Origin: a virus
IMG/VR virus record: IMGVR_UViG_3300025098_000084
Location: 1 to 46,060 of that record
Reading direction: 5' to 3' (one strand)
DNA length: 46,060 nt
Below, piece by piece: positions 1-46,060 of the stretch. The stretch's first letter is position 1. Every line of letters starts with the position of its first letter. A program made the translations under genes and the position numbers. The notes beneath the pieces were generated by a model that saw only the letters and a program-made list of their open reading frames with translations, had not been told where the DNA came from and ran no database searches.

Positions 1-538
1 CCTGTAAAGACTGCACTCTATCAAAACAAGTATCGCCATCACTTATATATTGTTGTGATTCTTTGGTATATCTAAGGTTAGATGGTCTTTGTAAGTCTAT
101 AAGCCTATTTTCTGCATCCACGCTAATTGTAGAGCCATTAGGGTCATCATTAATTGTCATAGACTGCATACGCCCTTTAAATAAAGTCATAGTCCCTGCA
201 ACGGTGTCTGTACCACCTGAAAGGTAGCCAAGATATACAGTTATAAATCTATTTTGATAGTTTTCGGTAAGTGCTAGATCTAATACTGTAGCATCCATAC
301 CTGCTAGTGAAACAGATAAACCACTGGATTTTAATTCTAGGGTATCTTCTATATTTGATATGCTTAAAAGAGTACCTGCACCAGTATAGGTATTACCATC
401 AATAGAAATATTATAATCACCACTCCAAACATATAAAGTATCTGTATCAAATTCAGCTTTAACTGCTAAAAATAGAACTTGGTGATCAGCTTGTAGATAT
501 TTGACGATATCACTATCTATACCACCTCTATTTGACAT
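1..538 (-). CDS. DUF2163-like minor tail protein (cut by window edge)
   Basis: The gene reads leftward from an ATG at 538 and runs off the left edge after 179 codons. The N-terminus (MSNRGGIDSDIVKYLQADHQ) and the pattern of a short beta-rich protein with a NRLIDLQRPSNLRYT segment near the C-terminus fit DUF2163 tail proteins, the gp13-like member of gene transfer agent tails. It follows the distal-tail gene with 1 base between stop and start codons, so it is translated with it. If the left edge is joined to position 46060 the frame continues CAG GGG AAC ATG GGA CTG CTG TAA, ending at 46041. It probably builds the tail tip between the distal tail ring and the hub. The family call rests on pattern and gene order. 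Confidence 0.7.
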   Translation of the reverse strand, partial: MSNRGGIDSDIVKYLQADHQVLFLAVKAEFDTDTLYVWSGDYNISIDGNTYTGAGTLLSISNIEDTLELKSSGLSVSLAGMDATVLDLALTENYQNRFITVYLGYLSGGTDTVAGTMTLFKGRMQSMTINDDPNGSTISVDAENRLIDLQRPSNLRYTKESQQYISDGDTCFDRVQSLQ

Positions 539-1432
539 TTAAACTACCTCAATACATGAAAAAGACATTCCATAATTAGATATATTGTCTGCATCCCAGT
601 CAACATCTTTAGTTGTTAATCTAAACATGCCTTTGGGTGATGCAAACCTTACTAGATGATTTTCTGTAATAGCAGTTCTTAATTTAGGTTGTATTTTTAC
701 ACCATAAGTATCTTCACCACTTATAACATTTAGTGTCGCATCCTCTGTAACCATTACATACTGCACAGGATTTTGCCCTGTAGTAGAACTAGCTGAAATT
801 TGTAAGTAATCACCTTTTTTTATAGTACCTGTAGCACTATTACTACTTGCAGATAAATTTAGACCTGTAGAACCCTTTTGATTGGATTTAATAGTACAAG
901 CTGTTCTATTTAGGTCTTCTGTTAATGTAATTGTGTTTTCAGGCTGTACTGTGAGTGTGTATGAATTAGCTTTTGCAATTATTTTATGTGTTCCATTGTT
1001 TTCAGGAAACCTTGAACCTGTTACAGAAATAAAATCACCAACTAAAGCATTTGCAAAAGGTGTAGTGTTGCTAGGTGCTTCTATTGTGTTATCCACTTTA
1101 AAATCTAATTCTATATTTGCTGTTTGGTTAATTCTGTTCTTAGCCTTAAGATCATCTGCATTATATGTGCCTTGATTAACTAAAGCATCAGGGTCTGCAA
1201 ATTTAAATTGATTGACCATACCGTTACACTCTAAAAGAAAAGATTGCCAATTTTTAGCTACATCTCTTCGCATAGGTGGAAGGCTTACAACTGCTTCCCA
1301 AAATACACCGTCATATTCTTGTGTTCTTATTTTTCCTGTATATGGAGAAGCTACAGTTCCTATAGTCCTTACTAATTTAAAATTACTTCTAACAAAGTTA
1401 GGAGTATTTGGCATTGTTACTAATTTACCCAC
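539..1432 (-). CDS. putative distal tail / minor tail protein
   Basis: This 297-residue protein sits directly after the tape measure and before the DUF2163 gene, the place of the distal tail (Dit or gp12-like, DUF2460-like) protein. Residues about 10-80 (NFKLVRTIGTVASPYTGKI and a following VSLPPMRRDVAKNW segment) and the last 40 residues look like one split tail-ring domain. The middle 100-220 is Thr/Asn/Ser-rich with two beta-rich repeats that may form an inserted Ig-like or carbohydrate-binding domain. It overlaps the tape-measure stop by 8 bases. I infer the role from position and composition; no catalytic motif is visible. Confidence 0.6.
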   Translation of the reverse strand: MGKLVTMPNTPNFVRSNFKLVRTIGTVASPYTGKIRTQEYDGVFWEAVVSLPPMRRDVAKNWQSFLLECNGMVNQFKFADPDALVNQGTYNADDLKAKNRINQTANIELDFKVDNTIEAPSNTTPFANALVGDFISVTGSRFPENNGTHKIIAKANSYTLTVQPENTITLTEDLNRTACTIKSNQKGSTGLNLSASSNSATGTIKKGDYLQISASSTTGQNPVQYVMVTEDATLNVISGEDTYGVKIQPKLRTAITENHLVRFASPKGMFRLTTKDVDWDADNISNYGMSFSCIEVV

Positions 1433-3566
1433 CGACTAGACTCCTTCTAAAGTTACCACCACGCATTGCTGATTCTTGTACTGCCGCTTTAGTTACATCT
1501 GCTATCTGTGGCATCATCTTTGTAACCTCTGCTCTTACAGTAGGTACTATGCCTGTTGCAAAGCTTATAGTTTGATATATGTTTACTGGTGTACCTCCAC
1601 CCATAGCATTTTTGGTATTCATATTATTCATAATAGTGCCACCAGTATTAGGTACAAATATTTCAGCTCCCCTTTCACCAACTAAAGTAGGCGTACCACC
1701 TTGTATAGTCCCACCACCTGCTTTGCCCATACCCATACCACCACCCGTGCCTGTGCCTGTTCCTACACCACCTTTAGGTGTTGACATACCAAATGAACCT
1801 AATATTGCATCTACTATAGGTTGTATAACCATTAGTTCCATAAATGCTGATATAACTGCTTGTACTACGTTTTGTGCAAAACTCTTAAATGATTCTAAAG
1901 CACTTTCACCATTAAGTAGTGCATCTGTAAGATCATTAGAAAGGCTTGATGCTAGTCCTTCTATTTCAGAACCTATTTGTGCTAAAGCTTTTCCATAAGG
2001 ACCGGTAGTTTCTAAAAATTCTCTTAATTTTGCTGTAGCTTGTTCTTGTGTTAACACCCCTTCTGCCATAGATTCGTTAAGAGCTTTATAAATTGTATCT
2101 AACTGACCTATGTCACCAGTTGCTTCTTTAAAAACATTATTTAAAATATCTAGGGCATCTGTTGATTCTTCAACTTGACCTATTTCTTCTTTTAATAAAC
2201 CAAGACTATCAACAACTGCTCCAATCTGTTCTTCTGTTAAGCCATAAAACTTTAACAATTCAGTTTTATCTTCAGATTGTAATATTTCATCAATTAATGC
2301 TAATTGTGCATTGATTTCTTTTAGTGGGTCTTCTGCATCTTTTGCTAATTTTTGTAGAGGAGTTAAAAATTCTATAAATTTTTGTTCAGGTGTAAATTCA
2401 CCTGTTTTTTTGTCATCATCTTTTTTTTCTAATTTTAGTTGTCTTTCTGCTTCTATTCTTGCATTTATTTTTTTATTTACTTGTTCAAGTAATTTTACTT
2501 CACGTTGTAAAATTTCTAATTCCATTTGATCTTCAACAGTGAAATCTACTGGTGGAAATGTGCCATCTTCTGACTGTGTTTTCAATTGTAATAATTTATT
2601 TATATCTTTGGTGTATTCTCGTATGATATTTCTTGATAATTTCAACTGGTCAACATCAGAAAGTTTGTCTGTTTTACCAGTTCTGTCCTCAACTATATCG
2701 CCAAGTGTTGCTTGACCTGTTGCTACTCTTACTGATCTTGCAGACTCATTTGCAAACGCTGTTAATCTATCTGTAAGTTTTTTTAACCTATCTCCTAAAC
2801 CACCTGTAAAAACTGCATCTGCTAATTGTTTAAAAGCAATACCCATATTTGATGCTTTGGTAGAAAGATTATCCATTTTATTAGTCATTGCACCACCAAA
2901 CTGCTTATTCAAAGCCGCAACTAATGTGTCTATCATTGTTGCCGCACCTTCTGTGGTTTTACCAAATTTTGTCAACTCTTCTTTGGTCATGCCTAATTCT
3001 GTTGTGAGAATTTTTAAAGCAGGTATACCTCTCTCGTCTAATTGATTAAGTTCTTCTAAGCCTAATCCACCTGAAGCGGCTCTTTGTGTAATTCTTACTA
3101 ACGCTTGAAACGCACCTAATTGATCTACTGAGGTTGAAGCTGTATCTGCGAATGTTTGTAGCATATCCATGCTAGGTTCAACACCTACTGCTTTTAATTG
3201 TATAAAGGCTTTAGTAACATCTTCAATTTGAAAAGGTGTTGTTTGTGCAAAAGTAAATATTTTTTGCATTGCTTGTTCACCCTGATCTATTCCACCAAAT
3301 ACAGTATTAATAGAATCTCTAAGGTCTTCAAACCCCATACCAACTTGTGCTATTTTGCTAATAGTTGCACCTACAGCCACTAATGCACCTGTTACAGCTA
3401 AAGCACCAACCTTAGCTTTTGACATAGCACCTGCCATACCACCAAAAGCCGCACCACCTGCAACTCCAGTAGTTTTTAATTTACCTTGTACTTGTTTTAA
3501 ATCTTTTTGTAATTGCTTAGTATCAGCTTTGATTTGAACTACTAACTCATCTATAGGTTTACTCAT
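1425..3566 (-). CDS. tail tape measure protein
   Basis: At 713 residues this protein sets tail length and guides DNA exit. The N-terminus has a charged coiled-coil start (residues 5-35), then a Gly/Ala/Val-rich hydrophobic stretch (35-75), then the classical tape-measure N-terminal region with FAQTTPFQIEDVTKAFIQL near residue 110. The middle is Lys/Glu/Gln-rich helix. The C-terminus holds a Gly-rich segment with TLVGERGAEIFVPNTGG, typical of lambda-H and TP901-type tape measures. It lies downstream of the tail chaperones, whose second gene overlaps its ATG by 8 bases. It is short for the class and would predict a tail near 100 nm by the usual 0.15 nm per residue rule. Confidence 0.93.
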   Translation of the reverse strand: MSKPIDELVVQIKADTKQLQKDLKQVQGKLKTTGVAGGAAFGGMAGAMSKAKVGALAVTGALVAVGATISKIAQVGMGFEDLRDSINTVFGGIDQGEQAMQKIFTFAQTTPFQIEDVTKAFIQLKAVGVEPSMDMLQTFADTASTSVDQLGAFQALVRITQRAASGGLGLEELNQLDERGIPALKILTTELGMTKEELTKFGKTTEGAATMIDTLVAALNKQFGGAMTNKMDNLSTKASNMGIAFKQLADAVFTGGLGDRLKKLTDRLTAFANESARSVRVATGQATLGDIVEDRTGKTDKLSDVDQLKLSRNIIREYTKDINKLLQLKTQSEDGTFPPVDFTVEDQMELEILQREVKLLEQVNKKINARIEAERQLKLEKKDDDKKTGEFTPEQKFIEFLTPLQKLAKDAEDPLKEINAQLALIDEILQSEDKTELLKFYGLTEEQIGAVVDSLGLLKEEIGQVEESTDALDILNNVFKEATGDIGQLDTIYKALNESMAEGVLTQEQATAKLREFLETTGPYGKALAQIGSEIEGLASSLSNDLTDALLNGESALESFKSFAQNVVQAVISAFMELMVIQPIVDAILGSFGMSTPKGGVGTGTGTGGGMGMGKAGGGTIQGGTPTLVGERGAEIFVPNTGGTIMNNMNTKNAMGGGTPVNIYQTISFATGIVPTVRAEVTKMMPQIADVTKAAVQESAMRGGNFRRSLVGG

Positions 3567-3720
3567 CAGGATATAACTCCATTAGTTCGCTAAGACGATC
3601 ACTGGTCATAGGCTTATCTTTATCTTCTGAACCACCATTAAATTCGGTAAATCCATCTATAGCCATATAGATTTCTTTTGGGCTAGATTGCCAAAAATCA
3701 TTAGTAGACATACCCATCAT
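3559..3720 (-). CDS. tail assembly chaperone, second frame (Rcc01693/PF09550-like)
   Basis: This small gene encodes 53 residues from an ATG ATG pair at 3720. The segment MSTNDFWQSSPKEIYMAIDG fits the short chaperone family found between the GTA-type chaperone and the tape measure (pattern G-x-S-x-x-x-FW-x-x-x-P-x-E). The reading frame is open upstream to beyond 3780 and lies in the -1 frame of the preceding chaperone gene. The upstream codons read PIKRYFSICVGMMGMS, which looks like the missing first helix, so the true product may be a frameshift fusion rather than this short form. The stop overlaps the tape-measure start. Confidence 0.7.
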   Translation of the reverse strand: MMGMSTNDFWQSSPKEIYMAIDGFTEFNGGSEDKDKPMTSDRLSELMELYPDE

Positions 3721-3767
3721 GCCAACACAAATAGAAAAGTATCGTTTGATGGGTAGGGAATCACTAG

Positions 3768-3780
3768 TTAATCCCCCTGT
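3768..3780 (-). other. candidate -1 ribosomal frameshift site between tail chaperones
   Basis: On the minus strand the last codons of the first chaperone are GAA CAG GGG GAT TAA. Shifting back one base gives ACA GGG GGA TTA, which continues open into the second chaperone frame through 3559. The G5 run allows re-pairing of a Gly codon in one of the two ribosomal sites. There is no ATG, GTG or TTG in the second frame until the ATG pair at 3720. Lambda G/GT is the precedent for this layout. The heptamer is not a perfect X XXY YYZ, so this is a hypothesis. Confidence 0.45.
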
Positions 3781-4118
3781 TCTTGCTTTCCCTCGTCTGC
3801 TTCTTCCTCTGAATCATCAGTTAGAGATTGTGCAATTAAGTTAGCAACTGCGGCTGTTGCTTTTACTATTCCTGCATCTTGTACTATTTTTACTACATCT
3901 TTTCGTTGAAAATCATTACCACCACCTCTTAGGGCAGGTAATAATACATGGATTACCTCTGACATTCTTATATCAGCTTCACCCATTTTTGTAGCAAGTT
4001 TTATAATTCCACAATCACATGCATCTTCAATTTGAATAATTGCATCAATTGTTAATCTAGCTTTATATTCTTTATTAGCTAAGTTAAGTGTGGTTTCACC
4101 CTTTAGTTTGTTTGTCAT
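3768..4118 (-). CDS. tail assembly chaperone, GTA gp10-like
   Basis: The protein has 116 residues. I use the ATG at 4118 because AGGAG lies about 10 bases upstream; an ATG 39 bases earlier lies within the preceding gene without such a site. The sequence ([20 protein letters not shown], then [15 protein letters not shown]) fits the gene-transfer-agent family tail chaperone. This family coats the tape measure before tube assembly. The C-terminus is a highly acidic tail ending [13 protein letters not shown]. The gene ends on a G5 run (3773-3777) that may be a -1 slip site into the next chaperone frame. It overlaps the preceding gene by 23 bases. Confidence 0.75.
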
Positions 4119-4344
4119 CTGACTTCTTCTCCTTTTTAGGTTTACTTGCCTTTGCAAGATTTATGGTTAATAAATTATCTCTTTCTTCAACAAATGATGA
4201 TAAAACTAAAAATTCCTTTTTATCAACTTTTACTTTTTCACCAACTTCTATTAGGTTTTCTAGACATAGTTGGGATTCATCATTTTTTAAAAAAGCATTA
4301 ATCTTTTCGTTACCTAGATCAAGTTGTACTTTATTCCAAGACAT
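4096..4344 (-). CDS. small hypothetical protein, paralogue of the protein at 30540-30743
   Basis: This 82-residue protein lies between the major tail protein and the tail chaperone. It begins [20 protein letters not shown], has a central [17 protein letters not shown] segment and ends in a Lys-rich tail. The same plan (WNK start, N-[LV]-IEVG-[ED]-K core, LL-[TS]-I-x-L strand, Lys-rich end) appears in the 67-residue protein at 30540-30743, so the two are probably ancient duplicates. It might be a small structural or scaffolding subunit of the tail. I do not recognise a named family. Confidence 0.7.
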
Positions 4345-4345
4345 C

Positions 4346-4792
4346 TTATGAAGTTGCTACTACTATAATTCCTGCTGATTCAAAGCTAACAGAATAAGTG
4401 GCTTCTCCATTATATTCACCTGCATATTCTAAAGATGTAACTTGAAACTTACCTGTAAACTTGAAAAAATTTGGTATAAAAAATTCAAAATCTTCAAATT
4501 CAGGTACGTTAGCTGTTGTACCATTATCAGCAAAATGTAATTGATTTATATATGCATCTTTTAAAAGACCTTCAGTAGTGCTATCAGTAAAAACTCCTGA
4601 GCCACTGATGCTGATGCTATTAACACCACCACCTGCTAAAAGTGTTCTATATCCTGAAGAGTCTTTATTTGTAACATCTACTGATTCATCATTTAATGTT
4701 ATTGAAGATGATCTCAAACCTCCAATAGTAGTTTGTGTACCACTACCATTGTCTATTTTTATTAAGACCTCTTTACCTTTTTGTGCCGCCAT
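4346..4792 (-). CDS. major tail tube protein (TP901-1-like family)
   Basis: The 148-residue product has the hallmarks of the TP901-1/phage-tail-2 major tail protein. The N-terminus has KGKEVLIKIDNGSGTQTTIGG followed by SSSITLNDESVDVTNKDSSG, and the C-terminus has SLEYAGEYNGEATYSVSFES, the usual pattern of this family. It polymerises to form the tail tube around the tape measure. It sits after the DUF3168 terminator-like gene and before the chaperones, as expected. The ATG at 4792 has AGGAG about 9 bases upstream. Confidence 0.9.
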   Translation of the reverse strand: MAAQKGKEVLIKIDNGSGTQTTIGGLRSSSITLNDESVDVTNKDSSGYRTLLAGGGVNSISISGSGVFTDSTTEGLLKDAYINQLHFADNGTTANVPEFEDFEFFIPNFFKFTGKFQVTSLEYAGEYNGEATYSVSFESAGIIVVATS

Positions 4793-4813
4793 TTTTATCT
4801 CCTATTTATAAAA

Positions 4814-5221
4814 TTAGTTAGTTCCTAATATTATTGCTCGGAATCGCATGACTCCATGTCTAGTAACACCGTCTGGGTCTCTCATTATATCACTAAATTC
4901 AAATCTTAAATTTATTAGATTAAATCCAGTAACGCTTAGATTACTATCATGCAATAAATCGTGAATTCTGTCCATTATTTGTTTTGTTTCTTTAGAGCCT
5001 TTGTACTGTGACCATATATGAACATTTATAGTAGTTTCACCACCATTAATGTCTTTTGTACCATAATCAATAGCTGTTTCTTCTCCTAATGCTACAAAAG
5101 GATATGTAGCACCCTCTGTAACCTCGTCATATACACCTGCACCTAAAGTTGATGTAAGTGTATTATCACTAGATAGAGTGCTGTATATGGTGGTTTGTAA
5201 TGCAAATTGACCAATACTCAT
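4814..5221 (-). CDS. DUF3168 family tail completion/terminator protein
   Basis: This 135-residue protein matches the DUF3168 plan: an N-terminal helix ending in a short-repeat region, a YPFVALGEETAIDYGTKD strand, then INVHIWSQYKGSKETKQIMD and a C-terminal RFRAIILGT strand. Members cap the tail tube at the head end, like lambda gpU. It lies between the HK97 gp10-like gene, which it overlaps by 4 bases, and the major tail protein. Confidence 0.85.
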   Translation of the reverse strand: MSIGQFALQTTIYSTLSSDNTLTSTLGAGVYDEVTEGATYPFVALGEETAIDYGTKDINGGETTINVHIWSQYKGSKETKQIMDRIHDLLHDSNLSVTGFNLINLRFEFSDIMRDPDGVTRHGVMRFRAIILGTN

Positions 5222-5649
5222 TTCAATATGCCTTTTCTAAATAATGCTTCTATCTTTCTTTTATTCTTTTCTAATGCAGGTTGCATAAAGGGTCTTTCAG
5301 TCATATTAGTAGTACCAAACTCTAAATGCTTTGAATATGGTGCAGATGAAATTATTTGACCAATCACTGTACCATTGGGTTTTACATCTACATCCATTGT
5401 TATGTTACTAGCTAAAAATCCTGTATCACTTGCAGGTGGTTCATTAGGTGCAGATGCTGTATGTGTTCTTCTAGGCTCGTACTTTTCGTAAGTCCTACCT
5501 GTTCCACCTGATAAAATACTTTTTTTAGCATCATTATGAACCATCAATGTTCCACGAGTTACATATTCTTTGACTTTATTATCTGCAAGTCTTTTATTTA
5601 GTTTTTTATTAAAAGCCTTTAATTCAGTTATCTTTAAATCAATACTCAC
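5218..5649 (-). CDS. HK97 gp10-like head-tail / tail completion protein
   Basis: The 143-residue protein has the HK97 gp10 pattern: an N-terminal helical Lys-rich region, RRTHTASAPNEPPASDTG in the middle (the family's conserved H-x-A-S-x-P-G-x-P-P-x-x-x-T-G loop), and YSKHLEFGTTNMTERPFMQP near the C-terminus (E-x-G-T-x-x-x-x-x-R-P-F). It joins the neck to the tail. Start and stop overlap both neighbours by 4 bases, so translation is coupled. Confidence 0.9.
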   Translation of the reverse strand: MSIDLKITELKAFNKKLNKRLADNKVKEYVTRGTLMVHNDAKKSILSGGTGRTYEKYEPRRTHTASAPNEPPASDTGFLASNITMDVDVKPNGTVIGQIISSAPYSKHLEFGTTNMTERPFMQPALEKNKRKIEALFRKGILK

Positions 5650-5972
5650 GTTGCTATTCCTTGTTCACAAAGAAGTTTAAGGAATCTATCCCTTTCATCA
5701 ACATTAATAATAGCCCTAATATTAAATAACTTATTATCAAAACTAATCCTAGAAGCGTTAGTAATATCAGTCCTATAACGCACTGTAATCTCGTGTGACA
5801 CGCTTCCAACCAGTTTACCTTGTGCATATACCTCTTTCCCACTTTTAGGCTTTATATCAGCATACACAGAAGCAATACTAGACCACCCCGAACTAATTCC
5901 CCCACCACTATCTCTAGTAGTGCCTTGTCCTTGAAGGGTAATTTGGTGTCGGAGTTGACCTACTTGGCTCAT
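5646..5972 (-). CDS. head-tail joining protein (SPP1 gp16 / head closure type)
   Basis: At 108 residues this fits the phage head-tail joining family: QVGQLRHQITLQGQGTTRDS at the N-terminus, a GWSSIASVYADIKPKSGKE strand and VSHEITVRYRTDITNASRI. Members form the stopper ring that seals the packaged capsid before the tail binds. It lies between the gp6-like connector and the gp10-like gene with 1-4 base overlaps. Confidence 0.88.
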   Translation of the reverse strand: MSQVGQLRHQITLQGQGTTRDSGGGISSGWSSIASVYADIKPKSGKEVYAQGKLVGSVSHEITVRYRTDITNASRISFDNKLFNIRAIINVDERDRFLKLLCEQGIAT

Positions 5973-6628
5973 TATCCTAATGACATGAGTTTTGAGCTAC
6001 CCATCCCACTGTAAACTACATACGGAGCAAGAAGCCTAGTTGCAGTAGCAGGTAGTGAAGTTTTACCTTCATACATATCACCTCTGTGTTCGTACAAATA
6101 TGTAAGAACTTGATAGATTGCGAATTTGATTGGTTCAGGTACAGCACTAGCTGATGTATAACCAGTGACATATTGTACTTCTATTGCATTAGCAACTCGT
6201 AATGCTGTGGGAAATGTCTCCCCTGTTCGTAAAACTACCCTTGCAGGTTGTCTTGCATTGTCTACATAGTAATTATCACTAGAAAAAGTAGTTGCAGTAT
6301 CACTATCGTCATAAGTCTTTATATGACTAATAGATACAGCAGGTGGCATAGGTAACTCTATATAGTTTTTGTAGTAATTAATATAGGGAGCAGTACGCAT
6401 ACCTTCCCATAGACTATCTTCTACGTCTTCTAATGCATCTAGAAACAGTTGATATGTTTGAGTCATTAAAGCTCTTTGTGTATGTTCTTCACATAGCTTT
6501 CTTGATGTTGAGATCAATGATGTTATTAAAGCATCATCCCCTGAACTATCTACTCTTAAATATGACTTTGCTTCTGCAAGGGTTATAGGTTCTGATGCAG
6601 GTGCTGTATGTAAAACTAGACCTGCCAT
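5972..6628 (-). CDS. head-tail connector, gp6-like (phiE125 gp8 family)
   Basis: The 218-residue product begins with PASEPITLAEAKSYLRVDSS, the diagnostic start of the gp6-like/phiE125 gp8 connector family. It continues with DDALITSLISTSRKLCEEHT and has YVTGYTSASAVPEPIKFAI in the C-terminal half. It forms the adaptor ring beneath the portal. It is preceded by a good AGGAG site and starts the connector gene run. Confidence 0.9.
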   Translation of the reverse strand: MAGLVLHTAPASEPITLAEAKSYLRVDSSGDDALITSLISTSRKLCEEHTQRALMTQTYQLFLDALEDVEDSLWEGMRTAPYINYYKNYIELPMPPAVSISHIKTYDDSDTATTFSSDNYYVDNARQPARVVLRTGETFPTALRVANAIEVQYVTGYTSASAVPEPIKFAIYQVLTYLYEHRGDMYEGKTSLPATATRLLAPYVVYSGMGSSKLMSLG

Positions 6629-6637
6629 TTACCACTC

Positions 6638-6817
6638 CTAATTAGCTTTTTTCTTTTCTGCCTTTGCTTCTTCTACTATTGGTTGTTCACCTACTATAGC
6701 ATCATCACCTTGTGCTTCTTGTAGCTTCTGTACTAATACTCTTATAGTATGTTGTGCATTAGCTAGTTCTTGCTGTGCTGTGTTATATAGTGATTCGTAG
6801 TTTAAGTCTTCTGACAT
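6638..6817 (-). CDS. small coiled-coil protein, hypothetical
   Basis: This 59-residue gene starts at 6817 with AGGAGA upstream and ends 9 bases before the connector start. Residues 1-35 are a probable amphipathic helix rich in Gln, Glu and Ala (ESLYNTAQQELANAQHTIRV); the tail is Glu/Lys/Ala-rich and ends KKKAN. I do not recognise it. Its place between capsid and connector genes suggests a minor structural or assembly role. Confidence 0.6.
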   Translation of the reverse strand: MSEDLNYESLYNTAQQELANAQHTIRVLVQKLQEAQGDDAIVGEQPIVEEAKAEKKKAN

Positions 6818-6826
6818 ATTATTCTC

Positions 6827-7027
6827 CTAAAAAAATATCCTTTCTATTATCAGCCCAAACATTGAAGCGATAATTAAGCCATAGAGTCCATAAATAAGAT
6901 TTTCAAGCCTATCAAATCTCTTTGAACCACTTTCTAATCTTCTATCTATGTTGTCATATCTAATAGCACATTCACGTTCATGTGCTTCTAGCTTACTTAT
7001 AGTATCGCTTGGTATCTTGACTGCCAT
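6827..7027 (-). CDS. small membrane protein with coiled coil (XhlA-like layout)
   Basis: The 66-residue protein has a charged helical N-terminus (residues 8-43, heptad-like with DNIDRRLESGSKRFDRLENL) and one C-terminal membrane helix (about 44-64, IYGLYGLIIASMFGLIIERI). This layout resembles hemolysin XhlA-like phage proteins that sit with holins. It is far from the lysis cassette, among head genes, so a lysis role is uncertain. Confidence 0.55.
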   Translation of the reverse strand: MAVKIPSDTISKLEAHERECAIRYDNIDRRLESGSKRFDRLENLIYGLYGLIIASMFGLIIERIFF

Positions 7028-7071
7028 TTAACTATTCTAAGCCATTAATTCTTTACATACAATGATAAGTG

Positions 7072-7416
7072 TTAAGACTTTTTCTTAGTAGTTTTCTTTG
7101 TAGTAGTTTTTACAGGTGCTTTGCCATCTTCCCACGCTTCATTGATATTAGGTGTAGAAGGGTCATCTGCTTTTAATTGACCTTTTGTGTTTCTAGCTCT
7201 TTTAGGCTTAACTGAAGATTCAAGATTTAAAGTGTCTTCTACAGAATCCATTTTTACTTCCATAGCCCAACTGTTATTAACAAAAACGTCCATAATTTGT
7301 TCTTGCCATAAGTCTTTTGCATTAACTATCTGATCTTTTTGATAAACTTTTGTGATACTACCTTCTTTGTTACCTGTTGCAGGTTTGGTAGTGAGTATTT
7401 TGTATTTCTTTGACAT
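7072..7416 (-). CDS. hypothetical late protein with Lys-rich tail
   Basis: This gene encodes 114 residues from the ATG at 7416, chosen because TTGGAGA lies 7-12 bases upstream; the in-frame TTG at 7428 is part of that site. The N-terminus (KKYKILTTKPATGNKEGS, then VYQKDQIVNAKDLWQEQIMD) looks like a small folded domain. The C-terminus is a disordered tail ending in alternating Thr and Lys. It lies just after a strong terminator that follows the capsid genes, so its level may be lower than that of the capsid. No function is recognised. Confidence 0.55.
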   Translation of the reverse strand: MSKKYKILTTKPATGNKEGSITKVYQKDQIVNAKDLWQEQIMDVFVNNSWAMEVKMDSVEDTLNLESSVKPKRARNTKGQLKADDPSTPNINEAWEDGKAPVKTTTKKTTKKKS

Positions 7417-7426
7417 TTGATTCTCC

Positions 7427-7452
7427 AAAAAAAAGGGGGGTATAAACCCCCC
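7427..7452 (-). terminator. rho-independent terminator after capsid/decoration genes
   Basis: On the minus strand six G (7452-7447), a six-base loop and six C (7440-7435) form a perfect hairpin followed by eight T (7434-7427). This is a textbook intrinsic terminator for leftward transcripts. It sits in the gap after the 7465-7926 gene and would cut or reduce transcription from the capsid block into the connector and tail block. Confidence 0.9.
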
Positions 7453-7464
7453 AAGATTGTCTAA

Positions 7465-7926
7465 TTAGACGTTATGAACGACATTACTAGCAGGAGCATG
7501 TAAAGGTGTACCTTTAACAATTATGCCTGATAGTGGTGTTCCGTTTGTATGTGTTCCAGTTTTTGCAAGAACTAATCTTACATATCTTTTTCCACCTACA
7601 TAACCAACTTGCCATTCTCCACCTGTTGTTCCGGGGTCTCCACCGTCTGACCCATCAAGTGTTAACCAAATACCACCTGAAGCAATAGTTCCATTGACGA
7701 TATCAGCTTGAACTGCATCAGTCCATGTTGAGTTATCATCTGAATGCTCTAATGCAACAGTAAATGATTTTGTTCCACTTAATGTGTCACCTTCAGCACC
7801 TACAGTAACAACAGCAGTAGCACTTAAAAAACCCTGTAAATCTACAGTTGTGCCATTAGCACCTGCAGTTTTGACAGCATTTATAAGTGAGTTACCTACT
7901 GAAATATTGTGTGATAAATCTTTCAT
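7465..7926 (-). CDS. putative capsid decoration or head structural protein
   Basis: The 153-residue product is Gly/Thr/Val-rich with a beta-sandwich look (TAVVTVGAEGDTLSGTKSFT, then VALEHSDDNSTWTDAV and KRYVRLVLAKTGTH). Such proteins commonly follow the major capsid gene in marine siphoviruses and are thought to decorate the shell or form spikes. It lies 12 bases after the capsid gene and right before the terminator, which suggests it is made at capsid-like levels. The role is inferred. Confidence 0.55.
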   Translation of the reverse strand: MKDLSHNISVGNSLINAVKTAGANGTTVDLQGFLSATAVVTVGAEGDTLSGTKSFTVALEHSDDNSTWTDAVQADIVNGTIASGGIWLTLDGSDGGDPGTTGGEWQVGYVGGKRYVRLVLAKTGTHTNGTPLSGIIVKGTPLHAPASNVVHNV

Positions 7927-7938
7927 ATTTCACCTACC

Positions 7939-9153
7939 TTATGTTGAAATTTTTTGTTTAATGATAGCTTCAGGAAGAACCACTTGACCACCAACTCTTC
8001 TTCTAGCAATGTATCTTACATTTCCAGTAGTAGCTTGTGTGAATGGGTCTCTTAAAACTGCTAAATTAACTCTATCAACGATCATGTAACCACGTCTAAA
8101 GTCTCCAAATGCTACAGGATAAGTACCTGCACTTACATTTGGCATATCAGTTGCTTCTATATATTGATAACCAAAAATAGTATTAGTAGCACCAGTAGTT
8201 CCACTGAATCCTGCTTGGAATATATACTGACCATTACCATCTTTTAGTTTTCTTATATCTGCAAGTGTTGATCTGTTAAATACAAAAACGCCATTTTTAC
8301 CATAATCTGACTTAATGCCATGTATTAAAGTTAAAAGACCATCTGCACTTAAAGCATCTGCAACACCTGAATTTGCTTCGCCAACTGAAGAATTAGTCAA
8401 AAATCCTTCAGGCTTACCTACTGAGTTACCACTTACAAAAGCGGCACCTTCAGCTTTAGCAAACTGCTGACTGAATTCTGATTGCATTTCAGCTTCTAGA
8501 TCAAATACTGAGTCTTCTAAGTCTTGCTCAGAAATATCAACTAAAGCATATTGCTCATGAGCCGCTATCTCTTCTAGACCTACATTATAACCAGTTGTTT
8601 CTGATCTTGTTCCTGATTCAGCTACCCATTGTGCGGCAAACGTACCAGTTCTTTTAGGAACTTGGATTGATCTTGCACCAGTGCTTCTAGTTCTAGCAAT
8701 ACTTCTGATAGGTGAAATTTCAGTTACGTCTTTTAGTAACTCTCTCACATATTCAGGTGGTGCTAGATATCCGCCAGTTGAGTCATTGCTGACTGTTAAA
8801 GCTTTCTTTTCAATTGTATCAAGACCTTCAACGCCTTTTCTACAATACTTATCAAAAGCATCCATGTACTCATCTACTTGCTTAGTATCAAAGCCTGAGT
8901 TAGGTCTTCTTACAACCGTCTCTAGCTTCTCAATTTGGCTTTTGATGTCTTCGGCGTTTTGTTGTGCAACAGTAAGTTTTTGATTAACTTCTTCATAAGA
9001 ATCCATTTTGGCTTCTAATTTATTTAGCTTCTCATCTACATACGATGTACCTTCGCCTTTCTCTATGCTTTCTAATCTCTCGTCATTTACTTTTTTAAAT
9101 TCGTTAAAAGTATGACCTAGTTCAGAAATAGCATTTTTTATATCTTCCGACAT
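7939..9153 (-). CDS. HK97-family major capsid protein
   Basis: The protein has 404 residues. Residues 1-95 form a charged coiled coil typical of the HK97 delta (scaffold) domain that the protease removes. The mature fold starts around ALTVSNDSTGGYLAPPEYVR. Other family marks are AQWVAESGTRSETTG, the spine-helix region SEQDLEDSVFDLEAEMQSEF and GNSVGKPEGFLTNSS. It follows the protease gene by 12 bases and has AGGAG before its ATG. Confidence 0.95.
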   Translation of the reverse strand: MSEDIKNAISELGHTFNEFKKVNDERLESIEKGEGTSYVDEKLNKLEAKMDSYEEVNQKLTVAQQNAEDIKSQIEKLETVVRRPNSGFDTKQVDEYMDAFDKYCRKGVEGLDTIEKKALTVSNDSTGGYLAPPEYVRELLKDVTEISPIRSIARTRSTGARSIQVPKRTGTFAAQWVAESGTRSETTGYNVGLEEIAAHEQYALVDISEQDLEDSVFDLEAEMQSEFSQQFAKAEGAAFVSGNSVGKPEGFLTNSSVGEANSGVADALSADGLLTLIHGIKSDYGKNGVFVFNRSTLADIRKLKDGNGQYIFQAGFSGTTGATNTIFGYQYIEATDMPNVSAGTYPVAFGDFRRGYMIVDRVNLAVLRDPFTQATTGNVRYIARRRVGGQVVLPEAIIKQKIST

Positions 9154-9165
9154 AATAATCTCCTA

Positions 9166-10029
9166 TTAAGATTTTAAGGTTAAAGTTAAGTTCTTTATGG
9201 CATCTACCAAGTCTGACTTTGTATCAGCATCACGCTGATCAAAACAATCATCAAGTGCTTTTGCACACATTTTTGCTTCTGAACGAGAAAGCTGAAAAGC
9301 ATCACGCAGTCCTTTCTCCCATTCTCTAATAGAAATATCTTCACCTTTTACTGAACGAACAGTTGCCTGAGGGTTCATAGGAAAGGTTACTAACGACACT
9401 TCCATCAAATCTACTTCTTTGATAATACGTTTGTTACCACGCTTATCATATGAAACTTCTTTAGGGTTTACTCTAAAGCCTATTGAAAGACCATCTAAAG
9501 CACCCATTTTTAATAATTCGTAAGCTTCTGCACCTGCTTGTGTTTTAAGAGCAAGTCTACCTTTAACAACCAAGCCATGATCATCTTCTCTGATCTCATC
9601 AAATACACCTATAGGCATATCAGACTTGTGTTGATATAAAAGCTTTACGTTTTGTGGTTTTCTTCTTTTTAGGGATTTTGTAAATGCACCTGATTCTATA
9701 ACATCATTACCTAAGTCTTTATTTCCAAAAACAGACCCATATCCTTCAAATGTTCCATAGTTCTTGTCTTCTTCATCATCATTGTAGGCTTTGATACTTG
9801 ATTTGATTTCTATAGATTCTTTTTCTACTTCTTTAGAATCTTCCATCTCATCTACAGTTTCTTCTACATCAGGTTTACTTTTACCAAACTCAATAATATA
9901 AGAGTCCTCTGTTTCTTCTACTGCTCTTACATGCTTCTCATCATTCTGAATAGAATCTTCTTTGTTTGAATCGTACTCACTAGTACAGACATCTAATCTT
10001 TGGTTTGAATTGGTATATTCACTCGTCAT
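9166..10029 (-). CDS. HK97-type prohead protease (peptidase U35)
   Basis: I start this gene at the ATG at 10029 (MTSEYTNSN) because GGGAGA lies just upstream; an ATG at 10044 has no ribosome site. The 287-residue protein has an acidic, probably disordered N-terminal extension of about 85 residues. It then has the prohead protease domain: FEGYGSVFGNKDLGNDVIE, the catalytic His in LLYQH near residue 134, the catalytic Ser in LSIGF near 182, and LMEVSLVTFPMNPQA. It cleaves the capsid delta domain during maturation. The long acidic extension is unusual and may help recruit the protease into the prohead. Confidence 0.92.
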   Translation of the reverse strand: MTSEYTNSNQRLDVCTSEYDSNKEDSIQNDEKHVRAVEETEDSYIIEFGKSKPDVEETVDEMEDSKEVEKESIEIKSSIKAYNDDEEDKNYGTFEGYGSVFGNKDLGNDVIESGAFTKSLKRRKPQNVKLLYQHKSDMPIGVFDEIREDDHGLVVKGRLALKTQAGAEAYELLKMGALDGLSIGFRVNPKEVSYDKRGNKRIIKEVDLMEVSLVTFPMNPQATVRSVKGEDISIREWEKGLRDAFQLSRSEAKMCAKALDDCFDQRDADTKSDLVDAIKNLTLTLKS

Positions 10030-10173
10030 AGTGTCATCTCCCATACATCTAGTTTAAAATCTTGCCTTAACACAACCTTAGTTGATTTTAGTATAGGCAT
10101 ATTACTTTATATAGTATCTTATTGATTAAATAAGCACAATATATAGGTATAGTTAAAATAATCCTAATAATAC
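10030..10173. other. noncoding gap upstream of the rightward island
   Basis: This AT-rich gap separates the protease start from the rightward promoter at 10174. I see no gene or clear hairpin in it. A leftward promoter for the protease and capsid block could lie here (TATACT on the minus strand near 10093), but no good -35 is at the right distance. Confidence 0.4.
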
Positions 10174-10203
10174 TTGTTTTGTAATCCATTACGGGGTTAT
10201 AAT
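10174..10203 (+). promoter_or_regulatory. early-type rightward promoter, copy 1
   Basis: TTGTTT (10174-10179), an 18-base spacer and TATAAT (10198-10203) lie upstream of the gene at 10249. Thirty of 36 bases starting at TACTTG are identical to the promoter at 21898-21927, including the spacer core TCCATT and GGGGTTATAATA. Spacer conservation beyond the two boxes suggests a bound regulator or a shared recent origin. Confidence 0.75.
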
Positions 10204-10248
10204 AGTTGTATAAATTGAAAACAGCCTTAAATGGCAAGGTAAAATAAA

Positions 10249-10476
10249 ATGACAAACTCAAAAAACAAAACAAAAATTGAAAACCTAGAACAAGGCACAG
10301 TCATTAATATGAATAGAAATGCAAAATATTCATATCAAAATAGAATAGGTGTTGTTGCTAATACTAATTATGCACCTGATGGTATGAAAAGAGTATATGA
10401 AATACAGTATCTTTTTGATTCAACTTATCAACCTGCTTTATTTGGTAATAATGTTGATGTAGAGGTGATGGCATAA
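10249..10476 (+). CDS. small hypothetical protein, rightward island gene 1
   Basis: This 75-residue protein is on the strand opposite all its head-gene neighbours. Its middle (GTVINMNRNAKYSYQNRIGV, then VYEIQYLFDSTYQPALFG) looks like a small SH3-like or beta-barrel fold, but no family is recognised. The stop codon overlaps the next ATG (TAATG), so the two are coupled. It is driven by a promoter shared with the small-gene operon at 21971, which suggests early expression and a host-takeover role. Confidence 0.6.
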   Translation: MTNSKNKTKIENLEQGTVINMNRNAKYSYQNRIGVVANTNYAPDGMKRVYEIQYLFDSTYQPALFGNNVDVEVMA

Positions 10477-10682
10477 TGTATAAAGTAACAAGCGAAATAG
10501 AAAAACAATTACAAGACAAGAATATTGAGTTTGCAGTTGGCAGTCTTCTAAGAACTAATAAACATTACAGTCCTGAAGTTTTGCAACAAGTTTTTAATCT
10601 AACAAAGAAACAAGCTAAACAATGTATAAACTTAGCTTTTGAAATTAAAGTATTAAACGATTTGACAGGTGGAGAAAATTAA
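10476..10682 (+). CDS. small helical protein, rightward island gene 2
   Basis: The 68-residue protein is mostly helical, with a possible helix-turn-helix in residues 33-60 (SPEVLQQVFNLTKKQAKQC). It is not recognised. Its stop codon overlaps the stop codon of the convergent head morphogenesis gene (10679-10682), leaving no room for a terminator, so the two transcripts must run into each other. Confidence 0.6.
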   Translation: MYKVTSEIEKQLQDKNIEFAVGSLLRTNKHYSPEVLQQVFNLTKKQAKQCINLAFEIKVLNDLTGGEN

Positions 10683-11494
10683 TCCATATCTCTTTCATCA
10701 GCGTAGATAATCACACATCTACAGTTGATGACATTTGATGCACCACCTTTAGGGTCTCCTGCATATTCCATAGGAACACCACCAACCATAAAATCTTCAT
10801 TCATATCTACAATTTGACCGTTAGCTAATGCATGTGCTGATCTTGTTCTTTTGTCGTTAGTAGCTACCCACTTCTTAAGCATCTTAGTTCCTAAGTCTTC
10901 TTCTACTGTTTTAAAGTAAGCATTACTAGCAAAACTTGCGGCATTATGGGTTTCTGTACGAGCTATAAGTGCTGATCTACTTCTACTAATAGGTAAAAAC
11001 TTATCAGATACCAGTTTAGTAATCTGTGCTAACGTAAGATCATCAGCCCTGCCCTGCTCTATAACACTACTAATACGAGTAGCTAGTCGCATACTAATAC
11101 CTGCAAGAACTAACTGCCTAGTGTTGAAATATTGCTCTACTAAGTTTTCAAAGTCTATTGATCTACCAAATACAAAAGCTTCATCTTGCTTTTTATTTAA
11201 ATTGTACTTGGATTCGTTATATTCAAACATGACCTTAAAAACACGCTTGTAATGTGCATGAATAATAGGAAACATATCCTCATTTAGTGTTTGTTCTGCT
11301 ATCTGTGGCTCGTATAAGCCATATTGCTTGTATAAGTACATTTGAACACTTAGAAACTTCTTAAAAAGGCTAGAAAGTTGTCTATAAAACCTTTTTTCTA
11401 GATTATTTCTTAAAACAAGCTGTTTTCTAGCTTCTTTCCTTACATTTATCCTACCTTGCCTAAAGGTATTGAACTTTTTACGTTCTACCTTCAT
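10679..11494 (-). CDS. head morphogenesis protein, Mu gpF / SPP1 gp7 family
   Basis: The 271-residue protein is helical and basic at the N-terminus. Its C-terminal domain has the family marks: ARTETHNAASFASNAYF, then KKWVATNDKRTRSAHALANG and a final NVINCRCVIIYADE with the conserved N-C-R-C. Members are minor capsid proteins injected or bound near the portal. It overlaps the portal stop by 4 bases, the usual order portal then gpF-like. Confidence 0.9.
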   Translation of the reverse strand: MKVERKKFNTFRQGRINVRKEARKQLVLRNNLEKRFYRQLSSLFKKFLSVQMYLYKQYGLYEPQIAEQTLNEDMFPIIHAHYKRVFKVMFEYNESKYNLNKKQDEAFVFGRSIDFENLVEQYFNTRQLVLAGISMRLATRISSVIEQGRADDLTLAQITKLVSDKFLPISRSRSALIARTETHNAASFASNAYFKTVEEDLGTKMLKKWVATNDKRTRSAHALANGQIVDMNEDFMVGGVPMEYAGDPKGGASNVINCRCVIIYADERDMD

Positions 11495-13515
11495 GTTTTA
11501 CTAGATAGTGGGTGTCCTTTGGGAAATAAGTCTGTATCGTGTCTTCCACCTCTAAACTTACCTGTAGATAATGCTCTTAGAAAGCTATTTACCCTAGCAT
11601 AAGCCCATTGATCAGGTGAACTAACACTTGGTCTTACTGAGCTTGGGTTTGTTCTATATGCACCTACACCTCGTCTAAATACAGCTTCAAGCATTCTTAA
11701 TGTAGCCCTTTTAGTTTTAGTTCCACCATGCTTCTCATTATGATCATCTACTTTTTTTTGTAAGCCTTCTTTTACCTTACCTGATAAAGCCTTTTCATCT
11801 TCTTTAGATTCTACATGCTCCTGTAGTGCAAACTCTTTGTCTTCTTCAGTAATAATTTGTTGACGCTTTCTTTTAGCCCATGCAAAGCCTGAATCTCCAC
11901 CCCAAAGCAACCATGCGATCTTACCTGCACTTGGATATCCATCTTCACCTTGTCTAAAACCTTGTGCTTGTTTATCTACCTCATGCCTTTTAAAAAAGCT
12001 ATACATTCTTTTTACTGTTGAAATAGATAACCTTTCTTTAGCTACCAACTGGTTTGCACGAGCAACACCTACTAAAGTGCCACCCCTTTTAAACTTTTTT
12101 CTAAGTTCAAGCCCTCTCTTAGCTTCTTCTGCCATCTCACTGGTAGGAACTGTATTTATATCTGCTAAAGCTTTTTCTTCTTGTAAAAGGAAGTCTATCT
12201 CTTTATCAACCTCGTCATCATCATCATAGTCTTCTAAGTCTTCTTCGTTTACAGGATTTTCAGGTTTAGGAACATCACTATCTGAAAGTGGGAATAGATT
12301 AGCTGATATATAAAGATCATCAGCACCATCTACAGGGTCAAGACCTATTATCTTTCTTGCTTCATTACGAGTCATAATACCTTCACGAACAGCACTGGTC
12401 ACATTCTCATAAGTCTTCTTTTTTCTTTCTGCTAGAGCAGGTATAGAATCTATATCAAATTCTAAGGTAAGCCTGTCATCAAATAACGGTACTAGCCATT
12501 CATTGAGATCAGATGCTATCTTTCTTAAATGTGGAATTATAGTTTCTTCGTATAGAGCGAGTCTTGCTTCTGCTACATTAGAATATGTCTGAGCATCAGG
12601 AACACCTACTAATTGACTAGGAACGCCAAAACATAAGGCTATATCTGTAGTTGCCATGTTCTTTAATGCATGGAAATCCATATCTTTAGGGCTTAGACCC
12701 ATCTCCTTCCAGTCAAAGTCTCCTTCTAAAAGCATAGGTCTACCTGCATTAGCAGTTCCACTAAATCTATTGTTAAGGTCTGTGAGTAATTGTTGTCTTT
12801 GTGATTCTGTTAGGTTTACAGCAAAACCTGCATCATCCTTAGGCTTAAAGATAACAGCTCCACTAGGTCTAGCACCATTATTAAGTAGATTTACATTATG
12901 TTTACTAGCCATATTGAACTGATCTATCTCTATAGCCGCAGCACTCATAGGAGATAAACCATAATAATCATCTAATGGATTCCACAGCTTAACGTGCTTA
13001 ATTTCACTAAAGCCATTGTCTTGATCTACATCATAGGTATTTTGAACCCTACCATTTATTAAATATTCGTATTTATCAGGTATAGCGTTGCCACTTCCTT
13101 TTATATTAATACGATCAGGTCTTAATTGATGTAGCTCTTTAGGCGTACCTGTCTCTCCACCTACTTTGAGTATATATGCATTGCCACTAAGCAACACATA
13201 ACCAAACAGGCTATTAAAGAACTCTGAATAGGATTGTAAAGGATTGGGTCTATTAAGAAGGTCAATGAGTGGATGTTGTTCAATTATCTGATCTCCTGCT
13301 TTAACTACAAAGGGTACTGCACTTGCACCTTTGGATATTTCATTAACACAACGATAAACGATTGCGTTTTTAAGATATCCCTCTTTGGCTAAATCTGCAT
13401 ATTTGTAATTCTTAGGCTGATCTGTACCAACCCCAAAATAACCCATCATGTTTGATTGTTTGACTTCTTGTTGTTGTACGTTAAAAAGTCGTTGTAAAAA
13501 TGTTTGTTGTGCCAT
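11491..13515 (-). CDS. portal protein, HK97 family, with long C-terminal extension
   Basis: Residues 1-410 are an HK97-type portal: YLKNAIVYRCVNEISKGAS near the N-terminus, LNRPNPLQSYSEFFNSLFGY, the DWKEMGLSPKDMDFHALKN segment and REGIMTRNEARKIIGLDPV near 385. The family normally ends near 400-450 residues, but this product has 674. After an acidic linker (about 415-445, rich in Asp and Glu) come two more conserved segments. One is near 470-545 with DGYPSAGKIAWLLWGGDSG; the other is near 575-665 with LRMLEAVFRRGVGAYRTNPS and a final DLFPKGHPLS. Both look like phage domains of unknown function usually seen in other head proteins. The portal is the dodecameric DNA gate of the capsid. Confidence 0.92.
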   Translation of the reverse strand: MAQQTFLQRLFNVQQQEVKQSNMMGYFGVGTDQPKNYKYADLAKEGYLKNAIVYRCVNEISKGASAVPFVVKAGDQIIEQHPLIDLLNRPNPLQSYSEFFNSLFGYVLLSGNAYILKVGGETGTPKELHQLRPDRINIKGSGNAIPDKYEYLINGRVQNTYDVDQDNGFSEIKHVKLWNPLDDYYGLSPMSAAAIEIDQFNMASKHNVNLLNNGARPSGAVIFKPKDDAGFAVNLTESQRQQLLTDLNNRFSGTANAGRPMLLEGDFDWKEMGLSPKDMDFHALKNMATTDIALCFGVPSQLVGVPDAQTYSNVAEARLALYEETIIPHLRKIASDLNEWLVPLFDDRLTLEFDIDSIPALAERKKKTYENVTSAVREGIMTRNEARKIIGLDPVDGADDLYISANLFPLSDSDVPKPENPVNEEDLEDYDDDDEVDKEIDFLLQEEKALADINTVPTSEMAEEAKRGLELRKKFKRGGTLVGVARANQLVAKERLSISTVKRMYSFFKRHEVDKQAQGFRQGEDGYPSAGKIAWLLWGGDSGFAWAKRKRQQIITEEDKEFALQEHVESKEDEKALSGKVKEGLQKKVDDHNEKHGGTKTKRATLRMLEAVFRRGVGAYRTNPSSVRPSVSSPDQWAYARVNSFLRALSTGKFRGGRHDTDLFPKGHPLSSKT

Positions 13516-14813
13516 TAGCTTATTCTCCAGTTTACTTGTCCTTTAGACTTGCTAAGTTCGGTTAATCCCCATACTAAAGCATCTAATCTATCAGGCGAAC
13601 TATTTGTATCTCCTGTATAACTGCACATTTGCGATTCTAACTCCGAGAATGCACCTACATGGTGAACTCTCTCTTGTTCATATAAAGCTGAGATTGGTTC
13701 TGCTCTAAGTATTTTACCTCTTGTTGCCCTTACACTTCTATAAGATATTTGACTATCTATGTTTCGTATAAGCCTTTCTACCAAGTCTCCACCATTATTA
13801 ACTTCAGCTACTATCCTATCTGCTTCCCATTCGTAGAAAGCGTTTACAGCTATTCTACCCCATTTCTCAGGTGGATGTCTTCCTGATAAGTCCTCTAAGA
13901 CATAATAATGATTATTATAGTCTTTACCTACTACTACTATACCTGTTTCATCGCTATTTGCATTAGCTGTTACAGCAGGGTCAATTGCAACTATAATCTG
14001 CGATAAATCTCTGTCATCATCTATTCTAGCTTTGTCTATCAACTCAGGTTTCCACAAAGCACCCTCAAAGTCTTCTATTATCTCAGCGTATAGTTCCTGC
14101 CTACCTAGATTAGTACCTTCATATTTATCTTTAAGCATAGATAAAGCACTATCTGCTAAGTTTGCTTCGTTCTCAAAAGTGCTTCCTGATGTTACTAATA
14201 CATCTTTTCTTTCTACTAAATCCTTAATAAGCTTAGTTGGTTTAGGTGTAGTAGTAATAACGCATTGTGGTTTTTTTCCTAATCTAAGACCAAACATAAG
14301 CTGATCAAACGTCTCAGGATAACGCCAAGCCGCTACCTCGTCACACCATGCTCTATGAAATTGCGGTCCGCGAAGTCTTTCAGGCTCTTGAGCCGCATAA
14401 CCTGTAATCTTAGAACCGTTAAATAATCTAATCTCAGATACACTAGATGAGTAACCTTTTTGATCATTAGATTTAAGAAAACACTCTCTAGGTATTATTG
14501 AAATAAGCCCACTAGGACCGCCAAAGCAGACACGCCTTAAATCACCATGTGTAGGAGCAACTACAGCACAATTACTATTAGGGTTTCTTAAAGCATATAA
14601 TGCTATGTCCTGAGCGCCTGTTCTTGTTTTACCCCAACCACGTCCTGCTAGTATTAACCAAATATAATGTTCTATTTTAGGTTGAAGTTGTTTATCCCTT
14701 GCTGTGTCTAGCCATTCAGTGCGTAGTGCTACTGCCTTTGCTTCTGCTGTCTTCAATTGTGTCAAGCAGTTCCATAGCTCTTGCGAAGGTGTCATTTTCT
14801 TGTATGTTTCCAT
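13515..14813 (-). CDS. terL: terminase large subunit
   Basis: This 432-residue packaging motor ATPase-nuclease has Walker A GRGWGKT at 57-63, Walker B RAWCDEV with D158-E159, a coupling TTTPKPT motif near 187, and the RNase-H-like nuclease domain starting VAIDPAVT with D278. The conserved DRLDALVWG is near 414. It belongs to the Terminase_6-type large subunits. The start lies 98 bases inside the small subunit gene; an alternative ATG six codons on does not remove the overlap. The stop abuts the portal start. Confidence 0.95.
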   Translation of the reverse strand: METYKKMTPSQELWNCLTQLKTAEAKAVALRTEWLDTARDKQLQPKIEHYIWLILAGRGWGKTRTGAQDIALYALRNPNSNCAVVAPTHGDLRRVCFGGPSGLISIIPRECFLKSNDQKGYSSSVSEIRLFNGSKITGYAAQEPERLRGPQFHRAWCDEVAAWRYPETFDQLMFGLRLGKKPQCVITTTPKPTKLIKDLVERKDVLVTSGSTFENEANLADSALSMLKDKYEGTNLGRQELYAEIIEDFEGALWKPELIDKARIDDDRDLSQIIVAIDPAVTANANSDETGIVVVGKDYNNHYYVLEDLSGRHPPEKWGRIAVNAFYEWEADRIVAEVNNGGDLVERLIRNIDSQISYRSVRATRGKILRAEPISALYEQERVHHVGAFSELESQMCSYTGDTNSSPDRLDALVWGLTELSKSKGQVNWRIS

Positions 14814-15276
14814 TTATATTAATGTTATCCGTAGATTCTCCTAAAGCTAATTTTGCAAATTTCTGCGTTTTTAAAGCAGAACTTGCCATTGAGTCTAATT
14901 GTTGTGGTGTAAATTCTTGAATAGAAGCGTTTTGTGTGTTTCTTATTACTACGCCCACCCTAGAAAGTAGTGCTTTAGCTATATTTAAACATGCTGAGTC
15001 AAGCTTTTTAGCTTCTACAGAAAATTCTTTAATTCTTTGTGCATCTAATTTTTCTTCGTAGTCTCTTTGAAATTTTTCTTGTGCAAACTTCCAATTTTCT
15101 CTTTGTGCTAGTTTATACAGCGTATTTTTAGATAAATTATTATCTAAGGCTAATTCTTCTATAGTAGAGCATCTTCTAAAGCCTTGTGGGTCTAGGTCTC
15201 CCTGCACATAAGATATTCTAAGCCTTTCTTTAATATCAGATGTTATTTTTTTATATTTAGGTTTTTTATTCGCCAT
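14716..15276 (-). CDS. terminase small subunit (putative)
   Basis: The 186-residue protein lies directly before the large terminase and overlaps it by 98 bases. Residues 30-70 hold a helix-turn-helix (STIEELALDNNLSKNTLYKL) followed by RENWKFAQEKF, a pattern seen in small terminases that bind the packaging site. A long helical region (70-150) would form the oligomer, and the C-terminus is polar. No cos or pac site could be placed from sequence alone. Confidence 0.75.
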   Translation of the reverse strand: MANKKPKYKKITSDIKERLRISYVQGDLDPQGFRRCSTIEELALDNNLSKNTLYKLAQRENWKFAQEKFQRDYEEKLDAQRIKEFSVEAKKLDSACLNIAKALLSRVGVVIRNTQNASIQEFTPQQLDSMASSALKTQKFAKLALGESTDNININGNIQENDTFARAMELLDTIEDSRSKGSSTTH

Positions 15277-16477
15277 TTTTTGTATCTTTATGTAATTCTA
15301 TTAGTTCGTCAAAAGTTTCGTTAGATGATTCTAATATAGCTTGACTACCCGTATAGTTCTGCCATCTTTTTATAGTCACATCACAATATTTAGGGTCTAG
15401 TTCCATTCCATAACAAACCCTTCTGTTCTTCTCACAGGCTATTAGGGTACTTCCTGAACCTAAAAAGTAATCTGCTACTTTAGTTTTACCCTCTTGATCT
15501 TTTAATGCTATATCAATTAACTCTACAGGCTTCATCGTGGGATGTAACTCGTTCCTTTGTCTTTTAATCTTCCAAACGTCTCCTCTAAGGGTTTTATGAC
15601 CACCAAAGTCTCCATAATATAGTATTAGCTCATGTTGTTTATAATATTTATCTAGATGCTGTGCAGGATTAACTTTATCCCAAACTATCATAGCCTTAGG
15701 GCTTCTACCTATTTTTATCATAGCTTCTTTGAATAAATGTACATATTGCCAAGAACAGCACACATACATCTGTTCACACCCATGTATAGTCTGAGTAAGA
15801 AAGTCTACAAAGTCCTCATCAGACATTTTGTCATTTTTGATTTTTTCATGCTTACCCTGAAGGTCTTGATAGTCTATGTTATACGGTGGGTCTGTAAATA
15901 CTAAATCTGCTTTATTATTATCCATAAGCTTATCTATATTATCTATACTAGCACTATCACCACACATAATTCTGTGATTACCTAAAATCCAAACATCACC
16001 TAATTTAGTAATAGGTTCGTTTTCTAAGGCAGGAGCTTCATCTTCATCAGTTAATCCTTCTTCAGCAAATTCATCTAAATCAAAATCTAAACCTAGATCA
16101 GCCAATTCCTCATCCGTAAAACCTGTAAAATCTAAGTCATAATCTGCTTGTAATAAATCAGTCATTTCTTTTGTAAGTAGTCCATAGTTCCAAGAAGCAA
16201 ACTCAGCAGATTTGTTATCCATGATTCTATAAGCTTTAATTCTTTCTTCAGATAGATTCTCTGCTATTACACAAGGTACTTCTTTTAGACCCAATCTTTT
16301 AGAAGCATTAAACCTAGTATGTCCCACAATAATTTCATAGTTCTTATCTAAGACTAAAGGCTGTTGAAAACCAAACTCCTGTAAAGACTTTTGAACTACT
16401 TCAATTGCATCTTCATTAACTCTAGGGTTATCGTTATAAGGTTTTATAAGATTTATATTTACATCTGTAACTTTCAT
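15266..16477 (-). CDS. ParB-like nuclease domain fused to DNA methyltransferase
   Basis: I start at the ATG at 16477 because GGAG lies 7 bases upstream; an ATG at 16519 has none. The 403-residue protein has a ParB/sulfiredoxin domain at about 3-95 (NINLIKPYNDNPRVNEDAIE and GHTR at 52-55). An acidic linker follows, then an amino-methyltransferase domain with DPPY at 196-199 and FLGSGST near 338. DPPY before FxGxG is the beta-class order of N6-adenine or N4-cytosine enzymes. It methylates phage DNA, likely for protection or to mark DNA for packaging. It is the first leftward late gene and overlaps the small terminase by 11 bases. Confidence 0.92.
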   Translation of the reverse strand: MKVTDVNINLIKPYNDNPRVNEDAIEVVQKSLQEFGFQQPLVLDKNYEIIVGHTRFNASKRLGLKEVPCVIAENLSEERIKAYRIMDNKSAEFASWNYGLLTKEMTDLLQADYDLDFTGFTDEELADLGLDFDLDEFAEEGLTDEDEAPALENEPITKLGDVWILGNHRIMCGDSASIDNIDKLMDNNKADLVFTDPPYNIDYQDLQGKHEKIKNDKMSDEDFVDFLTQTIHGCEQMYVCCSWQYVHLFKEAMIKIGRSPKAMIVWDKVNPAQHLDKYYKQHELILYYGDFGGHKTLRGDVWKIKRQRNELHPTMKPVELIDIALKDQEGKTKVADYFLGSGSTLIACEKNRRVCYGMELDPKYCDVTIKRWQNYTGSQAILESSNETFDELIELHKDTKNGE

Positions 16478-16622
16478 AGAATCTCCATTTAAGATGGATA
16501 TTACCACAGAATAATCCAAAACGTAAAACCATCAAATAAATTAACTATTCCAATTTGGTTTAAGATATGTTATAATGGGTTTGGGACGAAGTATTTTTAA
16601 TAAAATGAAAAAGGAGAATTAA
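16478..16622. promoter_or_regulatory. divergent control region between late and early genes
   Basis: This 145-base gap separates the leftward ParB-methyltransferase from the first rightward early gene. Rightward, TATAAT at 16571-16576 has TTCCAA at 16548-16553 with a 17-base spacer. The word CCAATTTGG lies at 16550-16558, overlapping the -35. Rightward translation uses AGGAG near 16614. A leftward late promoter must also lie here or rely on an activator; I see only weak boxes for it. Confidence 0.6.
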
Positions 16623-16889
16623 ATGAAAAAAAGATACAAAATGCCTTCCTTACATAAGGAAGCAAAAAAGAAGAGGGACATAGTAAGATTTTACAATGAC
16701 CCTCAGAGAGCTAATAGACTATCTCATGGTTATCATCATTTCCAAGTTGGTCAGATAGGTTGGAAGTGGGTAAAGATTAGACCTGCTGTACTTAGCACTT
16801 TTAGAGAGAACCATTGGACAAAAATCAAAAGAACTACTTGGGATAGAATCCAATCATGCAAAACCTTCAAAGTATTGGAGGTAGCATGA
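16623..16889 (+). CDS. small basic hypothetical protein, first early gene
   Basis: The 88-residue product is rich in Lys, Arg, His and Trp (HKEAKKKRDIVRFYNDPQRA, then QVGQIGWKWVKIRPAVLSTF). Its charge suggests a nucleic-acid contact, but no family is recognised. AGGAG lies 6 bases before the ATG. Its stop overlaps the start of the zincin gene (ATGA). Confidence 0.65.
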   Translation: MKKRYKMPSLHKEAKKKRDIVRFYNDPQRANRLSHGYHHFQVGQIGWKWVKIRPAVLSTFRENHWTKIKRTTWDRIQSCKTFKVLEVA

Positions 16890-17584
16890 GGGATAAACAA
16901 AGACAAAAAGTCTATGACTGGGAAGATTCTCAGTCATGGATGGTTAAGAAAAGTTATCTGACTCAAGATCAATGTCATGCAGTAATTAAAAGATTAAACA
17001 AAATATTTAAACGTAAAATAACCCTTAGATTTAAAAATGGTCATGGAAAATGTTTTGCTAATCGCTATGAGATTGTTATAAGGAATGAATGGGGTAGATC
17101 TTATGGAGTCTTGCTACACGAATATGCTCACCATCTTAGTGCTGATTTACATGGTCGTAAATTTGTTGCAGAGTTCTGTATGCTTTTACATTACTTGCAC
17201 CCTGATCAACCATCTATAAAAGATTTGGTTGCAAGTATGAATAAAGCTAATGTTGAATTTTATGATTTTGAAAGAACCATTTGTAATAAAAGATTGAGTA
17301 GAAGACTAAAGCCATTTAAAGCTGTATGTACTACTCCAATACCTGAGCCTAAAAGATATATTAAGAAAAGAACCTCACCCAAACAAAGGGTGAAAAAACT
17401 TTTAGATAAGTGGGGTGAGTTCTATCATATTAATGAATACGAGTTTTACAGAAACAAGTTCGTAAACATAAATGAAAAAGAATACAGTGGTGAACTTTAT
17501 ACATGGAAAGAAGTGGAAGAGTGTCTACTTGAAGCGATTGAGCAAAAGCTACATGAACACGAAGATTATCAATGGAAGGAGTAA
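16886..17584 (+). CDS. putative zinc metallopeptidase (HExxH zincin)
   Basis: I start at the ATG at 16886, which has GGAGG upstream and overlaps the previous stop; the longer form from 16856 lacks this. The 232-residue protein has HEYAH at 78-82 and a third ligand in H89-G90 (SADLHGRKF), a pattern H-E-x-x-H-x6-H-G like short phage and actinobacterial metallohydrolases. The C-terminal third is basic and Tyr-rich. It may be a host-directed protease or an SprT-like factor acting on DNA-bound proteins; the target is unknown. Confidence 0.7.
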   Translation: MRDKQRQKVYDWEDSQSWMVKKSYLTQDQCHAVIKRLNKIFKRKITLRFKNGHGKCFANRYEIVIRNEWGRSYGVLLHEYAHHLSADLHGRKFVAEFCMLLHYLHPDQPSIKDLVASMNKANVEFYDFERTICNKRLSRRLKPFKAVCTTPIPEPKRYIKKRTSPKQRVKKLLDKWGEFYHINEYEFYRNKFVNINEKEYSGELYTWKEVEECLLEAIEQKLHEHEDYQWKE

Positions 17585-17600
17585 TAAATTAACTCTTAAT

Positions 17601-17639
17601 CCAATTTGTATTGACTTAAATATTAATTATGATTATCTT
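17601..17639 (+). promoter_or_regulatory. rightward promoter with upstream CCAATTTG word
   Basis: TTGACT (17611-17616), a 17-base spacer and TATCTT (17634-17639) precede the replication gene at 17676. CCAATTTG at 17601-17608 lies just upstream of the -35 and matches words at the 16550 and 19300 promoters. A ribosome site GAGGGAAAG precedes the ATG. Confidence 0.6.
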
Positions 17640-17675
17640 AACAAACCAAAATAAAAAAAAACGAGGGAAAGAACT

Positions 17676-18386
17676 ATGTCTATAGAATGTCTAAACAAAG
17701 CACTGAAGATTCAATTTGAAGGTCAAACACCAACTAAGAGATTAATCTTAATCTTACTAGCTAACTACTGTGATGATCAGAATAGTTGCTATCCTAGTTA
17801 TACTCATATCGCAAAGTTAGCAGGTCTAAAAGACCCAAAGCATATTGCTAAGATTGTAAAAGAGTTTGAGAGTCTAGGTCTTTTAAAAATACAAAGAAGG
17901 TTTAAAGATGACGGAGGTAATACATCTAATAGGTACTTCCTGACCCTTAGGTCTACAGACACCCCCCCTCATGGTCTAGAGACCCCCACCCCCCCTAGTC
18001 CTGAAACCCCTAGCCTACTGGTCTCCACCCCCCCCAATACTAAAGAAGACACAAAAGATAAAACTAAAGATAATACTAAAGCCTATAATTCTGATTTTAA
18101 AAGCTTTTGGTCTTTATATCCAAGAAAGGACAATAAGGCTAAAGCAGAAGAATCTTATAAATCTATATTAAAGAAGTTTAGCCATGAGCAGATGATTGCC
18201 TATGTAGAGAGTTACAATAATGATATAGAGTTTCAAAAGAAAGATAAGAAGTTTATTCCCTTTTGCACCACTTGGCTAAATCAAAAAAGATTCTTGGATT
18301 ACGAAGATTATGAAATGCAAGAGATAGTCAAAGATTCACAAAGCACCGTTGAAGGCAACTGGTTTGATGATTTAGAAGTAGGCTAG
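17676..18386 (+). CDS. replication initiator-like protein with winged helix (lambda O-like)
   Basis: The 236-residue protein has an N-terminal winged-helix domain (about 15-90) with ILLANYCDDQNSCYPSYTHI and AGLKDPKHIAKIVKEFESLG, as in phage replication initiators. Next is a Pro/Thr/Ser linker (about 90-120), then a C-terminal domain with FKSFWSLYPRKDNKAKAEES, common in phage O-like proteins. It probably binds the origin and recruits the host helicase, since no polymerase or helicase is encoded in the window. The linker DNA is C-rich with repeats and may be the origin itself. A DnaC or P-like loader was not seen. Confidence 0.8.
   Translation: MSIECLNKALKIQFEGQTPTKRLILILLANYCDDQNSCYPSYTHIAKLAGLKDPKHIAKIVKEFESLGLLKIQRRFKDDGGNTSNRYFLTLRSTDTPPHGLETPTPPSPETPSLLVSTPPNTKEDTKDKTKDNTKAYNSDFKSFWSLYPRKDNKAKAEESYKSILKKFSHEQMIAYVESYNNDIEFQKKDKKFIPFCTTWLNQKRFLDYEDYEMQEIVKDSQSTVEGNWFDDLEVG
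17948..18036 (+). repeat. GGTCT...C7 repeats, putative origin iterons inside the initiator gene
   Basis: Three copies of GGTCT followed 6-10 bases later by a run of seven or eight C are present: GGTCT at 17950, 17973 and 18020, with C-runs at 17962-17968, 17989-17995 and 18028-18035. Two copies also share AGAC between the elements. The stretch is strikingly GC-rich within an AT-rich genome and uses CCC for Pro where nearby genes prefer CCT or CCA. Lambda carries its iterons in the same place within gene O. Function is inferred. Confidence 0.5.
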
Positions 18387-18389
18387 ACC

Positions 18390-19064
18390 ATGCTCCAAGA
18401 TTACAGCGTAAGGCAATTAAACAATCACGAATACAGAGACTGGTTGTTAAATAAGCACTATGCAAAAAGACTATGTTCAGTTTCTTATGCATTTGGTCTA
18501 ATTGATTTAGATCAAAATGTAGTAGGGGTTATAACTTTTGGATGTCCACCTAATAGGCTTTTTAATGATGGTAAGTGTATATTTAGTAATATAAAAGTTA
18601 AGACTATGGAGCTTAATAGACTTGTGCTTAATTCTGATACTCCTAAAAATTCAGCAAGTTTTTTTATTATGAAAGCAATAAATAAACTACCAAAACCCCT
18701 AGCAATTGTTAGTTATGCAGACCCAAATAATCATCATCATGGTTATGTTTATCAAGCAACTAACTGGTTGTATACAGGAACTAGCACCCCCAAGTATAAA
18801 TATACATTTGAAGATGGTTCAATTAATGACATTAGAAGAGATCAGGATTCAACTAATATGCATACAAAATTCATCAAAGGTAATGTAGTTAGTAAAGAAG
18901 AAATGTTACCCACTTATAGATACATCTATATTCATGCAGATAAGCGTGATAAAAAAAATCTTGTTAAAGATATGAGATGGGATATAGAGCAATATCCCAA
19001 AGGTTTAAATAAAAATTATGAGTGCATTGATATTAAAATGAAAGCACAGTTAGACTTATTCTAA
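18390..19064 (+). CDS. Mom-like DNA adenine hypermodification enzyme
   Basis: The 224-residue protein matches the phage Mu Mom family, a GNAT-fold enzyme that adds an acetamido-type group to adenine N6. Visible marks are HYAKR at 23-27, the FGLIDLDQNVVGVITFG strand pair at 35-51, MELNRLVLN at 73-81, and SYADPNNHHHGYVYQATNW at 108-126. Modification protects phage DNA from restriction enzymes. It follows the initiator by 3 bases in the same early operon, so DNA could be modified as it is made. No Com-like translational activator is evident. The C-terminal 80 residues are more divergent. Confidence 0.85.
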   Translation: MLQDYSVRQLNNHEYRDWLLNKHYAKRLCSVSYAFGLIDLDQNVVGVITFGCPPNRLFNDGKCIFSNIKVKTMELNRLVLNSDTPKNSASFFIMKAINKLPKPLAIVSYADPNNHHHGYVYQATNWLYTGTSTPKYKYTFEDGSINDIRRDQDSTNMHTKFIKGNVVSKEEMLPTYRYIYIHADKRDKKNLVKDMRWDIEQYPKGLNKNYECIDIKMKAQLDLF

Positions 19065-19262
19065 ATAAAAATCATTAGGCTCTACTTCACCCTTTGTATA
19101 TTCGTGTATGGCAACCATTTCTGCTTTTCTAGGAATTCTATATTCAAGAACATACTTTGATAAACCACCTTGTGATAATTTATGTCCAGTCTGATCTTCC
19201 ATTTCTTGAATAAACTTTTCTTGAGTTAGTTCTTTTGTTTCTAAATATTCTTTTAATTTCAT
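19056..19262 (-). CDS. small helix-turn-helix regulator (Cro/YdaS-like)
   Basis: The gene encodes 68 residues leftward from the ATG at 19262. The longer in-frame extension upstream lies in the promoter region and overlaps the opposite gene, so I reject it. Residues 1-60 fit a lambda-Cro or YdaS-type fold: LKEYLETKELTQEKFIQEME, then KLSQGGLSKYVLEYRIPRKA. It lies alone on the minus strand inside the early region, divergent from the recombination operon, as a repressor controlling that promoter would. Its stop overlaps the end of the Mom-like gene. Confidence 0.7.
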   Translation of the reverse strand: MKLKEYLETKELTQEKFIQEMEDQTGHKLSQGGLSKYVLEYRIPRKAEMVAIHEYTKGEVEPNDFYLE

Positions 19263-19287
19263 ACGTTTACCTTTTATATATTTTATA

Positions 19288-19316
19288 TTGTATTGAAAAC
19301 CAATTTGGATTATACT
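19288..19316 (+). promoter_or_regulatory. rightward promoter of recombination operon with CCAATTTGG
   Basis: TTGTAT (19288-19293), 17 bases, TATACT (19311-19316). CCAATTTGG at 19300-19308 lies within the spacer, where a bound protein would block polymerase. The divergent HTH gene starts at 19262, so this is a natural operator site for it. Confidence 0.6.
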
Positions 19317-19358
19317 CTGCCTTATAACTTTTAACAAACTATAAAATGAGGACATAAA

Positions 19359-20111
19359 ATGAGTAGCAACAATCCATTTGACCAATTTGATATAGAGCAT
19401 CTTTCATCTAGTTCTATTAATCTTTACATGCAAGACATACCACTTTTTATAGTTAGGTATCTTGCTAAACATAAATCACCTACTAACTCTGCAATGCTTA
19501 GAGGAACTGTTATAGATCATGCTATAGGAGAGAAGCACAGCGTTAAGGAAGCACAGAAAGAGTTTATGAGTCTTATGAACTACCATAAAAAGGAAGGCGT
19601 TACGTTTGACGAGGTGAAAGCAGAAACGGAATATAAAAACATAGAAAAGTATTTAGAAGTTGGCTTACCCTTTTATGAAGAGTTAGGTGAGCCTGTTTCT
19701 TATCAAAAAAAGGTAGAACTAGAGTTTGATGATCTACCAATACCAGTTTTAGGATTTGTTGATTTAGAGTATGAAGATTGTATTAGGGATATTAAGACTA
19801 CTGCAAGAAAACCTTCTGAATTACTACCACCAGTTCAAAGGCAGATAGCAATTTATGCTACTGCTTTAGAAAAAGATCGTGCCTATGCCGATTACCTTTA
19901 TGTAACCAAAACGAAAGCAGAGGTTATAACTTTAGAGGTAGACGATATAGACATGAGATTAAACGAGGTGTACAGGGTCGCATCAGCAATGATGAACCTT
20001 TTACAAAATAATGATATTTATTCTTTAGTAGATCAGTTCTATCCTAATCCTGACTGGATGTGGAGTTTATCAGATATTGAATTTGCTAAAGACTTATGGA
20101 GAATAAAATGA
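19359..20111 (+). CDS. PD-(D/E)XK exonuclease (RecB/Cas4-like), recombination
   Basis: The 250-residue protein has the RecB-family nuclease motifs in order: LSSSSINLYMQDIP near the N-terminus, H54 in RGTVIDHA, D135 in GFVDLE, D144 and K146 in RDIKTT, and the QRQIAIYA helix with Q162 and Y166. No iron-sulfur cysteines are seen. It probably resects double-strand ends for the annealing protein encoded next, forming a two-part recombination pair like lambda Exo and Beta. It overlaps the next gene by 4 bases. Confidence 0.88.
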   Translation: MSSNNPFDQFDIEHLSSSSINLYMQDIPLFIVRYLAKHKSPTNSAMLRGTVIDHAIGEKHSVKEAQKEFMSLMNYHKKEGVTFDEVKAETEYKNIEKYLEVGLPFYEELGEPVSYQKKVELEFDDLPIPVLGFVDLEYEDCIRDIKTTARKPSELLPPVQRQIAIYATALEKDRAYADYLYVTKTKAEVITLEVDDIDMRLNEVYRVASAMMNLLQNNDIYSLVDQFYPNPDWMWSLSDIEFAKDLWRIK

Positions 20112-20761
20112 AATACGAATTAACTTTTGGACAAGTATGGAAAACACTATCTAGTGTTAATGTAAATGAAAAAACTGATAAGAAGATGAATCTTACTTAT
20201 CTATCGTGGGCTTGGGCTTGGGGTATCTTAATGGAGCATTATCCTTTTGCTACTTATACGTTTGACGAAGAAGCCACTAGTTCTAACGGAACTGTTATGA
20301 CTAACTGCACTTTAACTATAGGTAACTTAGAAAGAAGCATGTTTTTACCTGTAATGGATTATAAAAACAACTCAATAGCTAACCCAACCTCTAGACAGGT
20401 ATCTGATACTAGAATGAGATGTTTAGTTAAGTGCATGGCTATGTTTGGTCTAGGTCACTATATATATGCAGGTGAGGAGCTTCCTGATAGTAAGGTAGAC
20501 GAAGCTGAAGCTAAAGTTGTTCCTGTAGAGGTAAAAAAGTTTAAGTTTGAAAAAACAGGTGGAAAAACTTTATCAACTAACGATATAGAAGACTATCTTT
20601 TAATATTAGCTTCTAATCTAAAAGACCCTGATAATGTTCTACACAAGAAATCGTTTGCAACCAATAAAGCAAATATACAGGTAGCGTTAGCATCTACTAG
20701 TGACGATGATACTAATAATACTAGATTGAAGAAGCTTATAAGTCTTTATGAGGTAGCATGA
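20108..20761 (+). CDS. single-strand annealing protein, Sak3 / DUF1071-like
   Basis: The start is taken at the ATG at 20108, with GGAG 7 bases upstream and overlap with the previous stop. The 217-residue protein has MNLTYLSWAWAWGILMEHYP, the DUF1071 opening, then LPVMDYKNNSIANPTSRQV and MRCLVKCMAMFGLGHYIYAG followed by EEL. These fit the Sak3 family of phage annealing proteins, which pair single strands left by the exonuclease. The C-terminal 60 residues are polar and may bind SSB or the nuclease. Confidence 0.85.
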   Translation: MKYELTFGQVWKTLSSVNVNEKTDKKMNLTYLSWAWAWGILMEHYPFATYTFDEEATSSNGTVMTNCTLTIGNLERSMFLPVMDYKNNSIANPTSRQVSDTRMRCLVKCMAMFGLGHYIYAGEELPDSKVDEAEAKVVPVEVKKFKFEKTGGKTLSTNDIEDYLLILASNLKDPDNVLHKKSFATNKANIQVALASTSDDDTNNTRLKKLISLYEVA

Positions 20762-21060
20762 TGATAGAAGTACCACAAAGCATTAAAGATAAGCCTAAAA
20801 GCAAACTTACTATAGATGATTGTGTATTCCTATGTCTTAGAAAAGGAAAGTATATGAGCTTTTGGCATATACAAGGAATGATTAAACAAAATGTAGGTAA
20901 GTTCTATGGCGAACCTACAATCTCAGCTTCTATAAGAAATATGAGAAAAGACTATTGCAGGGAAGCTTATGGGCTTCCTATGTATGGAGAAGTCATAGAA
21001 AAAAGAAAGATTTGGAATAGCAAAGGTTACGAATATAAATTAATTACTAAAGGAGAATAG
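20761..21060 (+). CDS. small winged-helix-like protein, hypothetical
   Basis: The 99-100 residue protein starts at tandem ATG codons (20758 and 20761) overlapping the previous stop, with GAGGT upstream. Residues 18-75 look like a winged helix: TIDDCVFLCLRKGKYMSFWH, then a recognition-like helix EPTISASIRNMRKD. The end GYEYKLITKGE would be the wing. It may regulate the recombination genes or bind DNA with them. No named family. Confidence 0.6.
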   Translation: MIEVPQSIKDKPKSKLTIDDCVFLCLRKGKYMSFWHIQGMIKQNVGKFYGEPTISASIRNMRKDYCREAYGLPMYGEVIEKRKIWNSKGYEYKLITKGE

Positions 21061-21061
21061 A

Positions 21062-21526
21062 ATGACTGAATATGCGAAGAAAGATAAGAAAGGAGCTATG
21101 TGGAAAGAAAACAATTGTAAGGTTGTTTGGAAAGGGTCTATGCACCACAAGAAGAACCCTGAAGACCCTAATGATAGGGGTGTAGATAAATATTATAGTA
21201 TTTTAAAAACTATTATTAAGGACAAGTATGGAAATGAAAAATCTAAATTTGAACTTGTTCAATCTGTAGGTCTACTATATTTAAAAGATGACAACTTTAA
21301 CACTAATGGGAATCCACCTGATATTGGCGGTCCGGTTACAGTTGATCTTGGAAATGGTCAAACAGTAGGTCAAAAGTTTGGTGGATGGCTACAAACTAAT
21401 GCAGAAAAAGGTACTCAATATTTAAGCGTAGGTCTAGTAGATTCACATAAAAATAAAGAATCAACATCAGATGAAGAGATGTTTCCATCCAGTCAAGATT
21501 TTGATGATGATCAAGTTCCTTTTTAG
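21062..21526 (+). CDS. SSB-like single-strand DNA-binding protein (putative)
   Basis: The 154-residue protein has a mostly beta body (residues 15-125) and an acidic disordered tail ending SQDFDDDQVPF, which closely mimics the SSB tip DFDDDIPF that docks repair and replication enzymes. It sits between annealing and HNH genes, the usual place for a phage SSB. The body does not match a canonical OB-fold motif by eye, so it may be a diverged class. The stop overlaps the GTG of the next gene. Confidence 0.65.
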   Translation: MTEYAKKDKKGAMWKENNCKVVWKGSMHHKKNPEDPNDRGVDKYYSILKTIIKDKYGNEKSKFELVQSVGLLYLKDDNFNTNGNPPDIGGPVTVDLGNGQTVGQKFGGWLQTNAEKGTQYLSVGLVDSHKNKESTSDEEMFPSSQDFDDDQVPF

Positions 21527-21879
21527 TGTCTAAAAGACTTGTAGATAAGAAACATCTTATGTGGGTTAGAACCCTGCCCTGTTTTATAAGCAGAGCAGGG
21601 TTTTTATCCTGTAGTGGTTCTGTACAAGCACATCATCTTCTTAAAGGTTACGATACGCCTAGAGGGGTCAATGGTCGTGGCATGTCATTAAAAAATGGAG
21701 ATGATCAAGTTATACCACTCTGTCAAATGCACCATCATTTACTACATACTAGATATGGAAGTGAAAAGGCTTTTTTTAAAAAATATGGTATCAAAGAAGA
21801 TGCAGGTAAAAAGTACGCAAAACAACTTTATGAAGAAAAAGATTGTTATGTAGAAGATACTAGTGATCTGCCTTTTTAA
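21526..21879 (+). CDS. HNH nuclease, Ref/DUF968-like, with SSB-like tail
   Basis: The gene starts at a GTG overlapping the previous stop. The 117-residue protein has LMWVRTLPCFISRAGFLSC, VQAHHLLKG, a DDQVIPLCQMHHHLLHTRYG core and KAFFKKYGI, typical of the Ref/DUF968 HNH proteins linked to recombination. The metal-binding and catalytic His residues are present. The C-terminus VEDTSDLPF again looks like an SSB tip. It may nick recombination intermediates or process DNA at SSB-coated sites. Confidence 0.8.
   Translation: MSKRLVDKKHLMWVRTLPCFISRAGFLSCSGSVQAHHLLKGYDTPRGVNGRGMSLKNGDDQVIPLCQMHHHLLHTRYGSEKAFFKKYGIKEDAGKKYAKQLYEEKDCYVEDTSDLPF
21572..21605 (+). terminator. intrinsic terminator-like hairpin inside the HNH gene
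   Basis: A 10-base stem (CCCTGCCCTG, 21572-21581, with CAGAGCAGGG, 21591-21600) has one mismatch, a 9-base loop and is followed by five T (21601-21605). This has the shape of a rho-independent terminator for the rightward transcript. Lying 46 bases into the gene, it could limit full-length HNH messages unless ribosomes follow closely. Confidence 0.5.
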
Positions 21880-21897
21880 ACTAATACAATAAAATAC

Positions 21898-21927
21898 TTG
21901 CTATGTATTCCATTTTGGGGTTATAAT
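21898..21927 (+). promoter_or_regulatory. early-type rightward promoter, copy 2
   Basis: TTGCTA (21898-21903), 18 bases, TATAAT (21922-21927). It matches the 10174 promoter at 30 of 36 positions. It drives the run of very small genes from 21971 to 23369. Confidence 0.75.
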
Positions 21928-21970
21928 AACTTTATAATAAATTGATACTCACAGAGTAAGGAACAATAAA

Positions 21971-22201
21971 ATGATAGACAAAAAAAACTTAAAAACAAAA
22001 ATAGATTCAATAGACTTAGATACAAAAAACAGTCAAGAGCTTTTATCTATACTTTATAAATCTTTTACACTTCGTACATTAGCAGGTCGTAAAGGAAATA
22101 AAATATTAGGAGACTTTCAAAAAGAAATAGCAAAAACTTTATGGATTAAATTTCCTGAAGTTGCTAAAGAAGAGGGTCTAAAAAAAGTGAGGGTAGCTTA
22201 A
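21971..22201 (+). CDS. small early protein 1, hypothetical
   Basis: The 76-residue protein is Lys-rich and helical (SQELLSILYKSFTLRTLAGR, then LGDFQKEIAKTLWIKFPEVA). No family is recognised. It is the first gene behind the 21898 promoter and overlaps the next by one base (TAATG). Such genes often inhibit or redirect host proteins. Confidence 0.6.
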   Translation: MIDKKNLKTKIDSIDLDTKNSQELLSILYKSFTLRTLAGRKGNKILGDFQKEIAKTLWIKFPEVAKEEGLKKVRVA

Positions 22202-22407
22202 TGACTAAGATAGTAGGCAACAAGAACTTAAAAACTTTTCACTTATACATAAAGAAACCTACTGACTCAGACTGGTTTCAAAGAATGCGTTCTACTCAAT
22301 ATGGAATGATTGATGATCAAAGCATGAAGTTTAAAAAACAAGGCTTCCAAACAAAAATAATATCTAGTGACTCATATAGAGTTGCACAAAAACAAATACA
22401 GGAGTAA
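22201..22407 (+). CDS. small early protein 2, hypothetical
   Basis: The 68-residue protein has an alpha-beta look with a YIKKPTDSDWFQRMRSTQYG segment and IISSDSYRVAQKQIQE at the end. The last part resembles a short beta-alpha unit, but no family is recognised. It is coupled to its neighbour by the TAATG overlap. Confidence 0.6.
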   Translation: MTKIVGNKNLKTFHLYIKKPTDSDWFQRMRSTQYGMIDDQSMKFKKQGFQTKIISSDSYRVAQKQIQE

Positions 22408-22410
22408 TTG

Positions 22411-22629
22411 ATGTTTAGTACAAAAGAACAAATCCAAGAATTAAATGATACGTTAGGTGAATTAGATGTTTGGGAATATAAAGCATCTAAAAGCAAACTA
22501 ATTGATTCAATCATAAGGCATAGACTTTATAATATAAGGCTAGGACAAACCCCTGAAAGCGTTCTAGAAGCATATATTAACTATTTACAAGAAGAAGAAG
22601 CCAATAACTATAGGCAAGGAGCAATTTGA
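22411..22629 (+). CDS. small early protein 3, hypothetical
   Basis: I use the ATG at 22411, with AGGAG about 9 bases upstream; a TTG lies just before it. The 72-residue product is helical and acidic (LNDTLGELDVWEYKASKSKL, then ESVLEAYINYLQEEEANNY). Its stop is right before the next ATG. No family is recognised. Confidence 0.6.
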   Translation: MFSTKEQIQELNDTLGELDVWEYKASKSKLIDSIIRHRLYNIRLGQTPESVLEAYINYLQEEEANNYRQGAI

Positions 22630-22803
22630 ATGTTTAAAAAGTTTTTTAAAAGATTAGATCGTTTTCTAGATAGAAAGTGGAAAGAAGTATGCTCTGTGCT
22701 TTTTTACTTAGCAGGTATAAAGATTGAAGACGATGTAGACTGGTTAAACATGCATAACAATATGGTGGATGATGAGCAAAGTAGTAAGTCTAGAAGACTA
22801 TAA
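22630..22803 (+). CDS. very small early protein 4, hypothetical
   Basis: This 57-residue gene starts at 22630 directly after the previous stop, with AAGGAG upstream. The N-terminus is basic and aromatic (MFKKFFKRLDRFLDRKWKEV) and could be an amphipathic, membrane-associating helix. A short hydrophobic stretch (CSVLFYLAGI) follows, then an acidic end. It overlaps the next gene by 32 bases. Not recognised. Confidence 0.55.
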   Translation: MFKKFFKRLDRFLDRKWKEVCSVLFYLAGIKIEDDVDWLNMHNNMVDDEQSSKSRRL

Positions 22804-22972
22804 AACTAAGAAACCTAAAACAATTGCAGAAAATAACAAATCTATGTTATTTGAAATACATAAGAAAATTATTGATCTTCATGAAAAATCAATGATAAAT
22901 TATGAAGAATATAAAAAGCTTTTAAATAAATTGAATCAAGTTGTTAATAACAAGGGAGAGAAAGATGAATGA
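22772..22972 (+). CDS. small early protein 5, hypothetical
   Basis: The 66-residue product starts at one of two ATG codons at 22769 or 22772. It is Lys-rich and helical (VSLEDYKTKKPKTIAENNKS, then a heptad-like helix). It overlaps both neighbours. No family is recognised. Confidence 0.5.
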   Translation: MSKVVSLEDYKTKKPKTIAENNKSMLFEIHKKIIDLHEKSMINYEEYKKLLNKLNQVVNNKGEKDE

Positions 22973-23147
22973 ATTTTTATACGATGACCAAGCACCTTAC
23001 AGTGTTAATTTTAACAGATGGTATCATGCTGTAGGTGTTGAAAGAGAAATGTTTAAAGAAGAAAAAATGGATTTTGATGATGCACAGCTTACATTTAAGA
23101 AAATGTGGGGATATAAACAATTAGAATCTAAAGTTTTTATTAATTAG
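22965..23147 (+). CDS. small early protein 6, hypothetical
   Basis: I take the ATG at 22965, with AGGGAG upstream and overlap with the previous stop; the longer form lacks a ribosome site. The 60-residue protein is rich in aromatic and acidic residues (YSVNFNRWYHAVGVEREMFK, then DFDDAQLTFKKMWGYK). Not recognised. Confidence 0.6.
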   Translation: MNEFLYDDQAPYSVNFNRWYHAVGVEREMFKEEKMDFDDAQLTFKKMWGYKQLESKVFIN

Positions 23148-23156
23148 GAGAAAATA

Positions 23157-23369
23157 ATGCTGAAATTTTTAAGTGGAGCAGATATAGAATTTCTTAAAAG
23201 AACTATAAGGTTTTTTGACAAGAATAAAGAATTAAGCGATCGTGATAAAAATAGGGTTAATTTTTTGTTAAAAGATCTAACTGAAGATAAAAGTCTAGAA
23301 ATATTTACTGATATTGTTATGAATTATGAGAAACAAAGAAATTCTTTAAACAATGATGATTTGCATTAA
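23157..23369 (+). CDS. small early protein 7, hypothetical
   Basis: The 70-residue protein is helical and charged (SGADIEFLKRTIRFFDKNKE, then NFLLKDLTEDKSLEIFTDIV). AGGAG precedes the ATG. It is the last rightward gene; its stop overlaps the stop of the convergent leftward gene at 23366, with no terminator visible between them. Confidence 0.6.
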   Translation: MLKFLSGADIEFLKRTIRFFDKNKELSDRDKNRVNFLLKDLTEDKSLEIFTDIVMNYEKQRNSLNNDDLH

Positions 23370-23590
23370 TTAGATTTATTTTCTGAACTATATTTAATAT
23401 TTAAACCACATAAAGTACAAAGACGGTTTTTTTCGTCTAAGCCTTTATCTGTAAGAGTATATTTTTGTCCTTCTACTTTTATAAAACCATCTCCAATCAA
23501 AGCAGTTAGGTTTTCACTAGGTATATCATCACCAAACATTATTGCTAATATTCCACCTAGTCTTTTAGTTTGTGTTTTACTTAGTGCCAT
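23366..23590 (-). CDS. small winged-helix-like protein, end of late unit
   Basis: The 74-residue form from the ATG at 23590 is preferred; the longer form reaches into the lysozyme frame without a site. It has a short winged-helix look (KRLGGILAIMFGDDIPSENL, then FIKVEGQKYTLTDKGLDEKN) and a CTLC pair near the C-terminus. It is the last gene of the leftward unit, overlapping the endolysin end. Function unknown. Confidence 0.5.
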   Translation of the reverse strand: MALSKTQTKRLGGILAIMFGDDIPSENLTALIGDGFIKVEGQKYTLTDKGLDEKNRLCTLCGLNIKYSSENKSN

Positions 23591-24026
23591 TTTCCCAGTC
23601 TTTACCTTCAAATAATAATGCTTCTGCTTCTCTACGTCTTATAAGACCTTGCAATACCTTTCCACCTGCTTTGTTCCATCTTTTTATCTGTGCAGGAACA
23701 TCTTCATATTCGCCTTTATTTATTACTTTAAGCATAGTTGAAGCGTTTAAGTTCGCACCACCAAGATTAAAAGTCCATGAAACTAAAGCATCAAATTGGT
23801 GTTGATGCAGTGGTACTTCTACAGCTTTAAGTACAGCTTCTTCATATATCTCTAGATCATTTAGTAATATATTATCTGCTTCTTCCTGTGTTATCTCTTG
23901 CCCTTCTTCTACCATCTTTGTATGTCCATATCCGATTGTCCATACACCTGCGGCACAAAGATAGCTTTCTAATTTGCATCCTTCAAATACTTTTATAAGT
24001 GCTATTCCTTCTTGTGATATTTTCAT
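23577..24026 (-). CDS. endolysin, T4-type lysozyme (GH24)
   Basis: I start at the ATG at 24026 with GGGGAGA upstream; the upstream extension overlaps the SNase gene in another frame and is not needed. The 149-residue muramidase has FEGCKLESYLCAAGVWTIGY with the catalytic pattern E15-8-C24-5-T30. C replaces the Asp of T4 lysozyme, as in many phage R-type enzymes. RRREAEALLFEG near the end is typical. There is no signal peptide in this form, so a holin should release it. Confidence 0.93.
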   Translation of the reverse strand: MKISQEGIALIKVFEGCKLESYLCAAGVWTIGYGHTKMVEEGQEITQEEADNILLNDLEIYEEAVLKAVEVPLHQHQFDALVSWTFNLGGANLNASTMLKVINKGEYEDVPAQIKRWNKAGGKVLQGLIRRREAEALLFEGKDWENGTK

Positions 24027-24027
24027 A

Positions 24028-24423
24028 TTATTCTCCCCAAGTTCCGTCTTTTTTAACTTTGGCTGTTTTTTTGCCACCCCAGTATTCAACTGCGTGTCCT
24101 TCTTCAATGAGTGCTTTGCAAATATCTTTTTTATCTTTTGTAAAAGGTGTTGCAAGAATCCTGCCATATTTTCCTTTGCCATGTGATTGTATTACCAATT
24201 TTTCAGCACATAGTTCTTTTAGCCTTTCCTTTGCTTTAAGCCCTAATGCTTTCTCTTCTAAATTTCTTGTTCGTGACTCAGGTGTATCTATACCATTGAG
24301 TCTACATCTTTGTTTGTGTAGCTTTACGTCAAAGCCTAAATCTAAAGTCACATCTATGGTGTCTCCATCTATTACCCTTTCAAGTATAGCGTTGTATACA
24401 AATGGTGTGACTGATTCAGACAT
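24028..24423 (-). CDS. staphylococcal nuclease-like thermonuclease (SNase)
   Basis: The 131-residue protein has the SNase motifs RVIDGDTIDVTL (D19, D21), CRLNGIDTPES (R41, D46, E49) and KGKYGRILA (R88), matching the Arg-Glu-Arg catalytic set. The C-terminal ICKALIEEGHAVEYW is also standard. No signal peptide is visible, so it would act in the cytoplasm, perhaps degrading host DNA late or at lysis. It sits 1 base from the endolysin start. Confidence 0.92.
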   Translation of the reverse strand: MSESVTPFVYNAILERVIDGDTIDVTLDLGFDVKLHKQRCRLNGIDTPESRTRNLEEKALGLKAKERLKELCAEKLVIQSHGKGKYGRILATPFTKDKKDICKALIEEGHAVEYWGGKKTAKVKKDGTWGE

Positions 24424-24426
24424 AGC

Positions 24427-24591
24427 TTACTGCTTTGCCTTGCCGATGTTTAAAGCCATTAACTCTAAAATCTTATAGAGCTTTCCAATCATGGCATCAT
24501 CTTTAGGTGTAGGTGTTAAAGCACATAGTATTGATGCACCACATACAACACCTGTAATTATACCTAACCACTCTCCTATCATTCCTAACAT
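24427..24591 (-). CDS. small membrane protein, holin candidate
   Basis: This 54-residue gene has AGGAGAG upstream of the ATG at 24591 and stops 3 bases before the SNase start. Residues 4-27 (MIGEWLGIITGVVCGASIL) form one membrane helix; the rest is a short cytoplasmic tail ending KAKQ. Size and place between spanins and endolysin fit a small holin or pinholin. No family is recognised, so the role is inferred. Confidence 0.6.
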   Translation of the reverse strand: MLGMIGEWLGIITGVVCGASILCALTPTPKDDAMIGKLYKILELMALNIGKAKQ

Positions 24592-24632
24592 ATTAATCTC
24601 TCCTATAATGAATGAATCTAAATGGTATCAGA

Positions 24633-25022
24633 TTATTTTGTGTCTGACACCTTTTCTTGAGGTTGATCTTTTTTATCATAATCTCTATAGAATTCAAGAA
24701 TATGTAAAGTATCTTTGATATAGCGTTTTATCTCTGCCATATTCATTGATAGATTTTCGTAATCTTTAGAGGTCAAAGCATAATATGCTGTAGGTGGTGC
24801 AGAACCTTGTTCCAAGTCTGAAAGGTACTCTTCCATTATACGAGGGGTTAAAATTTCCCAGTCAATATCCACTATATTAAGTTCTATGGGGAGTGGTGGA
24901 TGGTACATTGGCATAGGCTCTGCAACTGTTATTACTTCTACAGGTTTAGGTTGTGTTGGCAACATAGAACATGCTGTGAAGTAGAATAGGGTGAAACTAA
25001 CTATTATTAGGTTTTTCATCAA
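24633..25022 (-). CDS. outer-membrane lipoprotein, o-spanin-like
   Basis: The 129-residue protein has a lipoprotein signal with lipobox FTAC (Cys at about 18) and a Pro-rich start of the mature part (PTQPKPVEV, then MYHPPLPIELN). The remainder (ILTPRIMEEYLSDLEQG and YYALTSKDYENLSMNMAEI) resembles a protein found next to i-spanins in many marine phages. It overlaps the i-spanin gene by 26 bases. The pair would link inner and outer membranes and fuse them at lysis. Confidence 0.7.
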   Translation of the reverse strand: MMKNLIIVSFTLFYFTACSMLPTQPKPVEVITVAEPMPMYHPPLPIELNIVDIDWEILTPRIMEEYLSDLEQGSAPPTAYYALTSKDYENLSMNMAEIKRYIKDTLHILEFYRDYDKKDQPQEKVSDTK

Positions 25023-25401
25023 ACTGATTTGGATTAGTTAAGGCTATAAGATCATCTTTTACTTTCTTAGTGCCTTTATTGACTATATTTTCTATTAACT
25101 TAGGTTTAGCTAAAGCAAGATTATCAAGGTCATGTTTAGCAAAGGTATTTTTTAATTTATTTACTTCTCTTTGTGCTTCTTGGTTCTTTGCAGTTAGAAC
25201 ATTTACTTGCTCTTGTGTCTGTTTTTGTTTTTCTATATTTTTTTTTATAGACTCATTTTGTTGTTCTATAGAATTTTCTAAGGCTATCTGATTACCTTTT
25301 AAAACTGCTATTTGATCTTGTAACTTGTTTATATACCATGTGCTACTTGTAAGGGATATTAGCAGTAAGCCACCTAATGCTAACGATAATTTGAACCCCA
25401 T
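24997..25401 (-). CDS. inner-membrane spanin (i-spanin, Rz-like)
   Basis: The 134-residue protein has an N-terminal membrane anchor (about 4-24, LSLALGGLLLISLTSSTWYI) and a long Gln/Glu/Lys coiled coil (25-90). The conserved-looking part is NTFAKHDLDNLALAKPKLIE then NIVNKGTKKVKDDLIALT. This is the layout of Rz-type spanins. It overlaps the cyclase gene end by 22 bases and the o-spanin start by 26. Confidence 0.75.
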   Translation of the reverse strand: MGFKLSLALGGLLLISLTSSTWYINKLQDQIAVLKGNQIALENSIEQQNESIKKNIEKQKQTQEQVNVLTAKNQEAQREVNKLKNTFAKHDLDNLALAKPKLIENIVNKGTKKVKDDLIALTNPNQFDEKPNNS

Positions 25402-27158
25402 GTATACACCTGTAATTTTTCGCTTTTACCTTTAGCCTGAATTGGTTCTAAAGATGTTAATTCTAATTTTATAGCATTTTTTGTTGTTTGACCAATTAGC
25501 AAATCTACACCTGCTTGTTTTGTTCCTGATTCAAGTCTTGCCGCAACATTAACAGCATCACCTATAGCAGTATAATCAAATCTATTTTTAGAACCCATAT
25601 TGCCTATAACTGCAAATCCTGTATTTATTCCTATACCTATAGTAACTGGTGTAATCCCTTCATCTACTAATACATAATTTAGCTCATGCATGTTTTTCTG
25701 TATATCTATAGCACATTCTAATGCCTTTGTTTCATGGTCTTCTAGATCTATAGGTGCATTAAATATAGCCATCATTGCATCACCTATATATTTATCCACC
25801 ATACCTCCATGTTTTTGCACTGCTTCTTGTTGTGCGGTTAATGCTCTATTCATAATGTATGTTACTTGTTCAGGCTCTAATGATTCTGATAAAGCTGTAA
25901 AACCACGAACATCTGTAAATAAAAAAGTTGCATAACGTCTTTCACCACCTAATTTTAATAAACTAGGATTATCTTGTAATTTTTTGACCTGTCTTGGGTC
26001 AAGATAGTGTTCAAATTGTCCTTTAATTTGTTCTCTTAGTCTCCATTGCTCTCTAAATCTTATATATAAAGCTATAGAGCCTGTTATAAACTGTGATATC
26101 AATGACCAAGTGACATCTATTAATATTCCCCTGTGGATAAGTCCATATCCTGTATAAGCTGTGGACAACATTATTAATATAGCTAATATAATCCCCCAAG
26201 TAACACCAAAAGCGTTCAATACAAGCCATATAAGGCTTACAGAAACGATAAATATAAGTATTTCTAAGGCTAAAGCCCAATCAGGTATATAAGGGCTATC
26301 TTCTATAAGAATTGATTCTGCTAAAGCTGTCTGTATCTTATGTGGTTCTAATAATCCTACAGGAGTAGCTATCTGTGGCATTACTCCATTTGCAGTTACT
26401 CCTATAAATACAAATTTACCTTCTACGTTCATTTCTTTAAGATCTGTTTGTGGTGTATCTACCCAACTAATCCACTTACGACCAAGACTGTCTGTTTTTA
26501 TAGGTGGTATTCCTCTGATTGATATTTCTTCTATACCATTATCATTAGTTTTTATAATATAGGTTTTTACACCAAATAGAGCTTTATATATTTGAGTGCC
26601 GAATGCAGGAATCCATTCGTTATCAGGAGTGTTTACTAAAAGGGGTATTCTTCTTACTAATTGATCTACTTCAGTGGGAGCAATGGCTAGACCCTGCAGT
26701 GTATTATCTTTTAGAGTGTTCAGGTTTTCCTTGACTCCCATACTTACTATACCACTAACATCATTGCCTTTGACAACTGTTCCAGTGGATTTAGGGTAAT
26801 TATTTTTACCATCTTCAAACATTGCAATCACAGATGGTGCGTAACTTAATGCTTCTGCAAAGGCTTCATCACCACCTAGTCTGTCTGCCTGTGGAAAAGA
26901 TATAACCCAACCAACGCCAATAGCACCTTTATTAATAAGATCAACTTGTATTTCAGCTAATCTTCTTCTAGGTAAAGGATAGCCACCCTCGTTTTCTACA
27001 TCTTCTTCTGTAATGTTTAGAATTACAAAGTTACCTGATGGGTTGTATTGTTTGACTAAAGCATCAAAGGTTCTTAGTTTTATTATTTCAGTAGGTGTAC
27101 TTTGAAATATAAGTGGAAGTGATAATAGTATAAGTATTGATAATATAAGTTTTTTCAT
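25380..27158 (-). CDS. CHASE2-domain transmembrane class III adenylate cyclase
   Basis: The 592-residue protein has an N-terminal anchor (3-20), a periplasmic CHASE2 sensor (about 25-290) with FVILNITEEDVENEGGYPLP and PRRRLAEIQVDLINKGAIGV, three membrane helices (about 293-314, 318-338, 346-366), a linker and a C-terminal cyclase domain (405-590). The key residues are all present: metal Asp 416 (FLFTDVRGF) and Asp 460 (KYIGDAMMA), base-selecting Lys 456 and Thr 530 (RFDYTAIGD), and transition-state Asn 537 and Arg 541 (NVAARLES). Lys and Thr point to ATP, so it should make cAMP in the host. Its ATG overlaps the FecR-like stop (TAATG). Such an enzyme is out of place in a phage late operon. Confidence 0.95.
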   Translation of the reverse strand: MKKLILSILILLSLPLIFQSTPTEIIKLRTFDALVKQYNPSGNFVILNITEEDVENEGGYPLPRRRLAEIQVDLINKGAIGVGWVISFPQADRLGGDEAFAEALSYAPSVIAMFEDGKNNYPKSTGTVVKGNDVSGIVSMGVKENLNTLKDNTLQGLAIAPTEVDQLVRRIPLLVNTPDNEWIPAFGTQIYKALFGVKTYIIKTNDNGIEEISIRGIPPIKTDSLGRKWISWVDTPQTDLKEMNVEGKFVFIGVTANGVMPQIATPVGLLEPHKIQTALAESILIEDSPYIPDWALALEILIFIVSVSLIWLVLNAFGVTWGIILAILIMLSTAYTGYGLIHRGILIDVTWSLISQFITGSIALYIRFREQWRLREQIKGQFEHYLDPRQVKKLQDNPSLLKLGGERRYATFLFTDVRGFTALSESLEPEQVTYIMNRALTAQQEAVQKHGGMVDKYIGDAMMAIFNAPIDLEDHETKALECAIDIQKNMHELNYVLVDEGITPVTIGIGINTGFAVIGNMGSKNRFDYTAIGDAVNVAARLESGTKQAGVDLLIGQTTKNAIKLELTSLEPIQAKGKSEKLQVYTWGSNYR

Positions 27159-28252
27159 TAGTTATCCTGCGTTATTCTAATTGTGCTACCTTCTCCACCA
27201 TTTATAGTTACTACCTTAGACACACCGTCTTGAATAAATATTACTGTGTAACTAGCATCACTATCTACTTCAACTCTTGCTGTGTTATTGACACTTCTAA
27301 GTAAAGTTAATTTGTCACCTGTATAGAATGTTGTAATCTGAGTATCTAAATCTTGACCTAATTTAGTTCCTCTTATTCTAGTAGATGTTGCATCAACCAA
27401 CAGATCTTCTTCTTGTGCCACAGCTAAAGCATCTATTACATCTAATAAGTCTTCTAAGAAGTTCACATCTAGGAAGTTTATATCTAGCTCTGTAAATTCA
27501 AGCTCATCTTCTGATAAAAAATCTTCTTCTAAATAATCTATATCAAGATCATTAAAGTCTAAGATGTTTTTCTTTTGCACTACTATCTCTTCACCTTCAA
27601 CTATTTCTTCTACAGGTGGTGTGACAATTAGCATGTTATCTATTATGTCTAGCGTTAAATCTAATATCACAGGTTTGCTTGGTGCATTCTCAAATACAGA
27701 AACTGTAGTAGCTTGAAAGGGTTTATTTAGAAGTACGCTACCAGTGGCTGTAATGACTTCTATTTCACCACTAGATAGCCCATAAGCATCAGGTAACAAT
27801 ATAATAAGACTACGACCTAACTCATCTACTGTAGCTGTAAAATCTGTACCTCTTATCGCTATATTTGCTGTAGGTGTTCTAAGTTGGATATTTTGCTTGT
27901 CTATTCTATTAAGATTGCCTGTAATAAATCTTGCTGTGCCTAATCCGAAGGTGAGAGCCATTTTAGATTTAGATGGGTTAGGGTCATAGATATATTCATC
28001 TATAAATAGTTCAGAATGCTCTGTAAGCCTTACAGTTGAGTTATCAAGAAAGGTTATAGCCATACGACCATTAGTAGTTATGGCTTCATCATTACTTTGT
28101 ATGCCAAGCTTTAATTCAGCTTTTAAGGGCTGATCTCTTACTATTTGTGCAGAACCATTAAGCTCTGATATATCACCTATATCAGCAACCTGTGGAAGTT
28201 CCCCCATCATTTTGAGTGATACAAATATTAGAGTTAGATGTAGTAGTTTCAA
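27158..28252 (-). CDS. exported FecR-domain protein
   Basis: Read from a TTG at 28252, the 364-residue protein has a signal-like N-terminus (KLLHLTLIFVSLKMMG). A FecR domain covers about 28-140: a lead strand with IGDISELNGSAQIVRD, LKLGIQSNDEAITT, and the diagnostic TPTANIAIRGTDF near 127. Residues 228-275 are an Asp/Glu/Leu-rich repeat (DLDIDYLEEDFL, then LDINFLDVNFLEDLLDVIDA). The last 50 residues are beta-rich and end GGEGSTIRITQDN, like a curlin strand. An alternative ATG at 28210 would lose the signal. The start lies 71 bases inside the curlin-like gene. FecR proteins next to CHASE2 cyclases are known in bacteria and act as partners in sensing. Confidence 0.85.
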   Translation of the reverse strand: MKLLHLTLIFVSLKMMGELPQVADIGDISELNGSAQIVRDQPLKAELKLGIQSNDEAITTNGRMAITFLDNSTVRLTEHSELFIDEYIYDPNPSKSKMALTFGLGTARFITGNLNRIDKQNIQLRTPTANIAIRGTDFTATVDELGRSLIILLPDAYGLSSGEIEVITATGSVLLNKPFQATTVSVFENAPSKPVILDLTLDIIDNMLIVTPPVEEIVEGEEIVVQKKNILDFNDLDIDYLEEDFLSEDELEFTELDINFLDVNFLEDLLDVIDALAVAQEEDLLVDATSTRIRGTKLGQDLDTQITTFYTGDKLTLLRSVNNTARVEVDSDASYTVIFIQDGVSKVVTINGGEGSTIRITQDN

Positions 28253-28916
28253 TTTTTAACCAATCCCTTGCTAGTGTTGATGATTGTATGACGTTGAAAG
28301 TATTACTATTACCATTCAAATCCATGTAAAAATATCCTGCATCAGATGATGTATTACCTGAATAACCACTACCTGTGAAATTAATAGTGTTTGAACTACC
28401 ATTAACATCTACAAAATTTATAGCATTTGCATAATCTATATCAAAATTTAGTTCATTAGAATCGCCCAGTATTATCCAGTCTAAATCTAAATAAGATGAA
28501 TCTGCATTTTCTGCTATAGCTAAATCAAATTCATTACTGCCACCTGTAACATCAATATTGAGGTTTACATAATCAGCACTTATTAGACCTGTGCTATTCA
28601 TAAGAATATCCATAACATTGCTATCACCATCAAATTCAAAGAAACCTGTAAAGTTGTCTCCATCAATACCATCTGATCTAAATATATTAGATGAACCAAT
28701 TTGGTTAATATCTAATGTCATTGTTAAACCATCAAGATCAAGAGCAGTCATTGTTCCTGAAACTGCTAAAGTTCCACCTATAAGGTTAGAGCTACCTAAT
28801 TGCTCAAGATCAATACTTGCTGTATTACCACTTTGGTTTACATATATTTCATTATCCGCGTATGTTATCAATGCACTCATCATCACAAACAGGCTCATTA
28901 ATTTTATTTTCTTCAT
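28182..28916 (-). CDS. secreted curlin-like repeat protein
   Basis: The 244-residue protein has a Sec signal (1-20, cleavage after TYA). The mature part is Asn, Ser, Asp, Gly and Ile-rich with a [GS]-x-SN word at about 41, 74, 97, 125, 151, 173, 202 and 227, giving a repeat period of 22-33 residues. Several units keep Gln as in curlins (YVNQSGNTASIDLEQLGSSN and DINQIGSSN). This looks like a short CsgA or CsgB-like amyloid subunit, more acidic and less Gln-rich than E. coli CsgA. It lies right after the CsgG-like gene, which it overlaps by 65 bases. It would be the likely cargo of the CsgG pore. Confidence 0.75.
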   Translation of the reverse strand: MKKIKLMSLFVMMSALITYADNEIYVNQSGNTASIDLEQLGSSNLIGGTLAVSGTMTALDLDGLTMTLDINQIGSSNIFRSDGIDGDNFTGFFEFDGDSNVMDILMNSTGLISADYVNLNIDVTGGSNEFDLAIAENADSSYLDLDWIILGDSNELNFDIDYANAINFVDVNGSSNTINFTGSGYSGNTSSDAGYFYMDLNGNSNTFNVIQSSTLARDWLKIETTTSNSNICITQNDGGTSTGC

Positions 28917-29712
28917 ATTTCCAATATCCCTTATCGTAACCGATAATTATTAGTTCCAAAACAGCACCTTCTATAGCTTTCATTAAAGCAACAGTTGTAC
29001 TTTCGTTGCGTGAAATACCAAATTCCACTTCTACTAATTCAGAGGACATATCTATGAACCTAAACACATCTAGTGACTGACCATAACTAAGTATTGTCTT
29101 GCTAGACAAAACTTCTACAAGAATTTCTCCAGTAGCTACTGAAACCATTCTAAGGCTTATAGTAATCGTATCTTCACGATACTGTACCGTTGAGCCTATT
29201 CCTAAATACCTTGCACCTGCACCACCTGTAGTTAGATTACTATCATAGCTTACGACTGCACCCTCTAGCAATACACCTGCAAATAGCAAGGGCATAAGGT
29301 TATTTTTATCTTCTAGTTCTTCTCTTGTACTTCTAATTATTTGACGTTCTTTTGTGAGGTTATCTAAGCCTACTCTTTCAACAACCCTAAAGAACTTTCC
29401 ATTACTTGCATGTTTTAAAGCTCTTATAAGTAGGTTGCTAGGTGCTTGGGTTACAGCAGTAGAAAATAATGCAAATTCAGAGTTAGATTTACGTTGCCCA
29501 GTTTGATCTGTAAAAGAATTAGGATAAACAGCCACTACAGGCATAGATGTAGGAGATTGAACCTCTGCAAGTTCTTTAGATTGTAATGAGAATATACTTG
29601 GTTTGTCTTTTTTCTTTGTTTCGTATCTTATTTGCTCTGTATCTTCTAGAACATTAAGAACGGTACAGCTAGAATGTAAAAGAACCAATAGGCAAGGTAA
29701 TAATTGTTTCAT
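28852..29712 (-). CDS. csgG: CsgG-like curli secretion lipoprotein
   Basis: I start at ATG 29712, giving a lipoprotein signal with lipobox LHSSC; in-frame ATGs at 29724 and 29718 are alternatives. The protein follows E. coli CsgG closely: VVAVYPNSFTDQTGQ, ALFSTAVTQAPSNLLIRAL, FFRVVERVGLDNLTKERQII, LEGAVVSYDSNLTTGGAGAR, LRMVSVATGEILVEV, SSKTILSYG, FRFID and ALMKAIEGAVLEL. CsgG forms a nine-subunit outer-membrane channel for curli subunits. The Phe before STAV in the constriction loop is kept, while the equivalent Tyr and Asn positions are not obvious. It overlaps the csgF-like gene by about 44 bases. Confidence 0.95.
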   Translation of the reverse strand: MKQLLPCLLVLLHSSCTVLNVLEDTEQIRYETKKKDKPSIFSLQSKELAEVQSPTSMPVVAVYPNSFTDQTGQRKSNSEFALFSTAVTQAPSNLLIRALKHASNGKFFRVVERVGLDNLTKERQIIRSTREELEDKNNLMPLLFAGVLLEGAVVSYDSNLTTGGAGARYLGIGSTVQYREDTITISLRMVSVATGEILVEVLSSKTILSYGQSLDVFRFIDMSSELVEVEFGISRNESTTVALMKAIEGAVLELIIIGYDKGYWKYEENKINEPVCDDECIDNIRG

Positions 29713-30211
29713 TTCCATCGGCATCTGTTATTTTAAGGGTGATAAATTGTCCATCACTAGTGTATTCAATGATATTGCCTTCAAGTTCTATAGTTCCTGA
29801 ATCGCTAGGTGTTTCGCCAAATAGATTGTCTACTAATTGTCTTGATAATTGTGCATAGATTCTTGATTCTAGGTTTCTTATAAATCTAGCCAAAGTAGTA
29901 TTCTCTGCTTCTCTTGCTAGTTCTTCTTTATAAGCTTTTATTTCTGCTTTTATAGCTTGTTTACGACTAAATTCTTGATTTTCTATAGTTAGATAATGAC
30001 TAGATGTATTAATACCACTAAAAGATGGAGATTTAAACTTATGTACTATCTGATCTGCTGTAGCATTTTGTATAAATATTCCTAGAATGAGAATTATGCC
30101 TATAACAGATACCCATTTTATAATAGTATCTTTTTCAGCTTCTTCTTTTCTCCTAGCAAGTTCTGCATTACTAGGTCTACCTCTTTTTCTTTTAATCTTT
30201 TCTTTGGTCAT
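29669..30211 (-). CDS. csgF: CsgF-like curli assembly protein with basic N-terminal extension
   Basis: From ATG 30211 the protein has about 180 residues. After a membrane helix or signal (about 31-50) the mature part starts DQIVHKFKSPSFSGINTSS, which parallels the start of mature CsgF (FRNPNFGGNPNNG), the segment that plugs into CsgG. A helical middle and a C-terminal beta part (GTIELEGNIIEYTSDGQFIT, then TIITLPIGSF) also match CsgF. CsgF couples the pore to the nucleator. Unusual is the basic cytoplasmic leader with KRKRGRPSNAELARR, absent from normal CsgF. It overlaps the upstream gene by 20 bases. Confidence 0.85.
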   Translation of the reverse strand: MTKEKIKRKRGRPSNAELARRKEEAEKDTIIKWVSVIGIILILGIFIQNATADQIVHKFKSPSFSGINTSSHYLTIENQEFSRKQAIKAEIKAYKEELAREAENTTLARFIRNLESRIYAQLSRQLVDNLFGETPSDSGTIELEGNIIEYTSDGQFITLKITDADGNETIITLPIGSFTF

Positions 30212-30539
30212 CTCTATCTGCCTTAGCAATTTTACTGCTATCTATTAGTTGTGGTACGCCAAGAATAGTCTTAATAAGAGTATCTTGCCTTATGATCTCA
30301 TTGTCTAAACTTCGCACTCTATCAATTAATGCTACCAAAATACCATGTTGTGAATCAAGTTTTGTGCCTAGCCTATCTTCTATAGCTGATATCTGTTCTG
30401 CTACTTTTTGATCTACAACATCAAGTTTAGTCTCCATGCCATCTACAATTCGCATGATTAGCTTATATATAAACCAACCAAGACCAAGAGAAGCGGCAAT
30501 AGGAAACCCTACTTCTTGGATAACAGTTACTGCATCCAT
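30192..30539 (-). CDS. membrane-anchored coiled-coil protein, holin-like candidate
   Basis: The 115-residue protein has one N-terminal membrane helix (about 8-28, EVGFPIAASLGLGWFIYKLI) and a coiled coil (30-85). This layout is common in phage proteins annotated as holins, and it lies upstream of the curli-like module in the same late unit. It could be the main holin or a module partner. No motif decides. Confidence 0.55.
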   Translation of the reverse strand: MDAVTVIQEVGFPIAASLGLGWFIYKLIMRIVDGMETKLDVVDQKVAEQISAIEDRLGTKLDSQHGILVALIDRVRSLDNEIIRQDTLIKTILGVPQLIDSSKIAKADRDDQRKD

Positions 30540-30743
30540 TTACTTAGATTTCTTCTGCTTTGCTTCTTTTAGTTGTATTGATAAAAGACCATTCTTAGTA
30601 GTGTGGGATTCTACTGATCTAAGTTTGCCATTAAGGTTGATCTTGTCACCAACCTCAATGACGTTCTTCATCTGTATTTCGTTATCTTTAACCCAAGCCA
30701 AGAATTTATCTTTATCTACCTTTACGGTTGCTTTGTTCCACAT
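30540..30743 (-). CDS. small hypothetical protein, paralogue of 4096-4344
   Basis: The 67-residue protein begins MWNKATVKVDKDKFLAWVKD, has KNVIEVGDKINLNGKLRSV and ends AKQKKSK. It aligns with the tail-region protein at 4096-4344 along its whole length. It stops directly before the next ATG. The function is unknown; both copies lie next to structural genes. Confidence 0.7.
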   Translation of the reverse strand: MWNKATVKVDKDKFLAWVKDNEIQMKNVIEVGDKINLNGKLRSVESHTTKNGLLSIQLKEAKQKKSK

Positions 30744-30744
30744 A

Positions 30745-30987
30745 TTAAGCCCAAATTGCTGTGCAGATAGTTTGCACTAAAGCATCTTCACCTGTTACAT
30801 CATCAGTACAGTTGAAGTGACTTACTTTAGTAGCTGTAACTGGAAGCTGTTCGTCATCAGGGTCATCAAACTTCTCGTTATAAACTACCATCACAGTAGG
30901 CTTAGTATCAGATACAGTTTCTGATGAAGCATCTACTAGAGGATATGTCTCTACTCTTTGCACTGTTCTTGTTAATGTTATCGCCAT
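30745..30987 (-). CDS. small hypothetical protein following the tail fibre
   Basis: The 80-residue protein (TRTVQRVETYPLVDASSETV, then PTVMVVYNEKFDDPDDEQLP) is beta-rich and is a type often seen beside tail fibre genes in marine phages. AGGAG lies before the ATG. A minor structural or fibre-associated role is possible; no named family. Confidence 0.6.
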   Translation of the reverse strand: MAITLTRTVQRVETYPLVDASSETVSDTKPTVMVVYNEKFDDPDDEQLPVTATKVSHFNCTDDVTGEDALVQTICTAIWA

Positions 30988-30997
30988 CTTTTTTCTC

Positions 30998-33900
30998 CTA
31001 TATTGTTGTTATTATAAAACTTAGCAATTCGTTATATCTTACACCAAGTCTCGTTTGTTCTACACCATCATCATCTTCCCAAGTGCTAGAGATAAACATC
31101 CCATAATCACTTGCATCCAATCCTTCTGCTGTAAATGCATCTTGTAAGTCTTGTGCTATGACTCCAAAATGATATCTAGCTGTTTCATCAGAATCAGAAT
31201 TATCATCTTTTTCTGCTACTGAATCTTGCCATCTAAATCTTCTTATTAAACCTTTACATGCTGTAGCAACTCTTTGCTCTGCATCTGTTAAGGCTTGTAT
31301 GTCTTGTTTTTGATTTCTGTCTGAAGTTTGTATAGTTCCATTAGTTGCATAGATGTCATCAAATCTTGCACTTGATGCACCTAAATCTATTTTATCATCT
31401 GCTGTAGCACCATCACCAGTTGCAGGATATATAGCTTGGTAAGTTGTATAATTTAAAAACTTTAAGCCTGTTTTGTAAGAACCGCTACCGCCAATTATAA
31501 AAGAGTTAGATGTGTTGTCTTGTGGTCTTGTACCAATACTGCATACAAAGTTATCGTTATGGTCAACAAAATCCAAATAAGTACCATTAGTATTAATAGA
31601 GCTTTTATTTTTAATAGTAGCTATAGGATTGGTTGCACTGCTTTTAATACCCTCTATCTGTGCTTTGGAATCTGTTGTAAATAATCCTTCTGAGGTAAAT
31701 GTTCCTTCTACTGTTGCATTGCCTAAAGATAGGAATGAAGCCATCTCAACATTGCCTGAGAATTCAGCGTTACCATCATTTAATTGAAATTCAGCAGTTC
31801 CAGTTTCATCGTCCTCATAAATTCTAAATCTTGGTGCTACTATTCTAATATCACCAAAACCACTACCACCTTTAATTCTATAACCAGTAGAGTGTAGTTG
31901 TATCGTTGATTGTGTAGGTGTTAAAGCCAGTAATCCACTACTTGTAATAGCACCTGAATTTATAGTTCCTATGTTGGTTAGGTTTCTACCACTTGATATA
32001 ATCTGTGTAGAACCCATTTTAATATTGCCATCAATATCAATCTCTAGTTTTGGTGATGATGTACTTCCATTTGTATAAAATTGTAGTTTTCCTGATGTGT
32101 CTCCACCTTGTCCATAACCTGCAATAAGTTTTAATGCCGCACTTGATGCTGATGCACCTGTTCTTAAAACTAAAACTTCAGAATCATTTTGACCACCTTC
32201 ATCACCTAAGAAATGATCGCCTTGCCCAAAAGTAACGCCATCTGCAACGTGAATACCACCTGTGGTAGCTGTAAATCCTCCTGCAACACTAAAATCACCA
32301 TCAGAGTTAAGAGATAACTGTTCTTGTGGATTTCCTGCTTCATAGGTATGCACTGTTAATAACTTGCCACTTGGTTTTCTCATATCAGTACCTGATGTAC
32401 CCGAGCCATCATACTGATAAAAATGCATACTTCTCATACCATAGGTAGAATTAGCATTTGAATTATTTAATTGAACAAATCTCTCAAAAGCAACTGGTTC
32501 TGAAGTATTTTCGGATAAGTATGTATATATACTTGCTTTTTTTGCTCTTGATGATTGTGATAAAGTCACTCTATCACTTATATCCCAACCAGTTGTTGCG
32601 TTATATGCGGTTAAAGCATTTGCAGTATATGCAGAATCATTTGGATTTCTAATTTTTACAACTTGTGAAGTTGTGCCTGAATTACCATCACCTACAGCAT
32701 CAATAAAACTAAGATTTTTTAAATTACGAGAGGAGTCTATTACTGTTGTTCCTGATATTCTATATTGAGCTGTACTAATATTTCCAGATACCACCATAGA
32801 GTTATCTCCTGCATGTAAGTACATTACATTAGCAAACCCACCATGAGCCGGACCTTTATAAAATATTAATTTGTCATCATTACCTCTGTCTGATATGCCC
32901 CAACGTATATTTGCATCGGTATATCCATCTCCATATCCAAAGAATATTTCTGAAGTATGTGAAGAACCTGCTGAATTAAGATGAAATTCACCCCTACTAC
33001 CTGTTCTAAAACCTCTTCCAAGTAATGAGCCATTTATTGTTGCATTACCACTAGAGATAGTTCCTATGTTGGTTAAGTTTCTTGAGGAGTCTATGACTGT
33101 TGTGCCTCCTAAAGCATAAGAGCCAGAAACATTCCAAATACCTGATGCACTAAGTTTTCCATATACACTGCCACTAGCATTTGCAAGAAGTGCGACACTT
33201 CCATAAGATAAAAACTCCATAACACTACCAGTAGCAAAAATATAACCTTTATTAGCGTTCCCATGTCTAAAACCTATTAAAGAACTAGAGACTCCATCAA
33301 GGTGAATAGTTGCTCTATTAGTCGCACTCCAAGGAGAACTTGTACCACTTATACTTAAGTTGTGACTATTACTTCCTAAATCAGAAGCTCTAATAGCATC
33401 ATTAGAGACAATTCCTGCAAAGGTGGCGTTTTGTGATGCGTCTAATGTAAGTGCTGTTTCCCCATTTGATGTTTGAAATACTAAATATCCATTTTCATGT
33501 ACTGCATCAATATAATTGGCACTACCTCTGCCAAAATTCATTCTTGCACCTTCAGAATTAACTGACCATGTGCCTAAAGAACCATTTAAAGTAATAGAAT
33601 TAAGATTGGTGAGGTTTCTTGAGGAGTCTATTACTGTTGTTCCATTTATTCGTAGACCGCCTGCAAGAATATCTACACCATAACCAACTGTTGATCCATT
33701 ACCTACTTGGAATACATCTGTTAATGAAGAAGCATTTGTAGGTTTATTTTGGAATCTAATAAAACCTGAAGCACCTCCACTACCACGATAGAATGTCATA
33801 TTTGCAACTTCTACACTATTTCGTCCTGATACCTTAGATACTGGTACATTTCCTAAATCTTGTCTATTATTATCAAGTCTTAGTTCATTAACTCCATTTT

Positions 33901-36900
33901 GGTTATTAAACAAATCTATTAAGTTTGCACCTGTAGATATTCCTGTTCCTGAGATAGTTCCTATATTAGTGAGGTTACGAGAGCTTGTAATAACTGTTGT
34001 AGCCCCCATTTGTAAAGCACCATTATTTATGTTTACATTACCTGCTTCGTTAAATTCGGCAATAGTGCCTATAGAACCAGTACCACCTGCATATACTCTC
34101 CAATTATCAGCATCAAATCTTAAGGTTGCATAAGTTGAATTACCCTTCTCTAGCTGTTGACCAATATTAGTGCTTCTGTTACCTATTGTTGATGAACTGG
34201 TTATAGAACCTGATGAGATATTTCCTGCGAAGGTTGCGTTTCCATTTTCAAAAATTGTAAATAAATCAGTAGCACCATTGTTTTTGCTTACAATAAATCC
34301 TCTATCAGTTTGATTATTATCGTTATCAATATCAATACGAACACTTGTATTTGATTGAATCCAACCACCCACACTTGCGTCATTTAAAGTAAGTTTCCCC
34401 GTACTTGTAATAGCACCACTAGAGATAGTTCCTATATTTAATAAATTACGAGAGGAATTTATTATTGTAGTTCCTCCAATTTTATAGTTATAAGCAAAAA
34501 CATTTACCCAAATCTTATCTGATCTTCCTAAACTATATGAATTATTAGAATTAGGTGCAAAACCACCACCAATAACTAAAAGCTCATTACCACTTGGTGA
34601 AAGACCCATGTTTGCTGAACCTCTTACAAAAGCAATATGATTATCAAAGTTTGCATTGGTGACTGTAATTTTTTCTGTTGTAGATATAGCACCACTAGAG
34701 ATAGTTCCCGTATAAGCATTAAGAACTATTGGGTTAGAGCCATTTCCACCAATTCTCACGCCAGTTGAGCTATTTGAAGGTGACCATTGAAATTCAACAT
34801 TTGCACCATCTCTGTTAAATTGTGCCGCAGTCCAAGTAACATAACCGTCTGTGTAATAAGAAGAGCTTACAGAGGTTAAATTTGTTGCACCCCTACTTGC
34901 ATTTATAACTGTAGTTCCATTTATTGAAACTGTATTACTTCTTGCTGTACCTGAAAGGTAGAGGTCTTTGAATCTTTGACCTGTAGCACCTAAATCAATA
35001 GTTCCATCAGCAGAATTTCCATTATATAAAGGATATAAACCTGTAGCTTGGAAACGTATACCTGAGTGGTTAGTACCACCATTTATGTTTAAGTCATCAC
35101 TTGCAGTTCCAATACTGCCTTTTCGCGAACCATTAATTCTAAAGTCAATAATTCTTCCATTAGCATTTTGTCTATTTAGATATAGTGAAGTATTATTATT
35201 GGTTGATATTTGTAATTGACCAATAGAGCCACCTGCAACAATACCAGTTTCATCTGTATTGTCATCATATATTTGTGAATCAGTAGTACCACATAAAAAA
35301 TTGCCCGATGTATCAAAACGTCCTCTCTCTGATGCATTTGCTGTAAATGTAAGCTCTGCACTTGCTTGTAAAAGTAATTGACCGCCACCGCCACTTGATA
35401 CAGCCAATGCACCTGATTCATTTTTTACCGCATTTGAAAGGTAAAGGTTTTTCCATCTTGCTGTAGAATATCCAAGATTTTGTACTCCATCTTCAAAAGC
35501 ACCTGTTGAAGTACAAGGTGCTACAATTTCACTAGCGAAAACAATACCTGAGTCACTACCATAAGGCGAGTGAATGTAAAGTCCGCCACTACCACCAGTA
35601 CCAATAATACCTACGGTTGAGTTATCTTTGCGGAACTGTGCTATAGTGCCATTAGAAGTTGTTCTGTTAAGGGTTAAAGGCTGTGCAGACGCACGAGTTG
35701 ATATTAAATCTCCGTCTGGACGCATTTCTGCACCTACAGTTGACGCTCCTGCCGCTGAATTCTTACCAACTAAAAAATTACCTGCATTATCAAACCTTCC
35801 AACCTCACTAGTATAGGCATAATTATTAGTACCACCTGTAGCAAAAACAATCCCTGATCTAGACATTAAAGATAGTTTGTCACTATCCAATACTCCAACT
35901 GCCATTAATGGTGCATCACTTGTTGTTCTACTAAATGATATTCCAACACCTTCATTTGCTATAGTTTGATGATTTAATGCTAGTGTTCTTAAATTTTTAT
36001 TTGTTCCAACACTACTCGTTATAGCACCACTAGAGATAGTTCCTATATTAGTGAGGTTTCTTGATGAGTCTATTACAGTTGTTAGCCCTTGTTTTAGTGA
36101 ATCAACACTAACAGCACCACCAAAATCAGCAGTTGTACCATCTAGATTGCCTATAACTTCAACAGCACCATTGAAGGTAGCGTTGCCTGATTTACTAATA
36201 CTAACAAGCTCTGCATCAACATTTGCACCGCCAATAACAAAGTTATCAGTTGCATCATCATGTCCTATTGTGTATTGAGCAACACCCGCATTGAAAAATT
36301 TAATCTCTGTATCAGAACCACTAGGAGCATCTAATCTTATTCTTGCATCACCTGAAGCAGAAGTAATATCTAACATTTCTGTCGGAGTCATTCCTATACC
36401 TACTTTACCTGCAAAGGTAGCGTTTTGGTCATGGTTTAATCTTAATGCTTCGTCTAAAGTGGGGTTATTTTGCGAGACATTGAAAGATAGTCCTGTACTT
36501 GAATCTGAATCACTTGACATTTCCCTTCTAGCGACAATAGAAGCACCTGTTAGACTGTCACCTGCTGAATTATTACCTGCTAACTTAAATTCAATTCCTA
36601 TGCCTGATGCTGTAGTTTGATTTACAGTATTACCTGCATCTATTCCTGCAACTGTTAAAGGAAAATAAATAGTATCAGCAGTTATTTGTTTAGTAGCTGT
36701 TATAACACCACTAGAAATAGTTCCACTACTTGTAATAGCACCACTAGAGATAGTTCCTATATTAGTGAGGTTTCTTGATGAGTCTATAATTTTTGTCCCT
36801 GCACCTGTTCCACTTGAAGGTTTTACATATAAACCCTCTTTGAACATTAACTTACCATCTGCAAGAATAGTTGTAGTAGATTCAGTTCCACCAATAGTAA

Positions 36901-39238
36901 AAGATTCATTAGAATCATAAGAAGAAGCATCTCTATGGGTATATCTAACATGACCTATTTGCGTTCCTGAAGCTCCTTGTGAAGTGAATGTAATACCAAC
37001 TGGTGTTGTTCCATCAGCAAGAGATTTAATTGCTATCGCATCACCAGTATAATTAAATGTAGCTGTAGCATTATTACCTTGTAAAGTACCTGTACTAGTG
37101 ATTCTCCATCTTTCAGTTCCACCTGTTGCAAAAGCTAGTGCATTTTCACTTGCTCTATACATACCTGTGTCTGTATCGTTATCAAATGAGAATGATGGGA
37201 ATGATTCTAGATATGAGCTTGATCTAATTTGTCCACTAGCTTTTATTTTTCCTAATACTTCTAGCTTTTCACTTGGATTTGTTAGCCCGATACCAAGACC
37301 AGTTGGTGTCAGTCTCATAGAGTCTGAACTAGCTATTTGAAATTGTAGATAACCTGATTGACCAACCATTCTTGTATTACTGTTAGCCCATGTTAGGTAA
37401 TTATTGTCTGAAAGTTTTATGCCACCTGTTACGTTTATACCGCTTGAGGTTGTGGCTAGTTTGGCATTACCACTATGATGTAAAGTTACCGCACCATCAG
37501 CTACAGCAATTAACCCATCTTGTCCTGATTTTGGTCTTATATAAATATTGCCATTATCATCTTGTATATATAAATCACCAGTTGAATTTCTTATTAAACT
37601 AGAACCACTATCATGGTATATTCTCAAATCATTAGAATCTCCAAGAAATAATGAATTATTATCTCCAAGATTAATATTTCCATCAACAGTCAATCCATCA
37701 CTTGTAACTGTTCCTGTTATGTTTACACCAGTATTAGTTGTCTCAAATTTTTCACTTCCGTTAAAATATATCTTTACCCAACCACCTGCCTGTCCGTAAA
37801 GCATATTTACTCCACCAACATTTCTTAATCTTAAATTAGTAGCATTTATTAATAAATCACCTGTGCCACTATCTGTAATATAACTATGATTACCATCATG
37901 GAAGATGGATAAATCTGAGCCTGTTCCAAATATAGCCTTTGCATTATCATTAAAAATTAGTGAATCAGCACTAGAATCCCACTGCAAATCTGCATTAGCA
38001 CCATTAAAATCAGCATCTGCATTTACAGTTAAAGTAGAGCCATTAAAGCTTAGATTGGTTTCACCATTTATAGTTGAAGAACCACTTGCAGTTAATAATC
38101 TATTATCAGCAAAGTTAGTAATACCTGAAATTAAACCTGTATCAGCACCCCATTCTAGGGTAGTTCCTGTAGATGGTACTTTTAAAACTTGACCTGCTGT
38201 GCCTATGCTGTTTGGTATAGTAAAAGCACTGTTGGAGATAGTACCAATGTTTACAAGATTTCTACCACCACTGATAACCTCTGTGCCGCGTATGTTAAGA
38301 CTACCAGTAGGTAAATTTAAAACACCTGATGCACCTAAAACTAACCTTGCTGTACCCTGCTGATTGGTTGAACCTGAAGTGCCTTGTGTATTCCAAACCT
38401 CAAAATTACCATTTGATTTTCTAAATCTTGCATAAACACCATATCCATCGTCAACATATCTTCCATAATATTGACCACTAGGATTTATATTTGCACCAAT
38501 CCCTGCATCTTCATAACTTATTCCCGGCTCACTAACCCATGCCAATAAGTTACCATCATCTGTAATACCTGTTCTATCATCGTAAACCAAGTTCAGTCTA
38601 GTAGTGGTATGACCTGCATTTACAGTTAAACGATTAGAAGTGGTAATAGCACCACTAGTTATAGTTCCTATATTCTGTAAATTACGAGAGGAGTCTATAA
38701 CAGTTGTTGCATTTAACTTTAAATCGCCACGTTTTATATCTAAACCACTACTACTAAAAACTGAATTGACTGTGCTATTAAAATCTCTTATATAAAAATT
38801 ATTACCATTAACATAAGCACTAGGGTCGCTAGTTCCATCTGAACCACCACCAAGCCAAAGCTTTGTTACACCTTGTGGATTTCTAAACTCTGTATAAGAG
38901 GGTGTACCAACTATTCTATTAACTCCGTCTATTTGAAAATTGCCCTTTATATTTAAATTATGGCTTGTGTCTATAAAAGCACTAGGTGTAGCACTTGTAG
39001 CTGATTGCCCTATATGAAATTCTAGGGTTCTATCTGTTCTTATAAATGAATTAGCATCTCCACCACCAATCATACCCATACGCATGAAGGAGTTTCCTTG
39101 CTGACCATTTGTTATGGTTAATTGACCTGTATCACCACTTATCTGATCAACTATGCTTAATGAACCATCAGATGTGACAATGTTGCCACCTTTGACCTGA
39201 AGTCCGTTTTTTACTATAAAATCTTTTTGTGTTGCCAT
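30998..39238 (-). CDS. giant tail fibre with S74 self-cleaving chaperone domain
   Basis: The 2746-residue protein starts QKDFIVKNGLQVKGGNIVTS, a common marine tail-fibre opening. The body is built of many degenerate repeats around the phrase SSRNLTNIGTISSGAIT (more than a dozen copies), separated by variable Gly/Asn/Ser-rich beta segments. The C-terminal 115 residues are a peptidase S74 intramolecular chaperone: QTSDRNQKQDIQALTDAEQR with the Ser and Lys pair, then FGVIAQDLQDAF and a final LGVRYNELLSFIIT. Members cleave themselves off after the trimer folds. It is the main candidate for host recognition. At least one 53-base exact repeat inside it can support recombination. Confidence 0.92.
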   Translation of the reverse strand: MATQKDFIVKNGLQVKGGNIVTSDGSLSIVDQISGDTGQLTITNGQQGNSFMRMGMIGGGDANSFIRTDRTLEFHIGQSATSATPSAFIDTSHNLNIKGNFQIDGVNRIVGTPSYTEFRNPQGVTKLWLGGGSDGTSDPSAYVNGNNFYIRDFNSTVNSVFSSSGLDIKRGDLKLNATTVIDSSRNLQNIGTITSGAITTSNRLTVNAGHTTTRLNLVYDDRTGITDDGNLLAWVSEPGISYEDAGIGANINPSGQYYGRYVDDGYGVYARFRKSNGNFEVWNTQGTSGSTNQQGTARLVLGASGVLNLPTGSLNIRGTEVISGGRNLVNIGTISNSAFTIPNSIGTAGQVLKVPSTGTTLEWGADTGLISGITNFADNRLLTASGSSTINGETNLSFNGSTLTVNADADFNGANADLQWDSSADSLIFNDNAKAIFGTGSDLSIFHDGNHSYITDSGTGDLLINATNLRLRNVGGVNMLYGQAGGWVKIYFNGSEKFETTNTGVNITGTVTSDGLTVDGNINLGDNNSLFLGDSNDLRIYHDSGSSLIRNSTGDLYIQDDNGNIYIRPKSGQDGLIAVADGAVTLHHSGNAKLATTSSGINVTGGIKLSDNNYLTWANSNTRMVGQSGYLQFQIASSDSMRLTPTGLGIGLTNPSEKLEVLGKIKASGQIRSSSYLESFPSFSFDNDTDTGMYRASENALAFATGGTERWRITSTGTLQGNNATATFNYTGDAIAIKSLADGTTPVGITFTSQGASGTQIGHVRYTHRDASSYDSNESFTIGGTESTTTILADGKLMFKEGLYVKPSSGTGAGTKIIDSSRNLTNIGTISSGAITSSGTISSGVITATKQITADTIYFPLTVAGIDAGNTVNQTTASGIGIEFKLAGNNSAGDSLTGASIVARREMSSDSDSSTGLSFNVSQNNPTLDEALRLNHDQNATFAGKVGIGMTPTEMLDITSASGDARIRLDAPSGSDTEIKFFNAGVAQYTIGHDDATDNFVIGGANVDAELVSISKSGNATFNGAVEVIGNLDGTTADFGGAVSVDSLKQGLTTVIDSSRNLTNIGTISSGAITSSVGTNKNLRTLALNHQTIANEGVGISFSRTTSDAPLMAVGVLDSDKLSLMSRSGIVFATGGTNNYAYTSEVGRFDNAGNFLVGKNSAAGASTVGAEMRPDGDLISTRASAQPLTLNRTTSNGTIAQFRKDNSTVGIIGTGGSGGLYIHSPYGSDSGIVFASEIVAPCTSTGAFEDGVQNLGYSTARWKNLYLSNAVKNESGALAVSSGGGGQLLLQASAELTFTANASERGRFDTSGNFLCGTTDSQIYDDNTDETGIVAGGSIGQLQISTNNNTSLYLNRQNANGRIIDFRINGSRKGSIGTASDDLNINGGTNHSGIRFQATGLYPLYNGNSADGTIDLGATGQRFKDLYLSGTARSNTVSINGTTVINASRGATNLTSVSSSYYTDGYVTWTAAQFNRDGANVEFQWSPSNSSTGVRIGGNGSNPIVLNAYTGTISSGAISTTEKITVTNANFDNHIAFVRGSANMGLSPSGNELLVIGGGFAPNSNNSYSLGRSDKIWVNVFAYNYKIGGTTIINSSRNLLNIGTISSGAITSTGKLTLNDASVGGWIQSNTSVRIDIDNDNNQTDRGFIVSKNNGATDLFTIFENGNATFAGNISSGSITSSSTIGNRSTNIGQQLEKGNSTYATLRFDADNWRVYAGGTGSIGTIAEFNEAGNVNINNGALQMGATTVITSSRNLTNIGTISGTGISTGANLIDLFNNQNGVNELRLDNNRQDLGNVPVSKVSGRNSVEVANMTFYRGSGGASGFIRFQNKPTNASSLTDVFQVGNGSTVGYGVDILAGGLRINGTTVIDSSRNLTNLNSITLNGSLGTWSVNSEGARMNFGRGSANYIDAVHENGYLVFQTSNGETALTLDASQNATFAGIVSNDAIRASDLGSNSHNLSISGTSSPWSATNRATIHLDGVSSSLIGFRHGNANKGYIFATGSVMEFLSYGSVALLANASGSVYGKLSASGIWNVSGSYALGGTTVIDSSRNLTNIGTISSGNATINGSLLGRGFRTGSRGEFHLNSAGSSHTSEIFFGYGDGYTDANIRWGISDRGNDDKLIFYKGPAHGGFANVMYLHAGDNSMVVSGNISTAQYRISGTTVIDSSRNLKNLSFIDAVGDGNSGTTSQVVKIRNPNDSAYTANALTAYNATTGWDISDRVTLSQSSRAKKASIYTYLSENTSEPVAFERFVQLNNSNANSTYGMRSMHFYQYDGSGTSGTDMRKPSGKLLTVHTYEAGNPQEQLSLNSDGDFSVAGGFTATTGGIHVADGVTFGQGDHFLGDEGGQNDSEVLVLRTGASASSAALKLIAGYGQGGDTSGKLQFYTNGSTSSPKLEIDIDGNIKMGSTQIISSGRNLTNIGTINSGAITSSGLLALTPTQSTIQLHSTGYRIKGGSGFGDIRIVAPRFRIYEDDETGTAEFQLNDGNAEFSGNVEMASFLSLGNATVEGTFTSEGLFTTDSKAQIEGIKSSATNPIATIKNKSSINTNGTYLDFVDHNDNFVCSIGTRPQDNTSNSFIIGGSGSYKTGLKFLNYTTYQAIYPATGDGATADDKIDLGASSARFDDIYATNGTIQTSDRNQKQDIQALTDAEQRVATACKGLIRRFRWQDSVAEKDDNSDSDETARYHFGVIAQDLQDAFTAEGLDASDYGMFISSTWEDDDGVEQTRLGVRYNELLSFIITTI
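36021..36073 (-). repeat. 53-base exact direct repeat in fibre gene, copy 1
   Basis: This 53-base stretch is identical to 36735-36787, in the same orientation and 714 bases apart. It encodes the reverse-strand repeat phrase around SSRNLTNIGTISSGAI. It is the longest exact copy I found by eye among many near copies in the fibre gene, such as near 33050, 33960 and 34420. Confidence 0.9.
36735..36787 (-). repeat. 53-base exact direct repeat in fibre gene, copy 2
   Basis: Second copy of the repeat at 36021-36073. Recombination between the two would delete 714 bases, which is 238 codons, in frame, giving a shorter fibre. Confidence 0.9.
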
Positions 39239-39273
39239 CTTCCCTATCCAATGTGCTTATTATTATTATGTCA

Positions 39274-42200
39274 TCAAGCTTCTATTCCTGATACATTAAA
39301 TTTAAATTCTGTTGAAGCAGACTGATTGGGGTCAATCAATAATCTTATATTTCCACCTGAAATATCGGCATCAAAAGTTGCTAACGAAGTATTTGAAAAT
39401 ATCGTTGCATATTCCGTCATATAGACTGTAGTTCCATTATGCGTTAAAAGTATCTCTGTTGCATGAAAATTAGTGCTTGATTTAATTTGTACTAAAACCT
39501 TTAGTGTTCTATAGGTGGTTGCACTAGCAAGTATTCTATTGGTTACTGAAGCACTTGTAGTTGTTAAAGTGGCTACATCTTGACCTATTAAGGCATCACC
39601 TACCCTTATGGTAGAAAAGCCTGATATCGTTTGTCCTGATTGGTCTGTAGTAATACCACCACTAGCAGTTATTTGTTGACCTACGTTTAAATCATTAGTT
39701 ACAGTTACATCATTTGCAAAATTAGCGTTTTTAGAATTGTTAAAAGACAAAGCATTTGCACCATCCATTTTAAATGTTATAGCAGTATTAGCTTCACCCG
39801 TATTTGTATCTGCTTCAAAAAGTAGACTGCCATTTTCTGCACTTATTTTTGCTTTTCTTGATGTTGCTTGAGAATCTATAAACTCAATACTAGGTGTTGG
39901 TGCTTGTAATGTAATTTGATTTCCACTACTTGTTGTATTTACTATTATATTGCCTGATGAGATAGTTCCTATGTTGACCAAGTTTCTATCAGTTGTAAGG
40001 AACTGAGTGCCAGTCATGTAAAGACCTAATAATGATCTAAAATGTATTGCCGCCCAGTCTAAAGAAGCATTTGCACCACCAATATAGAGTGTTTTATTAC
40101 CATCAGTTGTTGGTCTTATGTAACTAGTAGTACGATTCATTTCTAAACCATAACCCTGCAATGTCATATAATCAGAGCCATAGTAAGCTCTTAGAAATGC
40201 ACTATTACCACTACTACCTGCTGTAATATTTCCTGAATTGATAGTACCTGCAAAACTAGCGTTTTGTGAACTATTTATAGTAAGAGCGGTTTGTGAGTTG
40301 GTAACAAATTGCATGTAGTTACCATTAATGGCATATAAAATTTTACCAAGTGCTTCTGTTGTATTGTCACCAAAACGTATATCTCCACCACCCGAACCTG
40401 ATGCACCTTCTAATCTAATTTGTGACCAACCATCTGATTCTTTTAAATGTATTCCTCTTGTCGGTGCTGTAGTGCCAATACCTAATCTTTCAGTTGATGC
40501 ATCCCAAAGTAGTTTTGCTGTTCCTGTGTCGTTATAGAAAGATATGTCTCCACCATTATCTAACTTTATTCTGTTTAATGAGTTTGTACGTAAAAACAAA
40601 TCATCATCTGTAGAAGTTCGTATTACACCTCCACTATTATCAGTATAAATTTGTAATTCATTGCTTGTAGAAAGGTCAGTTAATTCAATCATAGGTGATT
40701 CAACACCATTAATAGTCAACCCATCACTTGTAACTGTACCTAAAATATCAGTACCGCTAGTTCTTACTCTTACAGCTTGTTGTCCTCCTACAAAAAATCT
40801 AAGGTCATCTGAAGCTGACTCTTGAATGAAAGTATTACTACCTCCGTCTAAATAAATTCTATCTGAAGCACCTACTTTAATTTCATCGGCTACAACTGTT
40901 CCTGTTACGTCTATGCCTGTAGATTTTGTTGCAATTTTTTCGCTACCATAATGAAATAACTTAGTTTCACCAGTAGAGCCATCTGCTCTAAAATAGTCTG
41001 TAGTGCCGCCACTTCCATTGTCTGATTGTATTGCAACATCTTGGTCGTCTGCTAAGTTTCTAATAACCAATGTATTTGTAAAATTTGCTATTAAACTATT
41101 ACCATCTGCAACATGATAAATTTGTAAATCATTACCCGTACCAAAAGTGCTTTTTGTTCCATCTTTAAAATTAAGCCTATCTTCACTAGCATCCCATACC
41201 ATGTTTTGTGATGTGCCACTGTCATCGTAGAAAGCTATATCACCATTTCCACCATTAATCTGTAGTGCATTAGTGCCATTTCTTTTAAAAGTATGATAGC
41301 CATTTTGTGCATCATAAATGATGCCTGTGTTAGAGCTTGATAACTCTAAATTTAATCCATTGTTATCTAAACTACCTACACCATCAACAGTCAAACCATC
41401 ACTTGTAACTGCTCCTGTTACATCTATAGCACCTGAATTGATAGTGCCAACAGTTATATTAGGAGTGCCTGATAAGCCTATTGCAGTTATACCTAGTGCA
41501 TTTATTTCAGCTTGAGTTTGATCTGTAGTTGCACCTGCTTCTATACCATCAAGTTTAGTTCCATCAGTAGCTATATCTCTACCATCAACTGTGCCTGTGA
41601 CTGATATGTTTCCTACAACTGATAGCTTTTCACTTGGATTCGTTAGGCCTATACCTACCCTACCATTAGCAGGTATATAATTTAATCCACTGCCTTTAGA
41701 AACCCAACCTGTAACATTGCTATAAAAAGCTACATAATTTCCTGTACCACTTCCATCTCCATTATATTCAAGTATAAAAGCATCACTACCATCTTCTCTA
41801 AACTTAATTTTTGGCTTATTTCCTGCATTATCATATAAATCAACAGTTCCGTTTGTACTTGTAATGCTACCTGTTGTACTAATAGAACCTGTAGCATCAA
41901 TAGCACCTGAATCAATAGTACCTGCTGTAATATTTCTTGCAGACGATATGACTGTTTGACCACCAATTTGTAAAGCACCAGTTTTTAAATTTACATCCCC
42001 TGTGCTTTTTATTCTGACTCTCTCAGAATCATTAGCGTATAAACTTAAGTCATTACCATTCACACCATAACCATGTGCAGAAGCTGTAGTGCTGTTATCA
42101 GCTACTTTTATAAATGCAGTTGCATCTGTACTTGAAAAAGTTGCAACTTGGTTAGTAGTTCCCGAATTAACAGACAAACCATCACTTGTAATAGCACCAC

Positions 42201-45200
42201 TATCTATAGTGCCTTCTATTGTGATATTCCCTGTTAAATCTTGTTGAAAAGCGTTTGTATTACTGCTACTACCTATATTTAATACACCTGAAGCATTTTT
42301 AAATATTCTATGACTTGTGGCATGACTACTTGTTATAGCTATGCCATTACCTGCACCATCACCACTTTGTCTGACATTTAAAACACCTGTTGAAGCAACA
42401 CCTGTGCCACCATCTACAATAAATATTCCATCTATAGTTCCACCATCAGCAACTATATTTCCTGTAATATTTGCACCGCTTGATTTTGTTGATATTTTTT
42501 CGCTACCATAGTGAAATAATTTGGTTTCACCAGTAGAGCCATCTATTTTTAAATAATCCGTAAGGCTACCTGCACCATCGTCACTTTGTAATATTATGTC
42601 GGAATTATTAGCTTGATTTCTTATAACTAAATTATTTGTCAAATTATCTATTACACTATAATTACCTGCACTGTAAATCTGTAAATCACCATCTCCAAAT
42701 TGTGCTTTTACATTGTTTGCAAAATTTAGATTGTGCGAAAAGTTAAAGCTATCGTTGGTTGTATTCCAAGTTAAGGTAGCATCTTGTGTAGCACTTACAG
42801 CATCTTGAATGGTAATACCTGCACCATTAGCATTAGCTGATGTATCACCAGTGCCATAGTTAAGAGTAATGTTTTTGTCTTGTACGTCTAGATTTGTTGT
42901 ATCTATAGTTGTGGTTGTGCCTTCAACTGTAAGATCACCTTGTACAACAACATCATCTGTGAATGTCTTAGAGCCATCTATACTACTTGCTATAGCAAGG
43001 GTAAAAGTAGCATCACCTGAAGCAAAAGAAGCACCACCTGTTAAACCACTTTGACCTGATGTGGTTATAGTTACACCTGTGATATCTCCTGCACCAGTAT
43101 CTACCACTGCACCATTCCAGTATAAAGAACCACCTACGTTATAAAGCTTGTTAGTTGTAGTAGAAGGTGCTGAACCTTGTGATACTACTACTACAGGTGT
43201 TGTAGTTGAGCCTGAGATAGTTGTGGGTGCAAGTTCTACTGTTGGGAAAGCATAACCATCTGTATTAGTTATAGCGTTAAATGTAGCTATAGTAGATGTA
43301 GCACCTGCTGAACCTGTACTGCTTCCATATGCCTTACCTTTTATAATAAGTTTAGAAGTACCTGTGCTAGAGCCATTAGCACCACCTTTACCTAAATCCC
43401 AATCAGCATCAAGTGCTATAAATTGATTAGTAAAGTCTCCACCTATATCTTCTCCAAAGAAAAGCTGTACTCTTTCTGTATCTGAGTTTTGAAAACTTGT
43501 AATACCACCTAAAGCACCATTTCCACTATTTAAAAAAGTATAGTTTTCGTTATCTTCTCCACCTGATGTGCTGTTAAAACGATTTAATACTAAATTTTTA
43601 CCTAATACATTAAGAGTATCTGAATTACCTACTGCACCACCACCTGTTGAATATGATATTGGTGCTGTGCCTGTAGTAACACTTACTTCTGAGGTTAAGG
43701 CACTAAATACGTTATTAGATGAAAAATGTCTAACTGCTACATAATAAGTTGTACTTGCTCCAACCCCATTGATAGATTCTTTAGCTGTGCTTTTACCTAC
43801 TATAAAAGAGCCAATATATGTACCTGATGTAGTCCCATAAAATACTTCTGTACCTTGAACAAGATCATCAGGGTTATTAGTCCATGAAACATTAAGATCA
43901 AACCCTGTTATCTCTAATGTGGTTGCTACAGCTAAACTTGTTGGTGGAGATACAGCAAAACTACCTGTAGAAACGCTTGAGCCTTCGTCTAATGGGTTTG
44001 TATAACTACTAGATGCAAAGTTATACACAGAAGAATCAATCTCTTTAAGGTCAAGTCTAGTAGCTAAAACTGGAACGCCATCTTGGTCTATAACTTCTAA
44101 ATTTGTGCTTAAAACTTCAAATGTCTTATTAGTATAGCCTAATCTTTCATTTGTTAGGTAAACCCAGTCAAAGGGTTGTAATTGCATGAAAGCTATATTG
44201 CAACTTACAGATAAACTAGTTTTTTTCCGTGTATGCAGTAAGGCTGTTCTTTGTAGCCTTTGTGCCATTGTAGTGGTATCTGTAAAAGGTAATTGTATTT
44301 CTAATGACTTTTTATAGTTAGCTGATGATTCACCACTAGGGGTGTCGTTTGCTAAAAGAGTGCTATCTTCATATAAAGGCGAATCTGTAGCTACATAGTT
44401 ATTATTAGCATCAACATATACAGCTTTTACGCTGTTAAACGTCTCTCCACTTGATTGAGCTGTTTGTACGGTTATAGGTGCTAAAAGATTATCATCTGTA
44501 ATAGTCATATTAGGATATACATTTGCACCTGCGAACATTACAAACTTACCGTCTATATAGGATAATTTACCTGCACAAGAACTTAATAAGCCTTCTATAA
44601 CACCACCACCGTCTGCTGACATATTAGTAATACCATTAGCTGTATATGCCTTTTCTGTAAAGGTTAGCGTTGTATTATTAGATAAACTTACATTTGCAGT
44701 AAGGGTGAGTTGTAAGTTAGTTCTTTTTAATACATATACATCATTTGATATACCTGCACCTGTTACTTTTTGACCAACATCAATAAGGGTTACTGTATCT
44801 GCTATAGCAAGATTAACTATTCTAGAGGTAGTTACAGCACCACTTACAGTAGCTGTTGTAATAGGTTGATCGCCTTCACAAGTATTGGCGGCAACTTTAA
44901 AACTACCGAGAGCTAAAGTGTCATTAACTTCACTAGATGTAGCTTTAAGACCGTAAGTTGTATTAGTTATATAATCTCTTACGCAAAGTGCAGGGTTTGA
45001 GCCTATTTCTTTTCCAGTGCTATCTATAAATGCTGTTTCATTAGTTCTTGGGTCAAAAACCTTTTTACCTTTAACTACAAAGGACATAGGTGGTATACCA
45101 CCACCAAAGGCTTCTGAATCAAAGACCATTTCAACAAATACATAAGATACACCTATAAATTTATCTGTATTACCTAAAGATGTATTAGAAATAACATTAT

Positions 45201-45723
45201 TGTTCGCTGTTGTTTGTGAGCCATCTAAAAATACATATCTAAGCAAAGAATTTTGTACACTGAATTTATTATCGTTGTCACTATTAGTGAATCTGTTATT
45301 TGTAGCATATTCAAAGCCACCATTAGATGTAGTTGTTAAAACTTCATCATTTATTAAAAATTCTTCTAAACTCTCTACTTCATGACCTGCTAATACAACA
45401 ATCATTGATAGTTTGTATTTATCTGTTCCTGATGTCTCTATATGGGTTATTGTTCCACCAACTCTAGCTTTACCATATATTATTTGTCTAGGTGCTGTAG
45501 CTGTTCTTGTAGATACTTTAGAACCAAAGTTTTCACCAACAGCATCAACACCCTTTGATAAAAGACCACCTACAAGAGTAGATACTGCAGATAATGTAGC
45601 CATTGCAGTGGCACTTACTCCAAATATACCCAAAGCCGAACCACCTAATAAAAATGCTGTACCTGTTACAACAGCAAATGTAATTATAAAAGCTGTTACT
45701 GCCGCTTTTACTGCCTTAGACAT
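39274..45723 (-). CDS. tail hub / host-specificity protein fused to fibre repeats
   Basis: The 2149-residue protein has a hydrophobic Ala/Gly-rich start (residues 1-65), then a gpJ-like hub with RTATAPRQIIYGKARVGGTI and KLSMIVVLAGHEVESLEEFL. A fibronectin-III-like domain near 590-690 follows (PTSLAVATTLEITGFDLNVS). From about 900 onward it turns into fibre repeats like those of the next gene, for example GDLTVEGTTTTIDTTNLDVQ, many SGAID or SGAIT words and DRNLVNIGTISSGNI. The C-terminus is a beta domain rather than an S74 domain. It closes the tail tip and probably carries a receptor-contacting part. It overlaps the peptidase gene by 8 bases. Confidence 0.85.
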   Translation of the reverse strand: MSKAVKAAVTAFIITFAVVTGTAFLLGGSALGIFGVSATAMATLSAVSTLVGGLLSKGVDAVGENFGSKVSTRTATAPRQIIYGKARVGGTITHIETSGTDKYKLSMIVVLAGHEVESLEEFLINDEVLTTTSNGGFEYATNNRFTNSDNDNKFSVQNSLLRYVFLDGSQTTANNNVISNTSLGNTDKFIGVSYVFVEMVFDSEAFGGGIPPMSFVVKGKKVFDPRTNETAFIDSTGKEIGSNPALCVRDYITNTTYGLKATSSEVNDTLALGSFKVAANTCEGDQPITTATVSGAVTTSRIVNLAIADTVTLIDVGQKVTGAGISNDVYVLKRTNLQLTLTANVSLSNNTTLTFTEKAYTANGITNMSADGGGVIEGLLSSCAGKLSYIDGKFVMFAGANVYPNMTITDDNLLAPITVQTAQSSGETFNSVKAVYVDANNNYVATDSPLYEDSTLLANDTPSGESSANYKKSLEIQLPFTDTTTMAQRLQRTALLHTRKKTSLSVSCNIAFMQLQPFDWVYLTNERLGYTNKTFEVLSTNLEVIDQDGVPVLATRLDLKEIDSSVYNFASSSYTNPLDEGSSVSTGSFAVSPPTSLAVATTLEITGFDLNVSWTNNPDDLVQGTEVFYGTTSGTYIGSFIVGKSTAKESINGVGASTTYYVAVRHFSSNNVFSALTSEVSVTTGTAPISYSTGGGAVGNSDTLNVLGKNLVLNRFNSTSGGEDNENYTFLNSGNGALGGITSFQNSDTERVQLFFGEDIGGDFTNQFIALDADWDLGKGGANGSSTGTSKLIIKGKAYGSSTGSAGATSTIATFNAITNTDGYAFPTVELAPTTISGSTTTPVVVVSQGSAPSTTTNKLYNVGGSLYWNGAVVDTGAGDITGVTITTSGQSGLTGGASFASGDATFTLAIASSIDGSKTFTDDVVVQGDLTVEGTTTTIDTTNLDVQDKNITLNYGTGDTSANANGAGITIQDAVSATQDATLTWNTTNDSFNFSHNLNFANNVKAQFGDGDLQIYSAGNYSVIDNLTNNLVIRNQANNSDIILQSDDGAGSLTDYLKIDGSTGETKLFHYGSEKISTKSSGANITGNIVADGGTIDGIFIVDGGTGVASTGVLNVRQSGDGAGNGIAITSSHATSHRIFKNASGVLNIGSSSNTNAFQQDLTGNITIEGTIDSGAITSDGLSVNSGTTNQVATFSSTDATAFIKVADNSTTASAHGYGVNGNDLSLYANDSERVRIKSTGDVNLKTGALQIGGQTVISSARNITAGTIDSGAIDATGSISTTGSITSTNGTVDLYDNAGNKPKIKFREDGSDAFILEYNGDGSGTGNYVAFYSNVTGWVSKGSGLNYIPANGRVGIGLTNPSEKLSVVGNISVTGTVDGRDIATDGTKLDGIEAGATTDQTQAEINALGITAIGLSGTPNITVGTINSGAIDVTGAVTSDGLTVDGVGSLDNNGLNLELSSSNTGIIYDAQNGYHTFKRNGTNALQINGGNGDIAFYDDSGTSQNMVWDASEDRLNFKDGTKSTFGTGNDLQIYHVADGNSLIANFTNTLVIRNLADDQDVAIQSDNGSGGTTDYFRADGSTGETKLFHYGSEKIATKSTGIDVTGTVVADEIKVGASDRIYLDGGSNTFIQESASDDLRFFVGGQQAVRVRTSGTDILGTVTSDGLTINGVESPMIELTDLSTSNELQIYTDNSGGVIRTSTDDDLFLRTNSLNRIKLDNGGDISFYNDTGTAKLLWDASTERLGIGTTAPTRGIHLKESDGWSQIRLEGASGSGGGDIRFGDNTTEALGKILYAINGNYMQFVTNSQTALTINSSQNASFAGTINSGNITAGSSGNSAFLRAYYGSDYMTLQGYGLEMNRTTSYIRPTTDGNKTLYIGGANASLDWAAIHFRSLLGLYMTGTQFLTTDRNLVNIGTISSGNIIVNTTSSGNQITLQAPTPSIEFIDSQATSRKAKISAENGSLLFEADTNTGEANTAITFKMDGANALSFNNSKNANFANDVTVTNDLNVGQQITASGGITTDQSGQTISGFSTIRVGDALIGQDVATLTTTSASVTNRILASATTYRTLKVLVQIKSSTNFHATEILLTHNGTTVYMTEYATIFSNTSLATFDADISGGNIRLLIDPNQSASTEFKFNVSGIEA

Positions 45724-46060
45724 TAGATATTCTCCATACAGAAACTATTTTTACATTCTGCTTACAAGACAATCTATTATCAGTAGGTGTTATAACTTTA
45801 CAACCATCTGTAATACCTACTAACTCTGATTCTTCTTTATATACCACTAGATCGCCTTTTTGCATGAATGATTTATCAACCTCTTGTACTCCTTTTATCT
45901 TACATGCTTTGGCTATACTTTTAGATAGTGTTCCACCATATTCTTTAATAGATTTCATAGCTTCTTTTTCATTTTTCCATGAAAGCTCTTTTGGTATTAA
46001 ATCTTCACCTGTCATAGCTTTTATACAAGCATTAGAAAATTTACAGCAGTCCCATGTTCC
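45716..46060 (-). CDS. DUF6950-like tail cysteine peptidase (cut by window edge)
   Basis: The gene enters from the right edge in frame. The first visible residues are GTWDCCKFSNACIKAMTGED, the DUF6950 mark W-x-DC-C, where the first Cys would be catalytic as in NlpC/P60-type tail peptidases. A GDLVVYKEESELVGITDG segment and a final VSVWRI also fit. If joined to position 1, the frame goes back to an ATG at 39-37 (MAILVLIECSLYR), giving about 128 residues. The order DUF2163, this gene, hub is the order in gene transfer agents, where it cuts peptidoglycan during entry. Confidence 0.75.
   Translation of the reverse strand, partial: GTWDCCKFSNACIKAMTGEDLIPKELSWKNEKEAMKSIKEYGGTLSKSIAKACKIKGVQEVDKSFMQKGDLVVYKEESELVGITDGCKVITPTDNRLSCKQNVKIVSVWRISNV

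Follow-up and report, generated by a model that had tools for sequence, protein, structure and literature searches.

Mom proteins are phage enzymes that modify adenine in DNA and thereby protect it from restriction enzymes. Mom of phage Mu is produced late, under the control of C and Com; only small amounts are needed, and the enzyme becomes toxic when expressed too soon or too strongly (PMC4461284). How Mom marks phage DNA in good time and without self-harm is poorly understood. Genes for Mom also occur without either regulator, as was reported in 2013 for the Bacillus siphophage Riggi (PMC3853051), so that a Com-less mom in a siphophage is already known.

Proteins that bind the bacterial beta sliding clamp (DnaN) carry a short clamp binding motif (CBM). 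Natural forms are the pentapeptide Q-phi-x-[LM]-[FL] and the hexamer Q-phi-x-[LM]-x-[FL], with QLDLF the strongest pentapeptide according to a 2024 review (PMC11139829); QL[S/D]LF has been given as the bacterial consensus (PMC3716654). The motifs are often C-terminal, a location that they also have in transposases (PMC4549789).

Here we describe a Com-less mom gene whose product ends in QLDLF, and it is this clamp motif that is new. The gene was found in a window of 46,060 nt, positions 1 to 46,060 of IMG/VR virus record IMGVR_UViG_3300025098_000084.

The mom locus and its product

The window has a GC content of 34.6% and encodes portal, TerL, major head, tape measure and distal tail proteins, which supports its initial annotation as a siphovirus; the nearest capsid found is from a Rhizobium phage (47.8% identical). 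That annotation had also placed a Mom-like gene directly behind an initiator gene and noted a ParB-methyltransferase, reading the latter together with Mom as a hint that the phage DNA may be heavily modified. All three genes are present (Table 1), and just 3 bases separate the initiator stop codon from the ATG of mom. By inspection of its sequence, the ParB-methyltransferase has no clamp motif at its C-terminus. A fixed pairing of mom with an initiator was considered and is not general: outside four related loci (L003–L006), only one further locus (L038) has a nearby match to the window's initiator, and the neighbours of mom vary among relatives, including primosomal, DnaB, methyltransferase and TerL genes.

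Table 1. Features of the mom region, in window coordinates
Feature	Position	Strand	Basis or remarks
ParB-N6/N4 DNA methyltransferase gene, divergent	15266..16519	-	ParB_N 8.2e-12; N6_N4_Mtase 1.7e-21; TDPPY motif
Two ORFs of unknown function (16623-16889, 16856-17584), upstream, co-directional	16623..17584	+	Conserved in L003-L006
Gene for a replication initiation protein, immediately preceding mom	17676..18386	+	HTH_36 4.2e-9; phrog_270 4.5e-42
mom gene (Mom-family GNAT-fold DNA modification enzyme)	18390..19064	+	224 aa; ATG to TAA, frame open
Mom catalytic core, residues 5-204, ends at YPK	18402..19001	+	H23, R77, S90, D111, Y121, N125 align with conserved Mu Mom residues
C-terminal tail, 20 residues, GLNKNYECIDIKMKAQLDLF	19002..19061	+	Alignments with Mu Mom, from which it is absent
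C-terminal QLDLF, putative CBM	19047..19061	+	Exact match to strongest clamp-binding pentapeptide (PMC11139829)
Downstream early genes: exonuclease-like (19359-20111), Sak-type annealing protein (20096-20761), two unknown ORFs, HNH-like (21526-21879)	19359..21879	+	Pfam/PHROG matches

Some other features of the window deserve mention. Inside the initiator gene, at 17950–18036, repeated GGTCT-containing stretches are followed by long C runs, possibly an origin within the initiator gene as in lambda. Beside the lysis genes, a 592-aa protein (25380–27158, minus strand) combines CHASE2 (3.5e-24) and class III adenylate/guanylate cyclase (5.9e-20) domains and is apparently a phage-borne membrane nucleotide cyclase. 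Two giant proteins are encoded on the minus strand, one of 2746 aa (30998–39238) with a C-terminal endosialidase-chaperone S74 domain and one of 2149 aa (39274–45723).

The mom product truly belongs to the Mom family, a conclusion about which we have hardly any doubt. It matches the Pfam Mom profile PF25680 with E 5.7e-31 and 108 bits (curated cut-off 27.1), its residues 5–204 aligning with positions 2–202 of the 202 in the profile, and phrog_1384 (‘Mom-like DNA modification protein’) with E 2.9e-46. The Mu Mom structure (PDB 8bv8) is matched by sequence at E 1.1e-9, the two proteins being 27% identical. An AlphaFold2 model, built with 62 aligned sequences (pLDDT 90.4, pTM 0.86), has Mu Mom 8bv8 as its best structural match (Z 19.0 over 190 residues; Foldseek 6.5e-11), with other GNAT structures at Z 12.1 and below. 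The profile search that had been suggested for this gene thus returned Mom and not a different GNAT family, and membership of another such family is ruled out by the profile match together with the fold comparison.

The title of 8bv8 is ‘inactive mutant S124A’, and S124 (S114 of Mu Mom) aligns with S90 of the window Mom, which is invariant in 62/62 relatives. Equally invariant are H23, R77, D111 and Y121, aligned with H48, R101, D139 and Y149 of Mu Mom, which we take to be active-site residues. Because both fold and active-site residues are kept, the window Mom is very probably catalytically active. Adenine as its substrate, and the identity of the acyl group, are presumptive assignments. With only 27% identity to Mu Mom, the enzyme could add some group other than the carbamoylmethyl that Mu puts on adenine, or target another base; all five residues aligned with the Mu positions (S114 being S124 in 8bv8) are kept throughout the 62 relatives, which argues against this, and we give it a small though real chance. 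It would in any event be compatible with the clamp mechanism proposed below rather than compete with it.

The protein is accordingly a Mom, and its operon is not of the Mu com-mom type. The Com zinc ribbon PF10122 is absent from the whole window, while the same search recovers Com in Mu at 1.2e-10; the absence of a Com-like activator had been claimed at the outset, together with the view that regulation must differ from that of Mu. The latter is reasonable, although lacking Com does not in itself set this gene apart, given Riggi. The window Mom and Mu Mom share family, fold and catalytic serine, but the Mu gene is late, C- and Com-dependent and stops at YPK, whereas the window gene follows an initiator, has no Com and adds the QLDLF tail.

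The C-terminal tail and its conservation

The terminal YPK of Mu Mom aligns with residues 202–204 of the window Mom, which extends 20 residues further. Its QLDLF end fits the CBM definition Q-phi-x-[LM]-[FL] (PMC11139829). In the AlphaFold model neither helix nor strand is assigned over QLDLF, and confidence in the tail is fairly high (mean 88 over residues 211–220 and 76 over 221–224), so that the tail could pack on the Mom core. Chance occurrence of the motif was considered and rejected: mom is the only gene of the window that ends in this way, the other matches being internal or in small unsupported ORFs. A motif match alone is no proof of clamp binding, which we therefore word as a prediction; that QLDLF is a working clamp motif in this protein seems to us quite likely.

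Relatives were collected by scans of viral contigs, yielding 5, 80 and 80 loci, and by a scan of genome contigs, yielding 14 loci. In an alignment of 62 Moms, 34–91% identical to the window Mom, the motif anchors are retained as Q in 60/62, L in 56/62 and F in 55/62. Column entropies are 0.24, 0.64 and 0.79 bits at these anchors, and 3.31 and 3.39 bits at the two intervening positions. The linker preceding the motif is variable in sequence and nearly constant in length, as counted from the core (YPKGxNxxY). In two close relatives (L005 and L006), codon changes within the motif are synonymous only. Conserved anchors with free spacer positions, together with these synonymous changes, indicate that the motif is under selection.

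A Q..[LM]F sequence near the C-terminus was found in 61/75 distinct Moms and in 9/690 other ORFs of the same loci, and at least two of these nine ORFs are second mom genes. The motif occurs in 108/164 non-redundant Moms (about two thirds), 95 with the pentapeptide and 13 with a variant. Hexamer variants include QMVLEL (L113) and QLILGI (L116), comparable with QLVLGL of Pol IV. Some loci carry mom twice, in tandem or at a short distance, each product with a clamp-like C-terminus: L007 (4448–5095 and 5096–5770), L072 (8–664 and 637–1605) and L167 (3941–4600 and 5874–6647).

These data bear on the possibility that this is an ordinary Com-less Mom, which modifies DNA in bulk and untethered and has its C-terminal Q, L and F conserved simply for packing against its own core or dimer surface. 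The nearly constant spacing and the fairly confident model of the tail speak for this, as does the fact that many phages have Mom without the tail. On the other hand, the positions between Q and L vary freely, and the motif shifts between the very penta- and hexamer forms that are known from clamp ligands.

On a tree built from the core, with the tail excluded, the motif extends across most of the family; those without it are mainly the group of Riggi and Listeria phage A511, a group of ICP1- and T4-like phages and scattered rows. Mom homologues are widespread, with a relative in 303 phage records. For cultured phages, the motif was present in 0/18 reference Moms examined, and a query with the tail found no clear instance. 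Moms of Riggi, A511 and their relatives belong to the same family, being 36–40% identical to the window Mom, come likewise from tailed phages and, in Riggi, likewise lack Com; they have however a different tail (..LGERxKTK..FYE/FYQ) without clamp motif. Within this group, A511, Alsa_1, JeffCo and phiSA_BS1 encode a DNA polymerase A.

Methyltransferases and replication genes of mom-bearing phages

Clamp-type ends are also found on DNA methyltransferases of mom-bearing phages: QLTLF on two genes of L084, QTKLFL in L155 and QKRLF in L189, with further endings QQKLF in L065 and QLTIF in L143. Under one loose definition the motif occurs in 7/25 methyltransferases and 18/1545 other ORFs; these counts are from a stricter methyltransferase search, as a looser iterated search drifted into Mom at round three. 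In L069, an N6/N4 methyltransferase ends in QLRLI, a C5 methyltransferase in QLTIL and Mom in QLSIL. The same unusual aliphatic form in three families, written with different codons, points to one shared partner for the three enzymes. A separate case is L067, where a methyltransferase gene and the adjacent mom share QLRIPC plus stop, their last 21 bases (4617–4637 and 5250–5270) being identical; either the tail was copied or the assembly is at fault, and the case is not counted as independent.

If these residues did no more than pack against the Mom core, one would not expect the same ending on unrelated methyltransferase folds of the same phages, nor its unusual forms to co-vary as in L069. 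We therefore regard the untethered alternative as unlikely, and favour a tail that would bind the clamp.

Searches of the window, a record that may be incomplete, gave no match for Pol A, Pol B, Pol III alpha, a clamp or DnaB. As it has an initiator but no detected polymerase or clamp, the phage probably depends on the host replisome for its replication. More widely, a DNA polymerase A or B was found in 0/29 motif-bearing records and in 14/31 records without the motif (Fisher 2e-5, a value that ignores kinship and is drawn from incomplete records). When pairs independent on the tree are taken, 1–3 to 0 fall in the expected direction, which is not significant. Polymerase III alpha was found in 0/30 records searched, and the polymerase profile PF03175 is uninformative, matching none of the records searched. 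Individual cases include L041, nested in the motif-bearing part of the tree, where the motif is lost and polymerase A present, and L086, with polymerase B and no motif. Mu, P12002L and EauM23 have neither the motif nor a Pol A/B match, so the link between motif and polymerase is not strict, and the motif is not needed for Mom function.

Among the neighbours of motif-bearing Moms are primosomal proteins, DnaB, primase/helicase, Erf, terminase and methyltransferases; the 25 commonest neighbour families contain no polymerase. One motif-bearing record (L084) has its own beta-clamp homologue (PF02768, 29 bits; G013:C1:6746-7114) and a DnaB-like helicase; Pol A/B were not found there.

The tail might instead serve to occupy the host clamp against host replication or repair, or to take Mom to host forks, protection of phage DNA being secondary. 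The motif would presumably bind clamps at host and phage forks alike, and the toxicity of premature or over-expressed Mom in Mu (PMC4461284) would suit such an attack. Yet the Mom that carries the motif has kept its active site intact, and DNA methyltransferases have the motif too. Moreover, no record found to encode a polymerase had it, although obstructing the host clamp would still help there. We consider this use of the tail very unlikely.

Proposed mechanism and comparison with known systems

The reading that we favour, and hold to be reasonably likely, is that a clamp-tethered Mom modifies phage DNA in step with its replication. The phage would load the host replisome. Mom, encoded in the same operon as the initiator and presumably likewise expressed early, would dock on the host beta clamp through its C-terminal QLDLF and, riding on the clamp, would modify adenines of newly made DNA at the fork or a little behind it, leaving restriction enzymes no time to cut. 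Such an arrangement would work like the eukaryotic link between DNMT1 and PCNA, unlike the late, Com-controlled Mom of Mu.

The QLDLF ending is the most informative feature of the protein, giving a concrete idea of when and where it may act: it suggests, at the level of sequence, that the phages with this ending mark their DNA while it is being copied. If true, the tether would be an alternative solution to the problem of timing and targeting Mom, and would explain the usefulness of a Com-less Mom encoded beside an initiator. On balance we also lean towards a broader form of the proposal, in which phages that use the host replisome attach modification enzymes with unrelated folds (Mom as well as N6/N4 and C5 methyltransferases) by their C-terminal motifs to the sliding clamp, coupling protection to replication; prokaryotes would then have an equivalent of DNMT1-PCNA, one that is common among uncultivated phages.

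The tail resembles those of known beta-clamp clients, namely Pol II (QLGLF), UmuC (QLNLF), Pol IV (QLVLGL) and IS transposases, in having the same short, often C-terminal motif. Unlike Mom, these clients are polymerases or proteins of repair or transposition, and base-modifying enzymes would, if the tether is real, join the bacterial clamp partners. The words ‘methyltransferase’ and ‘methylase’ are absent from the 2024 review of beta-clamp partners (PMC11139829), and searches of the open-licence literature found no paper in which the beta clamp is linked to Mom or to methyltransferases of phages. A precedent for a sliding clamp that brings a DNA modification enzyme to newly replicated DNA is DNMT1, which carries a PCNA-binding motif (PMC9690074). 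The likeness is a functional analogy only: the enzymes are not homologous, their chemistry and clamps differ, and so does the purpose, inheritance of methylation for DNMT1 and protection from restriction for the Mom described here.
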